DNA from: Hyphococcus sp.
Lineage (GTDB): Bacteria > Pseudomonadota > Alphaproteobacteria > Caulobacterales > Parvularculaceae
Reading direction: 5' to 3'
Assembly (NCBI GenBank): GCA_028281665.1
Contig: JANQJK010000027.1
Span: forward strand, 1-64,000
DNA length: 64,000 nt
This document shows positions 1 through 64,000 of this stretch, piece after piece. The position numbers and the translations under genes are program-made. Each line of letters begins with the position of its first letter. Within the stretch, counting starts at the first letter, position 1. Below the pieces are notes generated by a model. The model was not told where the DNA came from. It ran no database searches and saw only the letters and a list, made by a program, of their open reading frames with translations.

Positions 1-23
1 GCCGCATAAACGAGGCCGGACAC

Positions 24-683
24 ATGAACGCACTCGACCAAGCGCCAGACCGCATCAAAAAAGTTCTTGCCAAACAAGGGCCGTCCACACATGAATCACT
101 GCTTGGGCGTATGCCCTCCGAGGGCCACAATCGCATCGCTGCATCGTCGCTGGCGCGCGTAGCTTTTGACCCAACGTTGCCGGCGTGTACTCCGCTGCCG
201 TCGTCAGCACGGTCGGAATTGGAAGCGCGTCCGGCAGATAGTTCGCCTGAGATTGACTGGGCGCATATCGCCACCGCGCTGACGAGCGGGCGCGCGATTC
301 TGCGCGCATCCAAGCAAGTTCGGCGACGGGCGCGTGACCTTCAGACGACCTTTATCGCACCGTCGCCCGGCCTTGAAAGCGATATTGCGCGTATCTGGGA
401 AGACATTCTGGCCGTGTCGCCGGTTGGCGCACAGGACTCATTCGAAGACCTCGGCGGAAAGTCCATCGATCTTGTGCAGGTCCACTCACGGCTTGCCCGA
501 CTGCTTGGACGTTCGCTTGATCTCACACTGTTGTTTGAGTGTTCCACGCCGGCCCGGCTTGCCCGTCGCCTCGGCGATCGGGACGCGCCCGTGGGTCTTA
601 GTGCCGATGTGCGCGCATCCGCCATGGCCCGGGCGCGCGTCGATCATGGGCGGCGTCTGAAAGAGATACGGGAGAGTCTGTAA
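24..683 (+). CDS. Freestanding acyl/peptidyl carrier protein of a PKS-NRPS line
   Basis: 219 residues. The C-terminal ~85 residues form a carrier domain with the phosphopantetheine motif LGGKSID, the modified serine being about S147. Residues 95-115 (a KQVRRRARDL-like stretch running into AP.PGLE) resemble the linker that precedes carrier domains in large synthases, so this may be a carrier split off from a longer ancestor. The first ~90 residues match nothing I recognise. The start is supported by GAGG at 12-15, eight bases before the ATG, and by an apparent stop of an upstream gene at 7-9. The stop abuts the next ATG. It probably holds the acyl starter used by the downstream ketosynthase; the loading ligase would lie left of the window. 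Confidence 0.8.
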   Translation: MNALDQAPDRIKKVLAKQGPSTHESLLGRMPSEGHNRIAASSLARVAFDPTLPACTPLPSSARSELEARPADSSPEIDWAHIATALTSGRAILRASKQVRRRARDLQTTFIAPSPGLESDIARIWEDILAVSPVGAQDSFEDLGGKSIDLVQVHSRLARLLGRSLDLTLLFECSTPARLARRLGDRDAPVGLSADVRASAMARARVDHGRRLKEIRESL

Positions 684-3515
684 ATGAGCGAGCATGCAAA
701 GGGCGTCGCCATTGTCGGCATGGCCGGACGATTTCCGGGCGCCGGCGACGTCGACAAATTCTGGGAAAACATCAAGAACGGCGTTGAGTCCATCACGCGG
801 TTTTCCCGCGACGATCTCGAACTGCCGCCGCCCGAAATTCAAGAGGACGCAAGCAACTATGTCTGCGCCAAAGGGCAGCTCGACGATATCGACATGTTTG
901 ATGCGCGCTTCTTCGGTTATCTGCCGAAGGAAGCAGAAGTCATGGATCCGCAGCACCGGGTTTTCCTGGAAATCTGCTGGGAGGCGATGGAGCGGGGCGG
1001 CTATGACCCGTCACGCTATCCGGGCGCGGTCGGGGTATTCGGCGGTTGTTACATGGACACATACGTCCTGAACAATCTGTGTTCCGATGAAGACTTTCGC
1101 CGGAAGCTTGTAGAATCGATACAGGTCGGGTCTCTGCAAACTGAGCTTGGCAACGACAAGGATTATCTCGCAACGCGGGTCGCTTACAAGCTGGGCCTGC
1201 GCGGCCCGGCAATGACGCTTCAGACAGCGTGCTCCACATCGCTTGTCGCCATTGCGACGGCTTGCCAGAGTATCGAATCCTATCAGTGCGACATGGCGCT
1301 CGCCGGCGGCGTTACAATCGTATTGCCGCAGCGAAAGGGCTATTTCTACAAGGAAGGCGGCATGCTGTCGCCCGATGGACGTTGCCGGCCTTTTGACGAA
1401 AAGGCCGCCGGAACGGTCTTCTCCAACGGCGCCGCCGTTGTCCTTTTAAAGCGCGAGGAAGATGCGATACGCGACGGCGACACGATCTACGCCGTTATCC
1501 GCGGTTACGCGACGAACAATGATGGCGGCGACAAGTTGAGCTACACGGCGCCGAGCGTCGATGGGCAGGCGGAAGTCATTTCGCTGGCTCTCGGCATGGG
1601 CGGCGTTGACGCACGGTCGATAGGATACGTCGAAGCGCACGGAACCGCGACGCCCCTTGGAGATCCGATTGAGATCGCCGGGCTCACGACCGCCTATCGT
1701 CGAGATACGGACGACAAACAGTTCTGCGCGCTTGGGTCTGTGAAAGCCAATCTCGGTCATTTGGATTGCGCGTCCGGCGCGATCGGGCTGATCAAGACGT
1801 CGCTGGCGTTGAACGACAAGCTTTTGCCGCCGCTGCTCCACTTCGAGGCGCCCAATCCAAAAATCGACTTCAACGAATCGCCCTTCTTCATCAACACGAA
1901 ATTGCAGCACTGGGAGTCGGACGGGCCGCGGCGTGCCGGCGTTTCGTCGTTCGGCGTTGGCGGCACGAACGCCCATGTGGTTGTCGAAGAAGGGCCGCCC
2001 GTTAACACGGATGCGGCGCGGCGCGGCCACGAACTTCTTGTATTGTCTGCGCGTTCAGAGGCGGCGCTTGAAAACCAGGCGGCGCGTCTCGCCGCGCATT
2101 TCCAAGACCATCCTGATACGGATCTCGCTGACGCCGCCCATACGTTAAGGGTCGGTCGCAAGCAGTTCGAGCATCGACGTGTCGTGGTCGCGTCAGATCT
2201 GCGGGAAGCAGCGTCGAAACTACGTGAGCGCGCGCGCCCCGGAGACAAGGGCCTTGCTGACGCATCGGCGCCGGAAATCGTCTTCATGTTTCCGGGGCAG
2301 GGCGCACAGCAGCCGGGCATGGGGCGCGATCTTTATCGGTCGGAACCGGTTTACCGGGAAGCCGTCGACAGGATTGCCGAAACGTTCCTCGCTGACAATT
2401 CTTATGGCCGCGATATTCGCGATTTCCTCCTGTGGGATGACGCGTCGCGTCTTTCGGAAGAAACGGCGACCCGTGCACTCGCGGACACCGCCAATACGCA
2501 GCCGGCGCTCTATGCAATTGAATGCGCGCTTGCGGCGCTGGTGAAAAGCTGGGGGGTGAAGCCTGCTGCGGTTATTGGTCACTCCGTCGGTGAATTTGCA
2601 GCGGCCGCAACGGCCGGTGTGTTTTCGCTGGAGGACGGCGCACGGCTCGTCGCGGCGCGCGCATCGGCGATGCAGGTGCAGCCCGCCGGCGCCATGCTCG
2701 CGGTGATGCAGGACGCGAGCGAGCTAAAAGACGCGTTGTCGGAAGGAACCAGCATTGCCGCTGTCAACGCGCCGGGCGCCTGCGTCGTCAGCGGCGACCA
2801 TGAGGCCATCGCTCGGTTCGCAACGCGGCTTGAAGCCGAAGGCGTATCGGCGATGCGTCTGAAGACGTCCCACGCCTTTCATTCGCCGATGATGGGCGGC
2901 GCCAAAGCGGCCCTGGTCGACAGTGCGAAATCATTAACCATGTCGCCTGCGACGGCTGAGTTCTATTCGACGCTCACCGGCGGGCTGGTTGACGCTGGCG
3001 CGCTCGCCGATCCCGAATACTGGGGCGAAGAAATGATGCGCCCTGTATTGTTTTGCGACGCTTTGCGCGCCGCCGGCGACGCCGCGCCCGCGCGCCTCTT
3101 TCTCGAACTGGGGCCCGGCCGCACGCTGACCGGCTTTGCGCGCGCTGCCTTCGGGCCGGCGGCAAAAGCGTTTCCGGCGCTGGAGGCCGTGGATGCGGCT
3201 GGCAGCGACGTCGCGGCCCTTCTTCAGGCGATCGGGCGCCTGTGGACCCACGGGGCGACGCCGGACTGGAGCGCGTTAACCGTCGGGCGGCGGCGGCGCA
3301 TTCCGCTTCCAACTTACGCTTTTGAACGCAAACGATTCTGGGTCGATCCGGTCCCGGCGGGCCCGCCCGCTGGCGCAGACGTTGCAGTGCATGCGCAAAG
3401 CGTTAACGGCGCGGCAGGATCGCCCAACGGTGCGGAAAACAGCGCCGTCGAGACCATCATTGACCAGCAGCTCGACGTTATCGCCGACCAGCTTGCGCTT
3501 CTTAAAGCGATATGA
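684..3515 (+). CDS. Type I polyketide synthase, KS-AT
   Basis: 943 residues. A ketosynthase (about 5-435) has the catalytic triad C183 (in TACSTSL), H319 (in EAHGTATPLGDP) and H359 (in VKANLGH). An acyltransferase (about 532-830) has the serine S634 in GHSVGE and the HAFH motif near 730-733, which in this family predicts malonyl-CoA. There is no KR, DH, ER or ACP, so the beta-keto group stays unreduced. The extender must sit on the ACP that starts the next protein. The last ~25 residues are a short acidic helix-like tail that could be a docking element. It follows the carrier gene with no gap. Role inferred: one malonyl extension of an acyl starter, giving a beta-ketoacyl thioester. The KS-AT assignment is secure; the starter is unknown. 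Confidence 0.95.
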   Translation: MSEHAKGVAIVGMAGRFPGAGDVDKFWENIKNGVESITRFSRDDLELPPPEIQEDASNYVCAKGQLDDIDMFDARFFGYLPKEAEVMDPQHRVFLEICWEAMERGGYDPSRYPGAVGVFGGCYMDTYVLNNLCSDEDFRRKLVESIQVGSLQTELGNDKDYLATRVAYKLGLRGPAMTLQTACSTSLVAIATACQSIESYQCDMALAGGVTIVLPQRKGYFYKEGGMLSPDGRCRPFDEKAAGTVFSNGAAVVLLKREEDAIRDGDTIYAVIRGYATNNDGGDKLSYTAPSVDGQAEVISLALGMGGVDARSIGYVEAHGTATPLGDPIEIAGLTTAYRRDTDDKQFCALGSVKANLGHLDCASGAIGLIKTSLALNDKLLPPLLHFEAPNPKIDFNESPFFINTKLQHWESDGPRRAGVSSFGVGGTNAHVVVEEGPPVNTDAARRGHELLVLSARSEAALENQAARLAAHFQDHPDTDLADAAHTLRVGRKQFEHRRVVVASDLREAASKLRERARPGDKGLADASAPEIVFMFPGQGAQQPGMGRDLYRSEPVYREAVDRIAETFLADNSYGRDIRDFLLWDDASRLSEETATRALADTANTQPALYAIECALAALVKSWGVKPAAVIGHSVGEFAAAATAGVFSLEDGARLVAARASAMQVQPAGAMLAVMQDASELKDALSEGTSIAAVNAPGACVVSGDHEAIARFATRLEAEGVSAMRLKTSHAFHSPMMGGAKAALVDSAKSLTMSPATAEFYSTLTGGLVDAGALADPEYWGEEMMRPVLFCDALRAAGDAAPARLFLELGPGRTLTGFARAAFGPAAKAFPALEAVDAAGSDVAALLQAIGRLWTHGATPDWSALTVGRRRRIPLPTYAFERKRFWVDPVPAGPPAGADVAVHAQSVNGAAGSPNGAENSAVETIIDQQLDVIADQLALLKAI

Positions 3516-3533
3516 CGGGGAATTTCGGGAACG

Positions 3534-6500
3534 ATGACAGCAATGGCCGAACGCGAAGCCGCCATTCTCGCACGACTGATATCCGTAATGACGGACTTAT
3601 CGGGCTTTGCGGAAAATGACATCGACGCCGGGCGCACATTTCTTGAGCTCGGGTTTGACTCGCTTTTTCTGACGCAGCTGGCGACGGCGTTCCAGAAAGA
3701 GTTCGGAACGCCGGTGACGTTTCGCCAATTGATTACGGATCATCCGACGCCGGCGGCCCTCGCGGCGTGGGTGTCGGATCAGGCGCCGGCTCCAGAGCCG
3801 ACCGTTCCGACAGACCAGCCTGCGCGCGAGGCAGAGCCGCAGATTGCAGCACCGACCTTTGCGAAAACTAACCGCGATACCGACGAGATCGCTAACGTCT
3901 TCGCGCGACAGCTCGAACTGATGCGCAACCAACTTGAGTTTCTTCGGGCGAATGGTTCAGCCGCCGTTCCAGCGGCGGCCGAACCCGCGGAGAGCACGGG
4001 ACTAAACGAGGCGCTCGCCACGCCATCCGACGCTGCGTCGGCTTCTGACGACGCCCCGGCGACGTTGCCCGCAGGTTTTGGTCCGCAAACCGGTGAACAC
4101 AATGGCGATCTAGAGCTGACGACGACGCAACGTCGTCATGTTGAGCGGCTTGTTGCGCGGTACAATGCGAAAACGCCGAAGTCGAAAGAACATGTGCAAG
4201 CCGATCGCGCACGCCATGCCGACCCGCGTACGGCCGCCGGCTTCAATCCGCTCTGGAAGGAGATGGTCTACCCGATCGTCGTCAACCGGTCCAAAGGCGC
4301 TTATCTCTGGGACGTCGACGACAATCAGTATATTGATCTTCTGAATGGCTTTGGCCCGAATTTCTTCGGCCATCGCGCGGACTTCGTCACCGAAGCGCTG
4401 AAAGCGCAGCTCGATGACGGTTTTGAAATCGGGCCGCAGACGCCGCATGCGGGCGACGCCGCGGCGCTCCTGTGCGAATTGACCGGCATGGAGCGGGCAA
4501 GCTGGGTCAACACCGGCTCCGAGGCCGTGCAGGCGGCGATCCGCATTGCGCGAACGGTCTCGGGCTGCGACAAGATCGTCGTATTCAAGGGCTCCTATCA
4601 CGGCAACTTTGACGAAGTGCTGGTTCGCGGCGTAAGCGGCCGCGATGGCGCGGGCCGAACGCTGCCCCTGGCGCCCGGCATTCCATTCGGCTCCGTCGAG
4701 AACGTAATCGTGCTCGAATACGGCAAAGATGAAGCGCTTGAAGCGATCGCGGCGGACGCGGCATCGGTCGCAGCAGTGCTGGTCGAGCCTGTACAGAGCC
4801 GTCGCCCGGATTTTCAGCCGCGCGAGTTTTTGCAAAAACTCCGGCGCCTGACGGAAGAAAAAGACATCGCTCTTGTCTTCGACGAGGTGATTACCGGCTT
4901 TCGCACCGGGCCGGGCGGGGCGCAGGAATATTTCGGCGTAAGGGCCGATCTTGCAACATACGGCAAGATTCTTGGGGGCGGAATGCCCATTGGCGCCGTC
5001 GCCGGATCGTCAAAATATATGGACACGTTTGACGGCGGCCAATGGCGTTTCGGTGACGCTTCGAAACCCGAGGCGGGCGTCACGTTCTTCGCAGGCACTT
5101 TCGTGCGCCACCCCCTGGCGATTGCCGCCGCGTATGCTTCACTCAGGCACTTGAAAGAGCAGGGCCCCGCGCTTCAAGAGCGCGCCAGCGCGCTCGCCGC
5201 TCGTTTTGCCGATGAACTCAATGCCTTCTTCGAGGAGCGCGGCGTGCGCTTTCGCGTTCTCCAGTTCGCCTCGCAGATGTTCTTCCGAATTGACGAACCG
5301 TCGCCCCTTGCAACGCTTTTCTTTTATCACATGCGCGAACGCGGCGTGCATCTGCTTGAGGGCTTTCCCTGTTACATGACCGCCGCGCATACGGGTGACG
5401 ATGTCGCTGCGGCGATCGATGCGGCCAGGGAAACGATTCTTGAAATGCAGGCGGACGGCGTGTTGCCGGACGCGGATATGGAAGACGAGCGGGCGCAGCC
5501 CGTTACAGCGCGCATGCCGCTGACGGCGGGACAGGAGTTGATCTGGTCGATAGCGCAGTTTGGCGCGCAGGCTTCCTGCGCGTTTAATGAATCCGATCGC
5601 TTCCAAATCGATGGCGCCCTTGATCGCGACGCCTTTGCGGACGCGGTCAATACGGCGATAGCGGCCCATGAAGCCTTTCGCCTTCGTTTCGATGCGGTCG
5701 GGGCGGTCCAGTTCGTGGCTGACGGGACCGGTTTCGCGCTGAAACACGCCGATCTTTCAGACCTTGCTGAAAACGAGCAGCAACGAACAATCATCAGCTG
5801 GGTGGAGACGCAGGCGACGACGCCGTTTGATCTGGAAGAGGGGCCGCTCTGTCGTGCGCGGCTCTTCCGTATCGACGATGAGACGCATGTCTTTGTCTTC
5901 TTCGCCCATCACCTGGTCTTTGACGGGTATTCGTCCGACTTGCTCATTCGCGATATCTCCCGACGTTACGGCGCCGGCGTTACCGGCGAATGCGTCGCTC
6001 CGTCCGAGACGGCGCCGTACTCCGCCTATGTTTCAAAAACGGCGGCGCTCACGCCGGTTCCCCAGTTCTGGCGACAATTGTTTGCGGACGGCGCGCCACC
6101 TCCGCTCGATCTGCCAACCGACGCGCCGCGCGCGGAGGCCTTTTCGTTTCGCGGGGCGACCGCGCGTAGAACGGTTCCCGCTGAGGCAAGCGATGAGATT
6201 CGGGCGATGGCCCGGCGCCTTGGGGTTTCAATGTCCGCCGTGACGATGTCTGCTTATGCAGCGCTCTTGTCCGGACTATCGGGCAGAGCCGACTTCGTCA
6301 TCGGATTGCCCGCAGCGGGCCAGGCGCGTCACGGCGTCGAGACCGTCGGTTACTGCGTGAACGTCCTGCCGATGCCGGTACGCGCCGCCGCCGAGCAGAC
6401 CTTCGAACGGCTTGCAAAAAACCTTCAGGAACTGACGTTCGACGCATTCGAACACCAGGATCTTTCGCTAACCGCGCTGACGAGCGAGCTCGCCGCCGCG

Positions 6501-7148
6501 TCCGCGCCAGGAAACCGCCCGCTTATTGAGGCGATGTTTAACTTTGGGGGATATTTTCGAGACCTGAAGGCCGCGGGCGTTACTTTCCGCGCCGCCGAGA
6601 ACGAACGCCGCGCCGTTTGCAACGAGCTGTTCTTTAACATGTCTGACGCTGGCGACGCGTTACATATCGATCTCGAATATGCAGCCGACTTGTTCGACGC
6701 AGCGACGATTGAGGCGTGGCTTGACGATTATGTCGCCATTCTGTCCGAAGCGGCCCGCGATTCGGCGGTTGCGTTGAGTGAGCTGACGCCGCGACGCGGC
6801 GGCTCGCGTGCGAATGTTGTGTTGTTCGAGAGCCATCGCGTGAAGCGCGAAGGTGAATCGGGCGCCGCGGATGGTGAGCAATCGTTAAGCGCGACGGAGC
6901 ACGCTCTTGTTGAGGCGGTTGGCGCAGTGCTCGGCCGCGAAGACGTTTCGGTCGATGCCGGTTTCTTTGAACTTGGCGGCCACTCCATTCACGCGTCCCG
7001 CCTTCTGACGCGGCTTCGCCTTGGAATAGCGCCGACGCTCGGCATCCGTGCAATTTTCGAATCGGAAAGCCTGCGGTCGCTGGCCGCGCATATCGATGAG
7101 CTGAATAGATCTGACGAAATCATCGAACGCGAGGAGTTTGTATTTTGA
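3534..7148 (+). CDS. Hybrid synthase ACP-aminotransferase-condensation-PCP
   Basis: 1204 residues. Order: ACP (about 10-82, serine S43 in GFDSL); an Ala/Pro-rich linker; a class III PLP aminotransferase of the glutamate-semialdehyde-aminomutase type (about 230-645) with SYHGNFDE, LVFDEVITGFR and the likely PLP lysine K478 in TYGKILGGG; an NRPS condensation domain (about 660-1090) with HHLVFDG at 792-798; and a PCP with GGHS (S1151). The ACP-aminotransferase pair matches the arrangement used by iturin/mycosubtilin- and microcystin-type synthases to convert a beta-ketoacyl-ACP into a beta-aminoacyl-ACP. There is no adenylation domain between the condensation domain and the PCP, which is unusual. 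The 3' end overlaps the next gene by 4 bases. Confidence 0.93.
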   Translation: MTAMAEREAAILARLISVMTDLSGFAENDIDAGRTFLELGFDSLFLTQLATAFQKEFGTPVTFRQLITDHPTPAALAAWVSDQAPAPEPTVPTDQPAREAEPQIAAPTFAKTNRDTDEIANVFARQLELMRNQLEFLRANGSAAVPAAAEPAESTGLNEALATPSDAASASDDAPATLPAGFGPQTGEHNGDLELTTTQRRHVERLVARYNAKTPKSKEHVQADRARHADPRTAAGFNPLWKEMVYPIVVNRSKGAYLWDVDDNQYIDLLNGFGPNFFGHRADFVTEALKAQLDDGFEIGPQTPHAGDAAALLCELTGMERASWVNTGSEAVQAAIRIARTVSGCDKIVVFKGSYHGNFDEVLVRGVSGRDGAGRTLPLAPGIPFGSVENVIVLEYGKDEALEAIAADAASVAAVLVEPVQSRRPDFQPREFLQKLRRLTEEKDIALVFDEVITGFRTGPGGAQEYFGVRADLATYGKILGGGMPIGAVAGSSKYMDTFDGGQWRFGDASKPEAGVTFFAGTFVRHPLAIAAAYASLRHLKEQGPALQERASALAARFADELNAFFEERGVRFRVLQFASQMFFRIDEPSPLATLFFYHMRERGVHLLEGFPCYMTAAHTGDDVAAAIDAARETILEMQADGVLPDADMEDERAQPVTARMPLTAGQELIWSIAQFGAQASCAFNESDRFQIDGALDRDAFADAVNTAIAAHEAFRLRFDAVGAVQFVADGTGFALKHADLSDLAENEQQRTIISWVETQATTPFDLEEGPLCRARLFRIDDETHVFVFFAHHLVFDGYSSDLLIRDISRRYGAGVTGECVAPSETAPYSAYVSKTAALTPVPQFWRQLFADGAPPPLDLPTDAPRAEAFSFRGATARRTVPAEASDEIRAMARRLGVSMSAVTMSAYAALLSGLSGRADFVIGLPAAGQARHGVETVGYCVNVLPMPVRAAAEQTFERLAKNLQELTFDAFEHQDLSLTALTSELAAASAPGNRPLIEAMFNFGGYFRDLKAAGVTFRAAENERRAVCNELFFNMSDAGDALHIDLEYAADLFDAATIEAWLDDYVAILSEAARDSAVALSELTPRRGGSRANVVLFESHRVKREGESGAADGEQSLSATEHALVEAVGAVLGREDVSVDAGFFELGGHSIHASRLLTRLRLGIAPTLGIRAIFESESLRSLAAHIDELNRSDEIIEREEFVF

Positions 7149-10100
7149 TAGAACCGGCGCGAATAGATTCAGTCGACGATTTCCTGCATCAGATGCGCGA
7201 CTGCGGCGTGACGTTCGGGCGCGAAGACGGCGCGTTGCGCGTGACGGCGCCGAAAGGCCGGCTGTCGACGGCGGACGCCGCCTATATTCGCGACCATAAG
7301 GTTGAAATTCTTTCGGCGCTCGGGGATGACAATACGCTAACGTCACCGACAACCGCCGGGTCTTTGCGCGAGCCGTTGTCCTATCAGCAGGAGAAAATCT
7401 GGTCCCACCAGCTCATGTTCCCCGAAATGTCGCTGTACAATCTCGCAACGGCGTGGCGGCTCCATGGAGATCTCGATACGGCGGCGTTTGCTCGCGCCTT
7501 TGGCCGGGTTGTCGCGCGCCACGATGTTCTGCGTGCGCGTTTCGAGATGATCGATGGCGCGCCGTTCGTTTCCTATCGCGAGGCTGTGCAGGTCGAGTTG
7601 CCCGTTGAGGACCTCGGCCCTGAGTTAAGCGACCGCGATCTCGTCGCGGAGCTGGAGACGCTGCGAGATGCGCCGATGGCGCTCGACCGGGGCGAAGTCT
7701 TCCGTGCGCGCCTTCTGCGGCGCACGGCGCGCGAGCACGTCTTCTTTTTCTCGCCCCATCACATCGTTTGGGATGGGCTGTCCTGGGACGTGTTTTTCCG
7801 GGAGCTTTCGGCGTTTTATGTGGAAGAAACAGGCGGCGATGGCGCCGACTTGCCGCCGCTTACTAATCGATATGCGGACTTTGCCGCAACCCATCGGCGC
7901 TGGATGAAAAGCGGCGCGCCCGAAAAGGAGTTGGAATACTGGCGCACTTATTATTCAAGCGATACGCCGCCGCTGGCGCTGCCTGCGGACGTGAAGCGGC
8001 CGAAACTTTTTACCTATGAAGGAAGCGCCGTCAGTTTCGACCTGCCGGCGGATGTCGTCTCGTCGGTGCGGGCGCTGGCGACACAAAGTCGGTGTACGCC
8101 CTTTGTTGTCTATCTCACAGCGTGGCAGGCCTATCTGCACCGGATAACAGGGCAATCGGATATTGTGGTCGGCGCGCCTGTGCAGGGTCGCCAGGATGAG
8201 GGCGCCGCCGACCTTATCGGCTGTTTCGGCAATGTCCTTGGTCTGCGCGCGCAAGTCGATGCGGCTGGCTCATTTTCCTCCATGCTTGCGCGCACGCGCG
8301 CCACGTTTTTTGACGTTATCGAACGTCAGCAGACGCCAGTTGAATTTCTGGCCTCGGAGCTGCGCGGATCGCGGGACGTATCGCGTACGGCCCTGTTCCA
8401 GGCGCTGTTCACCTATCAAAATGAAACTGAGCGCCCGCAACGGATCGGCGACATTGCTCTTGAAACGATCGATATCGCGCCCGGCGGCGCGCCGACGGAT
8501 ATTCGTCTGGAAATCACGGAAACCGGCGAGGCCGCAACTGGCGAGGTCAACTATGCGACTGATGTGGTGAACGCCGAGGGCGCAAAGCACCTTGCAGACG
8601 GCTTCATGGTGTTCCTGGCGGATGCACTCGCCCATCCCGATAAGCGCATCGCCGATATTGAAGTCATGTCGGCCGAAAGCAAACGGTGCGTCCTTTCCGA
8701 ATGGAACGAGACGAATACTGATTACCGCTGGGATGCGCTCGCCTTCGACTATTTTGACGAAGCCGCCGCCGCCCATCCTGACGCGCCGGCGATCAGCATT
8801 GGCGAGAAGTCACTCACCTATGCGCAGTTGCAGTCCCGCGCCAATCGCATCGCTCACCTTCTGCGCGGCGAAGGCGTCGAAGAGGGCGATATTGTCGCCG
8901 TCTACATGAATCGATCCATTGATATGATCGCGTCGATTCTCGGTGTCTGGAAGGCGGGCGCGGCGTTGCTGCCGATTGATCCGGAATTCCCGCAAAACCG
9001 CCTCGCCTACATGCTTGAAGACGCGCGGGCCAAAGCGGTCCTCTCCGTAACGCCTTTGATTGAGGACTGGCTGGTTGCAGCCGCGCCGGTGATCGACCTT
9101 GAGGCGCGCGCTGCCGCGCTCGATGCGATGCCGGAGACGGCGCCGGCAATCGGGCGCGACAGGGCGGCTGAGCGTGCTTATGTCATCTACACGTCAGGGT
9201 CGACCGGCGATCCGAAGGGCGTTGAGAACTCCCATCGCGCGCTTTGCAACTTCATCGAAGGGATGATGCGTGAACCGGGCATGGTTCGGGAAGATCGCCT
9301 CCTCGCCGTAACGACGATCTCGTTCGACGTAATGCTGCTTGAGCTGTTTGTAACGCTGTCAGCCGGCGCGGAAATCGTGCTTGCGACCGAAGATGAAGGC
9401 ATGGACGGATTTGCCCTCGCGGATCTTATCGAACGCCGGGACATCACCGTATTGCAGGGCACGCCCGCAACCTGGCGTATTCTTTTTGACGCGGAATGGC
9501 GCGGCAAAGCGGACCTGAAAGCACTGTGCGGAGGGGAGGCCATGCCGGCGGATCTGGCGGACAGGCTGCCCAAACTCGCTGGCGAGCTATGGAACATGTA
9601 TGGGCCGACCGAGACGACCGTCTGGTCCACATGCGCGCTGATCGAAGACGCATCGAACATTCATGTGGGCCGGCCGATCCAGAACACGAAAGTCTATGTG
9701 CTCGACGATTTCGGCAACCCGGCGCCGGTCGGCGTCGCCGGCGATTTGTGGATCGGAGGAGACGGCGTCGCGCTTGGCTATCTCGGTAAACCGGCGCTGA
9801 CGGCGGAACGTTTCCGCGACAATCCGTTCGAGCCTTCTGCGGGACGAATCTACAACACCGGCGATCGCGCGCGTTGGCGGCGAGACGGCACGATGGAGAT
9901 CCTCGGCCGCCGCGATGAGCAGATCAAGGTTCGCGGCTACCGGATCGAACTTGGCGACATCGAGGCGGCGATAAACAAACACCCGGCCGTCCGCGAGGCG
10001 GCGGCGGCCCTGCGCGACGATCAGTCCGGCGAAGCGTCGCTCGTCGCTTATGTCGTTTTCAAGGACGGGCTGTCCGCCACGAACAGTGAGCTGCGCCGCT

Positions 10101-10465
10101 TCATGCGCGAGCATGTGCCCCATTACATGACGCCGCAGTTCTTTATGGAACTGTCGGCGCTGCCGCTCACGAACAACAATAAGATCGATCGCAAGGCGCT
10201 GCCGGCGCCGGCGGGCGTTGCCGCGTCGGCAAGGCGCGTTGCGCCGAGAACGCAGCGCGAGATTGCGCTTGCCGATATCTGGAGCGACATCCTGCGTGCG
10301 CCGGAAATCTCCGTGACGGATAATTTTTTCGAGCTTGGCGGTCAGTCTCTACAGGCCGCGCGGATGATCGCGCGCGCGCGGGACGCCATCGGTCTGACGA
10401 TTTCGGCACGCGAAGTGATTTTTGAAACCCTTGAGCAACTCGCAGCGGATTGCGTCGCTGCGTAA
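7145..10465 (+). CDS. NRPS, docking-condensation-adenylation(Gly?)-PCP
   Basis: 1106 residues. An N-terminal ~60-residue segment resembles the TubC docking domain. A condensation domain follows (HHIVWDG at 205-211), then an adenylation domain (about 525-1015) with YTSGSTGDPKG, YGPTETT and the A10 lysine in NNKIDRKALP, then a PCP with GGQS (S1068). Read against the GrsA positions, the binding-pocket code is D-V-L-Q-L-G-M-V-W-K, very close to the known glycine code DILQLG(L/M)IWK, so glycine activation is predicted. There is no thioesterase, reductase or terminal condensation domain. The start is a TTG overlapping the upstream TGA, with GAGGAG at 7131-7136. It is the last assembly-line protein of the operon. 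Confidence 0.93.
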   Translation: MIEPARIDSVDDFLHQMRDCGVTFGREDGALRVTAPKGRLSTADAAYIRDHKVEILSALGDDNTLTSPTTAGSLREPLSYQQEKIWSHQLMFPEMSLYNLATAWRLHGDLDTAAFARAFGRVVARHDVLRARFEMIDGAPFVSYREAVQVELPVEDLGPELSDRDLVAELETLRDAPMALDRGEVFRARLLRRTAREHVFFFSPHHIVWDGLSWDVFFRELSAFYVEETGGDGADLPPLTNRYADFAATHRRWMKSGAPEKELEYWRTYYSSDTPPLALPADVKRPKLFTYEGSAVSFDLPADVVSSVRALATQSRCTPFVVYLTAWQAYLHRITGQSDIVVGAPVQGRQDEGAADLIGCFGNVLGLRAQVDAAGSFSSMLARTRATFFDVIERQQTPVEFLASELRGSRDVSRTALFQALFTYQNETERPQRIGDIALETIDIAPGGAPTDIRLEITETGEAATGEVNYATDVVNAEGAKHLADGFMVFLADALAHPDKRIADIEVMSAESKRCVLSEWNETNTDYRWDALAFDYFDEAAAAHPDAPAISIGEKSLTYAQLQSRANRIAHLLRGEGVEEGDIVAVYMNRSIDMIASILGVWKAGAALLPIDPEFPQNRLAYMLEDARAKAVLSVTPLIEDWLVAAAPVIDLEARAAALDAMPETAPAIGRDRAAERAYVIYTSGSTGDPKGVENSHRALCNFIEGMMREPGMVREDRLLAVTTISFDVMLLELFVTLSAGAEIVLATEDEGMDGFALADLIERRDITVLQGTPATWRILFDAEWRGKADLKALCGGEAMPADLADRLPKLAGELWNMYGPTETTVWSTCALIEDASNIHVGRPIQNTKVYVLDDFGNPAPVGVAGDLWIGGDGVALGYLGKPALTAERFRDNPFEPSAGRIYNTGDRARWRRDGTMEILGRRDEQIKVRGYRIELGDIEAAINKHPAVREAAAALRDDQSGEASLVAYVVFKDGLSATNSELRRFMREHVPHYMTPQFFMELSALPLTNNNKIDRKALPAPAGVAASARRVAPRTQREIALADIWSDILRAPEISVTDNFFELGGQSLQAARMIARARDAIGLTISAREVIFETLEQLAADCVAA

Positions 10466-10522
10466 CATCGGCGCGGCCCGGCGATGACAACGCTCTGGAG
10501 AGGCTGCTGAGAGGAAACCGCA

Positions 10523-11329
10523 ATGGCCGCCACGCCACTACATTTCGGCGATAGCGATCGCAAGCTTTACGGCGTGTTCCATCATCCGGAACAACGCGCG
10601 GCCAACGCGCCGGCGGTCCTGTTACTCAACCCGTTTGGCGAGGAAGCGATCCGCTCGTTTCGGATTTTCAAGCAGCTTGCCGAGCGGCTGGCGCGCGCCG
10701 GCCGGCCCGTTTTGCGGTTCGACTATTACGGGACAGGCGACTCAGAGGGAGATTGCGAAACGGTCGACTTTGACGGGATGATCCGCGACGCCGCGACGGC
10801 TCAAGAGGAACTCGAAGCCTTGAGCGGCGCGCGGCGTTTCGTATGGGTGGGGCTCGGGCTCGGCGGCGCGGTCGCGCTTCGAGCGGCGATTGAAACCGCC
10901 GCAAGGCCGACGCAGTTGTTTCTGTGGGATCCGGTGCTCTCCGGCGCCGACTATCTTGCCGGGCTGCGGCGCGCGCACATTGCGACACTTTCGGCTGCGC
11001 TCGATCTGCCCCAGTCGCGGATCGAACGGGAGATTCCCGAGGAGATTTCCGAAGCGTTGGGGTTTTGCCTGCCGGACCGCTTTTGCGCGCAACTGAAAGT
11101 CTTTGACTTCGTTGAAAGCAGGAAGGTTGCCCGTGAGATCCGTCTGATCGGGTCAGAAGACACTGTCATCTCCGCACGGCACGAAGACGCGCTGAAAAAT
11201 GCGGCTGCGGAATTTCGTCAGTACGACAGCGGGTCGACCGTCTGGAACAGCAATGAGGCAATGAACGCCTACACCATTCCAATGGATGTGCTTGATTGTA
11301 TTGCCGGCTCGGCGGGCGGGCGGTCATGA
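10523..11329 (+). CDS. Alpha/beta-hydrolase-fold protein lacking the nucleophile
   Basis: 268 residues with an alpha/beta-hydrolase N-terminal half: an LLNPFGEE strand-loop, RFDYYGTGDSEG after strand 4, then the nucleophile elbow. The elbow reads GLGLGG, so the usual Ser of G-x-S-x-G is a Gly. No clear catalytic His is visible near the C terminus. It may be a non-catalytic partner or carrier-protein-binding protein. It resembles the second of the paired hydrolases that accompany exosortase-A loci (the TIGR03101 kind), but I cannot verify that without a search. GAGGAAA precedes the ATG. The gene overlaps the next hydrolase by 4 bases, implying coupled translation. Confidence 0.82.
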   Translation: MAATPLHFGDSDRKLYGVFHHPEQRAANAPAVLLLNPFGEEAIRSFRIFKQLAERLARAGRPVLRFDYYGTGDSEGDCETVDFDGMIRDAATAQEELEALSGARRFVWVGLGLGGAVALRAAIETAARPTQLFLWDPVLSGADYLAGLRRAHIATLSAALDLPQSRIEREIPEEISEALGFCLPDRFCAQLKVFDFVESRKVAREIRLIGSEDTVISARHEDALKNAAAEFRQYDSGSTVWNSNEAMNAYTIPMDVLDCIAGSAGGRS

Positions 11330-12180
11330 AAGAACGCATCATCCAGTTCGGCCCGGATGGCCTTTTGAGCGGCGTTCTGCGTGAAAGCGCCGCCGCCGGC
11401 GCGAACGGTCTCATGCTTTTCAATGCCGGCGTCGTTCACCGCATCGGTGCGCACCGGTTGAACGTGAAACTTGCGCGCGCGCTTCATGAGCCGAGCCTGC
11501 GGTTTGATCTGTCCGGGCAGGGTGAAAGCCCGGCCGCTGCGGCAGGACTCGGTTTCGAGGATCAGGCCATCGCGGATATCGCCGCTGCAATTGATGCGCT
11601 TGAGAATGAAGCAAATGTTGACGGCGTCGTCGCCATCGGCATGTGTTCGGGCGCGGATCACGCCCTGCGCGCCGCGGTCGTCGATCCCCGGATTAGCGGC
11701 GTTGTGTTGCTGGACCCGTATGCCTATCCGAACGACGACGCAGCGGGCGCGGACCTGCTGGCGCGCGCCGCCGATCCTGACCGTTGGTCGCGCAAAATTA
11801 AATCGCTCATGTTGCGCCGCGACGACGTCGGCGATACCGCCAGCGGGAATGGGCGCAGGACCGGGGGCGGCGACGAAATCGACCAGGGTCGCCCGCTCGC
11901 GCCAAAGGAAGAGTTCGCCGCTGACTTGACGGCGCTGGTTCAGCGCGGAGTTCGCATCCTTATTGTGTATACGGGACTGGTGCGCCGCCACGTCTCCAAG
12001 CCTGCGCATTTCTTCAAGACATTTGCGGCATATGACTTCGAAGGACGCATTGACGTTGAGGCCATGCCTCACACGGATCACACGTTTTCGACCATCGCGT
12101 CGCAGGAAACCCTCATTGGCCGTGTCGACGAATGGCTGCGCCGACGTTCTTCCGCCGCATGCGACAGGCGCGCATCGTGA
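11326..12180 (+). CDS. Alpha/beta hydrolase with cysteine nucleophile
   Basis: 284 residues from the ATG that overlaps the upstream TGA (ATGA); an in-frame ATG at 11296 is less likely. The fold is seen in RFDLSGQGES and in the elbow GMCSG, where Cys replaces the normal Ser. The likely acid/histidine region is AMPHTDHTFS near the C terminus. Exosortase-A-associated hydrolase 1 proteins (TIGR03100) also carry a Cys-type elbow, so that relationship is plausible. In this operon it could release or transfer the peptide-polyketide chain, since the NRPS has no thioesterase; this is inference. Its 3' end runs into the flippase gene. Confidence 0.85.
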   Translation: MKERIIQFGPDGLLSGVLRESAAAGANGLMLFNAGVVHRIGAHRLNVKLARALHEPSLRFDLSGQGESPAAAAGLGFEDQAIADIAAAIDALENEANVDGVVAIGMCSGADHALRAAVVDPRISGVVLLDPYAYPNDDAAGADLLARAADPDRWSRKIKSLMLRRDDVGDTASGNGRRTGGGDEIDQGRPLAPKEEFAADLTALVQRGVRILIVYTGLVRRHVSKPAHFFKTFAAYDFEGRIDVEAMPHTDHTFSTIASQETLIGRVDEWLRRRSSAACDRRAS

Positions 12181-13700
12181 GCGCCGGCGCCGCAGTCTCC
12201 GAAGCGCCCGCCCTGACCAAGCGCGTCATGCGGGGCGCCGCATGGATTATCGGCGGGCGTTTCGTTGTGCGCACGCTCGGTCTCGTCAATACGCTGATCC
12301 TCGCCCGGCTGCTCCTGCCGGAGGACTTCGGCCTTGTCGCCATCGGCGTCACCGTGATGCAGCTTCTGCAAAACATCACCGATATTGGCGTATCGCGCAC
12401 CGTCGTCAAATTCCGAGACGCAGGACGCAAACAATACGACACGTTGTTCACAATCTCCCTCATTCGCGGGCTTGCGGTAACGGCAGTCATGCTGCTTGCG
12501 GCGACGCTTGCGGGCGGCTTTTACAACGACCCCCGCGCAACCGTGGTCTTTTTCGGGATCAGCATCGTTCCGCTTCTTCACGCTATAATAAATCCGCGCT
12601 TCTTCGAGTTCGAACGCGAACTTGATTTTTCGAAGCAGTTCGGGCTGGAGGCCGCGGACAAACTCATTGGCGTTGCCGTGTCGATCACCATCGCTGTTGT
12701 ATTTCAAAGCTACTGGGCAATCATTCTCGGCCTGGTTTCCGGCGCATTTGCGCAAACCATCATGTCCTGGTTGCTTCGCCCGTACCGGCCGCGTCTTTCA
12801 TTCGCCGCGATCGGTGAGATCGGCGGTTTTGCCGGCTGGCTTGCGGGCCTGAGTTTTGTTGCTGCGCTGAACAACAAGCTTGATGTGCTGTTTCTCGGCA
12901 AGTTCGTCAGCCCGGCCGATGTCGGCGCGTTCTTTGTCGGCGGTTCTATTGCGTCCCTGCCGAGCGGGGAGGTCGCCATACCCATGGCGCGGGCCATTTA
13001 TCCGGGGTTTTCGGAGTTGCAGGGTGACAGCGCCGCCATGCGACGCGCCTATCTCCGCGGCGCCGAGGCGCTGGCCTTCATCGCGATGCCGGCCTCCTTC
13101 GGCGTTGCCTTCGTTGCGCAGGATCTCGTGGCGTTGCTGCTCGGCGCCGGCTGGGAGCGCGCGGTCTTGATGCTCCAGTATTTCAGCCCGGCCGCCGGTC
13201 TCGCCGTCATATTTTACGCGACCAACGCTTATGCGCTCGCGCTGGGCCGCGCACGGCTGATTTTCCTGCGAGAGGTTCTCGTATTTTTCATACGCATGCC
13301 GATTTTCATTATCGCGGCCTATTTCTACGGGCTGCTGGGCGCGGCGATTGCCTGCGCCGTCGGCCTTCTCGTGATTGCGCTGCTCAATGCCGGCCTTTAT
13401 GCGCGGCTCAGCGGCGGCGCGCCATTTGAGCCGCTCTGGCGCGCGCGGCGAAGCCTCGCAGGCGTCGCCGCCATGGCGGCGTACTTCGTTTTCCTGCGCG
13501 GACATCTGGGCGCTATCGATGATTGGCCGCTGGCTGCGCGCCTCACAGCCGACGCAGCGATTGGCGCGACTCTCTATTTCATGACGGTTTTGACATTATG
13601 GCGGGCCGAGGGCGCTCCCGACAGCGTTGAGCGGCTAGCCGTTAACCAACTTAGCGCCGCCAGCATCCGCTTTCGGCGGGTTCTGGGCGGCGTTTCTTAA
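12177..13700 (+). CDS. Wzx/MOP-family oligosaccharide or lipid flippase
   Basis: About 507 residues from the GTG that overlaps the upstream TGA (GTGA). An ATG at 12132 gives 522 residues and cannot be excluded. The protein is almost entirely hydrophobic segments, starting with a Wzx-like N terminus (RGAAWIIGGRFVVRTLG, then LARLLLPEDFGLVAIG). The family flips lipid-linked oligosaccharides or other amphiphiles across the inner membrane. As last gene of the PKS-NRPS operon it is the best candidate exporter for the product or for a glycan carrying it, but the substrate is not shown by sequence. A terminator lies about 100 bases downstream. Confidence 0.9.
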   Translation: MSAGAAVSEAPALTKRVMRGAAWIIGGRFVVRTLGLVNTLILARLLLPEDFGLVAIGVTVMQLLQNITDIGVSRTVVKFRDAGRKQYDTLFTISLIRGLAVTAVMLLAATLAGGFYNDPRATVVFFGISIVPLLHAIINPRFFEFERELDFSKQFGLEAADKLIGVAVSITIAVVFQSYWAIILGLVSGAFAQTIMSWLLRPYRPRLSFAAIGEIGGFAGWLAGLSFVAALNNKLDVLFLGKFVSPADVGAFFVGGSIASLPSGEVAIPMARAIYPGFSELQGDSAAMRRAYLRGAEALAFIAMPASFGVAFVAQDLVALLLGAGWERAVLMLQYFSPAAGLAVIFYATNAYALALGRARLIFLREVLVFFIRMPIFIIAAYFYGLLGAAIACAVGLLVIALLNAGLYARLSGGAPFEPLWRARRSLAGVAAMAAYFVFLRGHLGAIDDWPLAARLTADAAIGATLYFMTVLTLWRAEGAPDSVERLAVNQLSAASIRFRRVLGGVS

Positions 13701-13800
13701 GCATGAACTTTTGCGTTTCCTTAATGTAGAATTGAGATGAGTAACGGCGCTGGCTCCGGCTTTAACCGAAACCCGCTTGCACCGGATTTTAGGAGGCAGC

Positions 13801-13836
13801 ATAAAAACCCCGGCCGTGGCGCCGGGGATTTTTATT
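13801..13836. terminator. Bidirectional Rho-independent terminator
   Basis: A perfect 7-bp stem CCCCGGC (13808-13814) / GCCGGGG (13821-13827) closes a 6-base loop. It is flanked by ATAAAAA on the left and ATTTTTATTT on the right, so it works in both directions. It sits between the converging flippase (+) and M23 peptidase (-) genes. Confidence 0.85.
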
Positions 13837-13843
13837 TCAACGA

Positions 13844-15664
13844 CTAAAGGTTTTCATTGTCCGGCGTTTCGCCTTCGGCGAATAGCGGCTCGGGCTCCGC
13901 CGCCGGCGTGCGCATCAGGTCAATGCGGTCGCGTTCCAGTCTGAAACGGTCGAGCGCCGCGCCGGTTAATTGTTTGCCCGTCGCGATTTTCAGTTTCTGC
14001 GGGTTCACGGCCTTGCCGTTTAAATGCACTTCATAATGAAGATGCGGCCCGGTTGAGCGACCGGTGGTTCCCACATAGCCGATAATATCGCCCTGCCGCA
14101 CGCGCTTGCCCTTGCGCACGCCCTTACGGAAACTTTTCAGATGCGCATAGGCGGTTTTGTAGCCGTTTGCGTGGCGAATGCGGATGTAATTGCCAAAGCT
14201 CCCATACCGGTCTGCGCGTTCGACCACGCCGTCGCCGGCGGCCTTGATCGGCGTGCCCCGCGGCGCGGCAAAATCAACGCCTTTGTGGGCCCGGCGATAG
14301 CCGAGGATGGGGTGACGCCGGGTGCCGAAGCGTGACGACAATCGCGCGCCGTCGATGGGCGTCTTCATGAGCAGCCTTTTGGCGCTCTGGCCGGCGGCGT
14401 CGTAAAAGTCGCCGCGTCCTTCCTCTTCCTCAAATCGGTAGTACCCCTTTTCGCGGGATTTGCCGCGCCAGTTCAGCCGCGCAAAAACGATTTCGCCCCC
14501 GGCGGCCATTTGTCCGCGGTCGTCGTATTTTGCCTCGAAGATCAGTTCGAATTCGTCGCCGCCGAAAATCTCCCGTTGAAAATCCACATCATAGGCGAAC
14601 GCGTCCGCGAGACCCGCGATGATCTCGTCAGGCGCGCCCAGCGCTTTTGCCGACAGGTAAAGACTGCCGTCGATGCGGCCTTCGATGGCGTGCATGTGGG
14701 TCGTCAGCTCGATGGGAGTCGCCTCGGCCTCGAAGGCGCCGCCCGCGGCGCGCGTGACGTTGATTTTCTTTTCGAAGCCGTCGCGAAACGATAACGAAAG
14801 AAGGCGCGCCTGCGTTTCTCTGTAGTCGGCAAGCTGAAAGAGCGTTTGGTTCGGCCATCCGAGGCGCAGGCGAAACTGTTGGCCGGGTTTCAGCCGGCGA
14901 AGATTATAGTGCCGGCCGAAGGCGTACGCCGCTGCATTGCGATCGGCGGGGGCAACGCCCGCTCGTTTTAGCGCGTCTACAAATGTCTCGCCCCGGGCAA
15001 TCGTAATCGTGGCTTCCGCCGCATCGCGGGCGAAGTCGCGCGCATAAGCAACGGCCGGCGTTAAATGGCGAATCTCGCGGTCGGCCGGCAGAAAGATGAT
15101 CGACGGGTCGATCTTTGCAGCCGGCGCCTTCGTGACGTCGCCGATCGGCGTGATGCGCGCGGAGCGCGACACCGCTGCGCGGCGCTCAAGCACGGGCTTT
15201 ATGCGTGGGCGGAACGCATCGCCCGTTGTCGGATAGGCCGCTGTCTCGACGCCGGTGCGCGCAGCGCGCGATTGCGCCAGCGCTTCCGCAACCAGAGCGT
15301 CGGTGTCCGCAGGTTTTGCCGCGGCGGTCGGCGCTTCGCCAGATGTCGGCGCAACGTCTGTCGGGGCAACTCCGACGGGCGCGACTTCAGCCGCAACGAC
15401 GTCATTGGTTGCTAAGACCGCCTCGGTTTTGACGGTTTCCTCAGCGTTAGGCGGCTGAGAGGGCGCCGACTGGGATGCCGTCTGGGGCGCCGACTGGGGC
15501 GCCGGCGCGCCAAGCATGGCGTAGGTCAAAAACGCCGCACCCCCTGCGAGAACGGCAAGGGAGGCCGCAATGCCGGCGGCCCCGCGCCTTTTTCGCTCGA
15601 TCGGGCAAAAAGCGGCGCCATCCTCGGTAAAGGTCTGACCTGTTTCGACAAATTCGTCCGACAT
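13844..15664 (-). CDS. M23 family metallopeptidase (murein endopeptidase type)
   Basis: 606 residues. A short cytoplasmic N terminus is followed by one membrane segment (about 32-52) and a long Ala/Pro/Thr-rich periplasmic linker. A LysM/Csd3-like middle domain (about 205-400) leads to a C-terminal M23 domain (about 435-560). Zinc and catalytic motifs are visible: HKGVDFAAPRGTPI (HxxxD) and HLHYEVHLNG (HxH). Proteins of this build cut peptidoglycan cross-links from the periplasmic side and are important for growth. The first ATG is followed by an acidic start and gives the expected topology. It is transcribed divergently from ydbH, which starts about 215 bases away. Confidence 0.92.
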   Translation of the reverse strand: MSDEFVETGQTFTEDGAAFCPIERKRRGAAGIAASLAVLAGGAAFLTYAMLGAPAPQSAPQTASQSAPSQPPNAEETVKTEAVLATNDVVAAEVAPVGVAPTDVAPTSGEAPTAAAKPADTDALVAEALAQSRAARTGVETAAYPTTGDAFRPRIKPVLERRAAVSRSARITPIGDVTKAPAAKIDPSIIFLPADREIRHLTPAVAYARDFARDAAEATITIARGETFVDALKRAGVAPADRNAAAYAFGRHYNLRRLKPGQQFRLRLGWPNQTLFQLADYRETQARLLSLSFRDGFEKKINVTRAAGGAFEAEATPIELTTHMHAIEGRIDGSLYLSAKALGAPDEIIAGLADAFAYDVDFQREIFGGDEFELIFEAKYDDRGQMAAGGEIVFARLNWRGKSREKGYYRFEEEEGRGDFYDAAGQSAKRLLMKTPIDGARLSSRFGTRRHPILGYRRAHKGVDFAAPRGTPIKAAGDGVVERADRYGSFGNYIRIRHANGYKTAYAHLKSFRKGVRKGKRVRQGDIIGYVGTTGRSTGPHLHYEVHLNGKAVNPQKLKIATGKQLTGAALDRFRLERDRIDLMRTPAAEPEPLFAEGETPDNENL

Positions 15665-15879
15665 GAAAACAGCGCTGCAATTTCCGGCCCGGTTGGACCC
15701 TTTATGGGCGTCAAAACCGCCGGCAAATGGCGGGGCTCGCGATATAAGTCAACCATGGCACGCCTCGCCAAGCTCCGCAATTTTCGGCATGGTTTCGGCC
15801 GCTGACCGGTGCTGATTTAAGTGGTTCGGTGTTAACCTTTAACAAATGCCGGCGGCAGGGTTTGAGAGATGTCAGTAAG

Positions 15880-18675
15880 ATGCGCGTCGTAAAGGTTATA
15901 TTGGCGTTCCTTGCGGCGATCATCGTCATCGCCGGAGCGCTCTTTGTCCTGCGCGAGCCGGTCGCCGGTTTCGTGGTGCGTCAGGCGATGGCGGGGCAGG
16001 GTCTGCCGACCCCCCGCGCGCGCGTCAGCGCACTATCCGTTAACCATATTCGCATCGAAGACGTATCGAGCAGGCGCCCGGAGGCTCCCGATACGACGGT
16101 ATTGCAACTCGACTATGTCGATATCGCATTCGACCTTCGCGAAGCGATAACGGCTCGTCGGGTCTCCAGCGTCAATCTCGGCCCCGGTGCGGTTCGCGTC
16201 GACATCGATGGCGATGGGGCGATACGCGTTGCCGGCATGCCTGTGGGCGGGAGCGGCGGGTCGGGCGGCGGTTTGCCGTTCGATGCTCTTAACGTTTCCG
16301 GCCTTCGTCTTGACGTGCACACGCCGGAAGGCGCGGCCGAGGGCGTCGTCGATGCGGCGTATGATGTCGACGGCTCGGGAAACGCGACCGTAACGATCGG
16401 CGCCGAGCGGGCGGGCCTTTCAGGGTTCTCCGCCGAAGATGCGTCCGCCGTGGTCGAGCTGACTTTCGAAGAGCAAGGCGCCCTTGACGCATCTTTCCTC
16501 TATTCCGGCGACATAGAGTCCCCATACGGAGAAATCCGCGGCGTCGATTTTGCGATTGATGGAGAAGGGTCGTCCTGGAAGGACCTCGCGGCCGGCGACT
16601 GGCGCGTCTTCCAGGGCGCGGCTGATGTCAGCGTTCGCGGCGCGCGCGTTGCGCCTCAGGGCGCGCCGGTTAATGTGGGTACGCAGCTTATTGGCGGGCC
16701 GTTCGAAGCGCTGACTGTTTCGGGCGATCTGGTCGTTTCGGTTGAGGACGGCGCTGTCGTCGCCCGGCCGGGCGCGCAGCCGGTGACGATAGCGACAGAC
16801 ACCGGCGCCGGTCTCAGCATTGACGCCGCCATGGATGAGCCTCTGTTCGTGTTCGAGGACATGCAGGCGGCGTTCGCCGGCGTTTTGTCGGCGCGCGGCG
16901 GCGATATCTCGGCGACGGCGACCATCGACATGCATCAAACGCCTGACGGCTGGTACTTCAACATACCCGTGCGCGTCGGCGCCGTCGCAGCGCCGTCATT
17001 CGCACTGAGCGATGTGTCGGCGGTGCTGCGCGGAAACGCCGGCGCGGATTCAATTGAATTCGAAGCGACCACGAGCGGCGAAATTCTGTCAGCGTCGATC
17101 GGGCGTTTCGCCATTTCCGACGCGCCGCTCGCGCTGTCGGTCAGCGGCGTTTTTGACACGGCGACAAGATCGGCCGAAATCCGTCTGCCTGACGACAATT
17201 GTGCGGCGCTGGAGCGCCTCTCGCTCGCCATTGCCGAACAGGATATGGACGCGTCGCTCGACAGGGCGCGACTGTGCCCAAACGGGGCGCCGCTCGCCGT
17301 TATCCGCTTAGACGAAACTCCGACAACGGAGTTTTCCGGCGTCCTCACCGCTAACCGTGCGCGTTATCGTCTGGGTCAAACGCGCTTCAACGGGGCGCCG
17401 CCGGCGATCGAACTTGCCGGACGATACGAGCCTACCGAACATCGCACGACTGCAAACGGCATCGCCAAAGGCGGATCGGTTGTGTTGAACGATCTGCTTC
17501 GCTTTGACCGCGCGGACGCCAGGCTCAACCTGACGCTTGAAGAGGACGGCATGACTGTCACCATCGATGCGGAACAGATTCGCATGACGGAGTACGGCGA
17601 TGACGCGAAAGTCGCGCCCATATTCGCCAAAGGGTCATTGGTGTTGTCCGGGGACGTCGCGCGTTTTGACTATGCAGCGTTTTCAGAAAGTGACGTGCCG
17701 CTCGGCGAAGGCGCCGGCGAGCACGACATCACAGCGGCGGCGGGCGAAGCGTCATTCGCATTCAATCGCCTTTCGTTCGCGCCGGGCGGCTTGCAGCCTG
17801 ATCGGCTGGCGCCGGTGCTGAAAGGCATTATCGGGCTGACGCAGGGCGCCGCTGAAGGCACGGCGAATTTTTCCTGGAACAAGGAACGGATCGAATCGCG
17901 CGCGAACCTCACGTTTGACGACGTAACCTTTCGCGGTCCGGGGCTGACCGTCACCAAAACCGTCGGGGTCAATGGCGACATCGCGTTCTCCAGCCTGTGG
18001 CCGGTTGCGACGGAAGGGCCTCAAACCGTTACCGTCGACGGCGTGGATCTCGGCGCCCTGCAACTACAGGACGGTGAGATCGTGTTCGATATGCCGGGCG
18101 ACGAAACGCTGTTCGTTGAGCGCGCGATCTTCCCCTGGTTTGGCGGCAGGATCGGCGTGCGGGGCGCGACAGCCGCATTCAGCGGCGGCAATGCCGAAGC
18201 GCCGTTGCGCGTTGAAAGCGTCGACCTGAAGCAGATTCTCGAATTCGTCGATGTCGAGGGCCTTTCCGGCGCCGGCACGCTGAATGGCGAGTTGCCGCTG
18301 ATCGTCGAAAACAACCGCGCAAGCTTTGTGGGCGGACGATTATCCGCTGAAGGTCCAGGGCGCATCTCATATGTCGGTAACGCGGGTGCGGCGGCTGCGC
18401 AAGCTGGCGACAATGCGCAATTCGCGTTCGATGTGTTGCGCGATCTCGAATATGAAACGCTTTCTGTGCTGATTGACGGCCCGCTGGACGGGCGTCTTGA
18501 TTTCCTGATTTCGTTTGAGGGCACGGGCGAAGTCAGCCTTAACCGCGCTCGCGGGCGCGTGCCGGTCAAGTACAATATCACGCTGGATGCGGCGCTGCTG
18601 GATCTCTTTAATCAGGCAAATCTGTCCCGTAATCTGCAATTGCAGATCGAAAACGCCGTCCGCGCCAGTGAATAA
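15880..18675 (+). CDS. ydbH: YdbH family AsmA-like intermembrane lipid transport protein
   Basis: 931 residues. It begins with a single N-terminal membrane anchor (MRVVKVILAFLAAIIVIAGALFV) and continues as a very long beta-rich periplasmic region with no enzyme motifs, the profile of AsmA/TamB-type bridge proteins. The two following genes are a YnbE lipoprotein and a YdbL protein, which fixes the assignment. In E. coli YdbH is one of the redundant inner-to-outer membrane phospholipid transporters. I chose the ATG at 15880 because it places the hydrophobic anchor at the N terminus; an upstream ATG at 15829 adds 17 polar residues. Confidence 0.9.
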   Translation: MRVVKVILAFLAAIIVIAGALFVLREPVAGFVVRQAMAGQGLPTPRARVSALSVNHIRIEDVSSRRPEAPDTTVLQLDYVDIAFDLREAITARRVSSVNLGPGAVRVDIDGDGAIRVAGMPVGGSGGSGGGLPFDALNVSGLRLDVHTPEGAAEGVVDAAYDVDGSGNATVTIGAERAGLSGFSAEDASAVVELTFEEQGALDASFLYSGDIESPYGEIRGVDFAIDGEGSSWKDLAAGDWRVFQGAADVSVRGARVAPQGAPVNVGTQLIGGPFEALTVSGDLVVSVEDGAVVARPGAQPVTIATDTGAGLSIDAAMDEPLFVFEDMQAAFAGVLSARGGDISATATIDMHQTPDGWYFNIPVRVGAVAAPSFALSDVSAVLRGNAGADSIEFEATTSGEILSASIGRFAISDAPLALSVSGVFDTATRSAEIRLPDDNCAALERLSLAIAEQDMDASLDRARLCPNGAPLAVIRLDETPTTEFSGVLTANRARYRLGQTRFNGAPPAIELAGRYEPTEHRTTANGIAKGGSVVLNDLLRFDRADARLNLTLEEDGMTVTIDAEQIRMTEYGDDAKVAPIFAKGSLVLSGDVARFDYAAFSESDVPLGEGAGEHDITAAAGEASFAFNRLSFAPGGLQPDRLAPVLKGIIGLTQGAAEGTANFSWNKERIESRANLTFDDVTFRGPGLTVTKTVGVNGDIAFSSLWPVATEGPQTVTVDGVDLGALQLQDGEIVFDMPGDETLFVERAIFPWFGGRIGVRGATAAFSGGNAEAPLRVESVDLKQILEFVDVEGLSGAGTLNGELPLIVENNRASFVGGRLSAEGPGRISYVGNAGAAAAQAGDNAQFAFDVLRDLEYETLSVLIDGPLDGRLDFLISFEGTGEVSLNRARGRVPVKYNITLDAALLDLFNQANLSRNLQLQIENAVRASE

Positions 18676-18807
18676 TCTCGCAATACCGCCGCAATTGGTC
18701 CGAAACCGACGCCAATTTCGCCTAGTTTTCGCCGGATGGACGGTCTAAAAATGGCGGGAGGAAGCGACGAATCAACACTGTCGGTCACGGCGGAAAAGGG
18801 GTGCGCG

Positions 18808-19008
18808 ATGGATATGCGGAAAACAGGATTTGGCGCGTCGATGCTGATAGCGGGGGTGTTTATACTTGCCGCCTGCACGACCGTCAGACTGGAAGGCGGC
18901 GACAAGCCGATTGAGGTCAACCTCAATGTAAAAATCGATCAGGAAGTTCGCGTGAAACTTGACCGCGAAATTGAAGACTTGATCGCCAACAATCCCGACA
19001 TTTTCTAG
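18808..19008 (+). CDS. ynbE: YnbE family outer-membrane lipoprotein
   Basis: 66 residues. A signal peptide ends in the lipobox LAAC. It is followed by TTVRLEGGDKPIEVNLNVKI and VRVKLDREIEDLIANNPDIF, characteristic of YnbE. The start is set by AAGGGG a few bases upstream of ATG 18808 and by the normal signal-peptide length; a longer reading from 18736 is unlikely. YnbE is the outer-membrane partner thought to dock onto the YdbH C terminus. It lies 132 bases after ydbH and 10 bases before ydbL. Confidence 0.92.
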   Translation: MDMRKTGFGASMLIAGVFILAACTTVRLEGGDKPIEVNLNVKIDQEVRVKLDREIEDLIANNPDIF

Positions 19009-19018
19009 GAAACGCGTC

Positions 19019-19369
19019 ATGAGCAAGCATCATTTTTCTTTTCTCGCCGGCGCCGTTCTAAGTCTTGCGGCGCTTCCCGCTTTCGCACTTGCGGCAAGCT
19101 CCATTGTTGAAGATGCGAAGGACCGTTGCATTGTCGGCGAACAGGTCGACGGGTATCTCGGCTTTGTCGATGAAAGCGCCGCGGACACGGCGCTGAAACG
19201 GGAAGTGCGCGACATCAATCAGCAGCGCAAGGCGTTTTACGCCGATCTTGCGGCGCGCAACGGCGTCACGATCGACGTCACCGCGGCGCTGACTGCCGAA
19301 AAGCTGATTAACGGCGCCGACGCCGGCGAGTGCGTTCAGGACGCCAGCGGCGCGTGGGTTAAGCGCTAG
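19019..19369 (+). CDS. ydbL: YdbL family periplasmic protein (DUF1318)
   Basis: 116 residues with a cleavable signal peptide (hydrophobic to about residue 23, cleavage near FALAAS). The mature part contains a VGEQVDGYLGFV segment followed by an arginine/glutamine-rich helix, as in DUF1318/YdbL proteins. YdbL is the third member of the YdbH-YnbE-YdbL set and has been proposed to prevent YnbE over-assembly. AGGAAA overlaps the ynbE stop and precedes the ATG by five bases, so the three genes look like one operon. Confidence 0.9.
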   Translation: MSKHHFSFLAGAVLSLAALPAFALAASSIVEDAKDRCIVGEQVDGYLGFVDESAADTALKREVRDINQQRKAFYADLAARNGVTIDVTAALTAEKLINGADAGECVQDASGAWVKR

Positions 19370-19580
19370 GCGTACCGGCGGCTTTCGTCCGCACAGTTTC
19401 GCTTCATCCAAAACGGCGGCGAGCCGAAACAGGGCTCGGCCGCTAAATCGAACGCATGACGAGCCAGGCCGGATCTGACGGTGCGCTCCGCATTTAAGCC
19501 GTGGCGGGCTATTTCCTGAGCTTTTTGTGAGGTGGGTCGGTCGCCCGCCGCGCTGGTGGCGCGGCTTGCTTATTGCGCAC

Positions 19581-19618
19581 TTGACCAAAACAAATTTCTT
19601 ATATAACCTATATGTTAT
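19581..19618 (+). promoter_or_regulatory. Promoter with ArsR-type operator
   Basis: A TTGACC hexamer (19581-19586) and TATAAC (19602-19607) form a plausible -35/-10 pair with a short 15-base spacer. A near-perfect 16-base palindrome, ATAACCTATATGTTAT (19603-19618), overlaps the -10 and the start codon. ATAAC-N6-GTTAT is typical of ArsR-family operators, so the regulator probably represses its own gene. Transcription would begin at or within a few bases of the ATG, hinting at a leaderless mRNA. Confidence 0.6.
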
Positions 19619-19976
19619 GGAATTGGCCTCCAATGTCGCCCGGCAGGGACAACTGGACGCGGTTTTCGCCGCTCTTGCGGATCCGACCCGGCGGGCGATC
19701 CTGTCGCGTCTGGCGGACGGAGAGGCGTCGGTTGCCGAAATTGCAACGCCGTTCTCCATCAGCCAGCCGGCAATTTCCCGGCACCTGAAGGTTCTGGAAA
19801 ATGCGGGGCTGATCGAGCGCGATATCGACGAGCAGCGCCGGCCCGCACGGCTCACGGCGGAAACCATGGCGTCAGCGGTTGATTGGCTTGCGGAGTTCAG
19901 GGCGTTCTGGGGCGCGCGGTTCGACCGGTTGGACGACGTATTGATGGAACTGAAAAAAACAGAATCAAAGGAGTGA
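19617..19976 (+). CDS. ArsR family winged-helix repressor
   Basis: 119 residues. A winged-helix domain spans about 10-85, with ALADPTRRAILSRL, the recognition helix region ISQPAISRHLKVLENAGLIE and a wing at RRPARL. No CxC metal site is present, so it is not an arsenic/zinc sensor of the classical kind. The C terminus (FWGARFDRLDDVL) matches the subgroup found next to SRPBCC proteins. An in-frame ATG at 19527 would add 30 residues, but the promoter geometry favours 19617. It is followed after four bases by the SRPBCC gene. Confidence 0.88.
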   Translation: MELASNVARQGQLDAVFAALADPTRRAILSRLADGEASVAEIATPFSISQPAISRHLKVLENAGLIERDIDEQRRPARLTAETMASAVDWLAEFRAFWGARFDRLDDVLMELKKTESKE

Positions 19977-19980
19977 GGCG

Positions 19981-20475
19981 ATGAGCGAGCTACCGGAATA
20001 TGTTCTGGACCGAACCTTCGATGCGTCGCGTGACCTTGTCTGGCGGGCCTGGACGGACCCTGACATTCTGCACCAGTGGTATGGCCCCGGCGTTGAAACA
20101 ATCATTCACCAGTATGACCTGAAGCCCGGCGGCGCCTGGCTCAACGAGATGAAAATGCGCGGCATGTCCGATTACAGCCGCATGGATTTTCAGGAGGTCG
20201 CCGAGGCGGAAAAACTCGTCTGGCATCACGCGTCTACCGATGCGGACTGGAACGTCGTCGCCAATCCCATGATGCCGGACTGGCCGCGGGTTCTCCTGAC
20301 GACGGTGACATTCTCTGATGCGGGCGGCAAAACCGACGTGCGCCTGTCGCAGGTCCCGATTGACGCCAGCGAGAAAGAAATCGCGGTCTTCGCTGAGATG
20401 ATGTCCAACATGGATGGCGGCTGGGGCAAAGGATACGCCATTATTGATGAGCTGCTGAGCCAGTTGCAGTCATAG
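19981..20475 (+). CDS. SRPBCC (AHSA1/START-like) domain protein
   Basis: 164 residues forming a single SRPBCC hydrophobic-pocket domain. It begins with YVLDRTFDASRDLVWRAWTDPD and contains QWYGPGVET and a C-terminal helix with WGKGYAIIDELL. The ArsR-SRPBCC gene pair is very common in proteobacteria; the ligand is usually unknown. A GAGTGAGG ribosome-binding site overlaps the arsR stop, so the two genes are co-transcribed and presumably co-regulated by the upstream operator. Confidence 0.9.
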   Translation: MSELPEYVLDRTFDASRDLVWRAWTDPDILHQWYGPGVETIIHQYDLKPGGAWLNEMKMRGMSDYSRMDFQEVAEAEKLVWHHASTDADWNVVANPMMPDWPRVLLTTVTFSDAGGKTDVRLSQVPIDASEKEIAVFAEMMSNMDGGWGKGYAIIDELLSQLQS

Positions 20476-20532
20476 GGCCTTTTGTTTCGCCTCCCCGGCG
20501 ACTCTCCCGAAGTCATCGCGAATCGGCCATAT

Positions 20533-20551
20533 GATCACCGGTAACGTGATC
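20533..20551 (+). repeat. Inverted repeat before chpT
   Basis: GATCAC (20533-20538) and GTGATC (20546-20551) form a perfect 6-base inverted repeat around a 7-base spacer. It lies immediately before the GGAG ribosome-binding site and 12 bases before the chpT ATG. It could be an operator or a small RNA hairpin affecting translation. Confidence 0.4.
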
Positions 20552-20563
20552 GGAGATGCGTAG

Positions 20564-21247
20564 ATGATATCGGACAATGCGGCGCCTGAGCCTGATAGCG
20601 CCGGGGAGACAGAAACGGGCCCCGACGCTCTCGGGCTGTCGGCTTTACTGTCGTCGCGGGTTTGCCACGATTTGATTAACCCGGTGGGCGCCATCGGCTC
20701 GGGCCTCGACGTACTCGACGATCCGGAAATGGATGAGTCCATGCGCGGCGCCGCGCTCGATTTGATCCGGTCCGGTGCAACGAAGGCCCTGGCGCTTTTG
20801 AGCTATGCGCGGCTCGCCTACGGCGCCGCGGGGGGATTTGGCGCCCAGATTTCCATGGACGACGCCCGTGAGGCGTTGGAGGGGCTTTACGCGACCCTGA
20901 AGCCCGACCTCGTCTGGGAGATGGCGGGCGGCATGGCGCCGAAGGAAAAGGTCAAGGCGATTTTAATCCTGACCAACGCTGCTGCGGATTGCATCCCCCG
21001 GGGCGGCGCCGTCACCATCGCCGGCGACATGGACGCTTTCAAGATTACCGCTGCCGGCAAGCGCATTTACCTACAGGAAGACCTCATTAAATCACTGCGC
21101 GGCGAGGCGCGCGACCTGACGCCCAAATTCACGCCGACACTGATTGCCGCGCAGATGATCGTCGAGGGCGGCGGGGCTGTTGACGCTTTTGCCGATGACG
21201 AAAAGGCGGTGATCGATGTCCGTTTCTCCGCCAGCGCAGGCGGTTGA
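20564..21247 (+). CDS. chpT: Histidine phosphotransferase ChpT
   Basis: 227 residues. The phosphorylated histidine is H35 in SRVCHDLINPVGAI, followed by the helical hairpin typical of ChpT dimerisation (ALDLIRSGATKALALLSYARLAYGA) and a C-terminal Bergerat-like domain that lacks ATP-binding boxes. In Caulobacter, ChpT relays phosphate from CckA to CtrA and CpdR and so controls the cell cycle. GGAG precedes the ATG by eight bases. A receiver-domain gene follows. CtrA-like boxes elsewhere in the window fit this circuit. Confidence 0.92.
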   Translation: MISDNAAPEPDSAGETETGPDALGLSALLSSRVCHDLINPVGAIGSGLDVLDDPEMDESMRGAALDLIRSGATKALALLSYARLAYGAAGGFGAQISMDDAREALEGLYATLKPDLVWEMAGGMAPKEKVKAILILTNAAADCIPRGGAVTIAGDMDAFKITAAGKRIYLQEDLIKSLRGEARDLTPKFTPTLIAAQMIVEGGGAVDAFADDEKAVIDVRFSASAGG

Positions 21248-21258
21248 CGGGGTGTTCG

Positions 21259-21273
21259 TTAACGCATCCCTAA
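21259..21273 (+). promoter_or_regulatory. CtrA-like box, TTAA-N7-CTAA
   Basis: TTAA (21259-21262), seven bases, then CTAA (21270-21273): one mismatch from the alphaproteobacterial CtrA consensus TTAA-N7-TTAA. It lies in the chpT-receiver intergenic region, 49 bases before the receiver ATG. A single near-match can occur by chance. Confidence 0.35.
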
Positions 21274-21322
21274 TACAGAGGCGGCATGATCGGCAGCGCA
21301 CCGGCGCCGCGCGAGGGAAACG

Positions 21323-21742
21323 ATGACCGAGAAAAAGACCTGTCTGATTATCGACGATTCAGAAGTGATCCGTGAGATTGCCGCGCGCATTGTCACCGAC
21401 CTCGGCTTGCGCGCCGTTCAGGCGGAAAGCGCTCCTGAAGCCATCGAAGTTTGTTCGGAAAACAAAACCGACGTCGCCCTTCTTGACTGGGACTTGCCGT
21501 CCATGGGCGCGCTCGACTTCCTTCGCAGCGCCGCCGAGTTGCCCGAGGAGAAAAAACCGGTGATCGTCCTTTGCGCGACCGAGAACGATCCTCAGCAGTT
21601 TACCTTGGCGAAGGCTGCCGGCGCGGCGCATCATATCCTCAAGCCATTCGATCGCGCGGCCGTGGAGGCGGCGTTCGCCGAGGCGGGCGTGGTCGAAAAG
21701 GTCGCCAACGATCGGGACATTTCCGTCGCGGCGAAAAAATAG
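21323..21742 (+). CDS. Single-domain response regulator (receiver only)
   Basis: 139 residues, one REC domain and no output domain. The acidic pair is in IIDDSE, the phosphoacceptor is D55 in LLDWDLPSM, the conserved lysine is in ILKPFD, and the switch position is in VIVLCATEND. Stand-alone receivers pass phosphate or act by binding partners (as CpdR and DivK do). Its position right after chpT suggests a role in the same phosphorelay, but the sequence is not clearly CpdR or DivK. A CtrA-like box lies upstream. Confidence 0.85.
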   Translation: MTEKKTCLIIDDSEVIREIAARIVTDLGLRAVQAESAPEAIEVCSENKTDVALLDWDLPSMGALDFLRSAAELPEEKKPVIVLCATENDPQQFTLAKAAGAAHHILKPFDRAAVEAAFAEAGVVEKVANDRDISVAAKK

Positions 21743-21806
21743 GACGTCCGCTCTATCGCCGCACTCCTGTCGACGATAAGGCGCAATTGAAGGTTAGCGA
21801 CAGGCC

Positions 21807-22619
21807 ATGACGCTCGTTCAATTGATTGTCCTCGCCATTATCCAGGGCATAACCGAATTTCTGCCGATTTCGTCCTCCGCGCATCTGATCCTTGCGCCCG
21901 TGGTCGTCGATGGATGGCGCGATCAGGGGTCGCTGATCGATATCGCCGCTCATGTGGGCTCATTGATTGCGGTACTGATTTATTTTCGCTCCGAATCAGT
22001 GATGCTTGTGCGAGGCGGCGTCGATACGCTCCGCTTTCGCGAAAGCGCCGACCGCAAGTTGTTTCTGTTTATCGCGGCGGCGACGATCCCGTTGCTGCTC
22101 GCGGCAAGCGTTATCGCCGCCGCCGGTATCATGGATGTCTTGCGTTCGCCGGCGACGATCGGCGCGGCAAGCATCGTCTTCGGTATTTTGTTGTGGCACG
22201 GCGATCGCCAGCCAACCGAAAAGCGCGGCCTTGAACGGATTACACTTCGCGAAACCCTGCTGATCGGCGCCGCCCAGGCGCTCGCCCTGATCCCCGGCGC
22301 ATCCCGGTCCGGCGTTACGATCACCGCTGCGCGCTATCTCGGCTGGACCCGGGAAGAGGCGGCGCGGTTTTCCATGTTGCTCGCCATTCCCGCCATCGGG
22401 GCGCTTGGGCTGTTCGCGGCGATCGGGATCGTGCGCGAAGGCGCCGGCGCGACGATGCAGGCGGCCGGCATTGTTGCGGCCCTTTCGTTTGTGACGGCTT
22501 ATGCGGCCATCGCGGTTTTGATGACCCTGACCCGGAAAATGAGCTTTACGCCGTTCGTGATTTACCGGATCGTCATGGGCGTCGCGCTGCTGGCGCTGGC
22601 GGGCGGACTATTCAATTAA
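21807..22619 (+). CDS. uppP: Undecaprenyl-diphosphatase UppP
   Basis: 270 residues, integral membrane with about eight hydrophobic helices. Diagnostic motifs are TEFLPISSSAHL near residues 17-28 and PGASRSG in the second half, both part of the BacA/UppP active site. It dephosphorylates undecaprenyl diphosphate to recycle the carrier used for peptidoglycan and surface polysaccharide synthesis, and gives bacitracin resistance when raised. Length and motifs are canonical. It is probably transcribed alone or from readthrough of the receiver gene 64 bases upstream. Confidence 0.96.
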   Translation: MTLVQLIVLAIIQGITEFLPISSSAHLILAPVVVDGWRDQGSLIDIAAHVGSLIAVLIYFRSESVMLVRGGVDTLRFRESADRKLFLFIAAATIPLLLAASVIAAAGIMDVLRSPATIGAASIVFGILLWHGDRQPTEKRGLERITLRETLLIGAAQALALIPGASRSGVTITAARYLGWTREEAARFSMLLAIPAIGALGLFAAIGIVREGAGATMQAAGIVAALSFVTAYAAIAVLMTLTRKMSFTPFVIYRIVMGVALLALAGGLFN

Positions 22620-22716
22620 TGCCGGATCGCCGCAAAGTGGCCCTGATGCGACCGCGATCAGGGGGTAGTATTGCAGAACCGCCTGTTCGGCGCGGTGATT
22701 GGCGAAGCTACGCGTG

Positions 22717-23724
22717 ATGAGAGACGATGCGAATTATTGCGACAGTTCCATAAGCGCCGGCGGCGTGCGCGCGGCGACGCAAAGGCTTGCGGGCCATATT
22801 GTCCGCACGCCGCTCATCGAAAACGAGCGATTGAACGAGATCGCCGGCGGGCGGGTGTTGTTGAAAGCCGAACCCCTACAGCGTGGCGGATCGTTCAAAC
22901 TGCGCGGCGCCTATAATTTGCTGTCGCAGCTTTCCCCCGCGCCGCGCGCGCGCGGCGTTGTCGCCTGGTCATCGGGCAATCATGCGACGGGCGTTGCCAT
23001 AGCAGCAAAAGAGTTCGACTGCCCGGCGGTTATTGTGATGCCCGCGGACGCGCCTGCGATCAAGACTGAAAACGTGCGCGCGCTTGGCGCGGAAATCGTT
23101 TTCTATGACCGGTATGGCGACGACCGGGAGGCGATCGCCGCCGCGATCGGTGAAGAACGCGGGATGGCGATTGTCCCCTCCTATGATCATCCGCATATCA
23201 TCGAGGGCCAGGGAACGGTTGCTCTGGAAACGGTTGAGCAGGCGGGCGATACGGCGATTGACCGATTTGCGATTTGTTGCGGCGGCGGCGGACTAACGGC
23301 CGGTTGCGCAACGATCCTTGAGGATGTTGCTCCCGGCGCGGAGGTTTGGATCGCCGAACCGGAAGGGTTCGACGAAGCGTGGGCTTCAGTAAAAGCCGGC
23401 GAACGGCTGACCGCCGATATCACGCAGAAAACGATCTGCGACGCGATCGCGACCCCGACGCCGGGGCGGCTGACCTTTCCGATCCTCAAGCGCCGGGTTT
23501 CCGGCGGCGCGACGGTCACCGAGGCCGCGGTGCGCCATGCCATGGCGTTTGCCTTCAGGCATCTGAAACTGGTGCTGGAACCTGGCGGCGCGGCGGGCAT
23601 TGCGGCGGTGCTGGCCGGCGAAATCCCCACGCAAGGTGTGACGACCGCCGTGACGCTCTCGGGCGGCAACGTCGATCCTGCGCTTTTTGCATCAATTTTA
23701 CGCGACGGGGAAAACCCGTCCTGA
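22717..23724 (+). CDS. PLP-dependent threonine/serine dehydratase
   Basis: 335 residues, fold type II PLP enzyme. The PLP lysine is in GSFKLRGAYN, the asparagine loop is SSGNHATGVA, and the glycine-rich phosphate loop is GGGGLTAGC. No ACT regulatory domain is present, so it is of the short catabolic threonine dehydratase or serine racemase type rather than biosynthetic IlvA. Substrate cannot be settled from sequence. I prefer ATG 22717; a TTG at 22699 would add six residues. A hairpin terminator follows its 3' end. Confidence 0.85.
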   Translation: MRDDANYCDSSISAGGVRAATQRLAGHIVRTPLIENERLNEIAGGRVLLKAEPLQRGGSFKLRGAYNLLSQLSPAPRARGVVAWSSGNHATGVAIAAKEFDCPAVIVMPADAPAIKTENVRALGAEIVFYDRYGDDREAIAAAIGEERGMAIVPSYDHPHIIEGQGTVALETVEQAGDTAIDRFAICCGGGGLTAGCATILEDVAPGAEVWIAEPEGFDEAWASVKAGERLTADITQKTICDAIATPTPGRLTFPILKRRVSGGATVTEAAVRHAMAFAFRHLKLVLEPGGAAGIAAVLAGEIPTQGVTTAVTLSGGNVDPALFASILRDGENPS

Positions 23725-23817
23725 ATTTTCGGGCGTTTCAATTTGGGCCATTTGGCGCCGGCGCCGCGCCCGGCATTGAACGCTGCGGTGATGGGTCACA
23801 TATTCAGGGCAAGCCAA

Positions 23818-23842
23818 AAACGCCGGAAATGCCCCGGCGTTT
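23818..23842 (+). terminator. Hairpin terminator after the dehydratase gene
   Basis: A perfect 9-bp stem AAACGCCGG (23818-23826) / CCGGCGTTT (23834-23842) closes a 7-base loop and runs into AGATTTTG. It lies about 95 bases after the dehydratase stop and upstream of the DUF1150 gene. The T tract is short and interrupted. Confidence 0.65.
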
Positions 23843-23910
23843 AGATTTTGATAGCGATGATCGGCGAAGCTGACCATTGCGGACAGAGAGAGTTAGGAAC
23901 GCGCCAATCC

Positions 23911-24198
23911 ATGAACGCCAACAAACCATCTGACTGGGACGGAAACGGGTCAAATGCGGAGCGCGGATTTGCGTCCTATGACGGGCGGAAGCTCGTCTAT
24001 ATCCGGCCTATTCTTGCGAGCGACGTCATCGGCGACTTGCAGGACGAGTATGGCGATATGGACGTCCAGATCGATGCGGAAGCGACGCTCTATTCGGTTC
24101 ACGACGAGGACGGCGAACGGCTTGCGCTGGTCGGCGACCGCGAACTCGCCTTCGCGGCGGCGCGTCAGTACGAAATGACGCCTGTCAGCGTCCACTAA
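23911..24198 (+). CDS. DUF1150 family protein
   Basis: 95 residues. The conserved core LVYIRPILASDVIGDLQDE and the tail VGDRELAFAAARQYEMTPVSVH mark the small alphaproteobacterial DUF1150 family, whose function is unknown; it often sits beside small heat-shock genes, though none is here. I chose ATG 23911, with AGGAAC ten bases upstream, rather than the longer frame from 23848. It converges on ptsN with a 25-base gap. Confidence 0.85.
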   Translation: MNANKPSDWDGNGSNAERGFASYDGRKLVYIRPILASDVIGDLQDEYGDMDVQIDAEATLYSVHDEDGERLALVGDRELAFAAARQYEMTPVSVH

Positions 24199-24223
24199 AA
24201 TTTTAACGATAAATCGATGGCTT

Positions 24224-24688
24224 TTACGCGGCGTCCGGCTTTTCCGCTGACGTCGCCAGGGCGAAGAGGGATTCGGCGCTGTCCGCGCCGCGCAGCGCCG
24301 CCCGCGTGTCGGGATCGCGCAGCAGGCGCGAGACCTTCGCCAGGGCCTTCAAATGGGCCGCCGTGGCGTTTGCAGGCGCCAGCAGCACGAAGATCAGGTC
24401 AACGGGCTGGTCGTCCAGCGCGTCAAAACTGACCGGCTTTTCGAGGAGGGCCAGAACGCCAGTAATCGCGCCGAGCCCGTCGATTTTTCCGTGAGGGATC
24501 GCAACGCCGTCGCCGACCCCCGTTGAGCCAAGCTGCTCGCGCTCAAGCAGCGTGTCGACGATCTCCGAGGACTGGCGGCCAACGATCGTCGCGGCCTTTT
24601 CCGCCATAATCTCCAGCGCTTCACGCTTGCAGCGGGCGTTAAGATTGTGGATCACGCCGTCCGGCTTCAGAATATCGGCAAATCCCAT
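24224..24688 (-). CDS. ptsN: Nitrogen-related PTS IIA protein PtsN (EIIA-Ntr)
   Basis: 154 residues from the ATG at 24688, the normal size of the family; an upstream ATG at 24736 adds 16 residues. The phosphorylatable histidine is H66 in GVAIPHGKIDG, preceded by EREQLGSTGVGDG. PtsN is phosphorylated by PtsP-NPr and regulates potassium transport, carbon-nitrogen balance and stress responses. It closes the rpoN-hpf-ptsN string found in most proteobacteria. Confidence 0.94.
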   Translation of the reverse strand: MGFADILKPDGVIHNLNARCKREALEIMAEKAATIVGRQSSEIVDTLLEREQLGSTGVGDGVAIPHGKIDGLGAITGVLALLEKPVSFDALDDQPVDLIFVLLAPANATAAHLKALAKVSRLLRDPDTRAALRGADSAESLFALATSAEKPDAA

Positions 24689-24829
24689 TTTCGCACTCAC
24701 AGATTGTCGGGGAGGGTCTATTTTCGCCGTTTGCATCGCCCGAATACGTCCCCCGACTTTCCTTTGCAGGTTTTTCGCCGCGTGACCGCCCCGGGGACGG
24801 AGTCCGGCGAAGAAGGGCGGGGATTTACC

Positions 24830-25408
24830 CTATTGCGCGGCCGGGTCAACCCATCCGATATGGCCGTCCCGGCGGCGATAGACAACGTTGATTCGCCCGT
24901 GGGCGGCGTTCTTGAACACAACCGCCGGTTGTTCCGCAAGATCGAGCTGCATCACCGCAGCGCCCACCGTCATTTCGCGAAGCGTCGTCTGGCTTTCGGC
25001 CACGATGACCGGCGCCGGATCGCCTTCTGGCGCTTCTTCCGTTTCCTCGTCCTTCAGCGGTTCGAGAAGGTAGAAAGACGCATTCTGCGCCGGCAAAGGG
25101 TCTTTGCCATTGGCGTGATGGTCCTTCAGGCGCCGCTTGTAGCGCCTGATTCGCTTCTCAAGCTTTTCGAGGCTTTCCTCAAACGCGCCATAGGCGTCGC
25201 CGGCTCGGCCATGGGCGGCCAGGAACACGCCGGACGCCAGATGCGTGGTGACGTCGCATTCGACCTCGCGCTTCTCTCGCGCAAACGTGACCGTCGCCTC
25301 GGCGCCGCGGTCGAAGTATTTTTTAACGCCGTCGGTTAATCGATCCGTGACATGCGCTTGCAGTGCGTCGCCGAGTTCGATGTTTTTTCCGCTGACCTGA
25401 ATGTCCAT
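24830..25408 (-). CDS. hpf: Long-form ribosome hibernation promoting factor
   Basis: 192 residues. The N-terminal RaiA/HPF domain (about 1-100) starts MDIQVSGKNIELGDAL and has the basic helix EKLEKRIRRYKRRLKDHH. A variable acidic linker leads to the C-terminal dimerisation domain (about 135-192, FKNAAHGRINVVYRRRDGHIGWVDP). Long forms dimerise 70S ribosomes into inactive 100S particles in stationary phase. GAGGA precedes the ATG. It lies between rpoN and ptsN, the usual context. Confidence 0.95.
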   Translation of the reverse strand: MDIQVSGKNIELGDALQAHVTDRLTDGVKKYFDRGAEATVTFAREKREVECDVTTHLASGVFLAAHGRAGDAYGAFEESLEKLEKRIRRYKRRLKDHHANGKDPLPAQNASFYLLEPLKDEETEEAPEGDPAPVIVAESQTTLREMTVGAAVMQLDLAEQPAVVFKNAAHGRINVVYRRRDGHIGWVDPAAQ

Positions 25409-25484
25409 GCATTATCCTCGCTTGGCGATTTTAAACGGCGTCGATCAGGGTCTATATTGGCGCCGCGGGAGCCCTTGAAAAGGG

Positions 25485-26999
25485 TCAGATAGCGCCTTGC
25501 ACCATAGCACGCCGGCGCTGGACCGACGAGGGAATGTTGAGCGTTTCCCTGTATTTGGCGACGGTTCGCCGCGCTATATCGACGCCTTCGCCCTGTAGAA
25601 TTTCCACAATCTTGTCGTCCGACAGAACCGCGTCGGCGGACTCTGCGTCAATCAGCTCGCGAATGCGGAACCGTACCGCTTCCGCCGAGTGGGCCTCGCC
25701 GCCGGATGTCGAGGCTATCGAAGCGGTGAAGAAATATTTGAGTTCGAACAGGCCCCGCGGCGTCGCCATGTATTTGTTCGACGTGACGCGCGAAACCGTC
25801 GATTCGTGCATGTCGATGGCGTCGGCGATGGTCTTCAGATTGAGCGGCCGGAGGTGTTTGACGCCATAGGCGAAGAACCCGTCCTGCTGCCTGACGATTT
25901 CCGTCGACACTTTCAGGATCGTTCGCGCGCGCTGGTCGAGGCTCTTGGCGAGCCAGTTGGCGTTGGCGAACTGATCGGTGACGTAGTTCTTGTCTTCGTC
26001 ATTTGCGCGCGCCGCGGAAACTTCCGAATAGTAGGTCCGGTTCACGAGCACGCGGGGCAGGGTGTCGCTGTTGAGTTCGACTTTCCAGCCGCCATCGGCC
26101 GATTTTCGAACGAAGACATCCGGCGCAACGGCCTGAACGGCGCCGCCGCCATAAGCGTATCCGGGCTTTGGCGTCAGGGCGCGGATCTCGGCGACCATCT
26201 GGCGGACATCGTCTTCGTCGGCGCCGGTGGCCCGCATGAGCCCCTTGAGATCGCCTTTTGCAAGCAGCTCTATGTTATCGAGAAACGCCTGCATCGTCGG
26301 ATCGCAGCGATCGGCTTCTTTCAGCTGCAACGACAGACATTCTTTGAGGTCGCGCGCGCCGACGCCGCACGGGTCGAACGTTGTGATCAAGGAGTGCACG
26401 CCCTCTATGTCGGCAAGGTCCGCGCCTAATCGCTCCGACACGTCTTCAAGGGAGTCGCGCAGATAGCCGGCGTCGTCTATCAGGTCGATCAGGTAAGCGC
26501 CGATAAACAGCTGGGACGGCTCGCGGGTCGCCACATGAAGCTGTTCCGTCAGATGCTCGGCGAGTGAAATTTCCCGTGAAAGAGCCGCGTCGAACTGGCG
26601 ATCGTCGTCAAGGGACGCGCCGCCCGATCCGGCGTTCGCCCAGTCATTGGTGCGGAAATCCTGGTCCGCGGCGTCGCTGCCGGTGCTCGACGGATCGATA
26701 TCCGCATATTCGGCGTCAATGGCGTCGCTGGCTTCCTTCTGCGCCGCGTCGCTCGTCAGGTCGACTTCGTCGGCGGTGGTTTTTTCGCTTGTCTCCGCGT
26801 TTTTCTCGCCGCGCCGTTCTTCCGGCGCGTCCGCAGGAGATTCGTCAGCTTCGAGGAACGGGTTTTCTTCAAGCTGTTCGGCGACGAATTCAGCCAGTTC
26901 GAGATTCGACAACTGCAACAGCTTGATTGCCTGCTGCAATTGCGGCGTCATCACCAGTTGTTGTGATTGCCGGAGTTCCAGTCTTGGAGCTAACGCCAC
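25485..26999 (-). CDS. rpoN: RNA polymerase sigma-54 factor
   Basis: 504 residues. Region I is glutamine/leucine-rich (QSQQLVMTPQLQQAIKLLQL). An acidic region II (about 50-130) follows, then the core-binding region with the conserved LRPLNLKTIADAI and HESTVSRVTSNKY, and a C-terminal RpoN box ARRTVAKYRE. Sigma-54 recognises -24/-12 promoters and needs AAA+ activators; in alphaproteobacteria it governs nitrogen metabolism and often flagellar genes. It lies 17 bases after lptB in the same direction. Confidence 0.97.
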   Translation of the reverse strand: MALAPRLELRQSQQLVMTPQLQQAIKLLQLSNLELAEFVAEQLEENPFLEADESPADAPEERRGEKNAETSEKTTADEVDLTSDAAQKEASDAIDAEYADIDPSSTGSDAADQDFRTNDWANAGSGGASLDDDRQFDAALSREISLAEHLTEQLHVATREPSQLFIGAYLIDLIDDAGYLRDSLEDVSERLGADLADIEGVHSLITTFDPCGVGARDLKECLSLQLKEADRCDPTMQAFLDNIELLAKGDLKGLMRATGADEDDVRQMVAEIRALTPKPGYAYGGGAVQAVAPDVFVRKSADGGWKVELNSDTLPRVLVNRTYYSEVSAARANDEDKNYVTDQFANANWLAKSLDQRARTILKVSTEIVRQQDGFFAYGVKHLRPLNLKTIADAIDMHESTVSRVTSNKYMATPRGLFELKYFFTASIASTSGGEAHSAEAVRFRIRELIDAESADAVLSDDKIVEILQGEGVDIARRTVAKYRETLNIPSSVQRRRAMVQGAI

Positions 27000-27016
27000 A
27001 CTGCCCCCTAAATCCT

Positions 27017-27820
27017 CTACATTTGAAACCGGTCGCCGAGATAGACGCGCCGCACGTCCTTGTCGCCGACAATGTCGCCAGGCGCGCCTTCCAGCAGCAC
27101 CTCGCCTTCGTGAATGATGTATGCGCGGTCGATGATATCGAGCGTCTCGCGAACATTATGGTCCGTGATCAGAACGCCGAGCCCCCGATCTTTGAGATGC
27201 GCGACAAGCTCGCGTATCTCGGCAATGGCCAGCGGGTCGATGCCGGCGAAAGGTTCGTCAAGCAGCATGTAGGACGGCGCCGTCGCGAGGGCCCGCGCGA
27301 TTTCCACGCGGCGACGCTCGCCGCCGGAGAGCGCCAGCGCCGGCGCGCCGCGCAGATGCGTAACGTGAAATTCGTTAAGGAGGTCGTCGATAATTGCCTG
27401 CTGGCGATCCTTGTTCTTTTCGACAAGCTCGACAACGGCGCGCAGATTCTGTTCGACCGTCAGGCCGCGAAAGATCGATGCTTCCTGCGGCAGGTAGCCG
27501 AGACCGAGGCGCGCGCGCTGGTACATGGGAAGGGCGGTCGCGTCGTGGCCGTCGATGGAGATGGATCCCCGGTCAGCGGGAATGAGCCCCGTAATCATGT
27601 AAAAACAGGTGGTCTTGCCGGCGCCGTTCGGGCCGAGCAGGCCGACGACTTCGCCGCGTTTGACGCTCATGGAGACGCCGCGAACCACCGGCCGGCGTTT
27701 GAACGACTTGCCGAGGTTCTCCGCAATGAGCGCGCCGCCGCCTGCAACCACGGCGGGCTGATGACGGGCGGCTTCGGCGTCGGTTATTTCTGGCGTCGTG
27801 TCACTCATGGCTATGCTCAT
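27017..27820 (-). CDS. lptB: LPS export ABC transporter ATPase LptB
   Basis: 267 residues. An ABC ATPase with Walker A GPNGAGKTT, signature LSGGERRR and Walker B YMLLDEPFAG. The extra ~25 N-terminal residues are typical of alphaproteobacterial LptB. A dimer of LptB drives LPS extraction from the inner membrane with LptF and LptG, both encoded in this window at 47-48 kb. Start at 27820 is supported by GAAAAGG five bases upstream. It is 46 bases after lptA. Confidence 0.96.
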   Translation of the reverse strand: MSIAMSDTTPEITDAEAARHQPAVVAGGGALIAENLGKSFKRRPVVRGVSMSVKRGEVVGLLGPNGAGKTTCFYMITGLIPADRGSISIDGHDATALPMYQRARLGLGYLPQEASIFRGLTVEQNLRAVVELVEKNKDRQQAIIDDLLNEFHVTHLRGAPALALSGGERRRVEIARALATAPSYMLLDEPFAGIDPLAIAEIRELVAHLKDRGLGVLITDHNVRETLDIIDRAYIIHEGEVLLEGAPGDIVGDKDVRRVYLGDRFQM

Positions 27821-27866
27821 TAAGGCCTTTTCTCTTTAAGGATCGGTGAAGTTTCAATTTTAACGA

Positions 27867-28340
27867 TCAGGTTTGTTCGTCGCCGTCAGCGTAGAAAATA
27901 CCTCGAATTCGCTGGCCTGCGGCCGGCTTAAATTTAACCATTCCCGTATCGATCCAGAACGTGACGGCCCCGGCGGACATGATCTGTTTGCCCTGGGTGA
28001 CGATCACGTTCTCCATAACCGTAATGGTGCGCGCCTCATTGTCGAAAAACAGGCGCTTGCCGGTAATGGCTTCCTTGCCGTTGGAATAGCGGACGGACCC
28101 GGTGGCGGTAATGGAAGAAAACTCACCCTCTTCGGAGACATTCGCCTCAAGGCGGTCGGCGGCGAGGATGGAGTCTTCCTGAACGACCCTGACATTGCCC
28201 GTCCAGATGGCGATGTTGTCCTGAAATTCCGCCGTATCGCCGGTGATGTCGATCGGCGCGTCGCTTTCGGCGGCAAATTGCGCGTTTGCGGCGCCAGCCG
28301 CTGCAAACGCCATAATTATTCCCAGCGCGATAATTCTCAT
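27867..28340 (-). CDS. lptA: Periplasmic LPS transport protein LptA
   Basis: 157 residues. A signal peptide (about 1-21, ending AANAQFA) is followed by the OstA/LptA beta-jellyroll with DAPIDITGDTAEFQDNIAIWTGNVRVVQEDSILAAD-type strands that also occur at the start of LptD. LptA polymerises into the periplasmic bridge carrying LPS to LptD. Its ATG overlaps the lptC stop by four bases, so translation is coupled. Confidence 0.94.
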   Translation of the reverse strand: MRIIALGIIMAFAAAGAANAQFAAESDAPIDITGDTAEFQDNIAIWTGNVRVVQEDSILAADRLEANVSEEGEFSSITATGSVRYSNGKEAITGKRLFFDNEARTITVMENVIVTQGKQIMSAGAVTFWIDTGMVKFKPAAGQRIRGIFYADGDEQT

Positions 28341-29086
28341 TCTTCTTCTTTCCCGTCTTCCCCGTCGCGGAGCGCCGGTAAGGCGATCTCCCCCTTGCCC
28401 GGATAAATACGCATGCTGACATTGCCCTCGAACACGACGCGCCCGTCCTCGCGAAACGCTTTCATTCTGTCCGCCTGCAATGTTGCGCCGTCAGGCCCTT
28501 CCGCGCCGACGCCGGCGTCGCTCGTGACGATCTGATCCTTGATCAACACGGTCGCCACCGGCGCGCGTAGCACATAGGTGTCGGCGCCGAGCGCGTGTTC
28601 CAGCGTCACCGACCGGTTCAGGGTCAGAATATTGTCCTCGGAACGATAAAGCCCGCTTTCAGCGGTAACGACTGACGCCTCGCCGTTGCCGCCCTGCACG
28701 GCGCGCGGGCTTTCGAGCTGTATGACGTCCTTGGTCGCCGGATCCTGCGAGGCGGAGATCGCCGTAATCTCGAACGGCTTGCCTTTGTCGTCGACGCCGG
28801 CGAAGCGGGGATTGGCCATGCGGAGTTCTTCGGTCGACGCGGTGATGGTTTTGAAATCATCGAGAAACGCCTGATCGACCGGATTGGATCGGGTGTTGAA
28901 GATAAAGGCGACGATCAGGAGGACGGCGAGGATGGGGAGCGCAATGCGCAGGCGCCGCACGAAGCGAGACCGGGCCGCGGCGTCCTCGCCGGTGGTGCGC
29001 GAGCGGAATACAAGGCTGTCGAGGGCGCGGTCGCCTTTCACCGACTTTCCGCGCGCCGGGATATCCTTGATGGTCGCTTCGCTCAT
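28337..29086 (-). CDS. lptC: LPS export protein LptC
   Basis: 249 residues from ATG 29086; an upstream in-frame ATG at 29290 would overlap rnd and add unlike-protein sequence. One membrane anchor (about 47-65, IALPILAVLLIVAFIF) is followed by a periplasmic LptC jellyroll, including VTLEHALGADTYVLRAP and the Y.G.G.I C-terminal strand. LptC links the LptBFG transporter to LptA. It begins the lptC-lptA-lptB block just downstream of rnd. Confidence 0.92.
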   Translation of the reverse strand: MSEATIKDIPARGKSVKGDRALDSLVFRSRTTGEDAAARSRFVRRLRIALPILAVLLIVAFIFNTRSNPVDQAFLDDFKTITASTEELRMANPRFAGVDDKGKPFEITAISASQDPATKDVIQLESPRAVQGGNGEASVVTAESGLYRSEDNILTLNRSVTLEHALGADTYVLRAPVATVLIKDQIVTSDAGVGAEGPDGATLQADRMKAFREDGRVVFEGNVSMRIYPGKGEIALPALRDGEDGKEEE

Positions 29087-29211
29087 GAAATTTCGTCGTC
29101 TGATCAATTGCCGCGTCGCTTGCGGGCGGCGCTTTTCCCCACGAATTTCAATATAGTGGCGCTGACGGCAATGGGAAGCGCCGAACGCCGAAAACAGGGC
29201 GCTGCCGCCCC

Positions 29212-29826
29212 CTAGCTGTGGGCAAAAATGTCGATTTCGGGCCAGCCCGCGAGGTCCAGGGCCGCCCGGGTCGGCAGAAACCGGAAGCATTCCGCGGCGA
29301 TATCCGCGCGCGCCTCCCGGGCGAGCATCAGCTCCAGCTTCTCGCGCAGGGCGTGGAGGTGGAGGACGTCGGACGCTGCGTACTGTATTTGCGCGTCGCT
29401 AAGGGTCTCCGCGCCCCAGTCAGACGACTGCTGCTGTTTCGACAGATCGACGCCGAGCAGCTCTCTCGTGATGTCTTTAAGGCCGTGACGGTCCGTATAG
29501 GTGCGCGAAAGCCTGGAGGCGATTTTCGTGCAGTAAACCGGCTTGGTGTCGACCTTCAGCCAATGCTGAAACGCGGCGATGTCGAAACGGGCGAAATGAA
29601 AGATTTTGAGGATGTTCGGGTCCGTCAGAAGCGCCTTCAGGTTCGGTGCGTCGTAGGTATTGCGGTCGAGCTGAACGAGGTGAGCGTCGCCGTCGCCGGC
29701 CGAGATCTGCACGACGCACAAGGCGTCCCGATGGGGAATAAGGCCCATGGTCTCGCTGTCGATGGCGACGATCTCGCCGAGATCGAGGCCGTCCGGAAGA
29801 TCGCCCTTGTGAACGTGGTTCGTCAT
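29212..29826 (-). CDS. rnd: Ribonuclease D family 3'-5' exonuclease
   Basis: 204 residues, a DEDDy exonuclease domain only. Exo I is IVAIDSETMGL, Exo II includes IFHFARFDIAAFQHWL, and Exo III is YAASDVLHLHAL. It lacks the HRDC domains of E. coli RNase D, as is usual for the short alphaproteobacterial form located before lptC. It probably trims stable RNA 3' ends. The ATG at 29826 fits the family start. Confidence 0.92.
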   Translation of the reverse strand: MTNHVHKGDLPDGLDLGEIVAIDSETMGLIPHRDALCVVQISAGDGDAHLVQLDRNTYDAPNLKALLTDPNILKIFHFARFDIAAFQHWLKVDTKPVYCTKIASRLSRTYTDRHGLKDITRELLGVDLSKQQQSSDWGAETLSDAQIQYAASDVLHLHALREKLELMLAREARADIAAECFRFLPTRAALDLAGWPEIDIFAHS

Positions 29827-29893
29827 CGTTGCCTGTTCGTCCTCTGTGCCCTGACAATAGCCGGGCGAGACCTAACAATTTCAAAACACCCGA

Positions 29894-31054
29894 TCACGCA
29901 GATTTCCTGACGATCACGGAGCCGGCGGAGTAGCCGGCGCCGAAGGCGCAGATGACGCCCACATCGCCCGCCGCAAAGTCGCTGCGGTGCTTGTGAAATG
30001 CGATAATGGACCCGGCCGCCGATGTGTTGGCGTATTCGTCAAGGACCACCGGCGCTTCCGTTCTGTTTGCGTCCCGCCCAAGTACCTTCCGGGCGATGAA
30101 CTCATTCATGGCGAGATTGGCCTGATGCAGCCAGAAGCGCTTGACCGCGTCCGGCGCAACGCCGACGCTCGCCAGATGGTCGCTGATGCATTCGCTCACC
30201 ATCGGGACGACTTCCTTGAAGACCTTGCGCCCTTCCTGAACGAACAATTTATCGGTGTGCGGGTCGTTCTGCGCATCGGGGGCGGCGCCCGTCTCCCGTT
30301 CGCAGTGATTGAGGAAACCAAAATTGTTTCGGATGTTGTTGGAAAACTTGGTCAGGAGTTTTGTACCAAGAATGTCCCATGCATCGCCCTTGGACGGTCC
30401 GTCCGCACGCTCAAGCATGACGGCGGTTGCGACGTCGCCGAAAATAAAATGACTGTCGCGGTCGCGGAAGTTCAGGTGCGCGGTGCAGATCTCCGGGTTG
30501 ACCATGAGGATGCGCCGCGCGCCCGCGCGGATGAGCCCGAGACCGGTTTCAATGCCGAACGCTGCGGACGCGCAGGCGACATTCATGTCGAAACCGAACC
30601 CGTCGATCCCGAGGGCGTCCTGTATTTCGACGGCGACGGCGGGATAACCGCGCTGCATGTTCGAGGCGGCGCAAATGACGCCGTCAATGTCCGCCGGTTT
30701 GAGGTCGGCGGCGCGCATGGCGTCGCGCGCCGCGAAGACGGCGATTTCGGAGAGGACCGCAAGGTCGCCGTTCGGCCGCTCGGGGATGCGCGGCGCCATG
30801 CGGGACGTGTCGAGAATGCCGTCGCGGTCGATACAGTAGCGCGATTTGATGCCCGAGGCTTTTTCCACGAACTCCGCGGACGATTTCTGAAGCGGTTCCG
30901 TTGCGCCGCGTTCGATGTCGGCTGCGTTCGCCGCGTTATATTCGTCAACATACTTATTGAATGATGCGACCAGCTCATCATTGGAAATAGCGTTTGGCGG
31001 CGTATAGAGGCCGGTCGCGACGATGCGGACATCGGCGTTTGTGTTACTTGTCAT
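29894..31054 (-). CDS. Beta-ketoacyl-ACP synthase III family protein
   Basis: 386 residues from ATG 31054 (an upstream ATG at 31114 adds 20 basic residues). Thiolase fold with the FabH-type triad: C161 in NVACASAAFG, His in FWLHQANLAMN and Asn in YANTSAAG. It is longer than FabH because of an N-terminal insertion (about 25-80), a trait of a distinct subgroup used to condense longer or unusual acyl starters. No other fatty acid gene lies next to it, so the exact substrate is unknown. It is upstream of rnd in the same orientation. Confidence 0.88.
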   Translation of the reverse strand: MTSNTNADVRIVATGLYTPPNAISNDELVASFNKYVDEYNAANAADIERGATEPLQKSSAEFVEKASGIKSRYCIDRDGILDTSRMAPRIPERPNGDLAVLSEIAVFAARDAMRAADLKPADIDGVICAASNMQRGYPAVAVEIQDALGIDGFGFDMNVACASAAFGIETGLGLIRAGARRILMVNPEICTAHLNFRDRDSHFIFGDVATAVMLERADGPSKGDAWDILGTKLLTKFSNNIRNNFGFLNHCERETGAAPDAQNDPHTDKLFVQEGRKVFKEVVPMVSECISDHLASVGVAPDAVKRFWLHQANLAMNEFIARKVLGRDANRTEAPVVLDEYANTSAAGSIIAFHKHRSDFAAGDVGVICAFGAGYSAGSVIVRKSA

Positions 31055-31126
31055 GCCGTCGTGCTTTCGAATCTCATGTCCGCGCAATGTGCGCCGAACC
31101 TGCCGCCGGTGCAACCAGTCCGGAGG

Positions 31127-31720
31127 CTAGCGTGCGTGCTTTTGAACGGCCTTCCAGCGCGGACAGCCCGTTTCATGGTCGTTCACCATGCCGACGGCCT
31201 GCATGAAGGCATAGACGATGACGGGCCCGCAGAACTTGAAGCCGCGGGCCTTCAGCGCCTTCGACATGGCCTCGCTTTCGGGTGATTTCACCGGAATGGA
31301 TTTCTGCGTTTTAATGCGGTTCACAATGGGCGCGCCGCCGACAAAGTCCCAGAGGAAGTCGCTGAAGGCGCCGTTGCCCGCCTCCATGATATCGAGCCAG
31401 ATGCGGGCGTTGCCGATCGTTGCGTCAATCTTCGACTTCGACCGGATGATCCCTGCGTCGTTCATCAGGCGTTCGATTTTTTTGGGCGTATAGCGGACAA
31501 TTTTCTCCGGATTGAAGCCGTCAAAGGCTTTTCGAAAATTGTCGCGCTTGTAGAGGATCGTTCGCCACGAAAGCCCCGCCTGAAAGCCGTCAAGCATAAG
31601 CTTCTCAAACAGCGCACGGTCGTCGTATTCCGGAACACCCCATTCCTCATCGTGGTAGCTGCGGTAGAGCTCGTCGTCTTCCGGCGCCCACAGGCAATGA
31701 AGTTTTTTCCTGGCGGGCAT
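31127..31720 (-). CDS. tag: DNA-3-methyladenine glycosylase I
   Basis: 197 residues. Zinc-snap residues characteristic of Tag are present: Cys in HCLWA near the N terminus, His in YHDEEWG, and His/Cys in NDHETGCPRW near the C terminus. The catalytic-pocket sequence FEKLMLDGFQAGLSW is conserved. It excises 3-methyladenine from alkylated DNA. It starts three bases after ygfZ ends, on the same strand. Confidence 0.96.
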   Translation of the reverse strand: MPARKKLHCLWAPEDDELYRSYHDEEWGVPEYDDRALFEKLMLDGFQAGLSWRTILYKRDNFRKAFDGFNPEKIVRYTPKKIERLMNDAGIIRSKSKIDATIGNARIWLDIMEAGNGAFSDFLWDFVGGAPIVNRIKTQKSIPVKSPESEAMSKALKARGFKFCGPVIVYAFMQAVGMVNDHETGCPRWKAVQKHAR

Positions 31721-31723
31721 TGG

Positions 31724-32497
31724 TCAGTCCGTGGTCATGTAAGGCGGGCGCGTCAGTTGTATCGTTATGTCGCCCGCCTGGATTGCTTCACCGGCGTCGA
31801 TGGCGTTCTGCCACCTGTCCAGCCGGATCATGGCGAGCGCCGCGCCGTCAACGCCGGACATGACATGCCCGAGAGTCGATTCCCCGGCGACAACCGGCGT
31901 CTCCTTTGCCGGCGGCGGGCCATCGAATGTCGCGATCAATGTGCGTTTTCGAGCCGATCCCTTGCGCTTCATGCGGCTTGCGACTTCCTGACCGACGAAA
32001 CACCCTTTCTTGTAATCGACGCCGTTGAGGAGATCGAAATTAACGTCCATGGGAAAGATCTCGTCCGAACCAAAATCCGCGCCCCATTCAGGAACGCCTG
32101 CGGCGATGCGGCGCGCGTGGTACGCCGCATCGGGTTCAACGCCGCCGATTTCGCTCACCGGTTTGATTGCGCGTCCGTTGTTTTCCTCCGCGCCTTGAAC
32201 GATGCAGACCGCTCGCTCCTCATCCAGGCGAATGTCCGCCTTGGCGCGCAGCCGATACAGCGTCAGCCGCTTGACAAAGGCGTCGGCGGCGTCGGTCGCA
32301 ATATCGAAATGATAGCCGTCGGACGCTGCCGCGATATAAAAGTCAAACAGGATTTTCCCCTGCGGCGTTAACAAGGCGGAGAGGCAGGCGCCGTTTTCCG
32401 GCGGCCCATTTGTGACAAGACCGGAAAGCAACGCCGTCGCGTCTGCTCCCGCCACCGATACGACCGAGCGTTCTGGCAAAACTCTGAGATTGGTCAT
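31724..32497 (-). CDS. ygfZ: YgfZ/GcvT-family folate-binding Fe-S maintenance protein
   Basis: 257 residues. The YgfZ signature is clear: KKGCFVGQEVASRMKRKG, whose cysteine is needed for function. The fold is that of the aminomethyltransferase GcvT, but it acts in folate-dependent repair or assembly of certain Fe-S enzymes such as MiaB. It is divergent from pyrC, whose ATG is 66 bases away, and precedes tag. Confidence 0.93.
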   Translation of the reverse strand: MTNLRVLPERSVVSVAGADATALLSGLVTNGPPENGACLSALLTPQGKILFDFYIAAASDGYHFDIATDAADAFVKRLTLYRLRAKADIRLDEERAVCIVQGAEENNGRAIKPVSEIGGVEPDAAYHARRIAAGVPEWGADFGSDEIFPMDVNFDLLNGVDYKKGCFVGQEVASRMKRKGSARKRTLIATFDGPPPAKETPVVAGESTLGHVMSGVDGAALAMIRLDRWQNAIDAGEAIQAGDITIQLTRPPYMTTD

Positions 32498-32562
32498 GGC
32501 CCGCCATGTAAGCGGTTCTTGAGCGTTTGCAAAGCGTTGCGGGGTGCGCGTAAGAAGTCATC

Positions 32563-33636
32563 ATGACCGCTACTGACAACGTTACCGCGCCAGACGCGCT
32601 TGTGATCCGCCGGCCGGACGACTGGCATGTCCACCTTCGCGACGGGGAGATGCTGAGCGCCGTTGCAAACTACACGGCGCGCCAGTTTGCGCGAGCCATC
32701 GTCATGCCGAACCTTGTCGAGCCGGTGACGACGCCGGCGGCGGCGGCGGCCTATCGCGACCGGATCATGGCGGCGCTCGGCGACGATGCGGATTTCACGC
32801 CGCTGATGACCTGTTACCTGACCGACGAGGCGGACGCCGGGGCAATCGTTGCGGGACATCGGGACGGCGTCTTTACCGCGTGCAAGCTCTATCCGGCGAA
32901 CGCCACGACAAATTCCAGTCACGGCGTCACGGATGTCAAAAACATCTATCCGGCGCTTGAAGCGATGCAGCGGGCAGGGATGCCGCTGCTTGTTCATGGG
33001 GAAGTGACGGACGCGGATATCGACGTCTTTGATCGCGAGGCGGTGTTTATCGAGCGGGTGCTGTCGCCGCTCACGAAAGAGTTTCCTGCGCTTAAAGTCG
33101 TGTTCGAACATGTGACGACCGCCGACGCCGTGGAATTCGTTTCGGCGGCGGGCGCCAATGTGGCCGCGACGATTACGCCGCATCATCTCGAATATAATCG
33201 CAACGCCATGTTTCAGGGCGGCATTCGTCCGCATTATTACTGCCTGCCCGTCGCCAAGCGCGAACGACACCGGCAGGCGCTGAGAAAAGCGGCGACATCC
33301 GGGTCGGCGAAATTCTTTCTGGGTACGGACTCTGCGCCCCATACAGTCAGCGCAAAGGAATCGGCCTGCGGCTGCGCCGGGGTGTTCAATGCGCCCTATG
33401 CGCTCGAAAGCTATGCAAAGACGTTTGAGGAAGAAGGCGCGCTGGACAGGCTTGAAGGGTTCGCCAGCATTCACGGACCCAATTTTTATGGAATGCCGTT
33501 GAACGCGTCCCGCATTGTCTTGTCGCGCAACCCGGTGTCCGTGCCGGACGTAATCGAGGCAGCGCCAGAACCCGTTGTGCCGTTTCATGCAGGGGAAACG
33601 CTGGCCTGGCGATTCGACGGAGCGGATCAATCTTAG
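32563..33636 (+). CDS. pyrC: Dihydroorotase (class II, PyrC)
   Basis: 357 residues. It starts with the metal motif [16 protein letters not shown]; the lysine expected to be carboxylated is in [12 protein letters not shown]; further metal histidines are in LVHGEVTD and FEHVTT, and the metal aspartate is in LGTDSAPH. It closes dihydroorotate in pyrimidine synthesis. It is of the short homodimeric E. coli type, and length is standard. Its stop overlaps the stop of a small minus-strand ORF by four bases. Confidence 0.97.
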
Positions 33637-33752
33637 TCTGTCGCGTGCGCGCAGTCTTTTAGTATCTCCGCGCGCTTGCTTGCAACATGAAAAACACCGG
33701 CGGCGCCTGACACGATCAAGACCGCGACAAACGCGCAGGCTCTATTCATCAT
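33633..33752 (-). CDS. Putative 39-residue membrane or secreted peptide
   Basis: A short ORF encoding [17 protein letters not shown] followed by a short hydrophilic tail ending in KDCAHATD. It has a single N-terminal hydrophobic segment with a basic start, like a signal anchor. The ATG lies inside the last codons of the upstream TIGR02301-type gene (stop TAG at 33742-33744), an arrangement that allows coupled translation. I recognise no family. It may be a real small membrane protein or a chance ORF; two cysteines and the hydrophobic start favour the former only weakly. Confidence 0.4.
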
Positions 33753-34194
33753 TACTCTGAGGAATCGTCAGGATCAGCGGGCCGTCCTCAAAGCGTTCCG
33801 CTTCGCGCAGCGGCGCTGACAGGCGCCCGACAAGCCGGCGTGCGAAGACCGCCCGCGCCGCCGCATGGTCGCGGGCGCGGCGGTTGCATGCGGGGAAATG
33901 ATCGCCGGCGTTGCGATAGCCGTCGTTGAAACGCTTCACCATTTCCTCGCGCGCTTCAAAGGGGGGCTGTTCGAGGTCAACCAGCCGTTTCATCCGGTCG
34001 CGCCAGATATCGCTCTCAAGTCGGGGCTCGCACACCCGGCGTATGTGATGCATTTCGCCAAAGACGCTCGCAAGCTCGACAAGGTCGCGCTGACGCTGCT
34101 GGTATTCATCGGCTGACTGGGATTGCGCCGCTGCTGCACCCATGAGCGCCAGCGCCGCCGCGCCGACCAACAATGTCGTTCGGGTCGAATTCAT
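33742..34194 (-). CDS. TIGR02301-type conserved secreted protein
   Basis: 150 residues with a signal peptide (about 1-22, ending AAAAQ). The mature part has YQQRQRDLVELASVFGEMHHIRRVC, a WRDRMKRL segment and FNDGYR, the pattern of the alphaproteobacterial TIGR02301 family of unknown function. Two conserved cysteines (HHIRRVC and FPACN) may form a disulfide. It lies 50 bases downstream of the Nudix gene on the same strand and overlaps a possible small ORF. Confidence 0.85.
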   Translation of the reverse strand: MNSTRTTLLVGAAALALMGAAAAQSQSADEYQQRQRDLVELASVFGEMHHIRRVCEPRLESDIWRDRMKRLVDLEQPPFEAREEMVKRFNDGYRNAGDHFPACNRRARDHAAARAVFARRLVGRLSAPLREAERFEDGPLILTIPQSNDE

Positions 34195-34244
34195 GACGTT
34201 TCCCTATCGGCCCTTTGTAACCGAATTGCGGCGGCTTTTCGACA

Positions 34245-34676
34245 TTACGTCTTTCGCCCCTTTTCGCGGCATTCGATGGCCATGGCGACGGCGCGGCGGG
34301 TCTCATCCCAGGAAAGGCGCTCGCGGGCTTCATCGAAGGAAAAAAACGCCGCGTCCGCCGCATCGTCGGCGGCGACCGGTTCGCCGGCGACCCATTCGGC
34401 ATGATAATCCACCATCACTGTATGGGTGAGCTGGCCCGTGTCCTCGGGCATGGCCTCGAAGACGCCAATGAGGCCGCCGATCTCGATCGTCATCCCCGTT
34501 TCCTCCATGACTTCGCGCCTGACGCCGTCTTCCAGGCGCTCGCCGAATTCGAGGCCGCCGCCGGGGATCGACCAGTGCCCTTTGAAGGGCGGTCTGCCCC
34601 GCTTCACCAGCAGGACTTCCTCGCCCCGAAAAACAACGGCGCCGACGCCAATGCGGATTGTTTCGTTCTTCGCCAT
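34245..34676 (-). CDS. Nudix hydrolase
   Basis: 143 residues from ATG 34676. The Nudix box is complete, starting GGGLEFGE and ending REVMEETGM. The region GVGAVVFRGEEVLLVKRGRPPFKGHWSIPGG fits the ADP-ribose pyrophosphatase/NUDT-like subgroup that hydrolyses nucleoside diphosphate derivatives. Substrate cannot be given. The ATG is 22 bases from the divergent yedK ATG, so the two share a promoter region. Confidence 0.92.
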   Translation of the reverse strand: MAKNETIRIGVGAVVFRGEEVLLVKRGRPPFKGHWSIPGGGLEFGERLEDGVRREVMEETGMTIEIGGLIGVFEAMPEDTGQLTHTVMVDYHAEWVAGEPVAADDAADAAFFSFDEARERLSWDETRRAVAMAIECREKGRKT

Positions 34677-34698
34677 GGACGCCCTATACTCCGATCCC

Positions 34699-35376
34699 AT
34701 GTGCGGACGCTATCATTTGAATTCGACGCCGAAAGACCTGTCGGAGCATTTCGACGTGGACATCCGGGACAACTTTCCGCCGCGTTTCAATATTGCGCCG
34801 ACCCAGCCTATCGCGACAATCCGGATGAGCGAACGGCGCAACCGCGAATACGCTCTGATGCGGTGGGGGTTTGTCCCGTCCTGGGCGAAGGGGGAATATC
34901 TGCAACGGCTCGGATCGAAACCGTTGATCAATGCCCGGGCGGAGACGGTTACGGAAAAACCTACCTTTCGTTCCGCATACAAGCGTCGGCGCTGCCTGAT
35001 ACCGGCCGATGGGTTTTACGAGTGGAAAGGCAAGGCTGGCGCCAAGCAGCCATTCAATATTACGCGCGGCGGCTTGTTCGGATTCGCGGGGCTCTGGGAA
35101 ACGGCGGTTGACGCCGATGGCGGCGAGGTCGACACCTGCGCCATCCTCACCATCGCAGCCGGACCTGACATTAAGACGCTGCACAGCCGTGAGCCCGTCG
35201 TCATCGCGCCGGAACACTACGAACTGTGGCTCACCGCCGATGAGCGCGATCTTGAGTTTCTGGAAGACCTTCTGCGCCCGGCGCCGAAAGCAACATGGCT
35301 TCACTATCCAGTCGATAAGGCGGTGGGCTCGCCGCGAAACGACGGGCCGGAACTGTTGAAGGAAGTGGCGATTTAG
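34699..35376 (+). CDS. yedK: SOS response-associated peptidase-like abasic-site protein YedK/HMCES
   Basis: 225 residues beginning MCGRYHLN. Cysteine 2 must become the N-terminal residue to form the thiazolidine DNA-protein crosslink, which fixes the start at 34699. The other active-site residues are visible: N78 in LINARAET, E108 in GFYEWK and H162 in LHSREPVV. The family shields abasic sites in single-stranded DNA. Length is typical. It is divergent from the Nudix gene. Confidence 0.95.
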   Translation: MCGRYHLNSTPKDLSEHFDVDIRDNFPPRFNIAPTQPIATIRMSERRNREYALMRWGFVPSWAKGEYLQRLGSKPLINARAETVTEKPTFRSAYKRRRCLIPADGFYEWKGKAGAKQPFNITRGGLFGFAGLWETAVDADGGEVDTCAILTIAAGPDIKTLHSREPVVIAPEHYELWLTADERDLEFLEDLLRPAPKATWLHYPVDKAVGSPRNDGPELLKEVAI

Positions 35377-35412
35377 ACGGGGCGGGCCATTTTTGCACTT
35401 ACAAATGCGATC

Positions 35413-36561
35413 TCAGCGCGCGGGCCGGCGTGAGATTTCCGGGCGCCTTCGCTTGCCGTCGCCGCCGCGCTTTTGAAAATAAATCCATTGCGCCAGGGCG
35501 CGCATGGGCGGGGTAAAGAGCGTCGCGTTCAACAGGGCGTTGGGCGGGGCCGCGGACCAGGCGCGGCGCATCCATGTCTTCAGTCCGAAGCGCGGATATT
35601 CTCTCGCCATCAGCGCGCCCGGATCGGCGCCGCCATCCAGAAGGTATTCTGAAATTGCCGCGCCCGCGCGCCGGCCATATTGAAAGGCGAGGCGGATGCC
35701 CCCGGCGGTGAGCGGCGAGACGAGGCCCGCGGCGTCGCCCGTCAGCAGCACGCGCCGGGTGGACAGCGGGCGAACCAGCCCGCCACAGGGAATTGGTCCC
35801 GAACGTTTCGCCTTTACTTCGCAGTTCCACAGCGCGAAATGCGAATCGATCCGTTTGAGGAATGTATCGAAATCGGGCTTTCGTTTTTTGCCGAACGGTC
35901 CGTTTGCGACGGCGAGCCCTGCCTGCGTCAGGCTGACGCCGGGAACGACCCAGCCAAGATAGCCTGGCGCCAGTGACGCATCGACAAAACAATGGAGGAA
36001 GTCAGGATCGACGGTCGGAGACTCTTCAAACTCGGTCTCCATGCCAATCAGAAATTCCGTGTTGCGGCCAAGGCCGAAAGTTTTTGCGACCCGCGATTTC
36101 GCGCCGTCGGCGCCAAGAAGATAGCGGGCCTTCAAATCTACGCCGTGTATGTTGATGAGGTCGCCTGCAAGAGTTGCGTCTTCAAAGCGGGCGCCAAACA
36201 GGAGATCGGCGCCGGCGCGCTGCGCTTCGCGGGCGAGCCAGCGCATGATCGCCGGCGTGTCCGTGGCGAGAAAGTAATATCCGGGCGCGAAGAGGTCTGT
36301 CGACTGGTGGTTCGGCGCATACAGCCTGACGCCGGGAATTTTCCGGGTGAGCGCCGCCGGGATGTCGCATTCGGCGACCGCTTCCTTGACGAGAATGCCG
36401 GTGGTGCGCACCCGCGCGCCCGGTTCCGTCTTGGCGTCCATGACCGCCACCCGCAGGCCGCGATGGGCCGCCGTGCGCGCAGCAATGAGGCCCGCAAAGC
36501 TGGCGCCGACGACAACGAGGTCGTAAAGGCCGGCGTCCCGGTTATCATTGTTGCAGCGCAT
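35413..36561 (-). CDS. FAD-dependent oxidoreductase, geranylgeranyl-reductase-like
   Basis: 382 residues. An N-terminal FAD-binding motif, DLVVVGASFAGLIAARTAAHRG, is followed by a GARVRTTGILVKEA loop; the second FAD motif is VLLTGDAAGLVSPLTAGGI. This is the pattern of the geranylgeranyl reductase/FixC group of flavoproteins that reduce isoprenoid or lipid double bonds. The substrate is not identifiable here. It is transcribed divergently from the thioesterase-acyl-CoA ligase pair, 175 bases away. Confidence 0.85.
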   Translation of the reverse strand: MRCNNDNRDAGLYDLVVVGASFAGLIAARTAAHRGLRVAVMDAKTEPGARVRTTGILVKEAVAECDIPAALTRKIPGVRLYAPNHQSTDLFAPGYYFLATDTPAIMRWLAREAQRAGADLLFGARFEDATLAGDLINIHGVDLKARYLLGADGAKSRVAKTFGLGRNTEFLIGMETEFEESPTVDPDFLHCFVDASLAPGYLGWVVPGVSLTQAGLAVANGPFGKKRKPDFDTFLKRIDSHFALWNCEVKAKRSGPIPCGGLVRPLSTRRVLLTGDAAGLVSPLTAGGIRLAFQYGRRAGAAISEYLLDGGADPGALMAREYPRFGLKTWMRRAWSAAPPNALLNATLFTPPMRALAQWIYFQKRGGDGKRRRPEISRRPAR

Positions 36562-36736
36562 CGTCTCTCTCCCCGTATCCTTGGCGGCGCGGTGATAGGG
36601 CGCGAAGACGGCGACATTCGGGCCGCCCCTTGGCCATCCTGAGACGGCAACGCCGACGTTGGCAATTCACCAACTGCGCCGCATATGATAGCCTGACGCG
36701 GCGATTATAAAAAATCCCGAAGGGAGGCCGTCGCCA

Positions 36737-37168
36737 ATGGGCGAACACGGAATGGGCGAGGAAAACAAGGCGGCGCTTTTTAACGAGCACAACGCACCCT
36801 TCGGCAAAATGATCGGCGTTCATTTCACCCATGCGATGAAGGATCGCGTTGAGGCCGAGATGAAGGTGACGCCGGAGCACTGCACGGCGCCCGCGAACCT
36901 TCATGGGGGCGCCATTATGGCGTTTGCTGACAATCTCGGCGGCTGCGGCGCTTTCATGAACCTGCCCGAAGGCGCGATAACGTCGACCGTGGAATCGAAA
37001 ACGAACTTTCTGCGTCCGGTCCCGGTCGGCGAGACGATTAAAGGCGTCGCGACGCCGGTGAATCTGGGGCGAATGTTGCAGGTCTGGAAGACCGATATCT
37101 TCCGCGGCGACGGAAAGCTCGCGGCGGTGGTAACGCAGACGCAGATTGTATTGCAGCCAAAAACCTGA
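36737..37168 (+). CDS. PaaI-type hotdog thioesterase
   Basis: 143 residues, one hotdog domain. The helix motif is LHGGAIMAFADNLGG, with the catalytic Asp/Gly region typical of PaaI/ACOT13 enzymes, followed by ESKTNFLRPVPVGETIKG. It hydrolyses acyl-CoA thioesters. AGGGAGG at 36720-36726 supports ATG 36737. It lies 17 bases before an acyl-CoA ligase gene, suggesting the two act on the same acyl-CoA pool. Confidence 0.9.
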   Translation: MGEHGMGEENKAALFNEHNAPFGKMIGVHFTHAMKDRVEAEMKVTPEHCTAPANLHGGAIMAFADNLGGCGAFMNLPEGAITSTVESKTNFLRPVPVGETIKGVATPVNLGRMLQVWKTDIFRGDGKLAAVVTQTQIVLQPKT

Positions 37169-37185
37169 AGAAAAAGGGCAGGCCC

Positions 37186-38802
37186 ATGTACGAGGTCAAT
37201 CTCACCGAATCCAGTTTTCCTGCGGCCGGCGGGCCCGCGCCGGAACCGGTTACGATTGGCGCGGCGTTGCGCGCCTCCGCGACGGCGGCGCCGGACCGGG
37301 CGGCGATGAAGGAGCTGGGTTTTGACGGCGCGATCGGTCGCGCGTGGACATATGCGGAATTGCTGAACGATGCGGAGCGATTGGGCCGCGCCCTGGCGTC
37401 GCGCCATGAGGCCGGCGCGCGCGTTGCCGTTTATGCGAACAACGTGCCCGAGTGGGTGTTGCTGGAACTCGCTTGCGCGTTCGCCGACGTAACGCTGGTG
37501 ACCGTCAACCCCGCATATCAGAAGCGCGAATTGAAATACGTGCTCGAACAGTCGCGGGCGGAAGGGATTTACTATGTTTCCGATTTTCGCGGCAATCCGA
37601 TGCAGGAGATCGCCGACGCCGTGTGCGACGAGATTCCGGCGATCAAACACCGAATATTGCTGAACGACCACGAGGCGCTCCATGCGGGGGAAGGGGCCGG
37701 GCGCTTGCGGGAACCGAAACCGTCCGATCCCGTGCAAATGCAGTATACGTCGGGGACGACCGGCTTTCCGAAGGGCGCGCTGCTGCATCATAATGGACTT
37801 GTTCGCAATGGCGTCGACGTGATGACGCGGGCAAAGGTCGAGGCGGGCGATGTCTTCGTCAACAACATGCCGCTGTTCCATACGACCGGTTGCGCCATTC
37901 TGGTGCTCGGCGGGCTCGGCGTCGGCGCGACCATGCTGCTTGCGCCGATCTTCGATCCTGAAATGATCGTGCGTGTCATTGCGCGTGAGAAATCAAAATT
38001 CATCTTCGGCGTGCCGACGATGCTGGTGGCGCTTAATGACGCTGCCGAGGGCGCCGGCGTTGATACATCGTCGGTGAAGTCGATCTTGTCCGGCGGCGCG
38101 ATGGTGGCGCCGGAACTTTGCAAGCGTTCCGAAGCAGTGCTCGGCGCTCCGGTGCAGATCCTTTACGGTCAGACTGAGTCGTCCCCTGTTATTACCCAGT
38201 GCTGGCCCGATGACAGTCTGGAGGATTTGACCGAGACGATCGGTCAGCCCTTGCCCAATGTGGACGTTTCGATCCGCGATCCGCAGACCAATGAACCGGT
38301 CCCCGTCGGCGTGCAGGGGGAGATCTGCTGCCGGGGCTATCTCGTGATGATCGGCTATAACGATAATCCGGAAGCCAACGCCGCCGCCATCGACAAGGAT
38401 GGCTGGCTGCACACCGGCGATCTCGGAACGATGGACGCCCGGGGGTTCGTAAAGATTACCGGTCGCGTCAAAGAGATGATCATTCGCGGCGGTGAAAATC
38501 TGTTCCCGGCGGAGATCGAGAACGCCATGCTTGAACATGACGCAGTTGCCGAAGTCGCCGTTGTCGGCGTGCCGGACGAGAAATGGGGCGAACAGGTCGC
38601 CTGCTTCATGCGGGCGAGCGGCGAGGAAAAACCGGATGGCGCAATGCTCAAAGCGTTCATCCGCGAGCGGCTTTCTCCGCAGAAGACACCGGCCTTCTGG
38701 ATTTGGGTCGATGAGTGGCCGCTTACCGGCTCCGGCAAGATTCAGAAGTTCAAACTGCGGGAAGCCTTTGAGGCCGGCAAGTTTGAGGCGAACGCGGCGT
38801 AA
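37186..38802 (+). CDS. Acyl-CoA synthetase (AMP-forming)
   Basis: 538 residues. Adenylate-forming enzyme with the P-loop MQYTSGTTGFPKGALLHH, YGQTESSP, WLHTGDLGTMDARGFVKITGR and the C-terminal catalytic lysine in LTGSGKIQKFKL. The fold covers a large N-domain (about 1-425) and a small C-domain. It belongs to the medium/long fatty acyl-CoA ligase group (3-methylmercaptopropionyl/FadD-like); exact chain length is not visible. It is the second gene of the thioesterase-ligase operon. Confidence 0.92.
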   Translation: MYEVNLTESSFPAAGGPAPEPVTIGAALRASATAAPDRAAMKELGFDGAIGRAWTYAELLNDAERLGRALASRHEAGARVAVYANNVPEWVLLELACAFADVTLVTVNPAYQKRELKYVLEQSRAEGIYYVSDFRGNPMQEIADAVCDEIPAIKHRILLNDHEALHAGEGAGRLREPKPSDPVQMQYTSGTTGFPKGALLHHNGLVRNGVDVMTRAKVEAGDVFVNNMPLFHTTGCAILVLGGLGVGATMLLAPIFDPEMIVRVIAREKSKFIFGVPTMLVALNDAAEGAGVDTSSVKSILSGGAMVAPELCKRSEAVLGAPVQILYGQTESSPVITQCWPDDSLEDLTETIGQPLPNVDVSIRDPQTNEPVPVGVQGEICCRGYLVMIGYNDNPEANAAAIDKDGWLHTGDLGTMDARGFVKITGRVKEMIIRGGENLFPAEIENAMLEHDAVAEVAVVGVPDEKWGEQVACFMRASGEEKPDGAMLKAFIRERLSPQKTPAFWIWVDEWPLTGSGKIQKFKLREAFEAGKFEANAA

Positions 38803-38820
38803 CGCGTATCGCTGAGAGCG

Positions 38821-39015
38821 TTACGCGGCCTCGGTTTCGCGTATCTTCTCGTTCAGGTGTCTTTCTTCCGTCAGCATTTCGCCAGCGCTGTGGGTTCGCT
38901 GAGAGGATTCGTAGAGATCCTTACAGATTATCGCGTTTCGATCTTCATTAAATATCCAGACGCCAACCCGCTCGACATTCATGATGTCACTAACGGCTTC
39001 GGTGGCCTCTAGTCT
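38821..39015 (-). pseudogene. GAF-domain remnant
   Basis: This stretch of 65 codons is open on the minus strand from a stop at 39016-39018 to TAA at 38821-38823. It contains EATEAVSDIMNVERVGVWIF, then EDRNAIICKDLYESS and THSAGEML. These match the beta-strand and loop pattern at the start of GAF sensor domains (ALGVERVSVWLF..., CLDLYE.S...HSSG). A full GAF domain is about 150 residues and normally sits in a larger kinase, cyclase or phosphatase; here both ends are missing. It could still encode a 54-residue peptide from ATG 38982, but decay of a former signalling gene is more likely. Confidence 0.55.
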
Positions 39016-39076
39016 TCAGAAATTGCCATTTGGACGCGAGGTGGTAGACTTCCGCAGTCAGTCAGGGAGCGTACTT

Positions 39077-39583
39077 ATGCGTGTATTTCCAGCGATACTT
39101 ACTGCGTTTGCACTTGTCGCCTGCGCGGCTACCGGCCCCGCGGTCTATGGCCCCGCCGATGAAAAAGGTTTCGGGTATGCCGAGCAGCGGATTGAGGACG
39201 ACCGCTATCGCATCACGTATCAAGGCTCCGGCGGCATGCCGCCGGAGCTGGTTGAGGATTACGCGCTGCGCCGGGCGGCGGAGCTTGCGGATCAGAACGG
39301 CTATGATTGGTTTCGGGTGACCGGCCGGAGCACGGCTGGCGAAGAACGTGGCGGCGTGTCGGTGGGCACGGGCTTCGGGTCGAGTTCCTACGGCCGGCGC
39401 TCGTCTGTCGGCGTTGGCGTCGGTGCAGATTTGGGGCGGGTCGGCGCCCAGGAATTCTTCACTGCGCGCATGGAGGTCCTCATGGGAACGGGCGAGCCGC
39501 CCGAGGACGGCGAGGTTTACGATGCGCAGTCGGTACTGAACAATCTAACCGGCCCGGCGCCTTATCAGTACGGAGAGGAATAA
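39077..39583 (+). CDS. CC0125/CC1285-type lipoprotein
   Basis: 168 residues from ATG 39077, with AGGGAG seven bases upstream. A signal peptide ends in the lipobox LVAC (Cys 15 or so). The mature protein has GFGYAEQRIEDDRYRITYQGSG, an ALRRAAELADQNGYDWF helix and a serine/glycine-rich loop, the pattern of the Caulobacter CC0125/CC1285 lipoprotein family (function unknown). A longer frame from 38981 would bury the signal peptide and is rejected. The cupin gene follows after four bases. Confidence 0.85.
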   Translation: MRVFPAILTAFALVACAATGPAVYGPADEKGFGYAEQRIEDDRYRITYQGSGGMPPELVEDYALRRAAELADQNGYDWFRVTGRSTAGEERGGVSVGTGFGSSSYGRRSSVGVGVGADLGRVGAQEFFTARMEVLMGTGEPPEDGEVYDAQSVLNNLTGPAPYQYGEE

Positions 39584-39587
39584 CGTC

Positions 39588-40124
39588 TTGGACTGGTCGG
39601 CGCTTCGCCGCATTGTTACGGATAACGATGCCGACGGCCGTTCGCGGGTTTTGATTGACGGCGAGGCGGCGAAACTGATCGCCGTCGAGGAAGCGGGCCT
39701 TGCCGAAATCTGGACGGCGGACCTCGATGCGGCTCGCCTGTACGATGCAACAGACAAATTGAAAGCGGAAGATCTGCGACTTGAGCCGGCGAAGGGGGCC
39801 GTAAAAGTCCGCTGGTTTACGGTGGCGCCGGAAGATGACGGCCGCTCGCCGGATGAAAAGGAAGCCGCTGCGGCGTTTGCCTTCGCCGCGGTCGGCGCCG
39901 CTGAAGCGCGCATCGATACGTCCCGACACCCGATGATGCACAAGACCGAAACGCTAGACGTCATCATTCTCGTCAAAGGCGCCGTCGACCTCATCCTTGA
40001 TGAAGGCGCGCCGACGCCCGTCAAACCGGGCGATGTGGTCATTCAGCGCGCGACGAATCATGCCTGGGTCAATCGCGGAAAGGACACCGCGCTTCTCGTG
40101 GCGGTTTTGATTGACGCCGGGTAG
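39588..40124 (+). CDS. Cupin-domain protein
   Basis: 178 residues from a TTG start with GAGAGGAA at 39573-39580. The C-terminal half (about 110-178) is a small cupin barrel: RHPMMHKTETLDVIILVKG is motif 1 and PGDVVIQRATNHAW motif 2, including metal-type His and Glu residues. The N-terminal half has no recognised fold. Related proteins are often annotated as cupin isomerases or regulators; no substrate can be assigned. Likely co-transcribed with the preceding lipoprotein. Confidence 0.85.
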   Translation: MDWSALRRIVTDNDADGRSRVLIDGEAAKLIAVEEAGLAEIWTADLDAARLYDATDKLKAEDLRLEPAKGAVKVRWFTVAPEDDGRSPDEKEAAAAFAFAAVGAAEARIDTSRHPMMHKTETLDVIILVKGAVDLILDEGAPTPVKPGDVVIQRATNHAWVNRGKDTALLVAVLIDAG

Positions 40125-40131
40125 CGGCGCG

Positions 40132-40947
40132 CTACGCCCGTTCTGACAATTTGATAAACTGTTCGACGGTGATTTCTTCGGCTCTTTGCGCCGGGTCAAC
40201 GCCGACATCGGCAAGGATTTGATCTAGCCGATCGGAAAACAGGTTCTTCAGTGAGGAACGCAGCATCTTGCGACGCTGGCCGAAGGCGGCGGCGGTGACG
40301 CGTTCAAGGGCGAAGAGATCGCACTCTCGCGCGACCGGAGAAAACGTTACCACGGAGGAGACAACTTTCGGCGGGGGCGTGAAGGCCCGGGCCGGCAGAT
40401 TGAAAGCGCGGAGCGGAGCCGACGCCGCCTGCGCAATGACCGACAGGCGCCCATATGTCCTGGAGCCCGGCGCGGCAACGATGCGGTCCGCAACTTCCTT
40501 CTGAAACATCAGCGTCATCGACGACCAGAGGTCAGGTCCGACCTTCAACCATTTAATCAGCAGCTCCGTCGAGATATTGTACGGAAGGTTGGCGACGATT
40601 TTCACCGGCGCATTGTCGCTGAGCAGCACAAGTTCGTCCGCTGACAGAGCATCTGCCTCGATGATGTCCAACCGGCCCGGATAATGCGCCGCCAGTTCCG
40701 CGAGCGCGTCGATGCACCGTGCGTCGCGTTCGATGGCGGTAACATGCGCGCCGGCGGCGAGGAGCGCGCGCGTTAACCCGCCCGGCCCGGGGCCAATCTC
40801 CAAAACAGCGTCGCCCTCGCGAATGTCTGCGGCGCGGGCGATTTTCGCCGTCAAATTGAGATCGAGCAGGAAATGCTGGCCGAGAGATTTCTTCGCGCCG
40901 AGGCCATGGGCCTCAATCACGTCGCGTAATGGCGGCAGGTCGTTCAC
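40132..40947 (-). CDS. rsmA: 16S rRNA A1518/A1519 dimethyltransferase RsmA (KsgA)
   Basis: 271 residues. SAM-binding motif I is [16 protein letters not shown], and the catalytic motif IV is NLPYNIST; the N terminus carries KSLGQHFL. It dimethylates two adenines at the 3' end of 16S rRNA late in 30S assembly. It overlaps the upstream pdxA stop by four bases, the usual pdxA-rsmA pairing, and is the last gene of the lptF-to-rsmA run. Confidence 0.97.
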
Positions 40948-41948
40948 GATGCGCGGCGGCGCGTCGCCAGCATATCGGCGAGACGGATCGCGGCGATCAG
41001 GCTGTCGGCGCGCGCAACGCCCTTTCCCGCGATGTTCAGCGCCGTGCCATGATCCGGGGAGGTGCGGATAATCGGCAATCCGAGCGTCACATTGACGGCG
41101 TCATGGAAGGCGAGCGTCTTGGCTGGGATCAACGCCTGATCGTGGAGCATGCAGAGGGCGGCGTCGTATTCGGCGCGGGCCTCTTCGTGAAACATCGTGT
41201 CGGCGGGCAGCGGCCCGGCGGCGTCGATGCCCAATTCCTGAAGCTCGCTTATCGCGGGCGCGATGATCAGAGTGTCCTCGGCGCCCATGGCGCCGTCCTC
41301 GCCCGCATGAGGGTTCAGTCCGGAAATAGCGAGCCGCGGCGCGGCGATTCCGAAATCACGTCTCAAGGCGTCCGCGGTAATCAGCGCTGTACGGACGATT
41401 AAATCCGGTCGGAGTGATTTGAGCGCGTTGGCGACCGATTGATGCACTGTTACGGGAACGGTGCGCAATTGCGGGCCGGCAAGCATCATCACGGCGCCGC
41501 GGGTCTGCGCGTCGCCGGGCATTGGCGCGTCCGCTGTCAGCGCATCCAGAAACTCCGTATGGCCCGGAAATGAAAAACCGGACGCCAGGAGCGCGGATTT
41601 CTGAATTGGATTGGTGACGACGGCGCCCGCCGCGCCGGACAGCGTAAAACCGACCGCCCGTTCGATGCTGGCGATAACCGAACTTGCGCTCTCCGGCGAC
41701 GCGCGTCCGGTTTGTGCGCCGTCGCAGCTTAACGCCAGCACTGGCAGCGCATTTGGAAAAACCGCGGGCGCCTGATCGGGGCTTTCGATGATACGGGTTT
41801 CCACGCCGGCGAATAGCGCGGGATCGGCAATGATGAAAAACGCCGGGCCGGAATTGCGGACGGCCAGCCAGGCCTTCTCCGTAATTTCCGGCGCAATGCC
41901 GCTGGGCTCGCCCATGGTGAGTGCGAGCGGCGGCGCGCTTTGCATCAT
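40944..41948 (-). CDS. pdxA: 4-hydroxythreonine-4-phosphate dehydrogenase PdxA
   Basis: 334 residues. Starts with [36 protein letters not shown] and [16 protein letters not shown] carry metal and substrate residues; the C-terminal end has [23 protein letters not shown]. It makes the aminoacetone-phosphate precursor of pyridoxal phosphate. Located between surA and rsmA as in most proteobacteria. Confidence 0.97.
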
Positions 41949-41957
41949 GGGGTCAGC

Positions 41958-43292
41958 CTATCCTTCGACGTCGATCGGGGTTTTCAGGCGGATGTCGATC
42001 GCGGCCCGCCGTTCCAGATCGCGAAGATACTGCTGGCTGATGCGCGACAACTGCCGTTGCAGGATGCGGCTTTCCAGGGTCTCGCGTGACGGGAGGCCGA
42101 GACCCTCGTCTTTGTCGCAGACATAAGCCGTGTGATAGGCGTTGTCCGCACCGATAACCGGCATCAGCTCCCCTCGGGAAAGCCCGTCGACGAAGTCGGA
42201 AAAGCGCGGGTCAATCTGATCAAGCGTGACGTTTTCAAGCAGGGCGTACCCGATGTCCTCGCCGAGATCGATGCGCAGGGCGCGCTGGGAACATGCGTCG
42301 GCGTTTTTCAGCTTTTCAAAGGCAAGGCGTGCTGCATTCTCTCCCATCTCCGCCGGAGCTGATGCATAGGCAAGCGTGAACGTAGGCTCGCCCGCGACCG
42401 TTGCTTCGCGTTTGTCACGAATGGCGAGGATCATGAATGCGCCTTCGGACGGAATCGGATTGGTGACGGCGCCGGCAGGCAATTCTTTCACGGCGCGGTC
42501 AAGTTCCGGCGCCAGTTCGCCGGCGCGCACCCAGCCCACATCACCGCCGACAGCGGCCGTGGTGCAGCCTGAATATTGCTGGGCGATAACGGCGAAGGGA
42601 ACGCCGCGACGCATTTGCTCAATCAGCTGCAATCCGCCCTGATAATATTGCTGCGCTTTCGAAGGGTCGTCGACCGGGATGCACAGCTCCGAAATCAGGA
42701 ACTGATCAAGGCTCGCATCTTCGCGCATGCGGTCCATCGTGTCTTCGATTTCGTCGTCGTTGACGCGCACCCGGTCGCGATAGCGTCCCTGAACGAGTTC
42801 CGGCCAGAGCGCATTGGCCTGGATCTGCTGGCGCAGGCTTCGCTCCGACACGCCCTGCTGATTCAACGCTTCAATCAGCGCTGCTGTAGACAAGTTAAAC
42901 TGCGCCGCCATGCCCGCGAGTTCGTTTTGGAAATCCCGGTCCGAGAACTTCATCTCGTATTTCTGGGTTTCCTGGATCTTCAGTTTTTCCTGAATCAGCT
43001 CGTTCAGCGACTGTTGCTGCAACTGGGGCAGGGCCTCCCGTGGGATCCGCCCGCCAGAAGAAATCAGCGCGAGCAGCATGCGCTGGCGTACGTCATAGGT
43101 GGTGACGACCTTGTCATCGACCACGGCGGCGACTTTCTCCGCCGGCAGGCCGGATCGTGCGATTACTTCGTCGCTTGTCGGGGGCGTCGCGTCGGCCGGT
43201 TCAGGCGCGGCTTCCTGGGCGCTGACATTACCGGCGCCGATGGCGATGACAGCCGTGCAGAGGATTGAAAATGCTGGAATAAAACGCTTCAC
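41958..43292 (-). CDS. surA: Periplasmic chaperone/peptidyl-prolyl isomerase SurA
   Basis: 444 residues from a GTG at 43292, which places a normal signal peptide (KRFIPAFSILCTAVIAI, cleaved near NVSAQ) at the N terminus; an upstream ATG at 43358 would add 22 residues before it. A SurA N-terminal chaperone domain (about 55-200, including NELIQEKLKIQETQKYEM) is followed by one parvulin domain (about 210-310, with GGDVGWV and ELPAGAVTNPI). It helps outer-membrane proteins such as LptD fold. It lies about 140 bases downstream of lptD. Confidence 0.93.
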   Translation of the reverse strand: MKRFIPAFSILCTAVIAIGAGNVSAQEAAPEPADATPPTSDEVIARSGLPAEKVAAVVDDKVVTTYDVRQRMLLALISSGGRIPREALPQLQQQSLNELIQEKLKIQETQKYEMKFSDRDFQNELAGMAAQFNLSTAALIEALNQQGVSERSLRQQIQANALWPELVQGRYRDRVRVNDDEIEDTMDRMREDASLDQFLISELCIPVDDPSKAQQYYQGGLQLIEQMRRGVPFAVIAQQYSGCTTAAVGGDVGWVRAGELAPELDRAVKELPAGAVTNPIPSEGAFMILAIRDKREATVAGEPTFTLAYASAPAEMGENAARLAFEKLKNADACSQRALRIDLGEDIGYALLENVTLDQIDPRFSDFVDGLSRGELMPVIGADNAYHTAYVCDKDEGLGLPSRETLESRILQRQLSRISQQYLRDLERRAAIDIRLKTPIDVEG

Positions 43293-43432
43293 AGTAGACC
43301 CGTATGATGCCGTTGGTTTCAACCTTTTGACCCGTAACGCCACGGGGCAATCCCGCAAACGGGCGTTCTAGGCTAAAAGCGTGACGAAAAATAGGCCATT
43401 TTGCCGTCCCGCGCCAACGCCGCCCGGATCGC

Positions 43433-45817
43433 CTACTGAACCAGTGATTTCAGGGTAAATGTCAGGAGGAACGCCTCGTCAGGTTCGAGGTTCGCGGTGC
43501 GTGTCCTGTTCCGGCGGTAGGTGACGGCGAAGGTCGAGCATTCGTCGCTATAGCCGAGCGTGAAGTCCTGGCGGATGGTCTGAGATCCCGGCGGCGGCGC
43601 CAGCTCGCCGGTAATGGGATCGCGCAGACGTGCGCCGGTAACAGGATCGCGCGGCGGTGGTGGCTCCAGGTTAAGCCGCCAATCGCCGCCTAAATACCAG
43701 TTTTTGGAGATTCGTAATCGTCCGCTGGCCGTCAGCTCTTCCCGGCGAATAAGGTTTGCGTTGACGTTTTCCTCGTTGAGACGCACATACGCCAAATTGC
43801 CGCTGAGCCGACTGATTCCGAAAAAAGCAAGCGACTCGGCGCGGGCGATGGCGCCGGTGTCGCCGTCGATACGGAAACGGTTTTCGATGCCGAAACCCTT
43901 ATACCGCAGGTTCAGGCTGCCTACGAAATCAGACGATTTTTCGCCAAGACCCGATGACGCATCGAAAGCGTCTGTTGATTGTATTCGAAACTGCCGGCCC
44001 ACTGAAGCTTCAAGTTCAATACCGCTGTCCCATGTTGCCGACGCGGCGAGGCCGATATTGGCGCGCTGGCCGTCTTCAAACGCGTCGTAGCCGGTCGCTT
44101 TGTTAAAGTCGAAAAGGCCAGCGTAATCGAACTCGATGCTTTGCGAGTCCTCGTTAACGATTTCCGCTTTGTTGAGACCGGTGGGGCTGGCGACGAGCTG
44201 CACGCGCGGCTCCAGGATCAAACGTGCGCCTGCGAACTCGCGGGAGAGCGGGTATGACCATTCTGCGCCGACGGTCGGTGCGAACCGCGTTACCGTGTCC
44301 GTCCGTTCGTTATTGGCAAGCCCCGGAAAGTCGGAGGCGCAGCGAGCGTTGGGATTTGAGCAGATTTCCGTTCCTTCATTGAGATCCTGAAAGAAAAAGA
44401 TGTCGCCGCGGGCTTCTGCGAACAAATGAAACCGATGTCCGCCCGGCGTAATAATATCGCGGTCCCAGTTTGCTGCGGCTGTAAACCGCTGTGAGTCCGT
44501 GCCGGCCGTGCGATAAATCGAAGCGATGTTGGCGTTTAGGGTCGCATCGCCGCCGGCGACGCCCTTGAACCGATGCTGATAATCAATCAGGGGTAGAACG
44601 TAAGGCGTGGTTGAGGAGTCGTCGACTTCGCGCAATCCCTGAAACAGAAAGGTGTCGATGGTCAGGCGTGAGTCGGTTCCGCCCCTGGCCAGGCGAAAAT
44701 TCGAGCGTAACTGGTTGGTCGCGCCCCGATTAAGTTGTTGCCGGAGATCGCCCCTCCGCAAAACGTCATACTGGCGCAGATACTCGCGGTCGGAGATGCG
44801 CTCAAGATCGTAGCTTGCCCGCCAGTGATCGCCGAAATCCTGATAGCCGCGGCCGAAGAGGTGCCAGCGCACGCCGGGCGTTGACTCAACCGGCAGCTGG
44901 CCGGGGTCTGGCGGGTCCGGTTCGGGCTGGTTCGGCCCGTCGATAATGCCGCCCTGAAAGACGTGATAGCCTTGCCTGAACCGCCGACGGTATTCGCCCT
45001 GCCAGAGAATTCCGTCTTCGGCGGTGTATTTTGGATAGAACGTTGCGTCTTCTGAATTAGAGAGTGCAAAATAATAGGGTAGTTCGAAGTTGAATCCGAG
45101 CCGGGTTGACGCGCCGACCCGCGGCGTCAGAATCCCCGACTGACGCTCAACGCTTGGGTCTGGGCCCTGTAGAAACGGCGTATACAGAATAGGCACGCCT
45201 TTCAGTTCGAAAAAGGCGTGATGAAAGCGCACGACCTTGCGTTCCACGTCGCGGGTCACGCGGAGCGATTTGATCCGCCATGTGGGGATTTTTGCTTCGC
45301 CGTCGCGGTCGCAGACACTGCAGGCTGTGTAGACTGCGCGTTTGAGGCGGGTGCGCGCGCCCTGTTCCTGAACGGCGCTGTCGGCAGCGAGGCGCGCATT
45401 GTCCACAAGCAGGGCGGAAAAGTTCTCGGCGATCCCGTCTCGAAGATCGCCGGAGATGACAACACGCCCGGCGAACACCGTTTCGAGATCCTCATCCGTG
45501 ATGGAGACGTTGCCCTCGGCGACGACAACGTCCGTCGCCGGGTCATAGGTCAGCCGGTCGGCGCGCAGATACCGCTCGCCAAAAAAGGCGCGCACATCGC
45601 CCTCGGCGACGATCGGGGCCTCGTCGGCTTCGCGATAGACGTTGTCGGCTTCGAAAAGGATCTCTTCCGCTTCATCCGCGTCGACGCCAAACGCATTGGC
45701 GGCGTTTTCCTGCGCGATGGCCGCCGGCGCAAAAGGCGCGACCGCCCCGGTCAGCGCGGCGGCGACGGCGTATCGCGCGATAGGGCGGATGCGGGACAAG
45801 ACTACTCCTGACGACAA
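43433..45817 (-). CDS. lptD: LPS-assembly outer membrane protein LptD
   Basis: 794 residues. A signal peptide (about 1-35, ending AIAQE) is followed by a periplasmic OstA-like jellyroll (about 50-150, DNVYREADEAPIVAEGDVRAF), then a large C-terminal beta-barrel that ends in TFTLKSLVQ. Cysteines near 168-171 (ACSVC) are typical of the disulfide-bearing region. LptD is the outer-membrane gate that inserts LPS on the cell surface. It lies downstream of lptG and upstream of surA. The required partner lptE is not in this window. Confidence 0.96.
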   Translation of the reverse strand: MSSGVVLSRIRPIARYAVAAALTGAVAPFAPAAIAQENAANAFGVDADEAEEILFEADNVYREADEAPIVAEGDVRAFFGERYLRADRLTYDPATDVVVAEGNVSITDEDLETVFAGRVVISGDLRDGIAENFSALLVDNARLAADSAVQEQGARTRLKRAVYTACSVCDRDGEAKIPTWRIKSLRVTRDVERKVVRFHHAFFELKGVPILYTPFLQGPDPSVERQSGILTPRVGASTRLGFNFELPYYFALSNSEDATFYPKYTAEDGILWQGEYRRRFRQGYHVFQGGIIDGPNQPEPDPPDPGQLPVESTPGVRWHLFGRGYQDFGDHWRASYDLERISDREYLRQYDVLRRGDLRQQLNRGATNQLRSNFRLARGGTDSRLTIDTFLFQGLREVDDSSTTPYVLPLIDYQHRFKGVAGGDATLNANIASIYRTAGTDSQRFTAAANWDRDIITPGGHRFHLFAEARGDIFFFQDLNEGTEICSNPNARCASDFPGLANNERTDTVTRFAPTVGAEWSYPLSREFAGARLILEPRVQLVASPTGLNKAEIVNEDSQSIEFDYAGLFDFNKATGYDAFEDGQRANIGLAASATWDSGIELEASVGRQFRIQSTDAFDASSGLGEKSSDFVGSLNLRYKGFGIENRFRIDGDTGAIARAESLAFFGISRLSGNLAYVRLNEENVNANLIRREELTASGRLRISKNWYLGGDWRLNLEPPPPRDPVTGARLRDPITGELAPPPGSQTIRQDFTLGYSDECSTFAVTYRRNRTRTANLEPDEAFLLTFTLKSLVQ

Positions 45818-45934
45818 TTCTCAGAACCGGGGCTCTAAACCGGCGCAAGCGGGACCGCCCGGCCGGGTAGTGTGACCTTCCATCGATAAATTGCATTGGC
45901 CGGAAGGTCCAGCGAAACGCCCGCCGCGGCGGTC

Positions 45935-47032
45935 TTACCCTTCCTCCACATGGAGCAGCGCTGAAATCGCGATGAGGGACGCAATCACAGCGGGCGACCA
46001 GGCCGCCAGCGCCACCGGCGCGATCTCGGATTCGCCGAGCGCCGTGGATACTTCCGAAAGCACATAGAGCGCAAAGCCGGCGCCGATCGACAACACCATT
46101 AGTTGCATCTGGCCGCCGAGCCGCACCGGGCGCATGGAAAAAGCCGCTGCGATCAGCACCATGGCCAGCAGTTTCAGCGGCGTCGAGCAAAGATCGTGGA
46201 ACCGTATCTGATAGCGCACCGTCGGCAAGCCGGCGGTTTCGGCCAGGGCAATGAACCGCGGCAGACGCCAAAGGGAAACGGTCTCCGGCGCCTGCACGCG
46301 CTCGCCGAGATCGGCGGAGGTGAGGGTCGTCGGTATGGCGTAGACCGGTGCGTGGCGCGGCGTATCGTCTTCGACGGCCGTGATCTTCGCGTCGTTAAGT
46401 CTCATCGTCGCGCCCGAAAGGACCGCGTCGACAGCGTCGATGCGCTCGACGAATTCGTTGTCCGGCGTAAAGCGCCAGACGGTGACCGCCTCAAGGGCGC
46501 CGCGCGCTTCGTCGTGGCTGCCGGCGTTGATGATGACGTGCGCATTTTCGCTTTGCTGTCGCAGCCAGATGCCGTCGCTGAAGACCTTAACGAGGCTGCT
46601 CTCGCCGCCGCGTTTTTGCAGTTTCAATGCTTCCGCGTAGGAGAGCATGCGCGATGACAGCGGATCGACAACCGCGATGATAACGACCCCTGTGAGCGCC
46701 GCGATCAGGGCCGCCGGCCCCAGCAGCCGCCAGATCGACAGTCCGGCCGACCGCATCACCGAAAGTTCCGATCGCTTGTTGAGCTGATGGAACATCCAGA
46801 TCGATCCGAACAGGAACACAAACGGGAACAGGGCCTGGGCGAGCGACGGCGCGCGCAGCAAGGTCAACGAGAGCGCGAGGCCAAATCCCGCGCCCTCGGT
46901 TTTTCCGACGAACCGAAGGTTCTCGATCAGGTCGACCAGTAGAATCAGGCAGGCGAGAATGAGCAGCAGCCCGCCAATGGCGTAGATCGACCGCGCCGCC
47001 ATGTATCGGAACAATGTCGCCGGCGGGGTCAT
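45935..47032 (-). CDS. lptG: LPS export permease LptG
   Basis: 365 residues, YjgP/YjgQ family. Six hydrophobic segments arranged three and three around a large periplasmic jellyroll (about 130-260), with the start LFRYMAARSIYAIGGLLLI and the segment LFGSIWMFHQLNKRSELSVMRSAGLS. It forms the membrane half of LptBFG with LptF. It overlaps lptF by four bases. The ATG is that overlap. Confidence 0.94.
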   Translation of the reverse strand: MTPPATLFRYMAARSIYAIGGLLLILACLILLVDLIENLRFVGKTEGAGFGLALSLTLLRAPSLAQALFPFVFLFGSIWMFHQLNKRSELSVMRSAGLSIWRLLGPAALIAALTGVVIIAVVDPLSSRMLSYAEALKLQKRGGESSLVKVFSDGIWLRQQSENAHVIINAGSHDEARGALEAVTVWRFTPDNEFVERIDAVDAVLSGATMRLNDAKITAVEDDTPRHAPVYAIPTTLTSADLGERVQAPETVSLWRLPRFIALAETAGLPTVRYQIRFHDLCSTPLKLLAMVLIAAAFSMRPVRLGGQMQLMVLSIGAGFALYVLSEVSTALGESEIAPVALAAWSPAVIASLIAISALLHVEEG

Positions 47033-48153
47033 GCGGACCGCCGCTTTTTAAGGTGCAGCCGGCCGCTCTCCAGCGGCGGCGCATACAGCATGAAGGCGAC
47101 AATGATGATTGCCTCAATGGGGATCGCGTAGAGCAGCCAGTAGCCGCCGTGTTCGGCGACCAGCCCCTGCGCCAGAAAGCCGCCGATCCGCAAAAGAAAG
47201 ATCGCGACGCCCGCCGCCGCCATGCGCATAACATAGCCGCGCCGATTGTAAGGGCCGCCAATGAGCGCATAAAGGCCGATCAGGACGTAGGCGAACGCGT
47301 AAAGCGGTCCGGCGAACCGGGAGTGCCCCTCGGCAATCAGCTTGCCGGCGTTGGCGCGGTCATAGGGCTTTGACATGTCGGGGTTCAGGAGTTCGTGCGG
47401 ATAGCGTTCCGTCAGCTCAAGGACGAGTTCGCGGGGAGCATCCTGGTAACTTGCGACGTTAACGGCAAGCTCCTCGAACGGCACGATGGCGACGCTTTCC
47501 TCCCCGGCCGATCGACGCTGAAGGTTGCCATTGCGCAGGAACAGCATCGGGCCGTTCGCGGTGTCCCGCAGGAGCGCACGCTCCGCCATGTACGTCTTTA
47601 TGTCGTCAGGGTTGCGATAATCGTTGACGAGCAGGCCGGTAAACTGGCTGCCCGGCCGGGCGTCGTCGATATAGATCGTGAATCCGTCGACAAAGGTCGT
47701 GAATTCGCCGCTGCGCAGGATGGAGCTAGCGACATCGGCGCGGATGTTGGCGACTTCTTCCTTCAGCACGCGGTAACTGCGCGGCATCAGATCGACATTC
47801 ACGTAGAGCGTCGCCAGCGCGCCAACCGCGGTCAGGGCGAGGATCGGCGCGGAGAGCCGCCAGCGGCTGACGCCGGCTGCAAACAGAACGGCGATTTCGC
47901 TGTCCGAGTGCAGCCTGTAGAGCGCGTAAACGGCTGCTCCATAGAGAGCGAAGGGGATGATCACGGCCAGCAGGCTGGGGATAATCAGAATCGACAGAAA
48001 TCCGAAAAGGGCAAGCCCGGCCCCGTGCTCGACGACGATTTCGATCCGTTGCAGCGTCTGCGTCATCCAGACGATCAGCGTGACGGAGGCAAGGATCATG
48101 GCCAGCGGGGCCAGGCATTGCCGCAGGATGTATTTGTCGAGACTGCTCAGCAG
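47029..48153 (-). CDS. lptF: LPS export permease LptF, probable CTG start
   Basis: The first ATG (48099) gives 356 residues but starts inside transmembrane helix 1. In-frame codons upstream read LLSSLDKYILRQCLAPLAM, which is the conserved LptF N terminus. No ATG, GTG or TTG lies in that extension before the upstream stop. Two CTG codons (48153 and 48150) are preceded by AAGGGAAG at a good seven-base distance, so a CTG start is likely. Otherwise this is a normal YjgP/YjgQ permease with six membrane segments and a periplasmic jellyroll, partner of LptG and LptB. It is divergent from pepA. Confidence 0.85.
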   Translation of the reverse strand: MLSSLDKYILRQCLAPLAMILASVTLIVWMTQTLQRIEIVVEHGAGLALFGFLSILIIPSLLAVIIPFALYGAAVYALYRLHSDSEIAVLFAAGVSRWRLSAPILALTAVGALATLYVNVDLMPRSYRVLKEEVANIRADVASSILRSGEFTTFVDGFTIYIDDARPGSQFTGLLVNDYRNPDDIKTYMAERALLRDTANGPMLFLRNGNLQRRSAGEESVAIVPFEELAVNVASYQDAPRELVLELTERYPHELLNPDMSKPYDRANAGKLIAEGHSRFAGPLYAFAYVLIGLYALIGGPYNRRGYVMRMAAAGVAIFLLRIGGFLAQGLVAEHGGYWLLYAIPIEAIIIVAFMLYAPPLESGRLHLKKRRSA

Positions 48154-48299
48154 GGCGGGTCTTCCCTTATGGATCGGCGCCGCTAGAGTGCGCCGTCAAA
48201 ACCGACCCTGCCCGTAGCATAGATCGCCCGCCGCACAAATGAGCCGGATCCGGCGATGGCGTTGGCAGGCGAGCAACAACACGAACGACTGAGGAATAC

Positions 48300-49787
48300 A
48301 TGCAAATTACATTTTCCGCCGCCGCCCTGCCGAAAACGGGTGCGATTATTCTGCCCGTATTCGATGACGGCAAACCAACGGCCGCCTTCACGGCCGTTGA
48401 CAAGGCGTCCGGCGGCGCCGTCGCGCGCGCGATGAAGGCGGCGGCGTTTGAAGGAAAAACCGGAAAAATTCTGGACATCGTTTCGCCCGGCGAACTTCCT
48501 AACGCGTATGTGTTCCTGATCGGCGCCGGGGCGAAAAAGAGCTTTGACGCCCTGGCGGCGCAGAATCTCGGCGGCGCGGGCGCCGGGCGCGCCCTGGCGA
48601 CGCGGGAAAAGTCCGCGACCTTCGCCCTCGACGGTCTGTCCGGCGGAAAAATCTCCGGCGGCGCGTTGGCGGCGCGCGTCGCCCACGGCGCGCGGCTCAG
48701 AACGTACCGCTTCGACAAATACCGCACGAAAGAAGAAAAGAGCGACAAGCCGACCCTCGCAAAGATCGCCGTCAACACGCCGGCGAAAGATGCAAAAACG
48801 GAGTATGCGCCGCTCGGCAAGCAGGGCGACGGCGTTTTCCTGACGCGCGACCTTGTTTCCGAACCGGCAAACATTCTTTACCCGGAAGAATTTGCCAAGC
48901 GCTGCAAGAAGCTAGTGGACCTTGGCGTCAAGGTGAAGGTCCTTGGCGAGGCCGAAATGAAAAAGCTCGGCATGGGATCGCTCCTTGGCGTCGGCCAGGG
49001 GTCCGTGCGCGAGTCAAAGCTTGTCGCCATGGAATGGATGGGCGGCAAAAAAGCCGACGCCCCCGTCGCCATTGTCGGCAAGGGCGTTACCTTCGATACC
49101 GGCGGCATATCGCTGAAACCCGCGCCGGGCATGGAAGACATGAAATGGGATATGGGCGGCGCCGGCGCCGTCACCGGCGCCATGGCCGCCATCGCAGGCC
49201 GCAAGGCGAAAGCCAATGTGGTCGGGATCGTCGGGCTGGTTGAGAACATGCCTGACGGAAACGCACAGCGGCCGGGCGATGTCGTCAAATCCATGTCAGG
49301 ACAGACCATCGAGGTTCTGAACACTGACGCCGAGGGCCGGCTCGTTCTTGCGGACGCCTTGTGGTGGGCGCAGGAAACCTACAAGTCGAAAACGGTGATC
49401 GATCTCGCGACGCTGACGGGCGCGATCATCATTTCCCTTGCTCATGAGTTCGGCGGCATGTTCACGAAAGACGACAGGCTCGCCAAGAAACTCGACGCCG
49501 CCGGCGAGACGACCGGCGACAAACTCTGGCGGATGCCGCTTACGAAAAAACATGACGAGATGATCAAGTCGGATATCGCCGACATGCAGAATATCGGCGG
49601 CAAGGGCGCCGGTTCGTCGACCGCGGCGGCTTTTCTCGGCCGATTTATCAAGGACGACGTGGCGTGGGCGCATCTCGACATTGCGGGCATGGCGTGGAAC
49701 ACGAAGGAAAAGCCGACCTGCCCGAAGGGCGGTTCCGGCTATGGTGTTGCGCTGCTTGATGAATTTATCCGCGAAAACTTTGAATAG
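48300..49787 (+). CDS. pepA: Leucyl aminopeptidase (M17)
   Basis: 495 residues. The catalytic domain carries the metal and active-site motifs VGKGVTFDTGGISLKP and NTDAEGRLVLADAL. An N-terminal macro-like domain spans about 1-165. GAGGAA about ten bases upstream supports the ATG. It releases N-terminal amino acids in the cytosol; some family members also bind DNA. It heads a pepA-DUF1499-holC operon and is divergent from lptF. Confidence 0.97.
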   Translation: MQITFSAAALPKTGAIILPVFDDGKPTAAFTAVDKASGGAVARAMKAAAFEGKTGKILDIVSPGELPNAYVFLIGAGAKKSFDALAAQNLGGAGAGRALATREKSATFALDGLSGGKISGGALAARVAHGARLRTYRFDKYRTKEEKSDKPTLAKIAVNTPAKDAKTEYAPLGKQGDGVFLTRDLVSEPANILYPEEFAKRCKKLVDLGVKVKVLGEAEMKKLGMGSLLGVGQGSVRESKLVAMEWMGGKKADAPVAIVGKGVTFDTGGISLKPAPGMEDMKWDMGGAGAVTGAMAAIAGRKAKANVVGIVGLVENMPDGNAQRPGDVVKSMSGQTIEVLNTDAEGRLVLADALWWAQETYKSKTVIDLATLTGAIIISLAHEFGGMFTKDDRLAKKLDAAGETTGDKLWRMPLTKKHDEMIKSDIADMQNIGGKGAGSSTAAAFLGRFIKDDVAWAHLDIAGMAWNTKEKPTCPKGGSGYGVALLDEFIRENFE

Positions 49788-49789
49788 GC

Positions 49790-50233
49790 ATGAAAATGTT
49801 GTTCGGCATATTGCTCGGCGCGTTCGCCATCGGCGTGATGATATCCGGCTCCTTCTTCTTTCTCGGTCAGAAATCTCAGAACGGCGCCGCGCCGGGGCTC
49901 GTCGACGGCGTCCTTGCGCCCTGTCCGTCGTCGCCGAACTGTGTGGTCAGCGAAGCCCATGCCGATGACAAGCACCGCATTGATCCGCTTCCCTCGACGG
50001 CGTGGGAGAAAATCCCGGGCGCCGTTACGGCTGCGGGCGGCGAGGTCACGCAGCTTGACGACGCGTACATATCGGCGACTTTTGCGTCGAAGACGTTTGG
50101 CTTCGTTGACGATGTGGAGTTTCGTAAAGCCGAGGCGGAAGTGCATGTGCGCTCAGCCTCCCGCGTTGGCTACAGCGATCGCGGCGTCAATCGTGCGAGG
50201 GTTGAAGCGTTGCGGGCCGCGCTTGCGGAATGA
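49790..50233 (+). CDS. DUF1499 family membrane-anchored protein
   Basis: 147 residues. One N-terminal membrane segment (MLFGILLGAFAIGVMISGSFFFLG), then the DUF1499 core: LAPCPSSPNCVVSEA, FGFVDDVEF, VHVRSASRVGYSDRGVNRARVE. The function of the family is unknown. It begins three bases after pepA and overlaps holC by four bases. Confidence 0.9.
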   Translation: MKMLFGILLGAFAIGVMISGSFFFLGQKSQNGAAPGLVDGVLAPCPSSPNCVVSEAHADDKHRIDPLPSTAWEKIPGAVTAAGGEVTQLDDAYISATFASKTFGFVDDVEFRKAEAEVHVRSASRVGYSDRGVNRARVEALRAALAE

Positions 50234-50679
50234 CCGAGGTTCTTTTCTATCACCTTGAGCGCGCGTCCCTTGAGAACGTGCTGCCGGGGCTGTTGGAAAA
50301 AACCTTGGAGCGAGATTGGCGCGCGGTGGTGCGTGCGGGAACCCGCGAACGGGTCGAGCGGATTGACGCTCATCTGTGGACCTATCGGGACGAGAGTTTT
50401 CTGCCCCACGGCGCCGGCGACGATGGCGTGGCGCAACCGATCTGGGTTACTGACAGCGATGAGACGCCGAACGATCCGCAAATCCTGTTTCTCGTTGACG
50501 GCGCCGCCGCAGACGCCGGCGGGCTCGGCGGCCTGGAGCGCTGCGTCATGATCTTTGACGGGCGCGACGACGACGCCGTCGCCGATGCGCGAAAATTCTG
50601 GACGTCTGTGAAAGACGCTGGCTGCGACGTAACCTACTGGAAGCAGTCGCCTGAAGGCCGCTGGGAAAAACAGGGTTAA
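50230..50679 (+). CDS. holC: DNA polymerase III chi subunit
   Basis: 149 residues. Starts TEVLFYHLERASLENVLPGLLEKTLERDWRAVV, continues LWTYRDESFLPHG and ends with a WKQSPEGRW segment, matching HolC. Chi links the clamp loader to single-stranded DNA-binding protein. Its gene commonly follows pepA, as here, and its ATG overlaps the DUF1499 stop. Confidence 0.93.
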   Translation: MTEVLFYHLERASLENVLPGLLEKTLERDWRAVVRAGTRERVERIDAHLWTYRDESFLPHGAGDDGVAQPIWVTDSDETPNDPQILFLVDGAAADAGGLGGLERCVMIFDGRDDDAVADARKFWTSVKDAGCDVTYWKQSPEGRWEKQG

Positions 50680-50805
50680 GGCGGCCCCCGCGCCTGATTA
50701 CCCAAGCGAAACGCAGCCACCTGCGGCGATGTCCATCGCGCCCTCCCGTATTCGTGCAAACTTTAGAATAATGAGCTGTAAGCAGCGTTTGGCAGGGCGG
50801 CTTGA

Positions 50806-51447
50806 ATGATTTTTTATCCCCTCAATCTCGCAGCATCTTTCATTGCGTCCGTCTTGCGGTTCGGCGCCGGGGCGCCCGGCGCGCCCACAGAGGCTGCTGC
50901 GCCGCCGGTGCTTTACGAATTTGAAGGCTGTCCGTTTTGCCGGGTCGCGCGTGAAGCGGTTTCCGAGGCGGGCATCGCCGTTCTCGTGCGGCCGTGCCCG
51001 AAAGGCGGCACGCGATTTCGCCCGGACGTCGCGCGGCTCGGCGGCAAGGCGCAGTTCCCGTATCTTATCGATCCGAATACAGATCAAAAGATGTATGAGA
51101 GTGCTAACATTGCCCGTTATCTCACAAAAACCTATGGCGGCGCACGGCCGTTCATTCAGTGGACGGGCCCCGTCAATCTTTTCTCGTCGCAATTCAGCAT
51201 GCTTGCGAGGGCGATGGCCGGAACATTCCGGACGAAGTCGAGGGCGCCGGAAAAGCCGCTGGAGTTTATCGGCGCCGAGCGTGATCCGCGCGCCCGACTC
51301 GTCAAGGAGCTGCTTTCCTCCATGGAGATCGAGTATCTGTGGCGTCCGCAAAGGGGCGCGCCGGTTCTGAACGATCCTAACACCGGCGCGTCCGTCGTCG
51401 GGGCAAGGGAAAGCCGCCGCTATCTGAAAGAGACGTATCGCTCATGA
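50806..51447 (+). CDS. Tandem thioredoxin-fold (GST N-domain-like) protein
   Basis: 213 residues. A first thioredoxin-like unit (about 40-115) has the redox motif CPFC in YEFEGCPFCRVAREAVSEAG and QFPYLIDPNT (cis-Pro loop) followed by YESANIARYL. A second, shorter unit (about 145-213) repeats ARLVKELLSSMEIEYLW, APVLNDPNT and ARESRRYLKETY but has no CxxC. This is a duplicated glutathione-S-transferase N-terminal domain without the helical C domain. Function unknown; likely a thiol-disulfide or glutathione-binding protein. It overlaps the following dksA-like gene by four bases. Confidence 0.82.
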   Translation: MIFYPLNLAASFIASVLRFGAGAPGAPTEAAAPPVLYEFEGCPFCRVAREAVSEAGIAVLVRPCPKGGTRFRPDVARLGGKAQFPYLIDPNTDQKMYESANIARYLTKTYGGARPFIQWTGPVNLFSSQFSMLARAMAGTFRTKSRAPEKPLEFIGAERDPRARLVKELLSSMEIEYLWRPQRGAPVLNDPNTGASVVGARESRRYLKETYRS

Positions 51448-51779
51448 ACGACACTGACATCGCGTTCTTCCGCGACCTGTTGATCAAGCGCCGCGCCGCA
51501 CTGCAATCGGAATCCGGCGCCAGCGCTGAAAAGCGCAAGCCCGTCGAACTCGATCAGCAGTCGGTCGGGCGCCTGTCGCGGCAGAATGCGTTACAGCAAC
51601 AGGCGATGCAGAACGCGCAGGAAGCGCGCCGTCACGCAGAGCTCAAGAAAGTCGATATGGCGCTCGGGCGCATCGAGGAAGACGAGTTTGGGTATTGTGC
51701 AGCGTGCGGCGAGGAAATCGCGCGGGCGCGCCTTGAGATTGACCCGACCATCGCCCGCTGCGTCGCTTGCGCCGCCTAG
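51444..51779 (+). CDS. DksA/TraR-type C4 zinc finger protein
   Basis: 111 residues. A coiled-coil N-terminal part is followed by a C4 finger, CAAC near residue 74 and CVAC at the C terminus, with EEIARARLEIDP between. It resembles short DksA-like proteins that bind the RNA polymerase secondary channel, but the acidic tip of true DksA is not obvious, so a direct transcriptional role is uncertain. Its TAG and the stop of the converging thioesterase gene share the four bases CTAG at 51776-51779. Confidence 0.88.
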   Translation: MNDTDIAFFRDLLIKRRAALQSESGASAEKRKPVELDQQSVGRLSRQNALQQQAMQNAQEARRHAELKKVDMALGRIEEDEFGYCAACGEEIARARLEIDPTIARCVACAA

Positions 51780-52165
51780 GACGGCGTGTGCAGTCGAAAC
51801 CGGGCGACCGCGACCGGCGCCGCTTCATCCTGCTGCCACGCTTCCGCCTCCACAAAGGCGACGCGCCGGCCAAGCCGCGTGACCTTCGCCCGCGCATGCA
51901 TATCCTCAGCGCGACTTGAACGCAGATAATCGATATCGGCATTGACCGTTTGCGGAAGCGTATCGGCGTCCGTCGCCGCGCTCAGCGCGCATTGCGCGGT
52001 AACTTCGAGGAACGCTTCGACAACGCCGCCATGGATCGCGCGGATAGCCGGATTGCCGATATGGCGCTCATGAAAACTCAGATGACAGGCGTCCTCGCCG
52101 TCGGCGGATACGTCGAGCCATTGGGCAATAGGAGAAGCGAGGAGGGCGTCGCGGGCCTTGCTCAT
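51776..52165 (-). CDS. PaaI-type hotdog thioesterase
   Basis: 129 residues, one hotdog domain, with IRAIHGGVVEAFLEVTAQCAL as the active-site helix and VNADIDYLRSSRAEDMHARAKVTRLGRRVAFVEAEAW as the central strands. It probably hydrolyses an acyl-CoA or acyl-ACP. It overlaps the preceding thioesterase gene by four bases, so the two may form a heteromer. Confidence 0.87.
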   Translation of the reverse strand: MSKARDALLASPIAQWLDVSADGEDACHLSFHERHIGNPAIRAIHGGVVEAFLEVTAQCALSAATDADTLPQTVNADIDYLRSSRAEDMHARAKVTRLGRRVAFVEAEAWQQDEAAPVAVARFRLHTPS

Positions 52166-52641
52166 AAGCGGGACCCGGCTGTTGCCCCGCGCGTGCCGAC
52201 CATGAAAGCGCCGGACCCGACCGCGAGCAGGGCGTCGCCCTCTTCAAGGCGCAACTCGCCGCTGACGCGGGCAATCTCGTTGGAGACGTCTAAGCACGTC
52301 GCACTGAAGACTGCCCGTGCGCCGGCGTCCGCCGTGTTTAAATAATCGGTCCGCAGATTTACCGTTGCAATCGGGGTCAGTTTTTCCAGCGCGGTGAACA
52401 CTGTAATCCCGAGCATGGAGTCGAGAATGATCGTCAGGAGCGTGCTATGCACCTTGCCGTCAGGGCCCGCAAAATCCGTCGGCAGATCGACGCCGAAACT
52501 GGTCTTGCCGCGGCCGATGAGCAGCGGCTCGATGTTCAGTGACGCAAAAAGAGAGTGTTCGTGCGCAAGAAAGTCTCGCGCCTGACGCATCATGGCGCCG
52601 ATCGCCGGGTTGATGTCGCGAGAGGTGTGTTTTGACGCCAT
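52162..52641 (-). CDS. PaaI-type hotdog thioesterase
   Basis: 159 residues, a hotdog domain with TLLTIILDSMLGITVFTALEKLTPIATVNLRTDYL and the C-terminal strands ending in GAFMVGTRGA. The usual HGG of PaaI enzymes is replaced by a VHST-type sequence, so catalytic details may differ from its neighbour. It is the first of the overlapping thioesterase pair; their joint presence suggests one functional unit. Confidence 0.82.
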   Translation of the reverse strand: MASKHTSRDINPAIGAMMRQARDFLAHEHSLFASLNIEPLLIGRGKTSFGVDLPTDFAGPDGKVHSTLLTIILDSMLGITVFTALEKLTPIATVNLRTDYLNTADAGARAVFSATCLDVSNEIARVSGELRLEEGDALLAVGSGAFMVGTRGATAGSRL

Positions 52642-52701
52642 GGCCGCAATTATAAAGCCGCCGCAGCCGCATCGATACAGTTTCGCGCAGCTGGCGCAGT
52701 C

Positions 52702-53535
52702 CTATTTGCGGGCGGTCAGGAAGTGAGCCGTTATCGGCGCATTTAAGCTTCCGTTGTCCGCAATGTAATCGGAAAGATCGTCGTACATGTGGGCGATAAT
52801 CGCCTCTATAACGGCGTCGCCCGCCGGGTCCGCCGGATCAATGGCGGGCGCGAGTTCACCATCAGGGGCGGGGCGCCCGAGAAACAGCACATCAAAGAGC
52901 ACAAGCGTTTCAATCGACGGCAATTCAGCGGGCTTGGTTCGGCTTTCCAGCGTTTCAATATTGAGTGATGCGCCGTTGGCGAGTTCGCGCAGGCGATCGA
53001 TCGGCCCGAACGCAAATGGGCCAAGCGGCAGCAAATCTTCGCCGAGGTGTTTTTCGATCGCCTTCGCAAAGGATGCGAAAACAGGGCAGCCCGTTTCCGC
53101 GGGCGCCCAGACGCTTGCGACGAACCTGCCGCCGGGCTTCAGAATGCGGCTGATTTCCGCAAAAGCGGCGGACGGGTCCGGAAAGAACTGCACGCCCTGC
53201 TGGCAGAAAACGAAATCGAACTGATCGTCGTCGAAGGGCGTTTCATGTGCGGGCGCAAGATGCAGCCGGGCATTGTCCGCGCCGACCGCGCGTCTCGCCA
53301 CATCCAGCATCGGCGGGGCTACGTCTATGGCGCCTATCTCTATGTTGTCGCCAAAACGCTCAAGCAGTTTCCGCGTAACAATGCCCGTGCCGCAAGCGAG
53401 ATCAAGGACATGGGCGCCGGCCCGTGCAAGCGCGACCATTTCCTCCGCCCACGGTGTAAAGAGGCCCGGAACGAGGTACTCTTCATAAAGCGCCGCCGGC
53501 GTCCGCCCGGCGCAGAAATCGCTGATTTTTGTCAA
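52702..53535 (-). CDS. Class I SAM-dependent methyltransferase
   Basis: 277 residues from a TTG start with AAGGAA in the upstream gene's 3' end. Motif I is VLDLACGTGIVTRKLLERF, motif II includes IGAIDVAPPMLDVARR, and the post-II motif is FDFVFCQQGVQFFPD, the ubiquinone/menaquinone-type (UbiE-like) methyltransferase pattern. The substrate is not identifiable. It starts two bases after the chorismate mutase ends. Confidence 0.88.
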   Translation of the reverse strand: MTKISDFCAGRTPAALYEEYLVPGLFTPWAEEMVALARAGAHVLDLACGTGIVTRKLLERFGDNIEIGAIDVAPPMLDVARRAVGADNARLHLAPAHETPFDDDQFDFVFCQQGVQFFPDPSAAFAEISRILKPGGRFVASVWAPAETGCPVFASFAKAIEKHLGEDLLPLGPFAFGPIDRLRELANGASLNIETLESRTKPAELPSIETLVLFDVLFLGRPAPDGELAPAIDPADPAGDAVIEAIIAHMYDDLSDYIADNGSLNAPITAHFLTARK

Positions 53536-53537
53536 GA

Positions 53538-53831
53538 CTACTTTTCCTTCAGGCGCTCTTCCTCATACTGAATGCCCCAGCCGATAATCATGCGCCAGAG
53601 TGCTTCGGCCATTTCCGCCGGCATGGCCGTGTCCTCGGCCCGGGCCTTTACCTTTTCGATCACATCGCGATTGCGCCACGGCACCGAGGCTTCGTCCGGC
53701 GAGCGCTTGAAGAACCACGCGCGATCCACATAACTCCATCTCTCGGCGAGGAGATCCACGAGGGCGCGGTCGACCCGGTCGATTTCTGCGCGCACCTCGT
53801 CCATGGTTTCGCAGTCTTGGGCTTTTTTCAT
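53538..53831 (-). CDS. Chorismate mutase, AroQ type
   Basis: 97 residues from ATG 53831. All-helical AroQ fold with MDEVRAEIDRVDRALVDLLAERWSYVDRAWFFKR, the conserved arginines that bind chorismate, and a C-terminal WRMIIGWGIQYEEERL helix. It converts chorismate to prephenate. A longer frame up to 54824 continues into the opposite-sense flagellar genes and is not real. It lies downstream of fliP, separated by about 90 bases. Confidence 0.92.
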   Translation of the reverse strand: MKKAQDCETMDEVRAEIDRVDRALVDLLAERWSYVDRAWFFKRSPDEASVPWRNRDVIEKVKARAEDTAMPAEMAEALWRMIIGWGIQYEEERLKEK

Positions 53832-53920
53832 CGGCGTGGGTCCTGATTGGCTTGGCGGTGCATGTTTCGCACACCGTATAACCAATTGTGGCGCCACGCG
53901 TCGAGGCCGGGGAGGCCGCC

Positions 53921-54670
53921 CTAAACGGGCGGGCCGGTGGCGAAGCTCTCCACAAGACTGCCCGCAAGCAGACGCCACCCGTCGATCAGCACGAAAAAGA
54001 TCAGTTTGAAGGGCAGGGAGATAACAATGGGCGGCAGCATCAGCATGCCCATGGCCATGAGGATCGACGAGATCACCATGTCGATGATGAGGAACGGAAT
54101 AAAGATCAGGAAGCCGATTTCGAAGGCTCGGCGAAGTTCGGATATCATGAATGCGGGGATCAGCACATGGAGCGGCGTCGCCTCCGGGCTTTCCGGCTCG
54201 ACCTCCGCCATATCGAAGAACAGGCTCAGGTCTTTCTCGCGCACCTGCGACAGCATGAACGTTTTGACGGGCGCCGCGGTTTTCGGAAACGCTTCCTCCA
54301 GCGTGATTTCTTCGGCCATGAAGGGTTTGACGCCGGCGTTGTAAGCCTCCCCAAATGTCGGCGCCATGATGAACGCCGTGAGGAACAGGGCGAGCGAAAT
54401 GATGACCGGGTTGGGCGGGCTCTGCTGAATGCCGATGGCCATGCGCAGGAGCGACAGGACGATGACGATGCGAATGAAGCTCGTCATCATGATCAGGATC
54501 GACGGCGCCAACGAAAGCACCGTCGTCAGGATGACAAGCTGAACAATACGCGCGGAAAGGCCCCCGCCTTCGCCGCCCATATCGACCGTAATCGACTGCG
54601 CCGCCGCATCGGCGTTGAGAATCAGCGACGCGATAAACGCCGCCAGAAAGATATGAACGAGCCGTTTCAC
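53921..54670 (-). CDS. fliP: Flagellar export protein FliP
   Basis: 249 residues. A signal peptide (about 1-25) is followed by the conserved core LVILTTVLSLAPSILIMMTSFIRIVIVLSLLRMAIGIQQSPPNPVI and later LRRAFEIGFLIFIPFLIIDMVISSILMAMGM. FliP is a core pore protein of the flagellar type III export gate. Its ATG overlaps the fliO stop by four bases. No other flagellar gene follows in this window. Confidence 0.96.
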   Translation of the reverse strand: MKRLVHIFLAAFIASLILNADAAAQSITVDMGGEGGGLSARIVQLVILTTVLSLAPSILIMMTSFIRIVIVLSLLRMAIGIQQSPPNPVIISLALFLTAFIMAPTFGEAYNAGVKPFMAEEITLEEAFPKTAAPVKTFMLSQVREKDLSLFFDMAEVEPESPEATPLHVLIPAFMISELRRAFEIGFLIFIPFLIIDMVISSILMAMGMLMLPPIVISLPFKLIFFVLIDGWRLLAGSLVESFATGPPV

Positions 54671-55041
54671 GCGGCGTTCCGGTCTGCGTCCCTGTCAGGC
54701 GATTTTGCTGCGCCGAATGCGTTTCGTAATTCTGCGAACGGGTTGCTTCGCGGCGCGTCGTCGGTTGCTTCAATGACGGCGGCGTCAAACCCGCTGTCGA
54801 CAATCGTTTCCGTTTGGGCTCCAAGAATAATCAGATGTTCGCGGTCGTCGCATCGTACAATCATCAGGCGCCGGCGCGCATCCAGCGGCAGGGACTCAGA
54901 AACGGCGAGGCGCCGTTTTCGCCCGACTGCCGCCGGCAACGTGACGACGCCGGCCTTGCGCGCAATGAGCGCCGCGACGCCGATCAGGCCGATAACCGCA
55001 ACGAGTCCAAAAATGACACGGAAATAATCGTCTGGCGCCAT
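54667..55041 (-). CDS. fliO: Flagellar export protein FliO
   Basis: 124 residues. One N-terminal membrane segment (YFRVIFGLVAVIGLIGVAALIA), then the FliO core LAVSESLPLDARRRLMIVRCDDREHLIILG and a variable tail. FliO assists assembly of the FliP ring. It begins the fliO-fliP pair. A perfect CtrA box (55091-55105) lies 49 bases upstream, consistent with CtrA control of early flagellar genes in Caulobacter-like bacteria. Confidence 0.9.
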   Translation of the reverse strand: MAPDDYFRVIFGLVAVIGLIGVAALIARKAGVVTLPAAVGRKRRLAVSESLPLDARRRLMIVRCDDREHLIILGAQTETIVDSGFDAAVIEATDDAPRSNPFAELRNAFGAAKSPDRDADRNAA

Positions 55042-55090
55042 AACGCGTGTTCTTTCGCATGCTACCCGGCAAAAAATACCGGCCTCATGC

Positions 55091-55105
55091 TTAAGGCGGC
55101 GTTAA
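55091..55105 (-). promoter_or_regulatory. CtrA box upstream of fliO (TTAA-N7-TTAA)
   Basis: TTAA (55091-55094) and TTAA (55102-55105) with exactly seven bases between match the CtrA consensus perfectly, 49 bases before the fliO ATG. The right half overlaps the stop of the upstream glycosyltransferase gene. Early flagellar operons are established CtrA targets in Caulobacter. Confidence 0.55.
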
Positions 55106-57267
55106 GCGGCGATGTCTTTGCGGTCGTTATAGAGCGCGCCGAGTTCATCGAGAGAGATGAACGAACCGCCGACGGTATTTTGGAACCAGGACAGGTAATC
55201 CCGGGTAACCGTCAGTATACGGTCGACGCCGGCGGCGTCCGGCGCGTATGGATTGGCGCCCTTCGTTAAACTTGTTGAATGAAGGGTAAAGGTGAGAACG
55301 GGCGTCTTGTCCGCGATCAGTCTTCGCGTCAGCGCCATCAGCGTGTCGAGGCTTGTGCCTTCAGGCGTCAGGCGCGCCGGTTCGGTAAAGGGCCGCCGGC
55401 GGGGCGCGGCAAAACCCGGCGGCGCCGTTTCCTGGGAAAGAAATCTTTGCGTGTGCCGGATCGCCCGCGCCCCGGTGACGGGGGAAACATCGACCGCGCC
55501 GTCGGGCGTTACGATGCGATACGGGAAGTTTGAGTATCCGGTGAAGTCGCCGCCACCGGTTGACGAAAAATCAAATCCGGCGCTGGGGCTGAAATCATAG
55601 CGCACGCCGATCTCGGCCAGCATGGGGTAGCTGTCGCGGGCGACGCCATAGCGTCCCGCGCGGTGCGCGCTTGCCCGGCGGCCGAAGACGGATTTGTAGG
55701 CGTCGGCCAGCGCATGCTTCTTCTCGCGGCGCACGGTCGCCGGATAGTTCTTCTGGTAAGAGTAATATTCGCCGGTCAGCGCCTCATCGGGCGGCGTCAC
55801 CCAGGGGTGCATGTGCAATCCGCAGTCGGCTAGCCCCCGATCGGCCTTCGCCCAGTAGTAACAGGCGACGTTCGGCGACTTCAGCAGGGGATATGTCATG
55901 AAATAGAGCGGCCGCGCGCCCATCTGTTCGCACAGGGATTGGAACCCGTCGATGTCGTCCGGCGCGGCCAGGCTGAACGCGCCGGTTGAGAAATCGCTCC
56001 AGTCGAAGATCTCTTCGGTATCGACGGTGACGATCAGTTTCGGCTGGCCGTTGAAATTCGTTCTTATGGGCGTCGATGCGATGCGACGCCCGCGTTTCGC
56101 TTTGCCGGCGAGTTCGGAAAAGATCCCGTGCATCCCGTAAACTGTCTCATTCCAGGAATGCGCTTCGGCGTGTGCGCGAACGGCGTTGCGCCGGGGCGGC
56201 GCCGCAAGCAGTCCCTTTACGGCGCCGGCGATTGCGCCGGCGCTGCGTTCCGGCGCCAGGGCGCCGGCGGCCGGCGACGAGATGACTTCCGCATTGCCCC
56301 AGACATTTGTGGCGACGCAAGGGGCGCCGCACGCCATGGCTTCGAGCAGTACGTTTGGCCAGCCTTCCCGCGACGATGCGAGCACGAGGGCGTCAGCGGC
56401 ATTGTAAATATCGGAGAGTGCTTCATGAGGGACCGCGCCCAGAAACCGGACGCGGTCGGAAAGGCCAAGTCGTTTCGCCTGGGCGTTGAGGGCGCGCCGT
56501 TCCTCGCCGTCGCCGGCAATGAGCAGCGTCGCGTCGGGAATATCGGCAAGCGCGTCGATGACGAGGTGATGGCCCTTTCGTTCGATTAAGTGGCCGACGC
56601 TGGCGACAACGGGCCCTGAAAGATCCATGACTCGTCGGATGCGTTCGCGGTCTAAAGGGCGGAAGGTTTCAAGGTCGACGCCGTTGCGCAGGGTGGTGAT
56701 TTTGTCGGCGGGCGCCCCCAGTTCGACGAGACGCGATTTTAACGCGTCGGCGACGGTAATTACGGCGTCCGCTTCGACAACGGCGTTAAGAATGCGCGCG
56801 CGGGGCTCGCTGAAGTCCGGGATATGACTGACATCGGAGCCGCGCGCCGTCAGCGCCAGAGGAGTGTTGCTTTCCCGCGCAACCGACGCGGCGGCGACGC
56901 CGTCCGGATACAGATAATGAGCATCGATGAGGTCGGGCGTCCACCCGTCGTCACGGAACTCTTCAAGCGTCCGGCGCAGCGTGGCGGCGAGGGAGTAAGG
57001 CGCGCGCCGCATCCCGATTTTCGGCGCCAACGCGTAGCGCGGATGATAAACGGGGACGCCGTCGCGCACTTCCTGTTCCGGGGCGCGCGCAAACACGGCG
57101 TAGCGTCCGAAAACGCCTTGCGAAAAAGGGAACCACGGCACCGGCGCGACGACGCGAATATCCGCATCGTATTTTTCCAGATAGGCGCGCAGACGGTTCT
57201 CCACGAAGACGCCATGGGTCGGCGCCGCGGCGTTGGGGAACAGCGTTGTGAAAACCAGTATTCGCAT
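55102..57267 (-). CDS. Fused GT4 glycosyltransferase and polysaccharide deacetylase-like protein
   Basis: 721 residues. The first half (about 1-390) is a GT-B glycosyltransferase of family 4, with LRNGVDLETFRPLDR, VASVGHLIERKGHH, LIAGDGEE and the acidic EX7E motif in EGWPNVLLEAMACG. The second half (about 405-715) resembles WalW/WbmS-type polysaccharide deacetylases: VTVDTEEIFDW, GLHMHPWVTPP, ASAHRAGRYG and a late LHSTSL. One chain thus probably adds a sugar and removes an acetyl group in surface polysaccharide synthesis. The fusion is one uninterrupted frame. It is the outer gene of the exopolysaccharide region, on the opposite strand to the EPS operon. Confidence 0.85.
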   Translation of the reverse strand: MRILVFTTLFPNAAAPTHGVFVENRLRAYLEKYDADIRVVAPVPWFPFSQGVFGRYAVFARAPEQEVRDGVPVYHPRYALAPKIGMRRAPYSLAATLRRTLEEFRDDGWTPDLIDAHYLYPDGVAAASVARESNTPLALTARGSDVSHIPDFSEPRARILNAVVEADAVITVADALKSRLVELGAPADKITTLRNGVDLETFRPLDRERIRRVMDLSGPVVASVGHLIERKGHHLVIDALADIPDATLLIAGDGEERRALNAQAKRLGLSDRVRFLGAVPHEALSDIYNAADALVLASSREGWPNVLLEAMACGAPCVATNVWGNAEVISSPAAGALAPERSAGAIAGAVKGLLAAPPRRNAVRAHAEAHSWNETVYGMHGIFSELAGKAKRGRRIASTPIRTNFNGQPKLIVTVDTEEIFDWSDFSTGAFSLAAPDDIDGFQSLCEQMGARPLYFMTYPLLKSPNVACYYWAKADRGLADCGLHMHPWVTPPDEALTGEYYSYQKNYPATVRREKKHALADAYKSVFGRRASAHRAGRYGVARDSYPMLAEIGVRYDFSPSAGFDFSSTGGGDFTGYSNFPYRIVTPDGAVDVSPVTGARAIRHTQRFLSQETAPPGFAAPRRRPFTEPARLTPEGTSLDTLMALTRRLIADKTPVLTFTLHSTSLTKGANPYAPDAAGVDRILTVTRDYLSWFQNTVGGSFISLDELGALYNDRKDIAA

Positions 57268-57391
57268 TGCCGGCCGGGATCGTCTGTCGCTTGCGGACGC
57301 ATTATCCGTGAAAGATGTTAACGATCATCTTGCGGCGGCTCCGCCGGTCCCCGTTAATAATTTGTTCACGGACGGCGCTTAGCGAGTCCTC

Positions 57392-57541
57392 ATGGCGACC
57401 ACAGCGACACGGCGCGTACTCACTCCGACGGCTGCAAACGCAAATACGTCCGAGCGTTGGCCAGCGCCGCTGTGCTGGCTTTTCTGGGTCGCCTCGTCAG
57501 CCGCTTTGTGGTGCTTAATCCTTGCACCGTTTCTGCTCTGA
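57392..57541 (+). CDS. Putative 49-residue single-span membrane protein
   Basis: A short ORF, MATTATRRVLTPTAANANT followed by a hydrophobic segment of tryptophan, leucine and alanine residues (about 27-49), ending at TGA 57539-57541. A hydrophilic threonine/arginine-rich N terminus and one C-terminal membrane span are reasonable for a real small protein. It lies at the head of the EPS locus with the same orientation. I see no strong ribosome-binding site and no recognised family. Confidence 0.4.
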   Translation: MATTATRRVLTPTAANANTSERWPAPLCWLFWVASSAALWCLILAPFLL

Positions 57542-57594
57542 GCCTTAGCGCGCCGGGGCTTTGGCGGCTGCGGCAAAACTCCCCGTCTACATCG

Positions 57595-57609
57595 TTAACA
57601 ATCCGTTAG
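57595..57609 (+). promoter_or_regulatory. CtrA-like box, TTAA-N7-TTAG
   Basis: TTAA (57595-57598), seven bases, TTAG (57606-57609): one mismatch from the CtrA consensus, 105 bases before the sugar transferase ATG. It could place EPS synthesis under cell-cycle control, but a single near-match may be chance. Confidence 0.3.
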
Positions 57610-57714
57610 GCATGGTTCGTGCTTCCCGAACCGTTGCGATCCGGGGCGCCCAATGTCGGCGCCTGCACTTTGTCCGGGGTCGCGGCTGTTGCGAACACGG
57701 ATGGTCGGTGAATC

Positions 57715-58527
57715 ATGCTGGTTTATTTAGGGGCTGTGTCCATTGCTTTTTTTGTGGGCGCCGGCGCACATATTCTGCGGGCCGCCTACCAGGAAATCGA
57801 AAGCGCGCGGCGTGTGCCGGCTGTGAAGGCAAATGGCGCGGCCAGGGCCGGCAGCGCGCCGTCCCGCGACCATGAACGCCTTCGCCTCAGCGCCGTTGAC
57901 GAACGCGAAATCGCGGCGTCAGCCGCCGCGATCAACAGCCGCGCAGGCGCGACCGTCAAACGTGCGCTCGATGTCGTCTTCAGCATTGGGCTGCTCGCAT
58001 TTCTGGCGCCGCTGATCGCTGCGACGGCGATCGCAATCCGCGTCGACAGCGCGGGACCCGTCTTTTACCGACAGCGGCGCGTTGGCCGCGGCGGCGCTGA
58101 GTTCGATGTATTAAAGTTCCGCTCAATGGTGACCGACGCCGAAGCAGGCGGCCCGCGATACGCTGCGGTTGGCGACGATCGCATCACGCGGGTGGGCCAC
58201 GTCATCCGGCGCCTTAGGATCGATGAAATCCCGCAAACGATTAACGTTTTGCGCGGCGAAATGAGTTTTGTCGGCCCGCGTCCTGAGCGTCCCGAATTCG
58301 TGGCGACGCTTGAGCGCGAAATTCCGCATTATCAAAGTCGTCATCTTGTTAAACCGGGCATTACCGGCTGGGCCCAGGTGAAGTACGAATATGCGGCCTC
58401 CGTTGCCGGCGCGCGCGAGAAGCTGCGTTACGATCTCTTTTACATTTCGCGCTACACACCACTGATGGACGTTGCGATCGTCATTTTAACAATTCGCGTT
58501 GCGCTGTTCGGGCTCGGCAGCCGATGA
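57715..58527 (+). CDS. Membrane sugar transferase initiating EPS repeat synthesis
   Basis: 270 residues. An N-terminal membrane segment, a spacer, a second hydrophobic segment (VVFSIGLLAFLAPLIAATAIAI) and the bacterial sugar transferase domain with GPVFYRQRRVGRGG, FDVLKFRSM, LRRLRIDEIPQTINVLRGEMSFVGPRPERPEF and KPGITGWAQV. It transfers a hexose-1-phosphate to undecaprenyl phosphate. It lacks the long N-terminal domain of the exosortase-associated EpsB-type enzymes, so it is a short form. It heads the + strand EPS operon. Confidence 0.93.
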   Translation: MLVYLGAVSIAFFVGAGAHILRAAYQEIESARRVPAVKANGAARAGSAPSRDHERLRLSAVDEREIAASAAAINSRAGATVKRALDVVFSIGLLAFLAPLIAATAIAIRVDSAGPVFYRQRRVGRGGAEFDVLKFRSMVTDAEAGGPRYAAVGDDRITRVGHVIRRLRIDEIPQTINVLRGEMSFVGPRPERPEFVATLEREIPHYQSRHLVKPGITGWAQVKYEYAASVAGAREKLRYDLFYISRYTPLMDVAIVILTIRVALFGLGSR

Positions 58528-58755
58528 CCCGCCGCGCATCGCAAATCGTGCGTCGATTCACGATGCACCCGCGGCGGCGCGTGCACGCGATTTCGCAGCC
58601 CCGCGAAAGCGCCGATCTTACGACCATCATTGCCGCCCGGCCCGGGCCGTCCGGCCGTGGTGGCAAAGAAATTGCGGAAACAACACACTGAACAAGCGCT
58701 TTTGCGGGCAAACGTCCGGTATTGGCGCATTTATGGACAAGACAGGATGTTAACC

Positions 58756-59394
58756 ATGAATAAGCTCGTCGAACTAAGCAGAGTGGCGATTGCGGGCGCA
58801 GCGACAGTTCTTCTGGCCGCGTGCTCGGCGATTGGCGGGGAAGACCTGGCGGCGGCGCCGTCGACGGCGGCGTCAGCAGCCGAAGCCTCGCCCGATTATC
58901 TTATCGGGCCGCTCGACGAACTCGAAATATTCGTCTGGCGCGCGCCGGAGCTTTCAACCAACGTGACGGTGCGGCCGGACGGGCGCATTTCAACGCCGCT
59001 CGTGGAAGACATGGTGGCGTCGGGCAAGACGCCGTCGGAACTGTCGCGCGATCTGGAAGAGTCGCTGCGCCGCTATGTGAAGAAGCCGGAAGTCACCGTG
59101 ATCGTTTCGAACTTCTCGTCGACCTTCGATCAGCAGGTGCGCGTCCTCGGCGAAGCCCAACAGCCGATCGCCCTGCCGTATCAGGCCGGCATGACGGTGC
59201 TTGACGTAATGGTCGCCGTTGGCGGGCTGACGGAATTCGCCGCCGGCAATCGGGCGGTTCTTATTCGCGGAAAAGGCGCAGAGCGTGAGTCCTACCGCGT
59301 GCGTCTCGACGACCTTCTGCGCAAGGGAAATATCTCGGCAAATGTGCCGGTGCTGCCGGGCGACGTCATTCTCGTTCCCGAGAGCGCATTTTAA
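58756..59394 (+). CDS. Wza-like polysaccharide export lipoprotein, XrtA type
   Basis: 212 residues from ATG 58756, with AGGA eight bases upstream; the longer frame from 58630 has no signal peptide at its start. The lipobox is LAAC near residue 22. The mature protein holds a polysaccharide biosynthesis/export domain (YLIGPLDELEIFVWRAPELSTNVTVRPDGRISTPLVEDM) and an SLBB region (VRVLGEAQQPIALPYQAGMTVLDVMVAVGGLTEFA). It would form or feed the outer-membrane export channel. Order and type match the exosortase-A EPS locus. Confidence 0.92.
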   Translation: MNKLVELSRVAIAGAATVLLAACSAIGGEDLAAAPSTAASAAEASPDYLIGPLDELEIFVWRAPELSTNVTVRPDGRISTPLVEDMVASGKTPSELSRDLEESLRRYVKKPEVTVIVSNFSSTFDQQVRVLGEAQQPIALPYQAGMTVLDVMVAVGGLTEFAAGNRAVLIRGKGAERESYRVRLDDLLRKGNISANVPVLPGDVILVPESAF

Positions 59395-59417
59395 AGCGTC
59401 TTAAAGGCGGATGATAA

Positions 59418-60977
59418 GTGAATATGGTGCGTAACTTTTTCAGAGTGGAAGACCTGCCGGCGCCGCTGATCCGTCATCTGAACGGATTGTGGCGCCGTCG
59501 CTGGACCGTGGTGATCGCCGCCTGGTGCGCCGCGTTGCTTGGCTGGTTCGGGGTCTGGCTGTTGCCGGACCAGTATGAATCCCGTGCGCAGGTATTTGTA
59601 CAGACGGAGTCCATTCTGCAACCGGTGCTGGACGACGTCGTGGCCAGCCCTGACTACGCCGACCGTGTTGACGTCATGCGTTTGCAGCTTCTGGCCCGTC
59701 CCAACGTAGAAGAGATTATCTACCGCTCCGGACTCGATCGCACCATCGAAGCGTCGAATGACGTTGAACATCGCGCGGCGATGCAGGGACTCGTCGATGG
59801 CGTCGCCGGGAACATTAAGATCGAAAGTCCCCGCGATATGTATTTCATCATCAGCTACGCCAATGGCGATCCTGATGTTGCGATGCGGGTGACCGATGCG
59901 GTCCTGAACCTGATGATCGAGCAGGATATCGGCGCAAGCCTTTCGGAAAGCGGCGCCGCGCGGCGCCGGCTTGAACTGCAAATCGAAGAGTTTGAGGAAC
60001 GCCTCAGCGCCAACGAGATGCGCGTTGCCGAGTTTCGCCGGGAACATGCGGTGGAACTTGCCGCAACCGAAGGCGTCGATCGGCGTCGCGGTCAAAAGGA
60101 GAGCGATCTTGAGCGCACCGCCGACGACATTAACGATCTGCGCGGCCGCATACTGACGCTTGAAAACCTGCTTTCGGCGACGCCGCGCGGCGCCTCGGGC
60201 GGCGAGCTTGAGCTGCTGCGCGTCGAACTCGCTGGCCTGCGCAGCAAGTATCAGGATTCTCACCCTGATATTATCGGCGTTCAGGCGCGCATCGCACAGC
60301 TTGAGAAAGCTGACGGCGGCCGCGCCGCCAACCCGGAGTTCATTCGCCTGCAATCGGAACTGCGCGTTGCGCGCAACGCCGCTGCGGCCCTTGAAGTGCG
60401 CGAACAGACGCAACGCGCCGAGCTGGAAGCGCTCGTCATCGCGGCGAGCCAGGCGCCGGCGGTGATCGCCGAGTTGCAACAGATCGAACGCCAGTACGAA
60501 ACGACCAAGAAAACCTATGAAGACCTTCTTGAGCGGCGCGACCGTCTTCAGCTTACGGAAAATCTCGGGCCCGCCGGACGCGGCGTTGAGTATCAGGTCT
60601 TCGAGCGTCCGGAGCGCGCGATCAGGCCGGCGGCGCCGCCCCGTCAGCTGTTGATTTACACGGCGATCTTCGCCGCGCTGGTCGCAGGGATCGCCGTTGG
60701 CGTCCTCATCAACCTGATCGACCGCACCTACACGCAGTCGGAAGAACTGGAGAAAGCCTTCGGCCTGCCGGTGCTTGGCGCCTTTACCGAGACGCCTTCC
60801 GATGAAGTGCGCGAAACGCGCCGCCGTGACATTCTGCGGCTCGCGGGCGCCGGCGCCGCGCTGTTGGTGATGGGCGTTCTCTACAACTACCTGTCGGTCA
60901 GCCGCTTGCCGGCGGAACTCGAAGAAGAGGCGCGCGCGCCTTATTCAACGCCATACAAAGTGAGTGAGGCGGCGTGA
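59418..60977 (+). CDS. Wzz-like chain-length determinant, XrtA type
   Basis: 519 residues from GTG 59418 (AAAGGCGG seven bases upstream); ATG 59424 is a possible alternative. Membrane segments lie near 33-52 and 415-437, with a third near 477-495. A long coiled-coil periplasmic region (about 185-390) joins them, including heptad-rich ARIAQLEKADGG and QQIERQYETTKKTYEDLLERRD. It sets EPS chain length together with the tyrosine kinase encoded next. Length fits the PEP-CTERM-associated subfamily. Confidence 0.92.
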   Translation: MNMVRNFFRVEDLPAPLIRHLNGLWRRRWTVVIAAWCAALLGWFGVWLLPDQYESRAQVFVQTESILQPVLDDVVASPDYADRVDVMRLQLLARPNVEEIIYRSGLDRTIEASNDVEHRAAMQGLVDGVAGNIKIESPRDMYFIISYANGDPDVAMRVTDAVLNLMIEQDIGASLSESGAARRRLELQIEEFEERLSANEMRVAEFRREHAVELAATEGVDRRRGQKESDLERTADDINDLRGRILTLENLLSATPRGASGGELELLRVELAGLRSKYQDSHPDIIGVQARIAQLEKADGGRAANPEFIRLQSELRVARNAAAALEVREQTQRAELEALVIAASQAPAVIAELQQIERQYETTKKTYEDLLERRDRLQLTENLGPAGRGVEYQVFERPERAIRPAAPPRQLLIYTAIFAALVAGIAVGVLINLIDRTYTQSEELEKAFGLPVLGAFTETPSDEVRETRRRDILRLAGAGAALLVMGVLYNYLSVSRLPAELEEEARAPYSTPYKVSEAA

Positions 60978-61897
60978 TGAACGTAGTCGAAAAAGCCGCA
61001 AGCCCTCTTGATGCGCTTGCCCGCAAAAAGCGGAAAAAAGAAAAGACCAAAGACGCTGGCGAGGCCAAGGCGCGAAAAGCGAAGCCGCGATCTTTCGAGA
61101 TTGATTTCGAGCGGCTGGACGGGCTCGGTCATTTCAATCCGGACCATCTTGCAAGCCCCCTCGCCATGGAACTGCGCGCGGTGAAACGCCGCCTGCTGCG
61201 CCGGCTGGGGTTCCTGCGCGCCGCCGGAGACCGGCAGGCCTACCGCATGCCCGGCCGCCAGCGAAACCTCGTGCTGGTCACCTCAACGCAGGCTGGCGAG
61301 GGCAAGACGTTTTGCGCGGTCAACCTCGCGCTCAGTCTCGCACTGGAAGACCTTGTTCCAACGGTGCTCATCGACGCCGACATTCCACGACCGAAAGTGC
61401 GCGCCCGGTTCGGTCTTGATCGCGGCGCCGGGCTCACGGATTGCCTCACGGTACAAACGCCGTGGGAGAGCCTGTCGCACCGCGCCAAGGACGGACCGCT
61501 GACGATCCTCGGCGAGGGTCACAGCCGCAACCGCACGGCCGAACTGTTCGCGGGAGAAGCGTGTCAGCAATTGTTGACGGAGATATCGACATCCAGTCGC
61601 GACGGGCTCGTCTTCGTCGACGCGCCGCCCGCGCTCGCCATGACCGACGCCGCGGTGCTCGCAAAATATGTCGACGAAGTGATCTTTGTTGTCGAGGCCA
61701 ATGAAACGCCGGAGCCGGCGATTGCAGCGGCGCTCGATGAACTGCTCGACGTCAATCCGAATGTGAGCCTTGTTTTGAACCGGTGCCTGATCGGCGCCAC
61801 GGGCTCCAGCTACAGCTCATACGACTATTACGGACGCAGCGAAGAAGACGGCGGTGAAAAGCCCGCCGAGAGGGAACAGAAAAATGGGGATCCTTGA
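60977..61897 (+). CDS. Tyrosine autokinase of the EPS system (XrtA-associated)
   Basis: 306 residues from ATG 60977, which overlaps the upstream TGA (TGATG); GTG 60974 is also possible. A basic N-terminal stretch is followed by a BY-kinase domain: Walker A in TSTQAGEGKT, Walker A' in VLIDADIPRPK and Walker B in LVFVDAPPA. The C terminus has a tyrosine cluster, SYSSYDYYG, the usual autophosphorylation site. It controls polymerisation with the Wzz-like protein. The reading frame overlaps the next gene's start by 14 bases. Confidence 0.93.
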   Translation: MNVVEKAASPLDALARKKRKKEKTKDAGEAKARKAKPRSFEIDFERLDGLGHFNPDHLASPLAMELRAVKRRLLRRLGFLRAAGDRQAYRMPGRQRNLVLVTSTQAGEGKTFCAVNLALSLALEDLVPTVLIDADIPRPKVRARFGLDRGAGLTDCLTVQTPWESLSHRAKDGPLTILGEGHSRNRTAELFAGEACQQLLTEISTSSRDGLVFVDAPPALAMTDAAVLAKYVDEVIFVVEANETPEPAIAAALDELLDVNPNVSLVLNRCLIGATGSSYSSYDYYGRSEEDGGEKPAEREQKNGDP

Positions 61898-63569
61898 TCG
61901 TTATTCGCGCGGCGGCCTTGCCGCCGCCCTTTGCGTCGGCGTCAGCGCCGGCGCCCTTGGCCACGCCGCCATCGCGCAGAGCCTGAACGCCGATCCGCCG
62001 CTCAGGCTTCAGACCGATTACTTCGGATACGCCGCCAGCGTCGCCGCACGCATCGGCTATACGGACAATATTCGTCTCGCCCCTGACGGCTTTGAAGAGG
62101 ACGAGTTTATCGCCTCGACGGTTTTCTCCGGCGGCGCCATCACCAGCACCAACCGTTTTACCGGATTGATCCTTGGCGACCTTGATCTCTCCTACCTGAT
62201 CGACGGCGAAGACTTTAACGTCAGTCAGAATGTGGCCGGCGTCGGCACGGCGACCGTCGCCGAGAACTGGCTTTACGTTGACATTTCCGGCCAGACGTCG
62301 CGCCAGCTTGTCGGCGACAATGCGCGCTTCGCAAGCAACATCAATTCCGCCCGCTCGCAGCAGGCGAACGTGCACTCCTACGGGGTGAGCCCGTATCTTT
62401 ACCGCCTGCGCGCTGACAATTCCTCGGTGACGTTGCGTTACCGGTTCTCGCAAGTCTTCATTGACGACTCAGACAGCGTTTTCGGCGCCATTGACGAAAA
62501 CTTCCTGAACGATTCGCGCTCCCATGAAGTGCTCGCCAGCTATGACAGCGGCAACATGCTCGACAAGGTGCGTTTCACCCTGTCCGCATACGGCAACGAT
62601 ACGACCGAAGACGGCTCCGGCGTTTTGCCGCGGTTCGGATATCAGCACGGCGCCGTGGAGGGCGAGGTAGAAGTGGCGCTGTCGCGCAAACTCGCCATCA
62701 GCGGCGCGGTCGGCTATGACGACCTTGAAACCGATGACGCGGCGTCGCTCTTTTTTGACGACGAGGAGCTTTCCGGCGTCTTCTGGCGCGCGGGCTTCAC
62801 CGCGCGGCCGAACCGGCGGACAAGCATGCGCGTCGAGTATGGCGAACGCTTTGACGATGAATTCATCGACGCGGCGATCGCATACCGCGTTTCGCCGCGC
62901 CTCAACCTGACCGCGGGCGCGAACCGGTCGTTTACAAGCCGGGCCCGTTCGATTGATGCGCGGTTCCGTGAGACGCAACTGGCGACGCTGAAATACGCCG
63001 ACCTTCTGCGCGACGGCGAAGCGCTGTCGCCGCGTCAGGTTATCAACAACGCCAATCAGTACTCGACGCTGTTCAGCGGTATTAACGCCCAGACCATTGG
63101 CGTCGGCGTTGTCGATTCCGCCTATGCCACGCTGGACGGCGATTTCGGACGCACCCGCATGACGCTGGGCGGGTTCTATTCCGACAGCGATTTCGGCTTC
63201 CGTGAGATCGAGGCGTTTGCGGCGAGGGCCAATATCAGCCGCCAGCTTACGCGACGGCTGACCGGCTATACGGGTCTCAGCTTCCGCCATGCGGACACGA
63301 GCGTCGACCAGGCGACCTGCGAGGCGAACCCGACGGTGTTCGGCCTCGATGCATTTGATCCGATGTTCGATCCGGTTGCGAGCTGCGCCGCCTTCATCGC
63401 CGCGAATGGCGTCACCAACACGCTGTCCGCCACGGTTGGCGGCGACTATCGGTTCTATGAGAATGTCTCGCTCTTCGCGGAATATTCCCATACGGAGCGC
63501 TGGTCCGAAGTCCCGACGCTGGAATACAGCGAAAACATCGTCTTTACAGGAATCCGATTGGACTTCTAA
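61884..63569 (+). CDS. Outer-membrane beta-barrel protein, PEP-CTERM/XrtA-associated
   Basis: 561 residues from ATG 61884 (AGGGAA seven bases upstream). A signal peptide (about 1-33, ending AAIAQS) is followed by a long series of amphipathic beta-strands rich in aromatic, Asp and Arg residues, ending in a strand with a C-terminal phenylalanine, typical of barrel proteins. It has the size and place of the TIGR03016 family found in exosortase-A EPS loci. Its role is probably EPS secretion or anchoring; it is not an enzyme. It overlaps the kinase gene by 14 bases. Confidence 0.87.
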   Translation: MGILDRYSRGGLAAALCVGVSAGALGHAAIAQSLNADPPLRLQTDYFGYAASVAARIGYTDNIRLAPDGFEEDEFIASTVFSGGAITSTNRFTGLILGDLDLSYLIDGEDFNVSQNVAGVGTATVAENWLYVDISGQTSRQLVGDNARFASNINSARSQQANVHSYGVSPYLYRLRADNSSVTLRYRFSQVFIDDSDSVFGAIDENFLNDSRSHEVLASYDSGNMLDKVRFTLSAYGNDTTEDGSGVLPRFGYQHGAVEGEVEVALSRKLAISGAVGYDDLETDDAASLFFDDEELSGVFWRAGFTARPNRRTSMRVEYGERFDDEFIDAAIAYRVSPRLNLTAGANRSFTSRARSIDARFRETQLATLKYADLLRDGEALSPRQVINNANQYSTLFSGINAQTIGVGVVDSAYATLDGDFGRTRMTLGGFYSDSDFGFREIEAFAARANISRQLTRRLTGYTGLSFRHADTSVDQATCEANPTVFGLDAFDPMFDPVASCAAFIAANGVTNTLSATVGGDYRFYENVSLFAEYSHTERWSEVPTLEYSENIVFTGIRLDF

Positions 63570-63571
63570 AC

Positions 63572-64000
63572 ATGTATGAGGAGCATTTCAGCCTTTCCGG
63601 AGCGCCGTTCAAGCTCAATCCCGACCCGAGGTTCTTTTTCGGGAGCCGGAGCCATAACAAGGCGATGGCGTATCTCCACTACGGGTTGAAACAGGCGGAA
63701 GGGTTCATTGTCATTACCGGGCCAATCGGCTCCGGGAAGACGATGGTGATCAGCCAGTTGCTCGATCAGCTGAGTTCCTCAAACGTGATCGCCGCCCAAT
63801 TGCTGACATCGAACATCGCGCCGGAAGAGTTGCTCGACCACATTCTTTCCGCATTCCGGATTGAACCGGAGGGCGAGGGACGCACCGGGAAGCTCGAAGC
63901 GTTTGAGGACTATCTCTTCGATCAGCTCAATCGCGGGCGGCGCGTGCTGCTGATCATGGACGAGGCGCAGAACCTGCCTTTCCAGACGCTTGAAGAACTG
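63572..64000 (+). CDS. AAA ATPase of the XrtA/PEP-CTERM EPS system (partial, cut at right edge)
   Basis: The first 143 codons are present and the gene runs off the window. It starts MYEEHFSLSGAPFKLNPDPRFFF, has Walker A GPIGSGKT and Walker B LLIMDEAQNL. This is the ExeA/TIGR03015-type ATPase that follows TIGR03016 genes in exosortase-A loci. It begins two bases after the barrel gene stop, so it is in the same operon. Its C-terminal region is not visible. Confidence 0.9.
   Translation, partial: MYEEHFSLSGAPFKLNPDPRFFFGSRSHNKAMAYLHYGLKQAEGFIVITGPIGSGKTMVISQLLDQLSSSNVIAAQLLTSNIAPEELLDHILSAFRIEPEGEGRTGKLEAFEDYLFDQLNRGRRVLLIMDEAQNLPFQTLEEL

Follow-up and report, generated by a model that had tools for sequence, protein, structure and literature searches.

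The cluster described here is, in the reading that we favour with moderate confidence, a small PKS-NRPS assembly line that starts from glycerate, releases its chain through a pair of α/β-hydrolase-fold proteins (hyd2 and hyd1) and exports the product by means of a flippase. The predicted product is 3-amino-4,5-dihydroxypentanoyl-glycine(-glycine), a polar compound and not a lipopeptide. The same gene order with an open fkbH gene is present in relatives, and in the source genome, where fkbH appears interrupted, the line is probably inactive or impaired.

The analysed stretch of 64,000 nucleotides (the window) comprises bases 1-64000 of contig C11, in a genome assembly of 28 contigs and 3.35 Mb. 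Between positions 24 and 13700 lie seven plus-strand ORFs with operon-like packing, the intergenic gaps being 0, 18, -4, 57, -4 and -49 nt (Table 1). Their domain order according to Pfam and NCBIfam is PCP; KS-AT; PCP-AMT-C-PCP; docking-C-A-PCP; two α/β hydrolases; and a MOP flippase (Polysacc_synt). What can be read directly from the DNA are the genes and their order, the domains with their active-site residues, and the splitting of fkbH. The expected motifs are kept, namely the KS Cys/His/His residues, GHSVG and HAFH in the AT, the AMT lysine, HHxxxDG in both C domains and the carrier serines, while models for KR, DH, TE and reductase gave zero Pfam matches among the seven proteins, as an earlier reading of the sequence alone had claimed. 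This sequence-only reading was also right about the seven tightly packed plus-strand ORFs, and the malonyl extension, β-keto transamination and condensation that it proposed gain sequence support from the Pfam domains, the intact motifs and the MycA-like AMT. It was mistaken in taking the first ORF for a whole acyl-loaded carrier, and it left unflagged the C-PCP module without an A domain in the third protein. Its layout is correct from gene 2 onward; its starter, and with it the term lipopeptide, is most likely wrong.

Table 1. Features of the cluster, in window coordinates
Feature	Position	Strand	Basis and remarks
Foreign DNA in fkbH, contig edge; inverted-repeat end at 78-89	1..90		repeat also at C18:81-92; missing from aligned relatives
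3' part of fkbH-PCP (carrier PCP1; earlier ORF 24-683)	91..683	+	5' FkbH part at G000:C18:95-1030 (-)
KS-AT, malonyl type (HAFH)	684..3515	+	Pfam, motifs; ortholog with at least 57% identity in 13/62 family genomes including source
ACP-aminotransferase-C-PCP, C-PCP part without A domain	3534..7148	+	Pfam, motifs; AMT nearest MycA, 416 bits
Docking-C-A(Gly-type)-PCP	7145..10465	+	Pfam, A-domain code
hyd2: α/β-hydrolase fold without Ser/Cys nucleophile	10523..11329	+	distant TIGR03101 relative
hyd1: α/β hydrolase, Cys107-Asp130-His252	11326..12180	+	distant TIGR03100 relative; alignment, model
MOP-superfamily (Wzx-like) flippase	12132..13700	+	Pfam; adjoins hyd1 in 13/13 family clusters, inverted in 4

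The split first gene and its starter unit

Because the contig starts at window base 1, gene 1 is cut, and the ORF at 24-683 is the C-terminal tail of an FkbH-PCP protein rather than the acyl-loaded carrier it had been taken for. A search with the AMT protein in 60 genomes (the source and 59 relatives) gave long matches of 48-75% identity in G023, G001, G014, G013 and G029, in which the first protein has 676-734 aa and matches the window ORF with its C-terminal part. In four of them, FkbH (TIGR01686) was identified by hmmscan far above the cut-off of 146.65 bits (G023, 275.3; G001, 266.6; G014, 281.1; G029, 240.4 bits); the copy of G013 straddles two fetched pieces and was called by our own profile. 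The sole FkbH match in the source genome (272.9 bits against the same cut-off of 146.65) lies on the minus strand of contig C18, 95 bases from the contig start, and a PPTase gene adjoins it (C18:1582-2328, own profile). FkbH and PPTase were thus found to the left of position 1, where the sequence-only reading had proposed to look for an acyl-ACP ligase. Judged by sequence, the starts of C11 and C18 hold two parts of one gene.

In each part, the fkbH coding region gives way to a foreign piece of about 90 nt. The two foreign pieces have a 12-nt end in common (window 78-89; C18 81-92), in inverted orientation and with a flanking ATG on each side; the start codon at 24 is inside the foreign piece. 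Such a pattern would be left by an inserted element that is bounded by terminal inverted repeats and flanked by a 3-nt repeat of its target, if its body was lost from the assembly. The TGTGGACGG end and the frame starting beside it are reminiscent of IS481; assignment of the insert to a known IS481 was dropped, as a search for the family gave two sub-threshold copies, neither with the TGTGGACGG repeat. Neither a second copy of window 1-84 in the assembly nor an exact overlap of 5 to 199 nt between the two contig ends was found. Since the insert contains the edges of both contigs, faulty assembly at the two ends is a possible alternative to a real interruption, and this possibility also attaches to our finding no uninterrupted fkbH in the source genome.

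Compatible with the reading favoured here, and plausible if somewhat short of probable, is the view that the source-genome cluster is a decaying remnant, in which the insert has put a stop to synthesis and the other genes survive without selection. The DNA with inverted-repeat ends that splits fkbH, and the patchy occurrence of the cluster in 13 of 62 family genomes, would fit such a decay; the downstream ORFs, however, are open and their motifs intact, so that any loss would be recent, and the possible assembly fault at the two contig edges counts against it as well.

With the front part of gene 1 being an FkbH domain, the starter is most likely glyceryl and not fatty acyl. According to the accessible text of two papers, FkbH enzymes load a glycerate unit onto a carrier and dephosphorylate it (PMC7489565, PMC8949500), and that of a third gives D-3-phosphoglycerate as the demonstrated substrate of the vioprolide FkbH (PMC10099666). 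In the class, the domain is uncommon, exceeding the cut-off in 30 of 367 genomes, the source included. The DxDxT, [ST]KN, following Lys, DD and SCR motifs, of which the SCR cysteine presumably bears the glyceryl group, are kept in all 23 aligned copies, including that of the source (22 distinct copies, L052 and G454 being the same contig). Thus, a domain above the curated cut-off, the HAD motifs and a carrier of its own are all present, split over two contigs in the source. It is also possible that FkbH loads a different small acid or is inactive.

A fatty-acyl starter was dropped once the missing part of gene 1 on C18 proved to be FkbH. There remains an iturin-like lipopeptide, for which a free fatty-acyl-AMP ligase encoded elsewhere would charge the first carrier. 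The AMT is indeed closest to MycA of mycosubtilin, the KS-ACP-AMT-C arrangement is that of iturin/puwainaphycin-type lines as far as described in the accessible part of PMC4219810, and AMP-binding domains score above cut-off 13 times in the genome, the A domain of the cluster among them. We nevertheless regard this as very improbable, as the loading domain that accompanies the first carrier here, and is joined to it in 12/12 other family clusters, is FkbH and not a ligase, and as the other part of the source's own gene 1 is FkbH with the PPTase behind it; this also leaves the "lipo" part of the sequence-only reading unsupported. Across the sequence retrieved for the 13 family clusters, our own A-domain profile, which detects an acyl-CoA ligase of the window at 116.8 bits, found no ligase-like ORF besides the NRPS A domains. 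Of the iturin-type traits, KS-ACP-AMT-C with a MycA-like AMT is thus present, while the fatty-acyl-AMP ligase at the first carrier is absent, as is the terminal cyclising cis-TE, of which there is none in the seven proteins and none in the 11 hyd1 loci among the best 80 of 255 AMT relatives.

Conservation, amino acid modules and the predicted pathway

An ortholog of the KS-AT, with at least 57% identity over most of its length, occurs in 13 of 62 family genomes including the source; a KS-AT fragment at a contig end in G015 and more distant KS matches (43-51%) in G002 and G463 were not counted. All 13 clusters have the order FkbH-PCP, KS-AT, PCP-AMT-C, then hyd2, hyd1 and flippase, with the FkbH of the source on C18, so that the arrangement noted earlier recurs in 12 other family genomes, which is more than chance would give, and the hydrolases and flippase prove to be part of the set. 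FkbH and the first carrier are encoded together by a single open frame (669-734 aa) in 12/12 other family clusters (own profiles), and a PPTase precedes FkbH in 12 of the 13, that of the source lying on C18 and none being detected in G462. In four clusters the flippase is inverted, yet adjoins hyd1. The NRPS part has three layouts: C-PCP without A followed by C-A-PCP in six clusters (the window, G023, G001, G014, G029 and G454), C / A-PCP / C-A-PCP in two (G013 and G457), and a single C-A-PCP module in five (G449, G450, G451, G452 and G462).

For a wider view, the AMT protein was aligned to one genome per species (84,980 species), which yielded 255 relatives, of which the best 80 were analysed. 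An FkbH domain is found in 17 of these best 80 of 255, including kin in Acidobacteriota and Verrucomicrobiota; many others have an amino-acid-type A domain in the starter place, and many loci end at contig edges. The neighbourhoods of L146, L149 and L158 were read by our own domain profiles only. By sequence, the solved structure nearest to the AMT is mycosubtilin MycA (416 bits, E 1e-123). In a tree of AMT proteins (81 rows, quick method) with starter labels set by hand, 26 of the 81 rows having none and that of L084 being doubtful, 19/19 FkbH rows fall on one 30-row side (SH-aLRT 99), together with three A-starter rows and eight without an assigned starter; the other side comprises 51 rows, none with FkbH. 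The window AMT is placed within a 13-row clade of FkbH rows only (SH-aLRT 99), long branches making single placements in this tree unsure.

The glycine addition proposed earlier is supported by the code of the last A domain, DVLQLGMVWK, its ten positions having been mapped by hand from the A-domain motifs, which is close to the DILQLGMIWK published for Gly-activating domains in the accessible text of PMC12283262. The last A domain is Gly-like in 13/13 family clusters, with that of G462, one of the five with a single module, departing at two places. Where FkbH lines have two A domains, both are of the Gly type in four of five (L049, L051, L062, which is G013, and G457), the second A domain of L053 not being so. 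Two Gly-type A domains are also present in L059, L065 and L087, in which the starter is an A domain or was not seen, and the A-starter lines L100, L102 and L103 pair one Gly-type A domain with a different code. As the codes in the verrucomicrobial FkbH lines L058, L060, L063, L107 and L124 are not Gly-like, glycine cannot be taken as general for FkbH lines. For clusters of the window type, the sequence data support, but do not prove, Gly-Gly with one A domain serving two carriers.

In the pathway that we infer, including its starter, its product, the loading of glycine in trans and the roles of hyd1/hyd2 and the flippase, FkbH would, as expected from its family, take the glyceryl unit from 1,3-bisphosphoglycerate (or 3-phosphoglycerate) to its fused carrier. 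KS-AT would add one malonyl unit to give 3-oxo-4,5-dihydroxypentanoyl-ACP, which the embedded aminotransferase would convert to 3-amino-4,5-dihydroxypentanoyl-ACP. The first C domain would then move this β-amino chain onto a glycyl-PCP, the A-less carrier probably being charged in trans by the single Gly-type A domain, and the second C domain would append another glycine. Finally, hyd2/hyd1 would free the chain or hand it on, with hyd1 providing the Cys-Asp-His site and hyd2 acting as a nucleophile-less partner, and the product, as such or lipid-linked, would be carried across the inner membrane by the MOP flippase.

The hydrolase pair and its possible role in chain release

The hyd2/hyd1 pair is the least expected point of the cluster. 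Cys107, Asp130 and His252 of hyd1 are invariant in 13 aligned proteins. In a structural model (mean pLDDT 83.7), the nucleophile elbow between strand and helix bears Cys107; Asp130 directly follows the next strand, and His252 comes behind the final one. The placement of Cys and Asp after successive strands is the layout of most NRPS thioesterases, according to the accessible part of PMC11298585, and the Cys-Asp-His set of hyd1 is, in the model, positioned as in these enzymes; the elbow of hyd2 has neither Ser nor Cys. In Pfam, both proteins match general α/β hydrolase models only, PF00975 (thioesterase) not being matched. They resemble the exosortase-A-associated hydrolases in forming a hyd2-hyd1 pair with a Cys elbow in hyd1 only. 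Since both score below the respective cut-offs of TIGR03100 (hyd1, 93.9 vs 168.45) and TIGR03101 (hyd2, 84.3 vs 202.75), they are kin to, and not members of, these families. Clear exosortase-A hydrolases, scoring 334 and 242 bits and thus over the cut-off, are present in L151 beside a TIGR03098 ligase (745 bits); hyd1 and hyd2 of the window are 29% and 34% identical to them. The hyd1 of L151 keeps the Cys and, like exosortase-type hyd1 copies, has Asn in place of Asp130. The sole exosortase match in the source genome is on contig C10, with no hyd1/hyd2 in the 20 kb around it.

In the class, hyd1 was found in 16 of 385 genomes, the source and 15 others (E 1e-15; up to six candidates were scored in each genome). 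In all 15, hyd2 accompanies it, adjoining in nine and fused in six, the latter being distant genomes; frame breaks occur in at least two of the 15. Among the best 80 of 255 AMT relatives, a cis-TE (own TE profile) is present in 0/11 loci with hyd1 vs 47/69 others (Fisher 1.8e-5, in a test that counts related clusters as independent trials), in 0/9 vs 42/49 where the NRPS end is visible, and in 0/10 vs 5/7 when considering FkbH loci only; four of the cis-TEs, in L053, L058, L060 and L124, were confirmed by Pfam. Two FkbH loci, L049 and L063, have neither hyd1/hyd2 nor a cis-TE, and five further non-hyd loci with a visible end among these best 80 also have no cis-TE. A free TE on the opposite strand between NRPS and hyd2, confirmed by Pfam in two cases (L048, which is G449, and L081, which is G450), occurs in 7/13 family clusters and is absent from the window; it could be an alternative release enzyme.

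The distribution of cis-TEs is consistent with hyd1/hyd2 as a trans-acting off-loading pair, a putative role for these kin of the exosortase-A "hydrolase 1/2". More tentatively, and as a proposal that we would not yet call probable, hyd2/hyd1 may constitute an unrecognised type of chain-release or transfer enzyme, made up of a nucleophile-less protein and a Cys partner, which passes PKS-NRPS chains to an acceptor that is moved outward by the MOP flippase, while its exosortase-A kin would draw on a ligase/carrier system.

Export and relation to known systems

The flippase matches the Polysacc_synt models PF13440 with 212 bits and PF01943 with 100 bits, and its putative substrate may be free or lipid-linked. 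It is unusual for a peptide line to have a MOP flippase as its neighbour, but the case is not unique: more distant MOP proteins are present near the kin lines L064, L077, L086, L087, L092, L095, L096 and L097 (own profile, 76-116 bits), and in the corramycin line, as described in the accessible text of PMC10099666, ComB is a hydrolase and ComC a flippase-like exporter. It is conceivable, if unlikely, that hyd1/hyd2 pass the acyl-dipeptide to a sugar or lipid carrier, that the flippase moves this lipid-linked product, and that the end product decorates the cell surface instead of being secreted in free form. Such a role would agree with the flippase adjoining hyd1 in 13/13 family clusters, with L051, where a protein bearing a glycosyltransferase and a further Polysacc_synt protein come after hyd1, with a GT2 near hyd1 in L123, and with the acyl ligase adjoining the exosortase-A pair in L151. 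The seven proteins of the window, however, include no glycosyltransferase according to Pfam, and the EPS-like genes at 55-63 kb are more than 40 kb away.

Returning to the glycerate-started line favoured here, the sequence-only reading could match the cluster to no described product, and our literature searches likewise found neither an FkbH-KS-AT-AMT line nor a 3-amino-4,5-dihydroxypentanoyl product in the accessible text of a body of sources that covered few subscription journals, which makes this a weak absence. In this reading, the predicted lipopeptide is replaced by a class of small, polar, glycerate-derived β-amino peptides in Proteobacteria, which would escape lipid extracts.

The solanimycin system (PMC10204066), considered for its Gly module and MATE exporter, was set aside, being, in the accessible part of its description, a trans-AT line of another type whose P450/transaminase route is separate. 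With the iturin/mycosubtilin (MycA) and puwainaphycin systems, the cluster has in common a class III AMT embedded in a PKS module, with an NRPS C domain next in line, and its AMT is closest to MycA. It differs by FkbH, which takes the place of the fatty-acyl-AMP ligase, by its one or two modules of the Gly type, and by having hyd2/hyd1 with a flippase where a cis-TE is absent. In vioprolide, corramycin and cystomanamide biosynthesis (PMC8949500, PMC10099666, PMC9581180), an FkbH with its own carrier likewise supplies glycerate. There, however, as far as the accessible text of these sources describes it, FkbH is part of an internal C-FkbH-T module after a fatty acyl start, whereas in the window type it comes first and is followed by KS-AT-AMT. 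Compared with the Cys-type NRPS thioesterases SulM, ObiF1 and AB3403, as presented in the accessible part of PMC11298585, hyd1 has its Cys after β5 in the same manner, and its Asp after β6 as in AB3403, but is a free protein, has no PF00975 match and comes with hyd2. Lastly, the exosortase-A-associated hydrolases 1 and 2 form the same pair, with a Cys elbow in hyd1 and no nucleophile in hyd2, whereas the window pair scores below their curated cut-offs and has PKS-NRPS genes, rather than an exosortase, as its neighbours. As the carrier-bound substrate made next door is predictable here, the cluster allows a direct test of the function of exosortase-A "hydrolase 1/2".

The split fkbH gene and the exosortase of the same genome

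The gene for the predicted glycerate-loading starter, fkbH, is split by foreign DNA with 12-nt inverted repeats, which occupies positions 1-90 of the window and 1-92 of contig C18 (G000:C18:1-92); a search of the G000 assembly did not recover the body of the element. The 20 kb examined around the exosortase gene on contig C10 of this genome contain neither hyd1 nor hyd2, the paired alpha/beta-hydrolase-fold genes of the cluster.

Neighbours of related FkbH clusters

Several related loci in other genomes carry additional genes (see table). The FGGY kinase beside the flippase might point to a link with a glycerate-type substrate, or might reflect plain synteny. In L051, the 877-aa protein is followed by a further Polysacc_synt protein.

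Features near related clusters and in G000
Feature	Location	Strand	Remarks
FGGY carbohydrate kinase	L043:1148-2629	-	after flippase
FGGY carbohydrate kinase	L052:21369-22844	+	after flippase
Malonyl-CoA decarboxylase	L049:18835-20226	-	adjoins FkbH line without hyd1/hyd2 and without cis-TE
877-aa protein, GINT1_N and GT2 domains	L051:20434-23064	+	immediately after hyd1
EPS-like genes	window 55102-63569		right end; GT4; Wzz and BBP2_2 matches weak
Exosortase	G000:C10:128927-129670		near AMP-binding ORF (C10:130393-131535)

Fused hydrolases and A-less modules

At six loci in class genomes (L146-L150 and L158), hyd2 is fused with hyd1 in a single ORF of about 460-820 aa, and our own profiles detected no KS, AMT, C or A domains nearby. 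The fusion adjoins a protein of 852 aa in L147 and of 824 aa in L150, whose sole match, a weak one, is to GalA.

Among the A-starter kin, a C-PCP-TE protein lacking a match to our A profile is found in L064, L066, L067, L072, L075, L079, L082, L092, L093, L097 and L120; A-less modules thus recur within the AMT-line family, elsewhere in the line.
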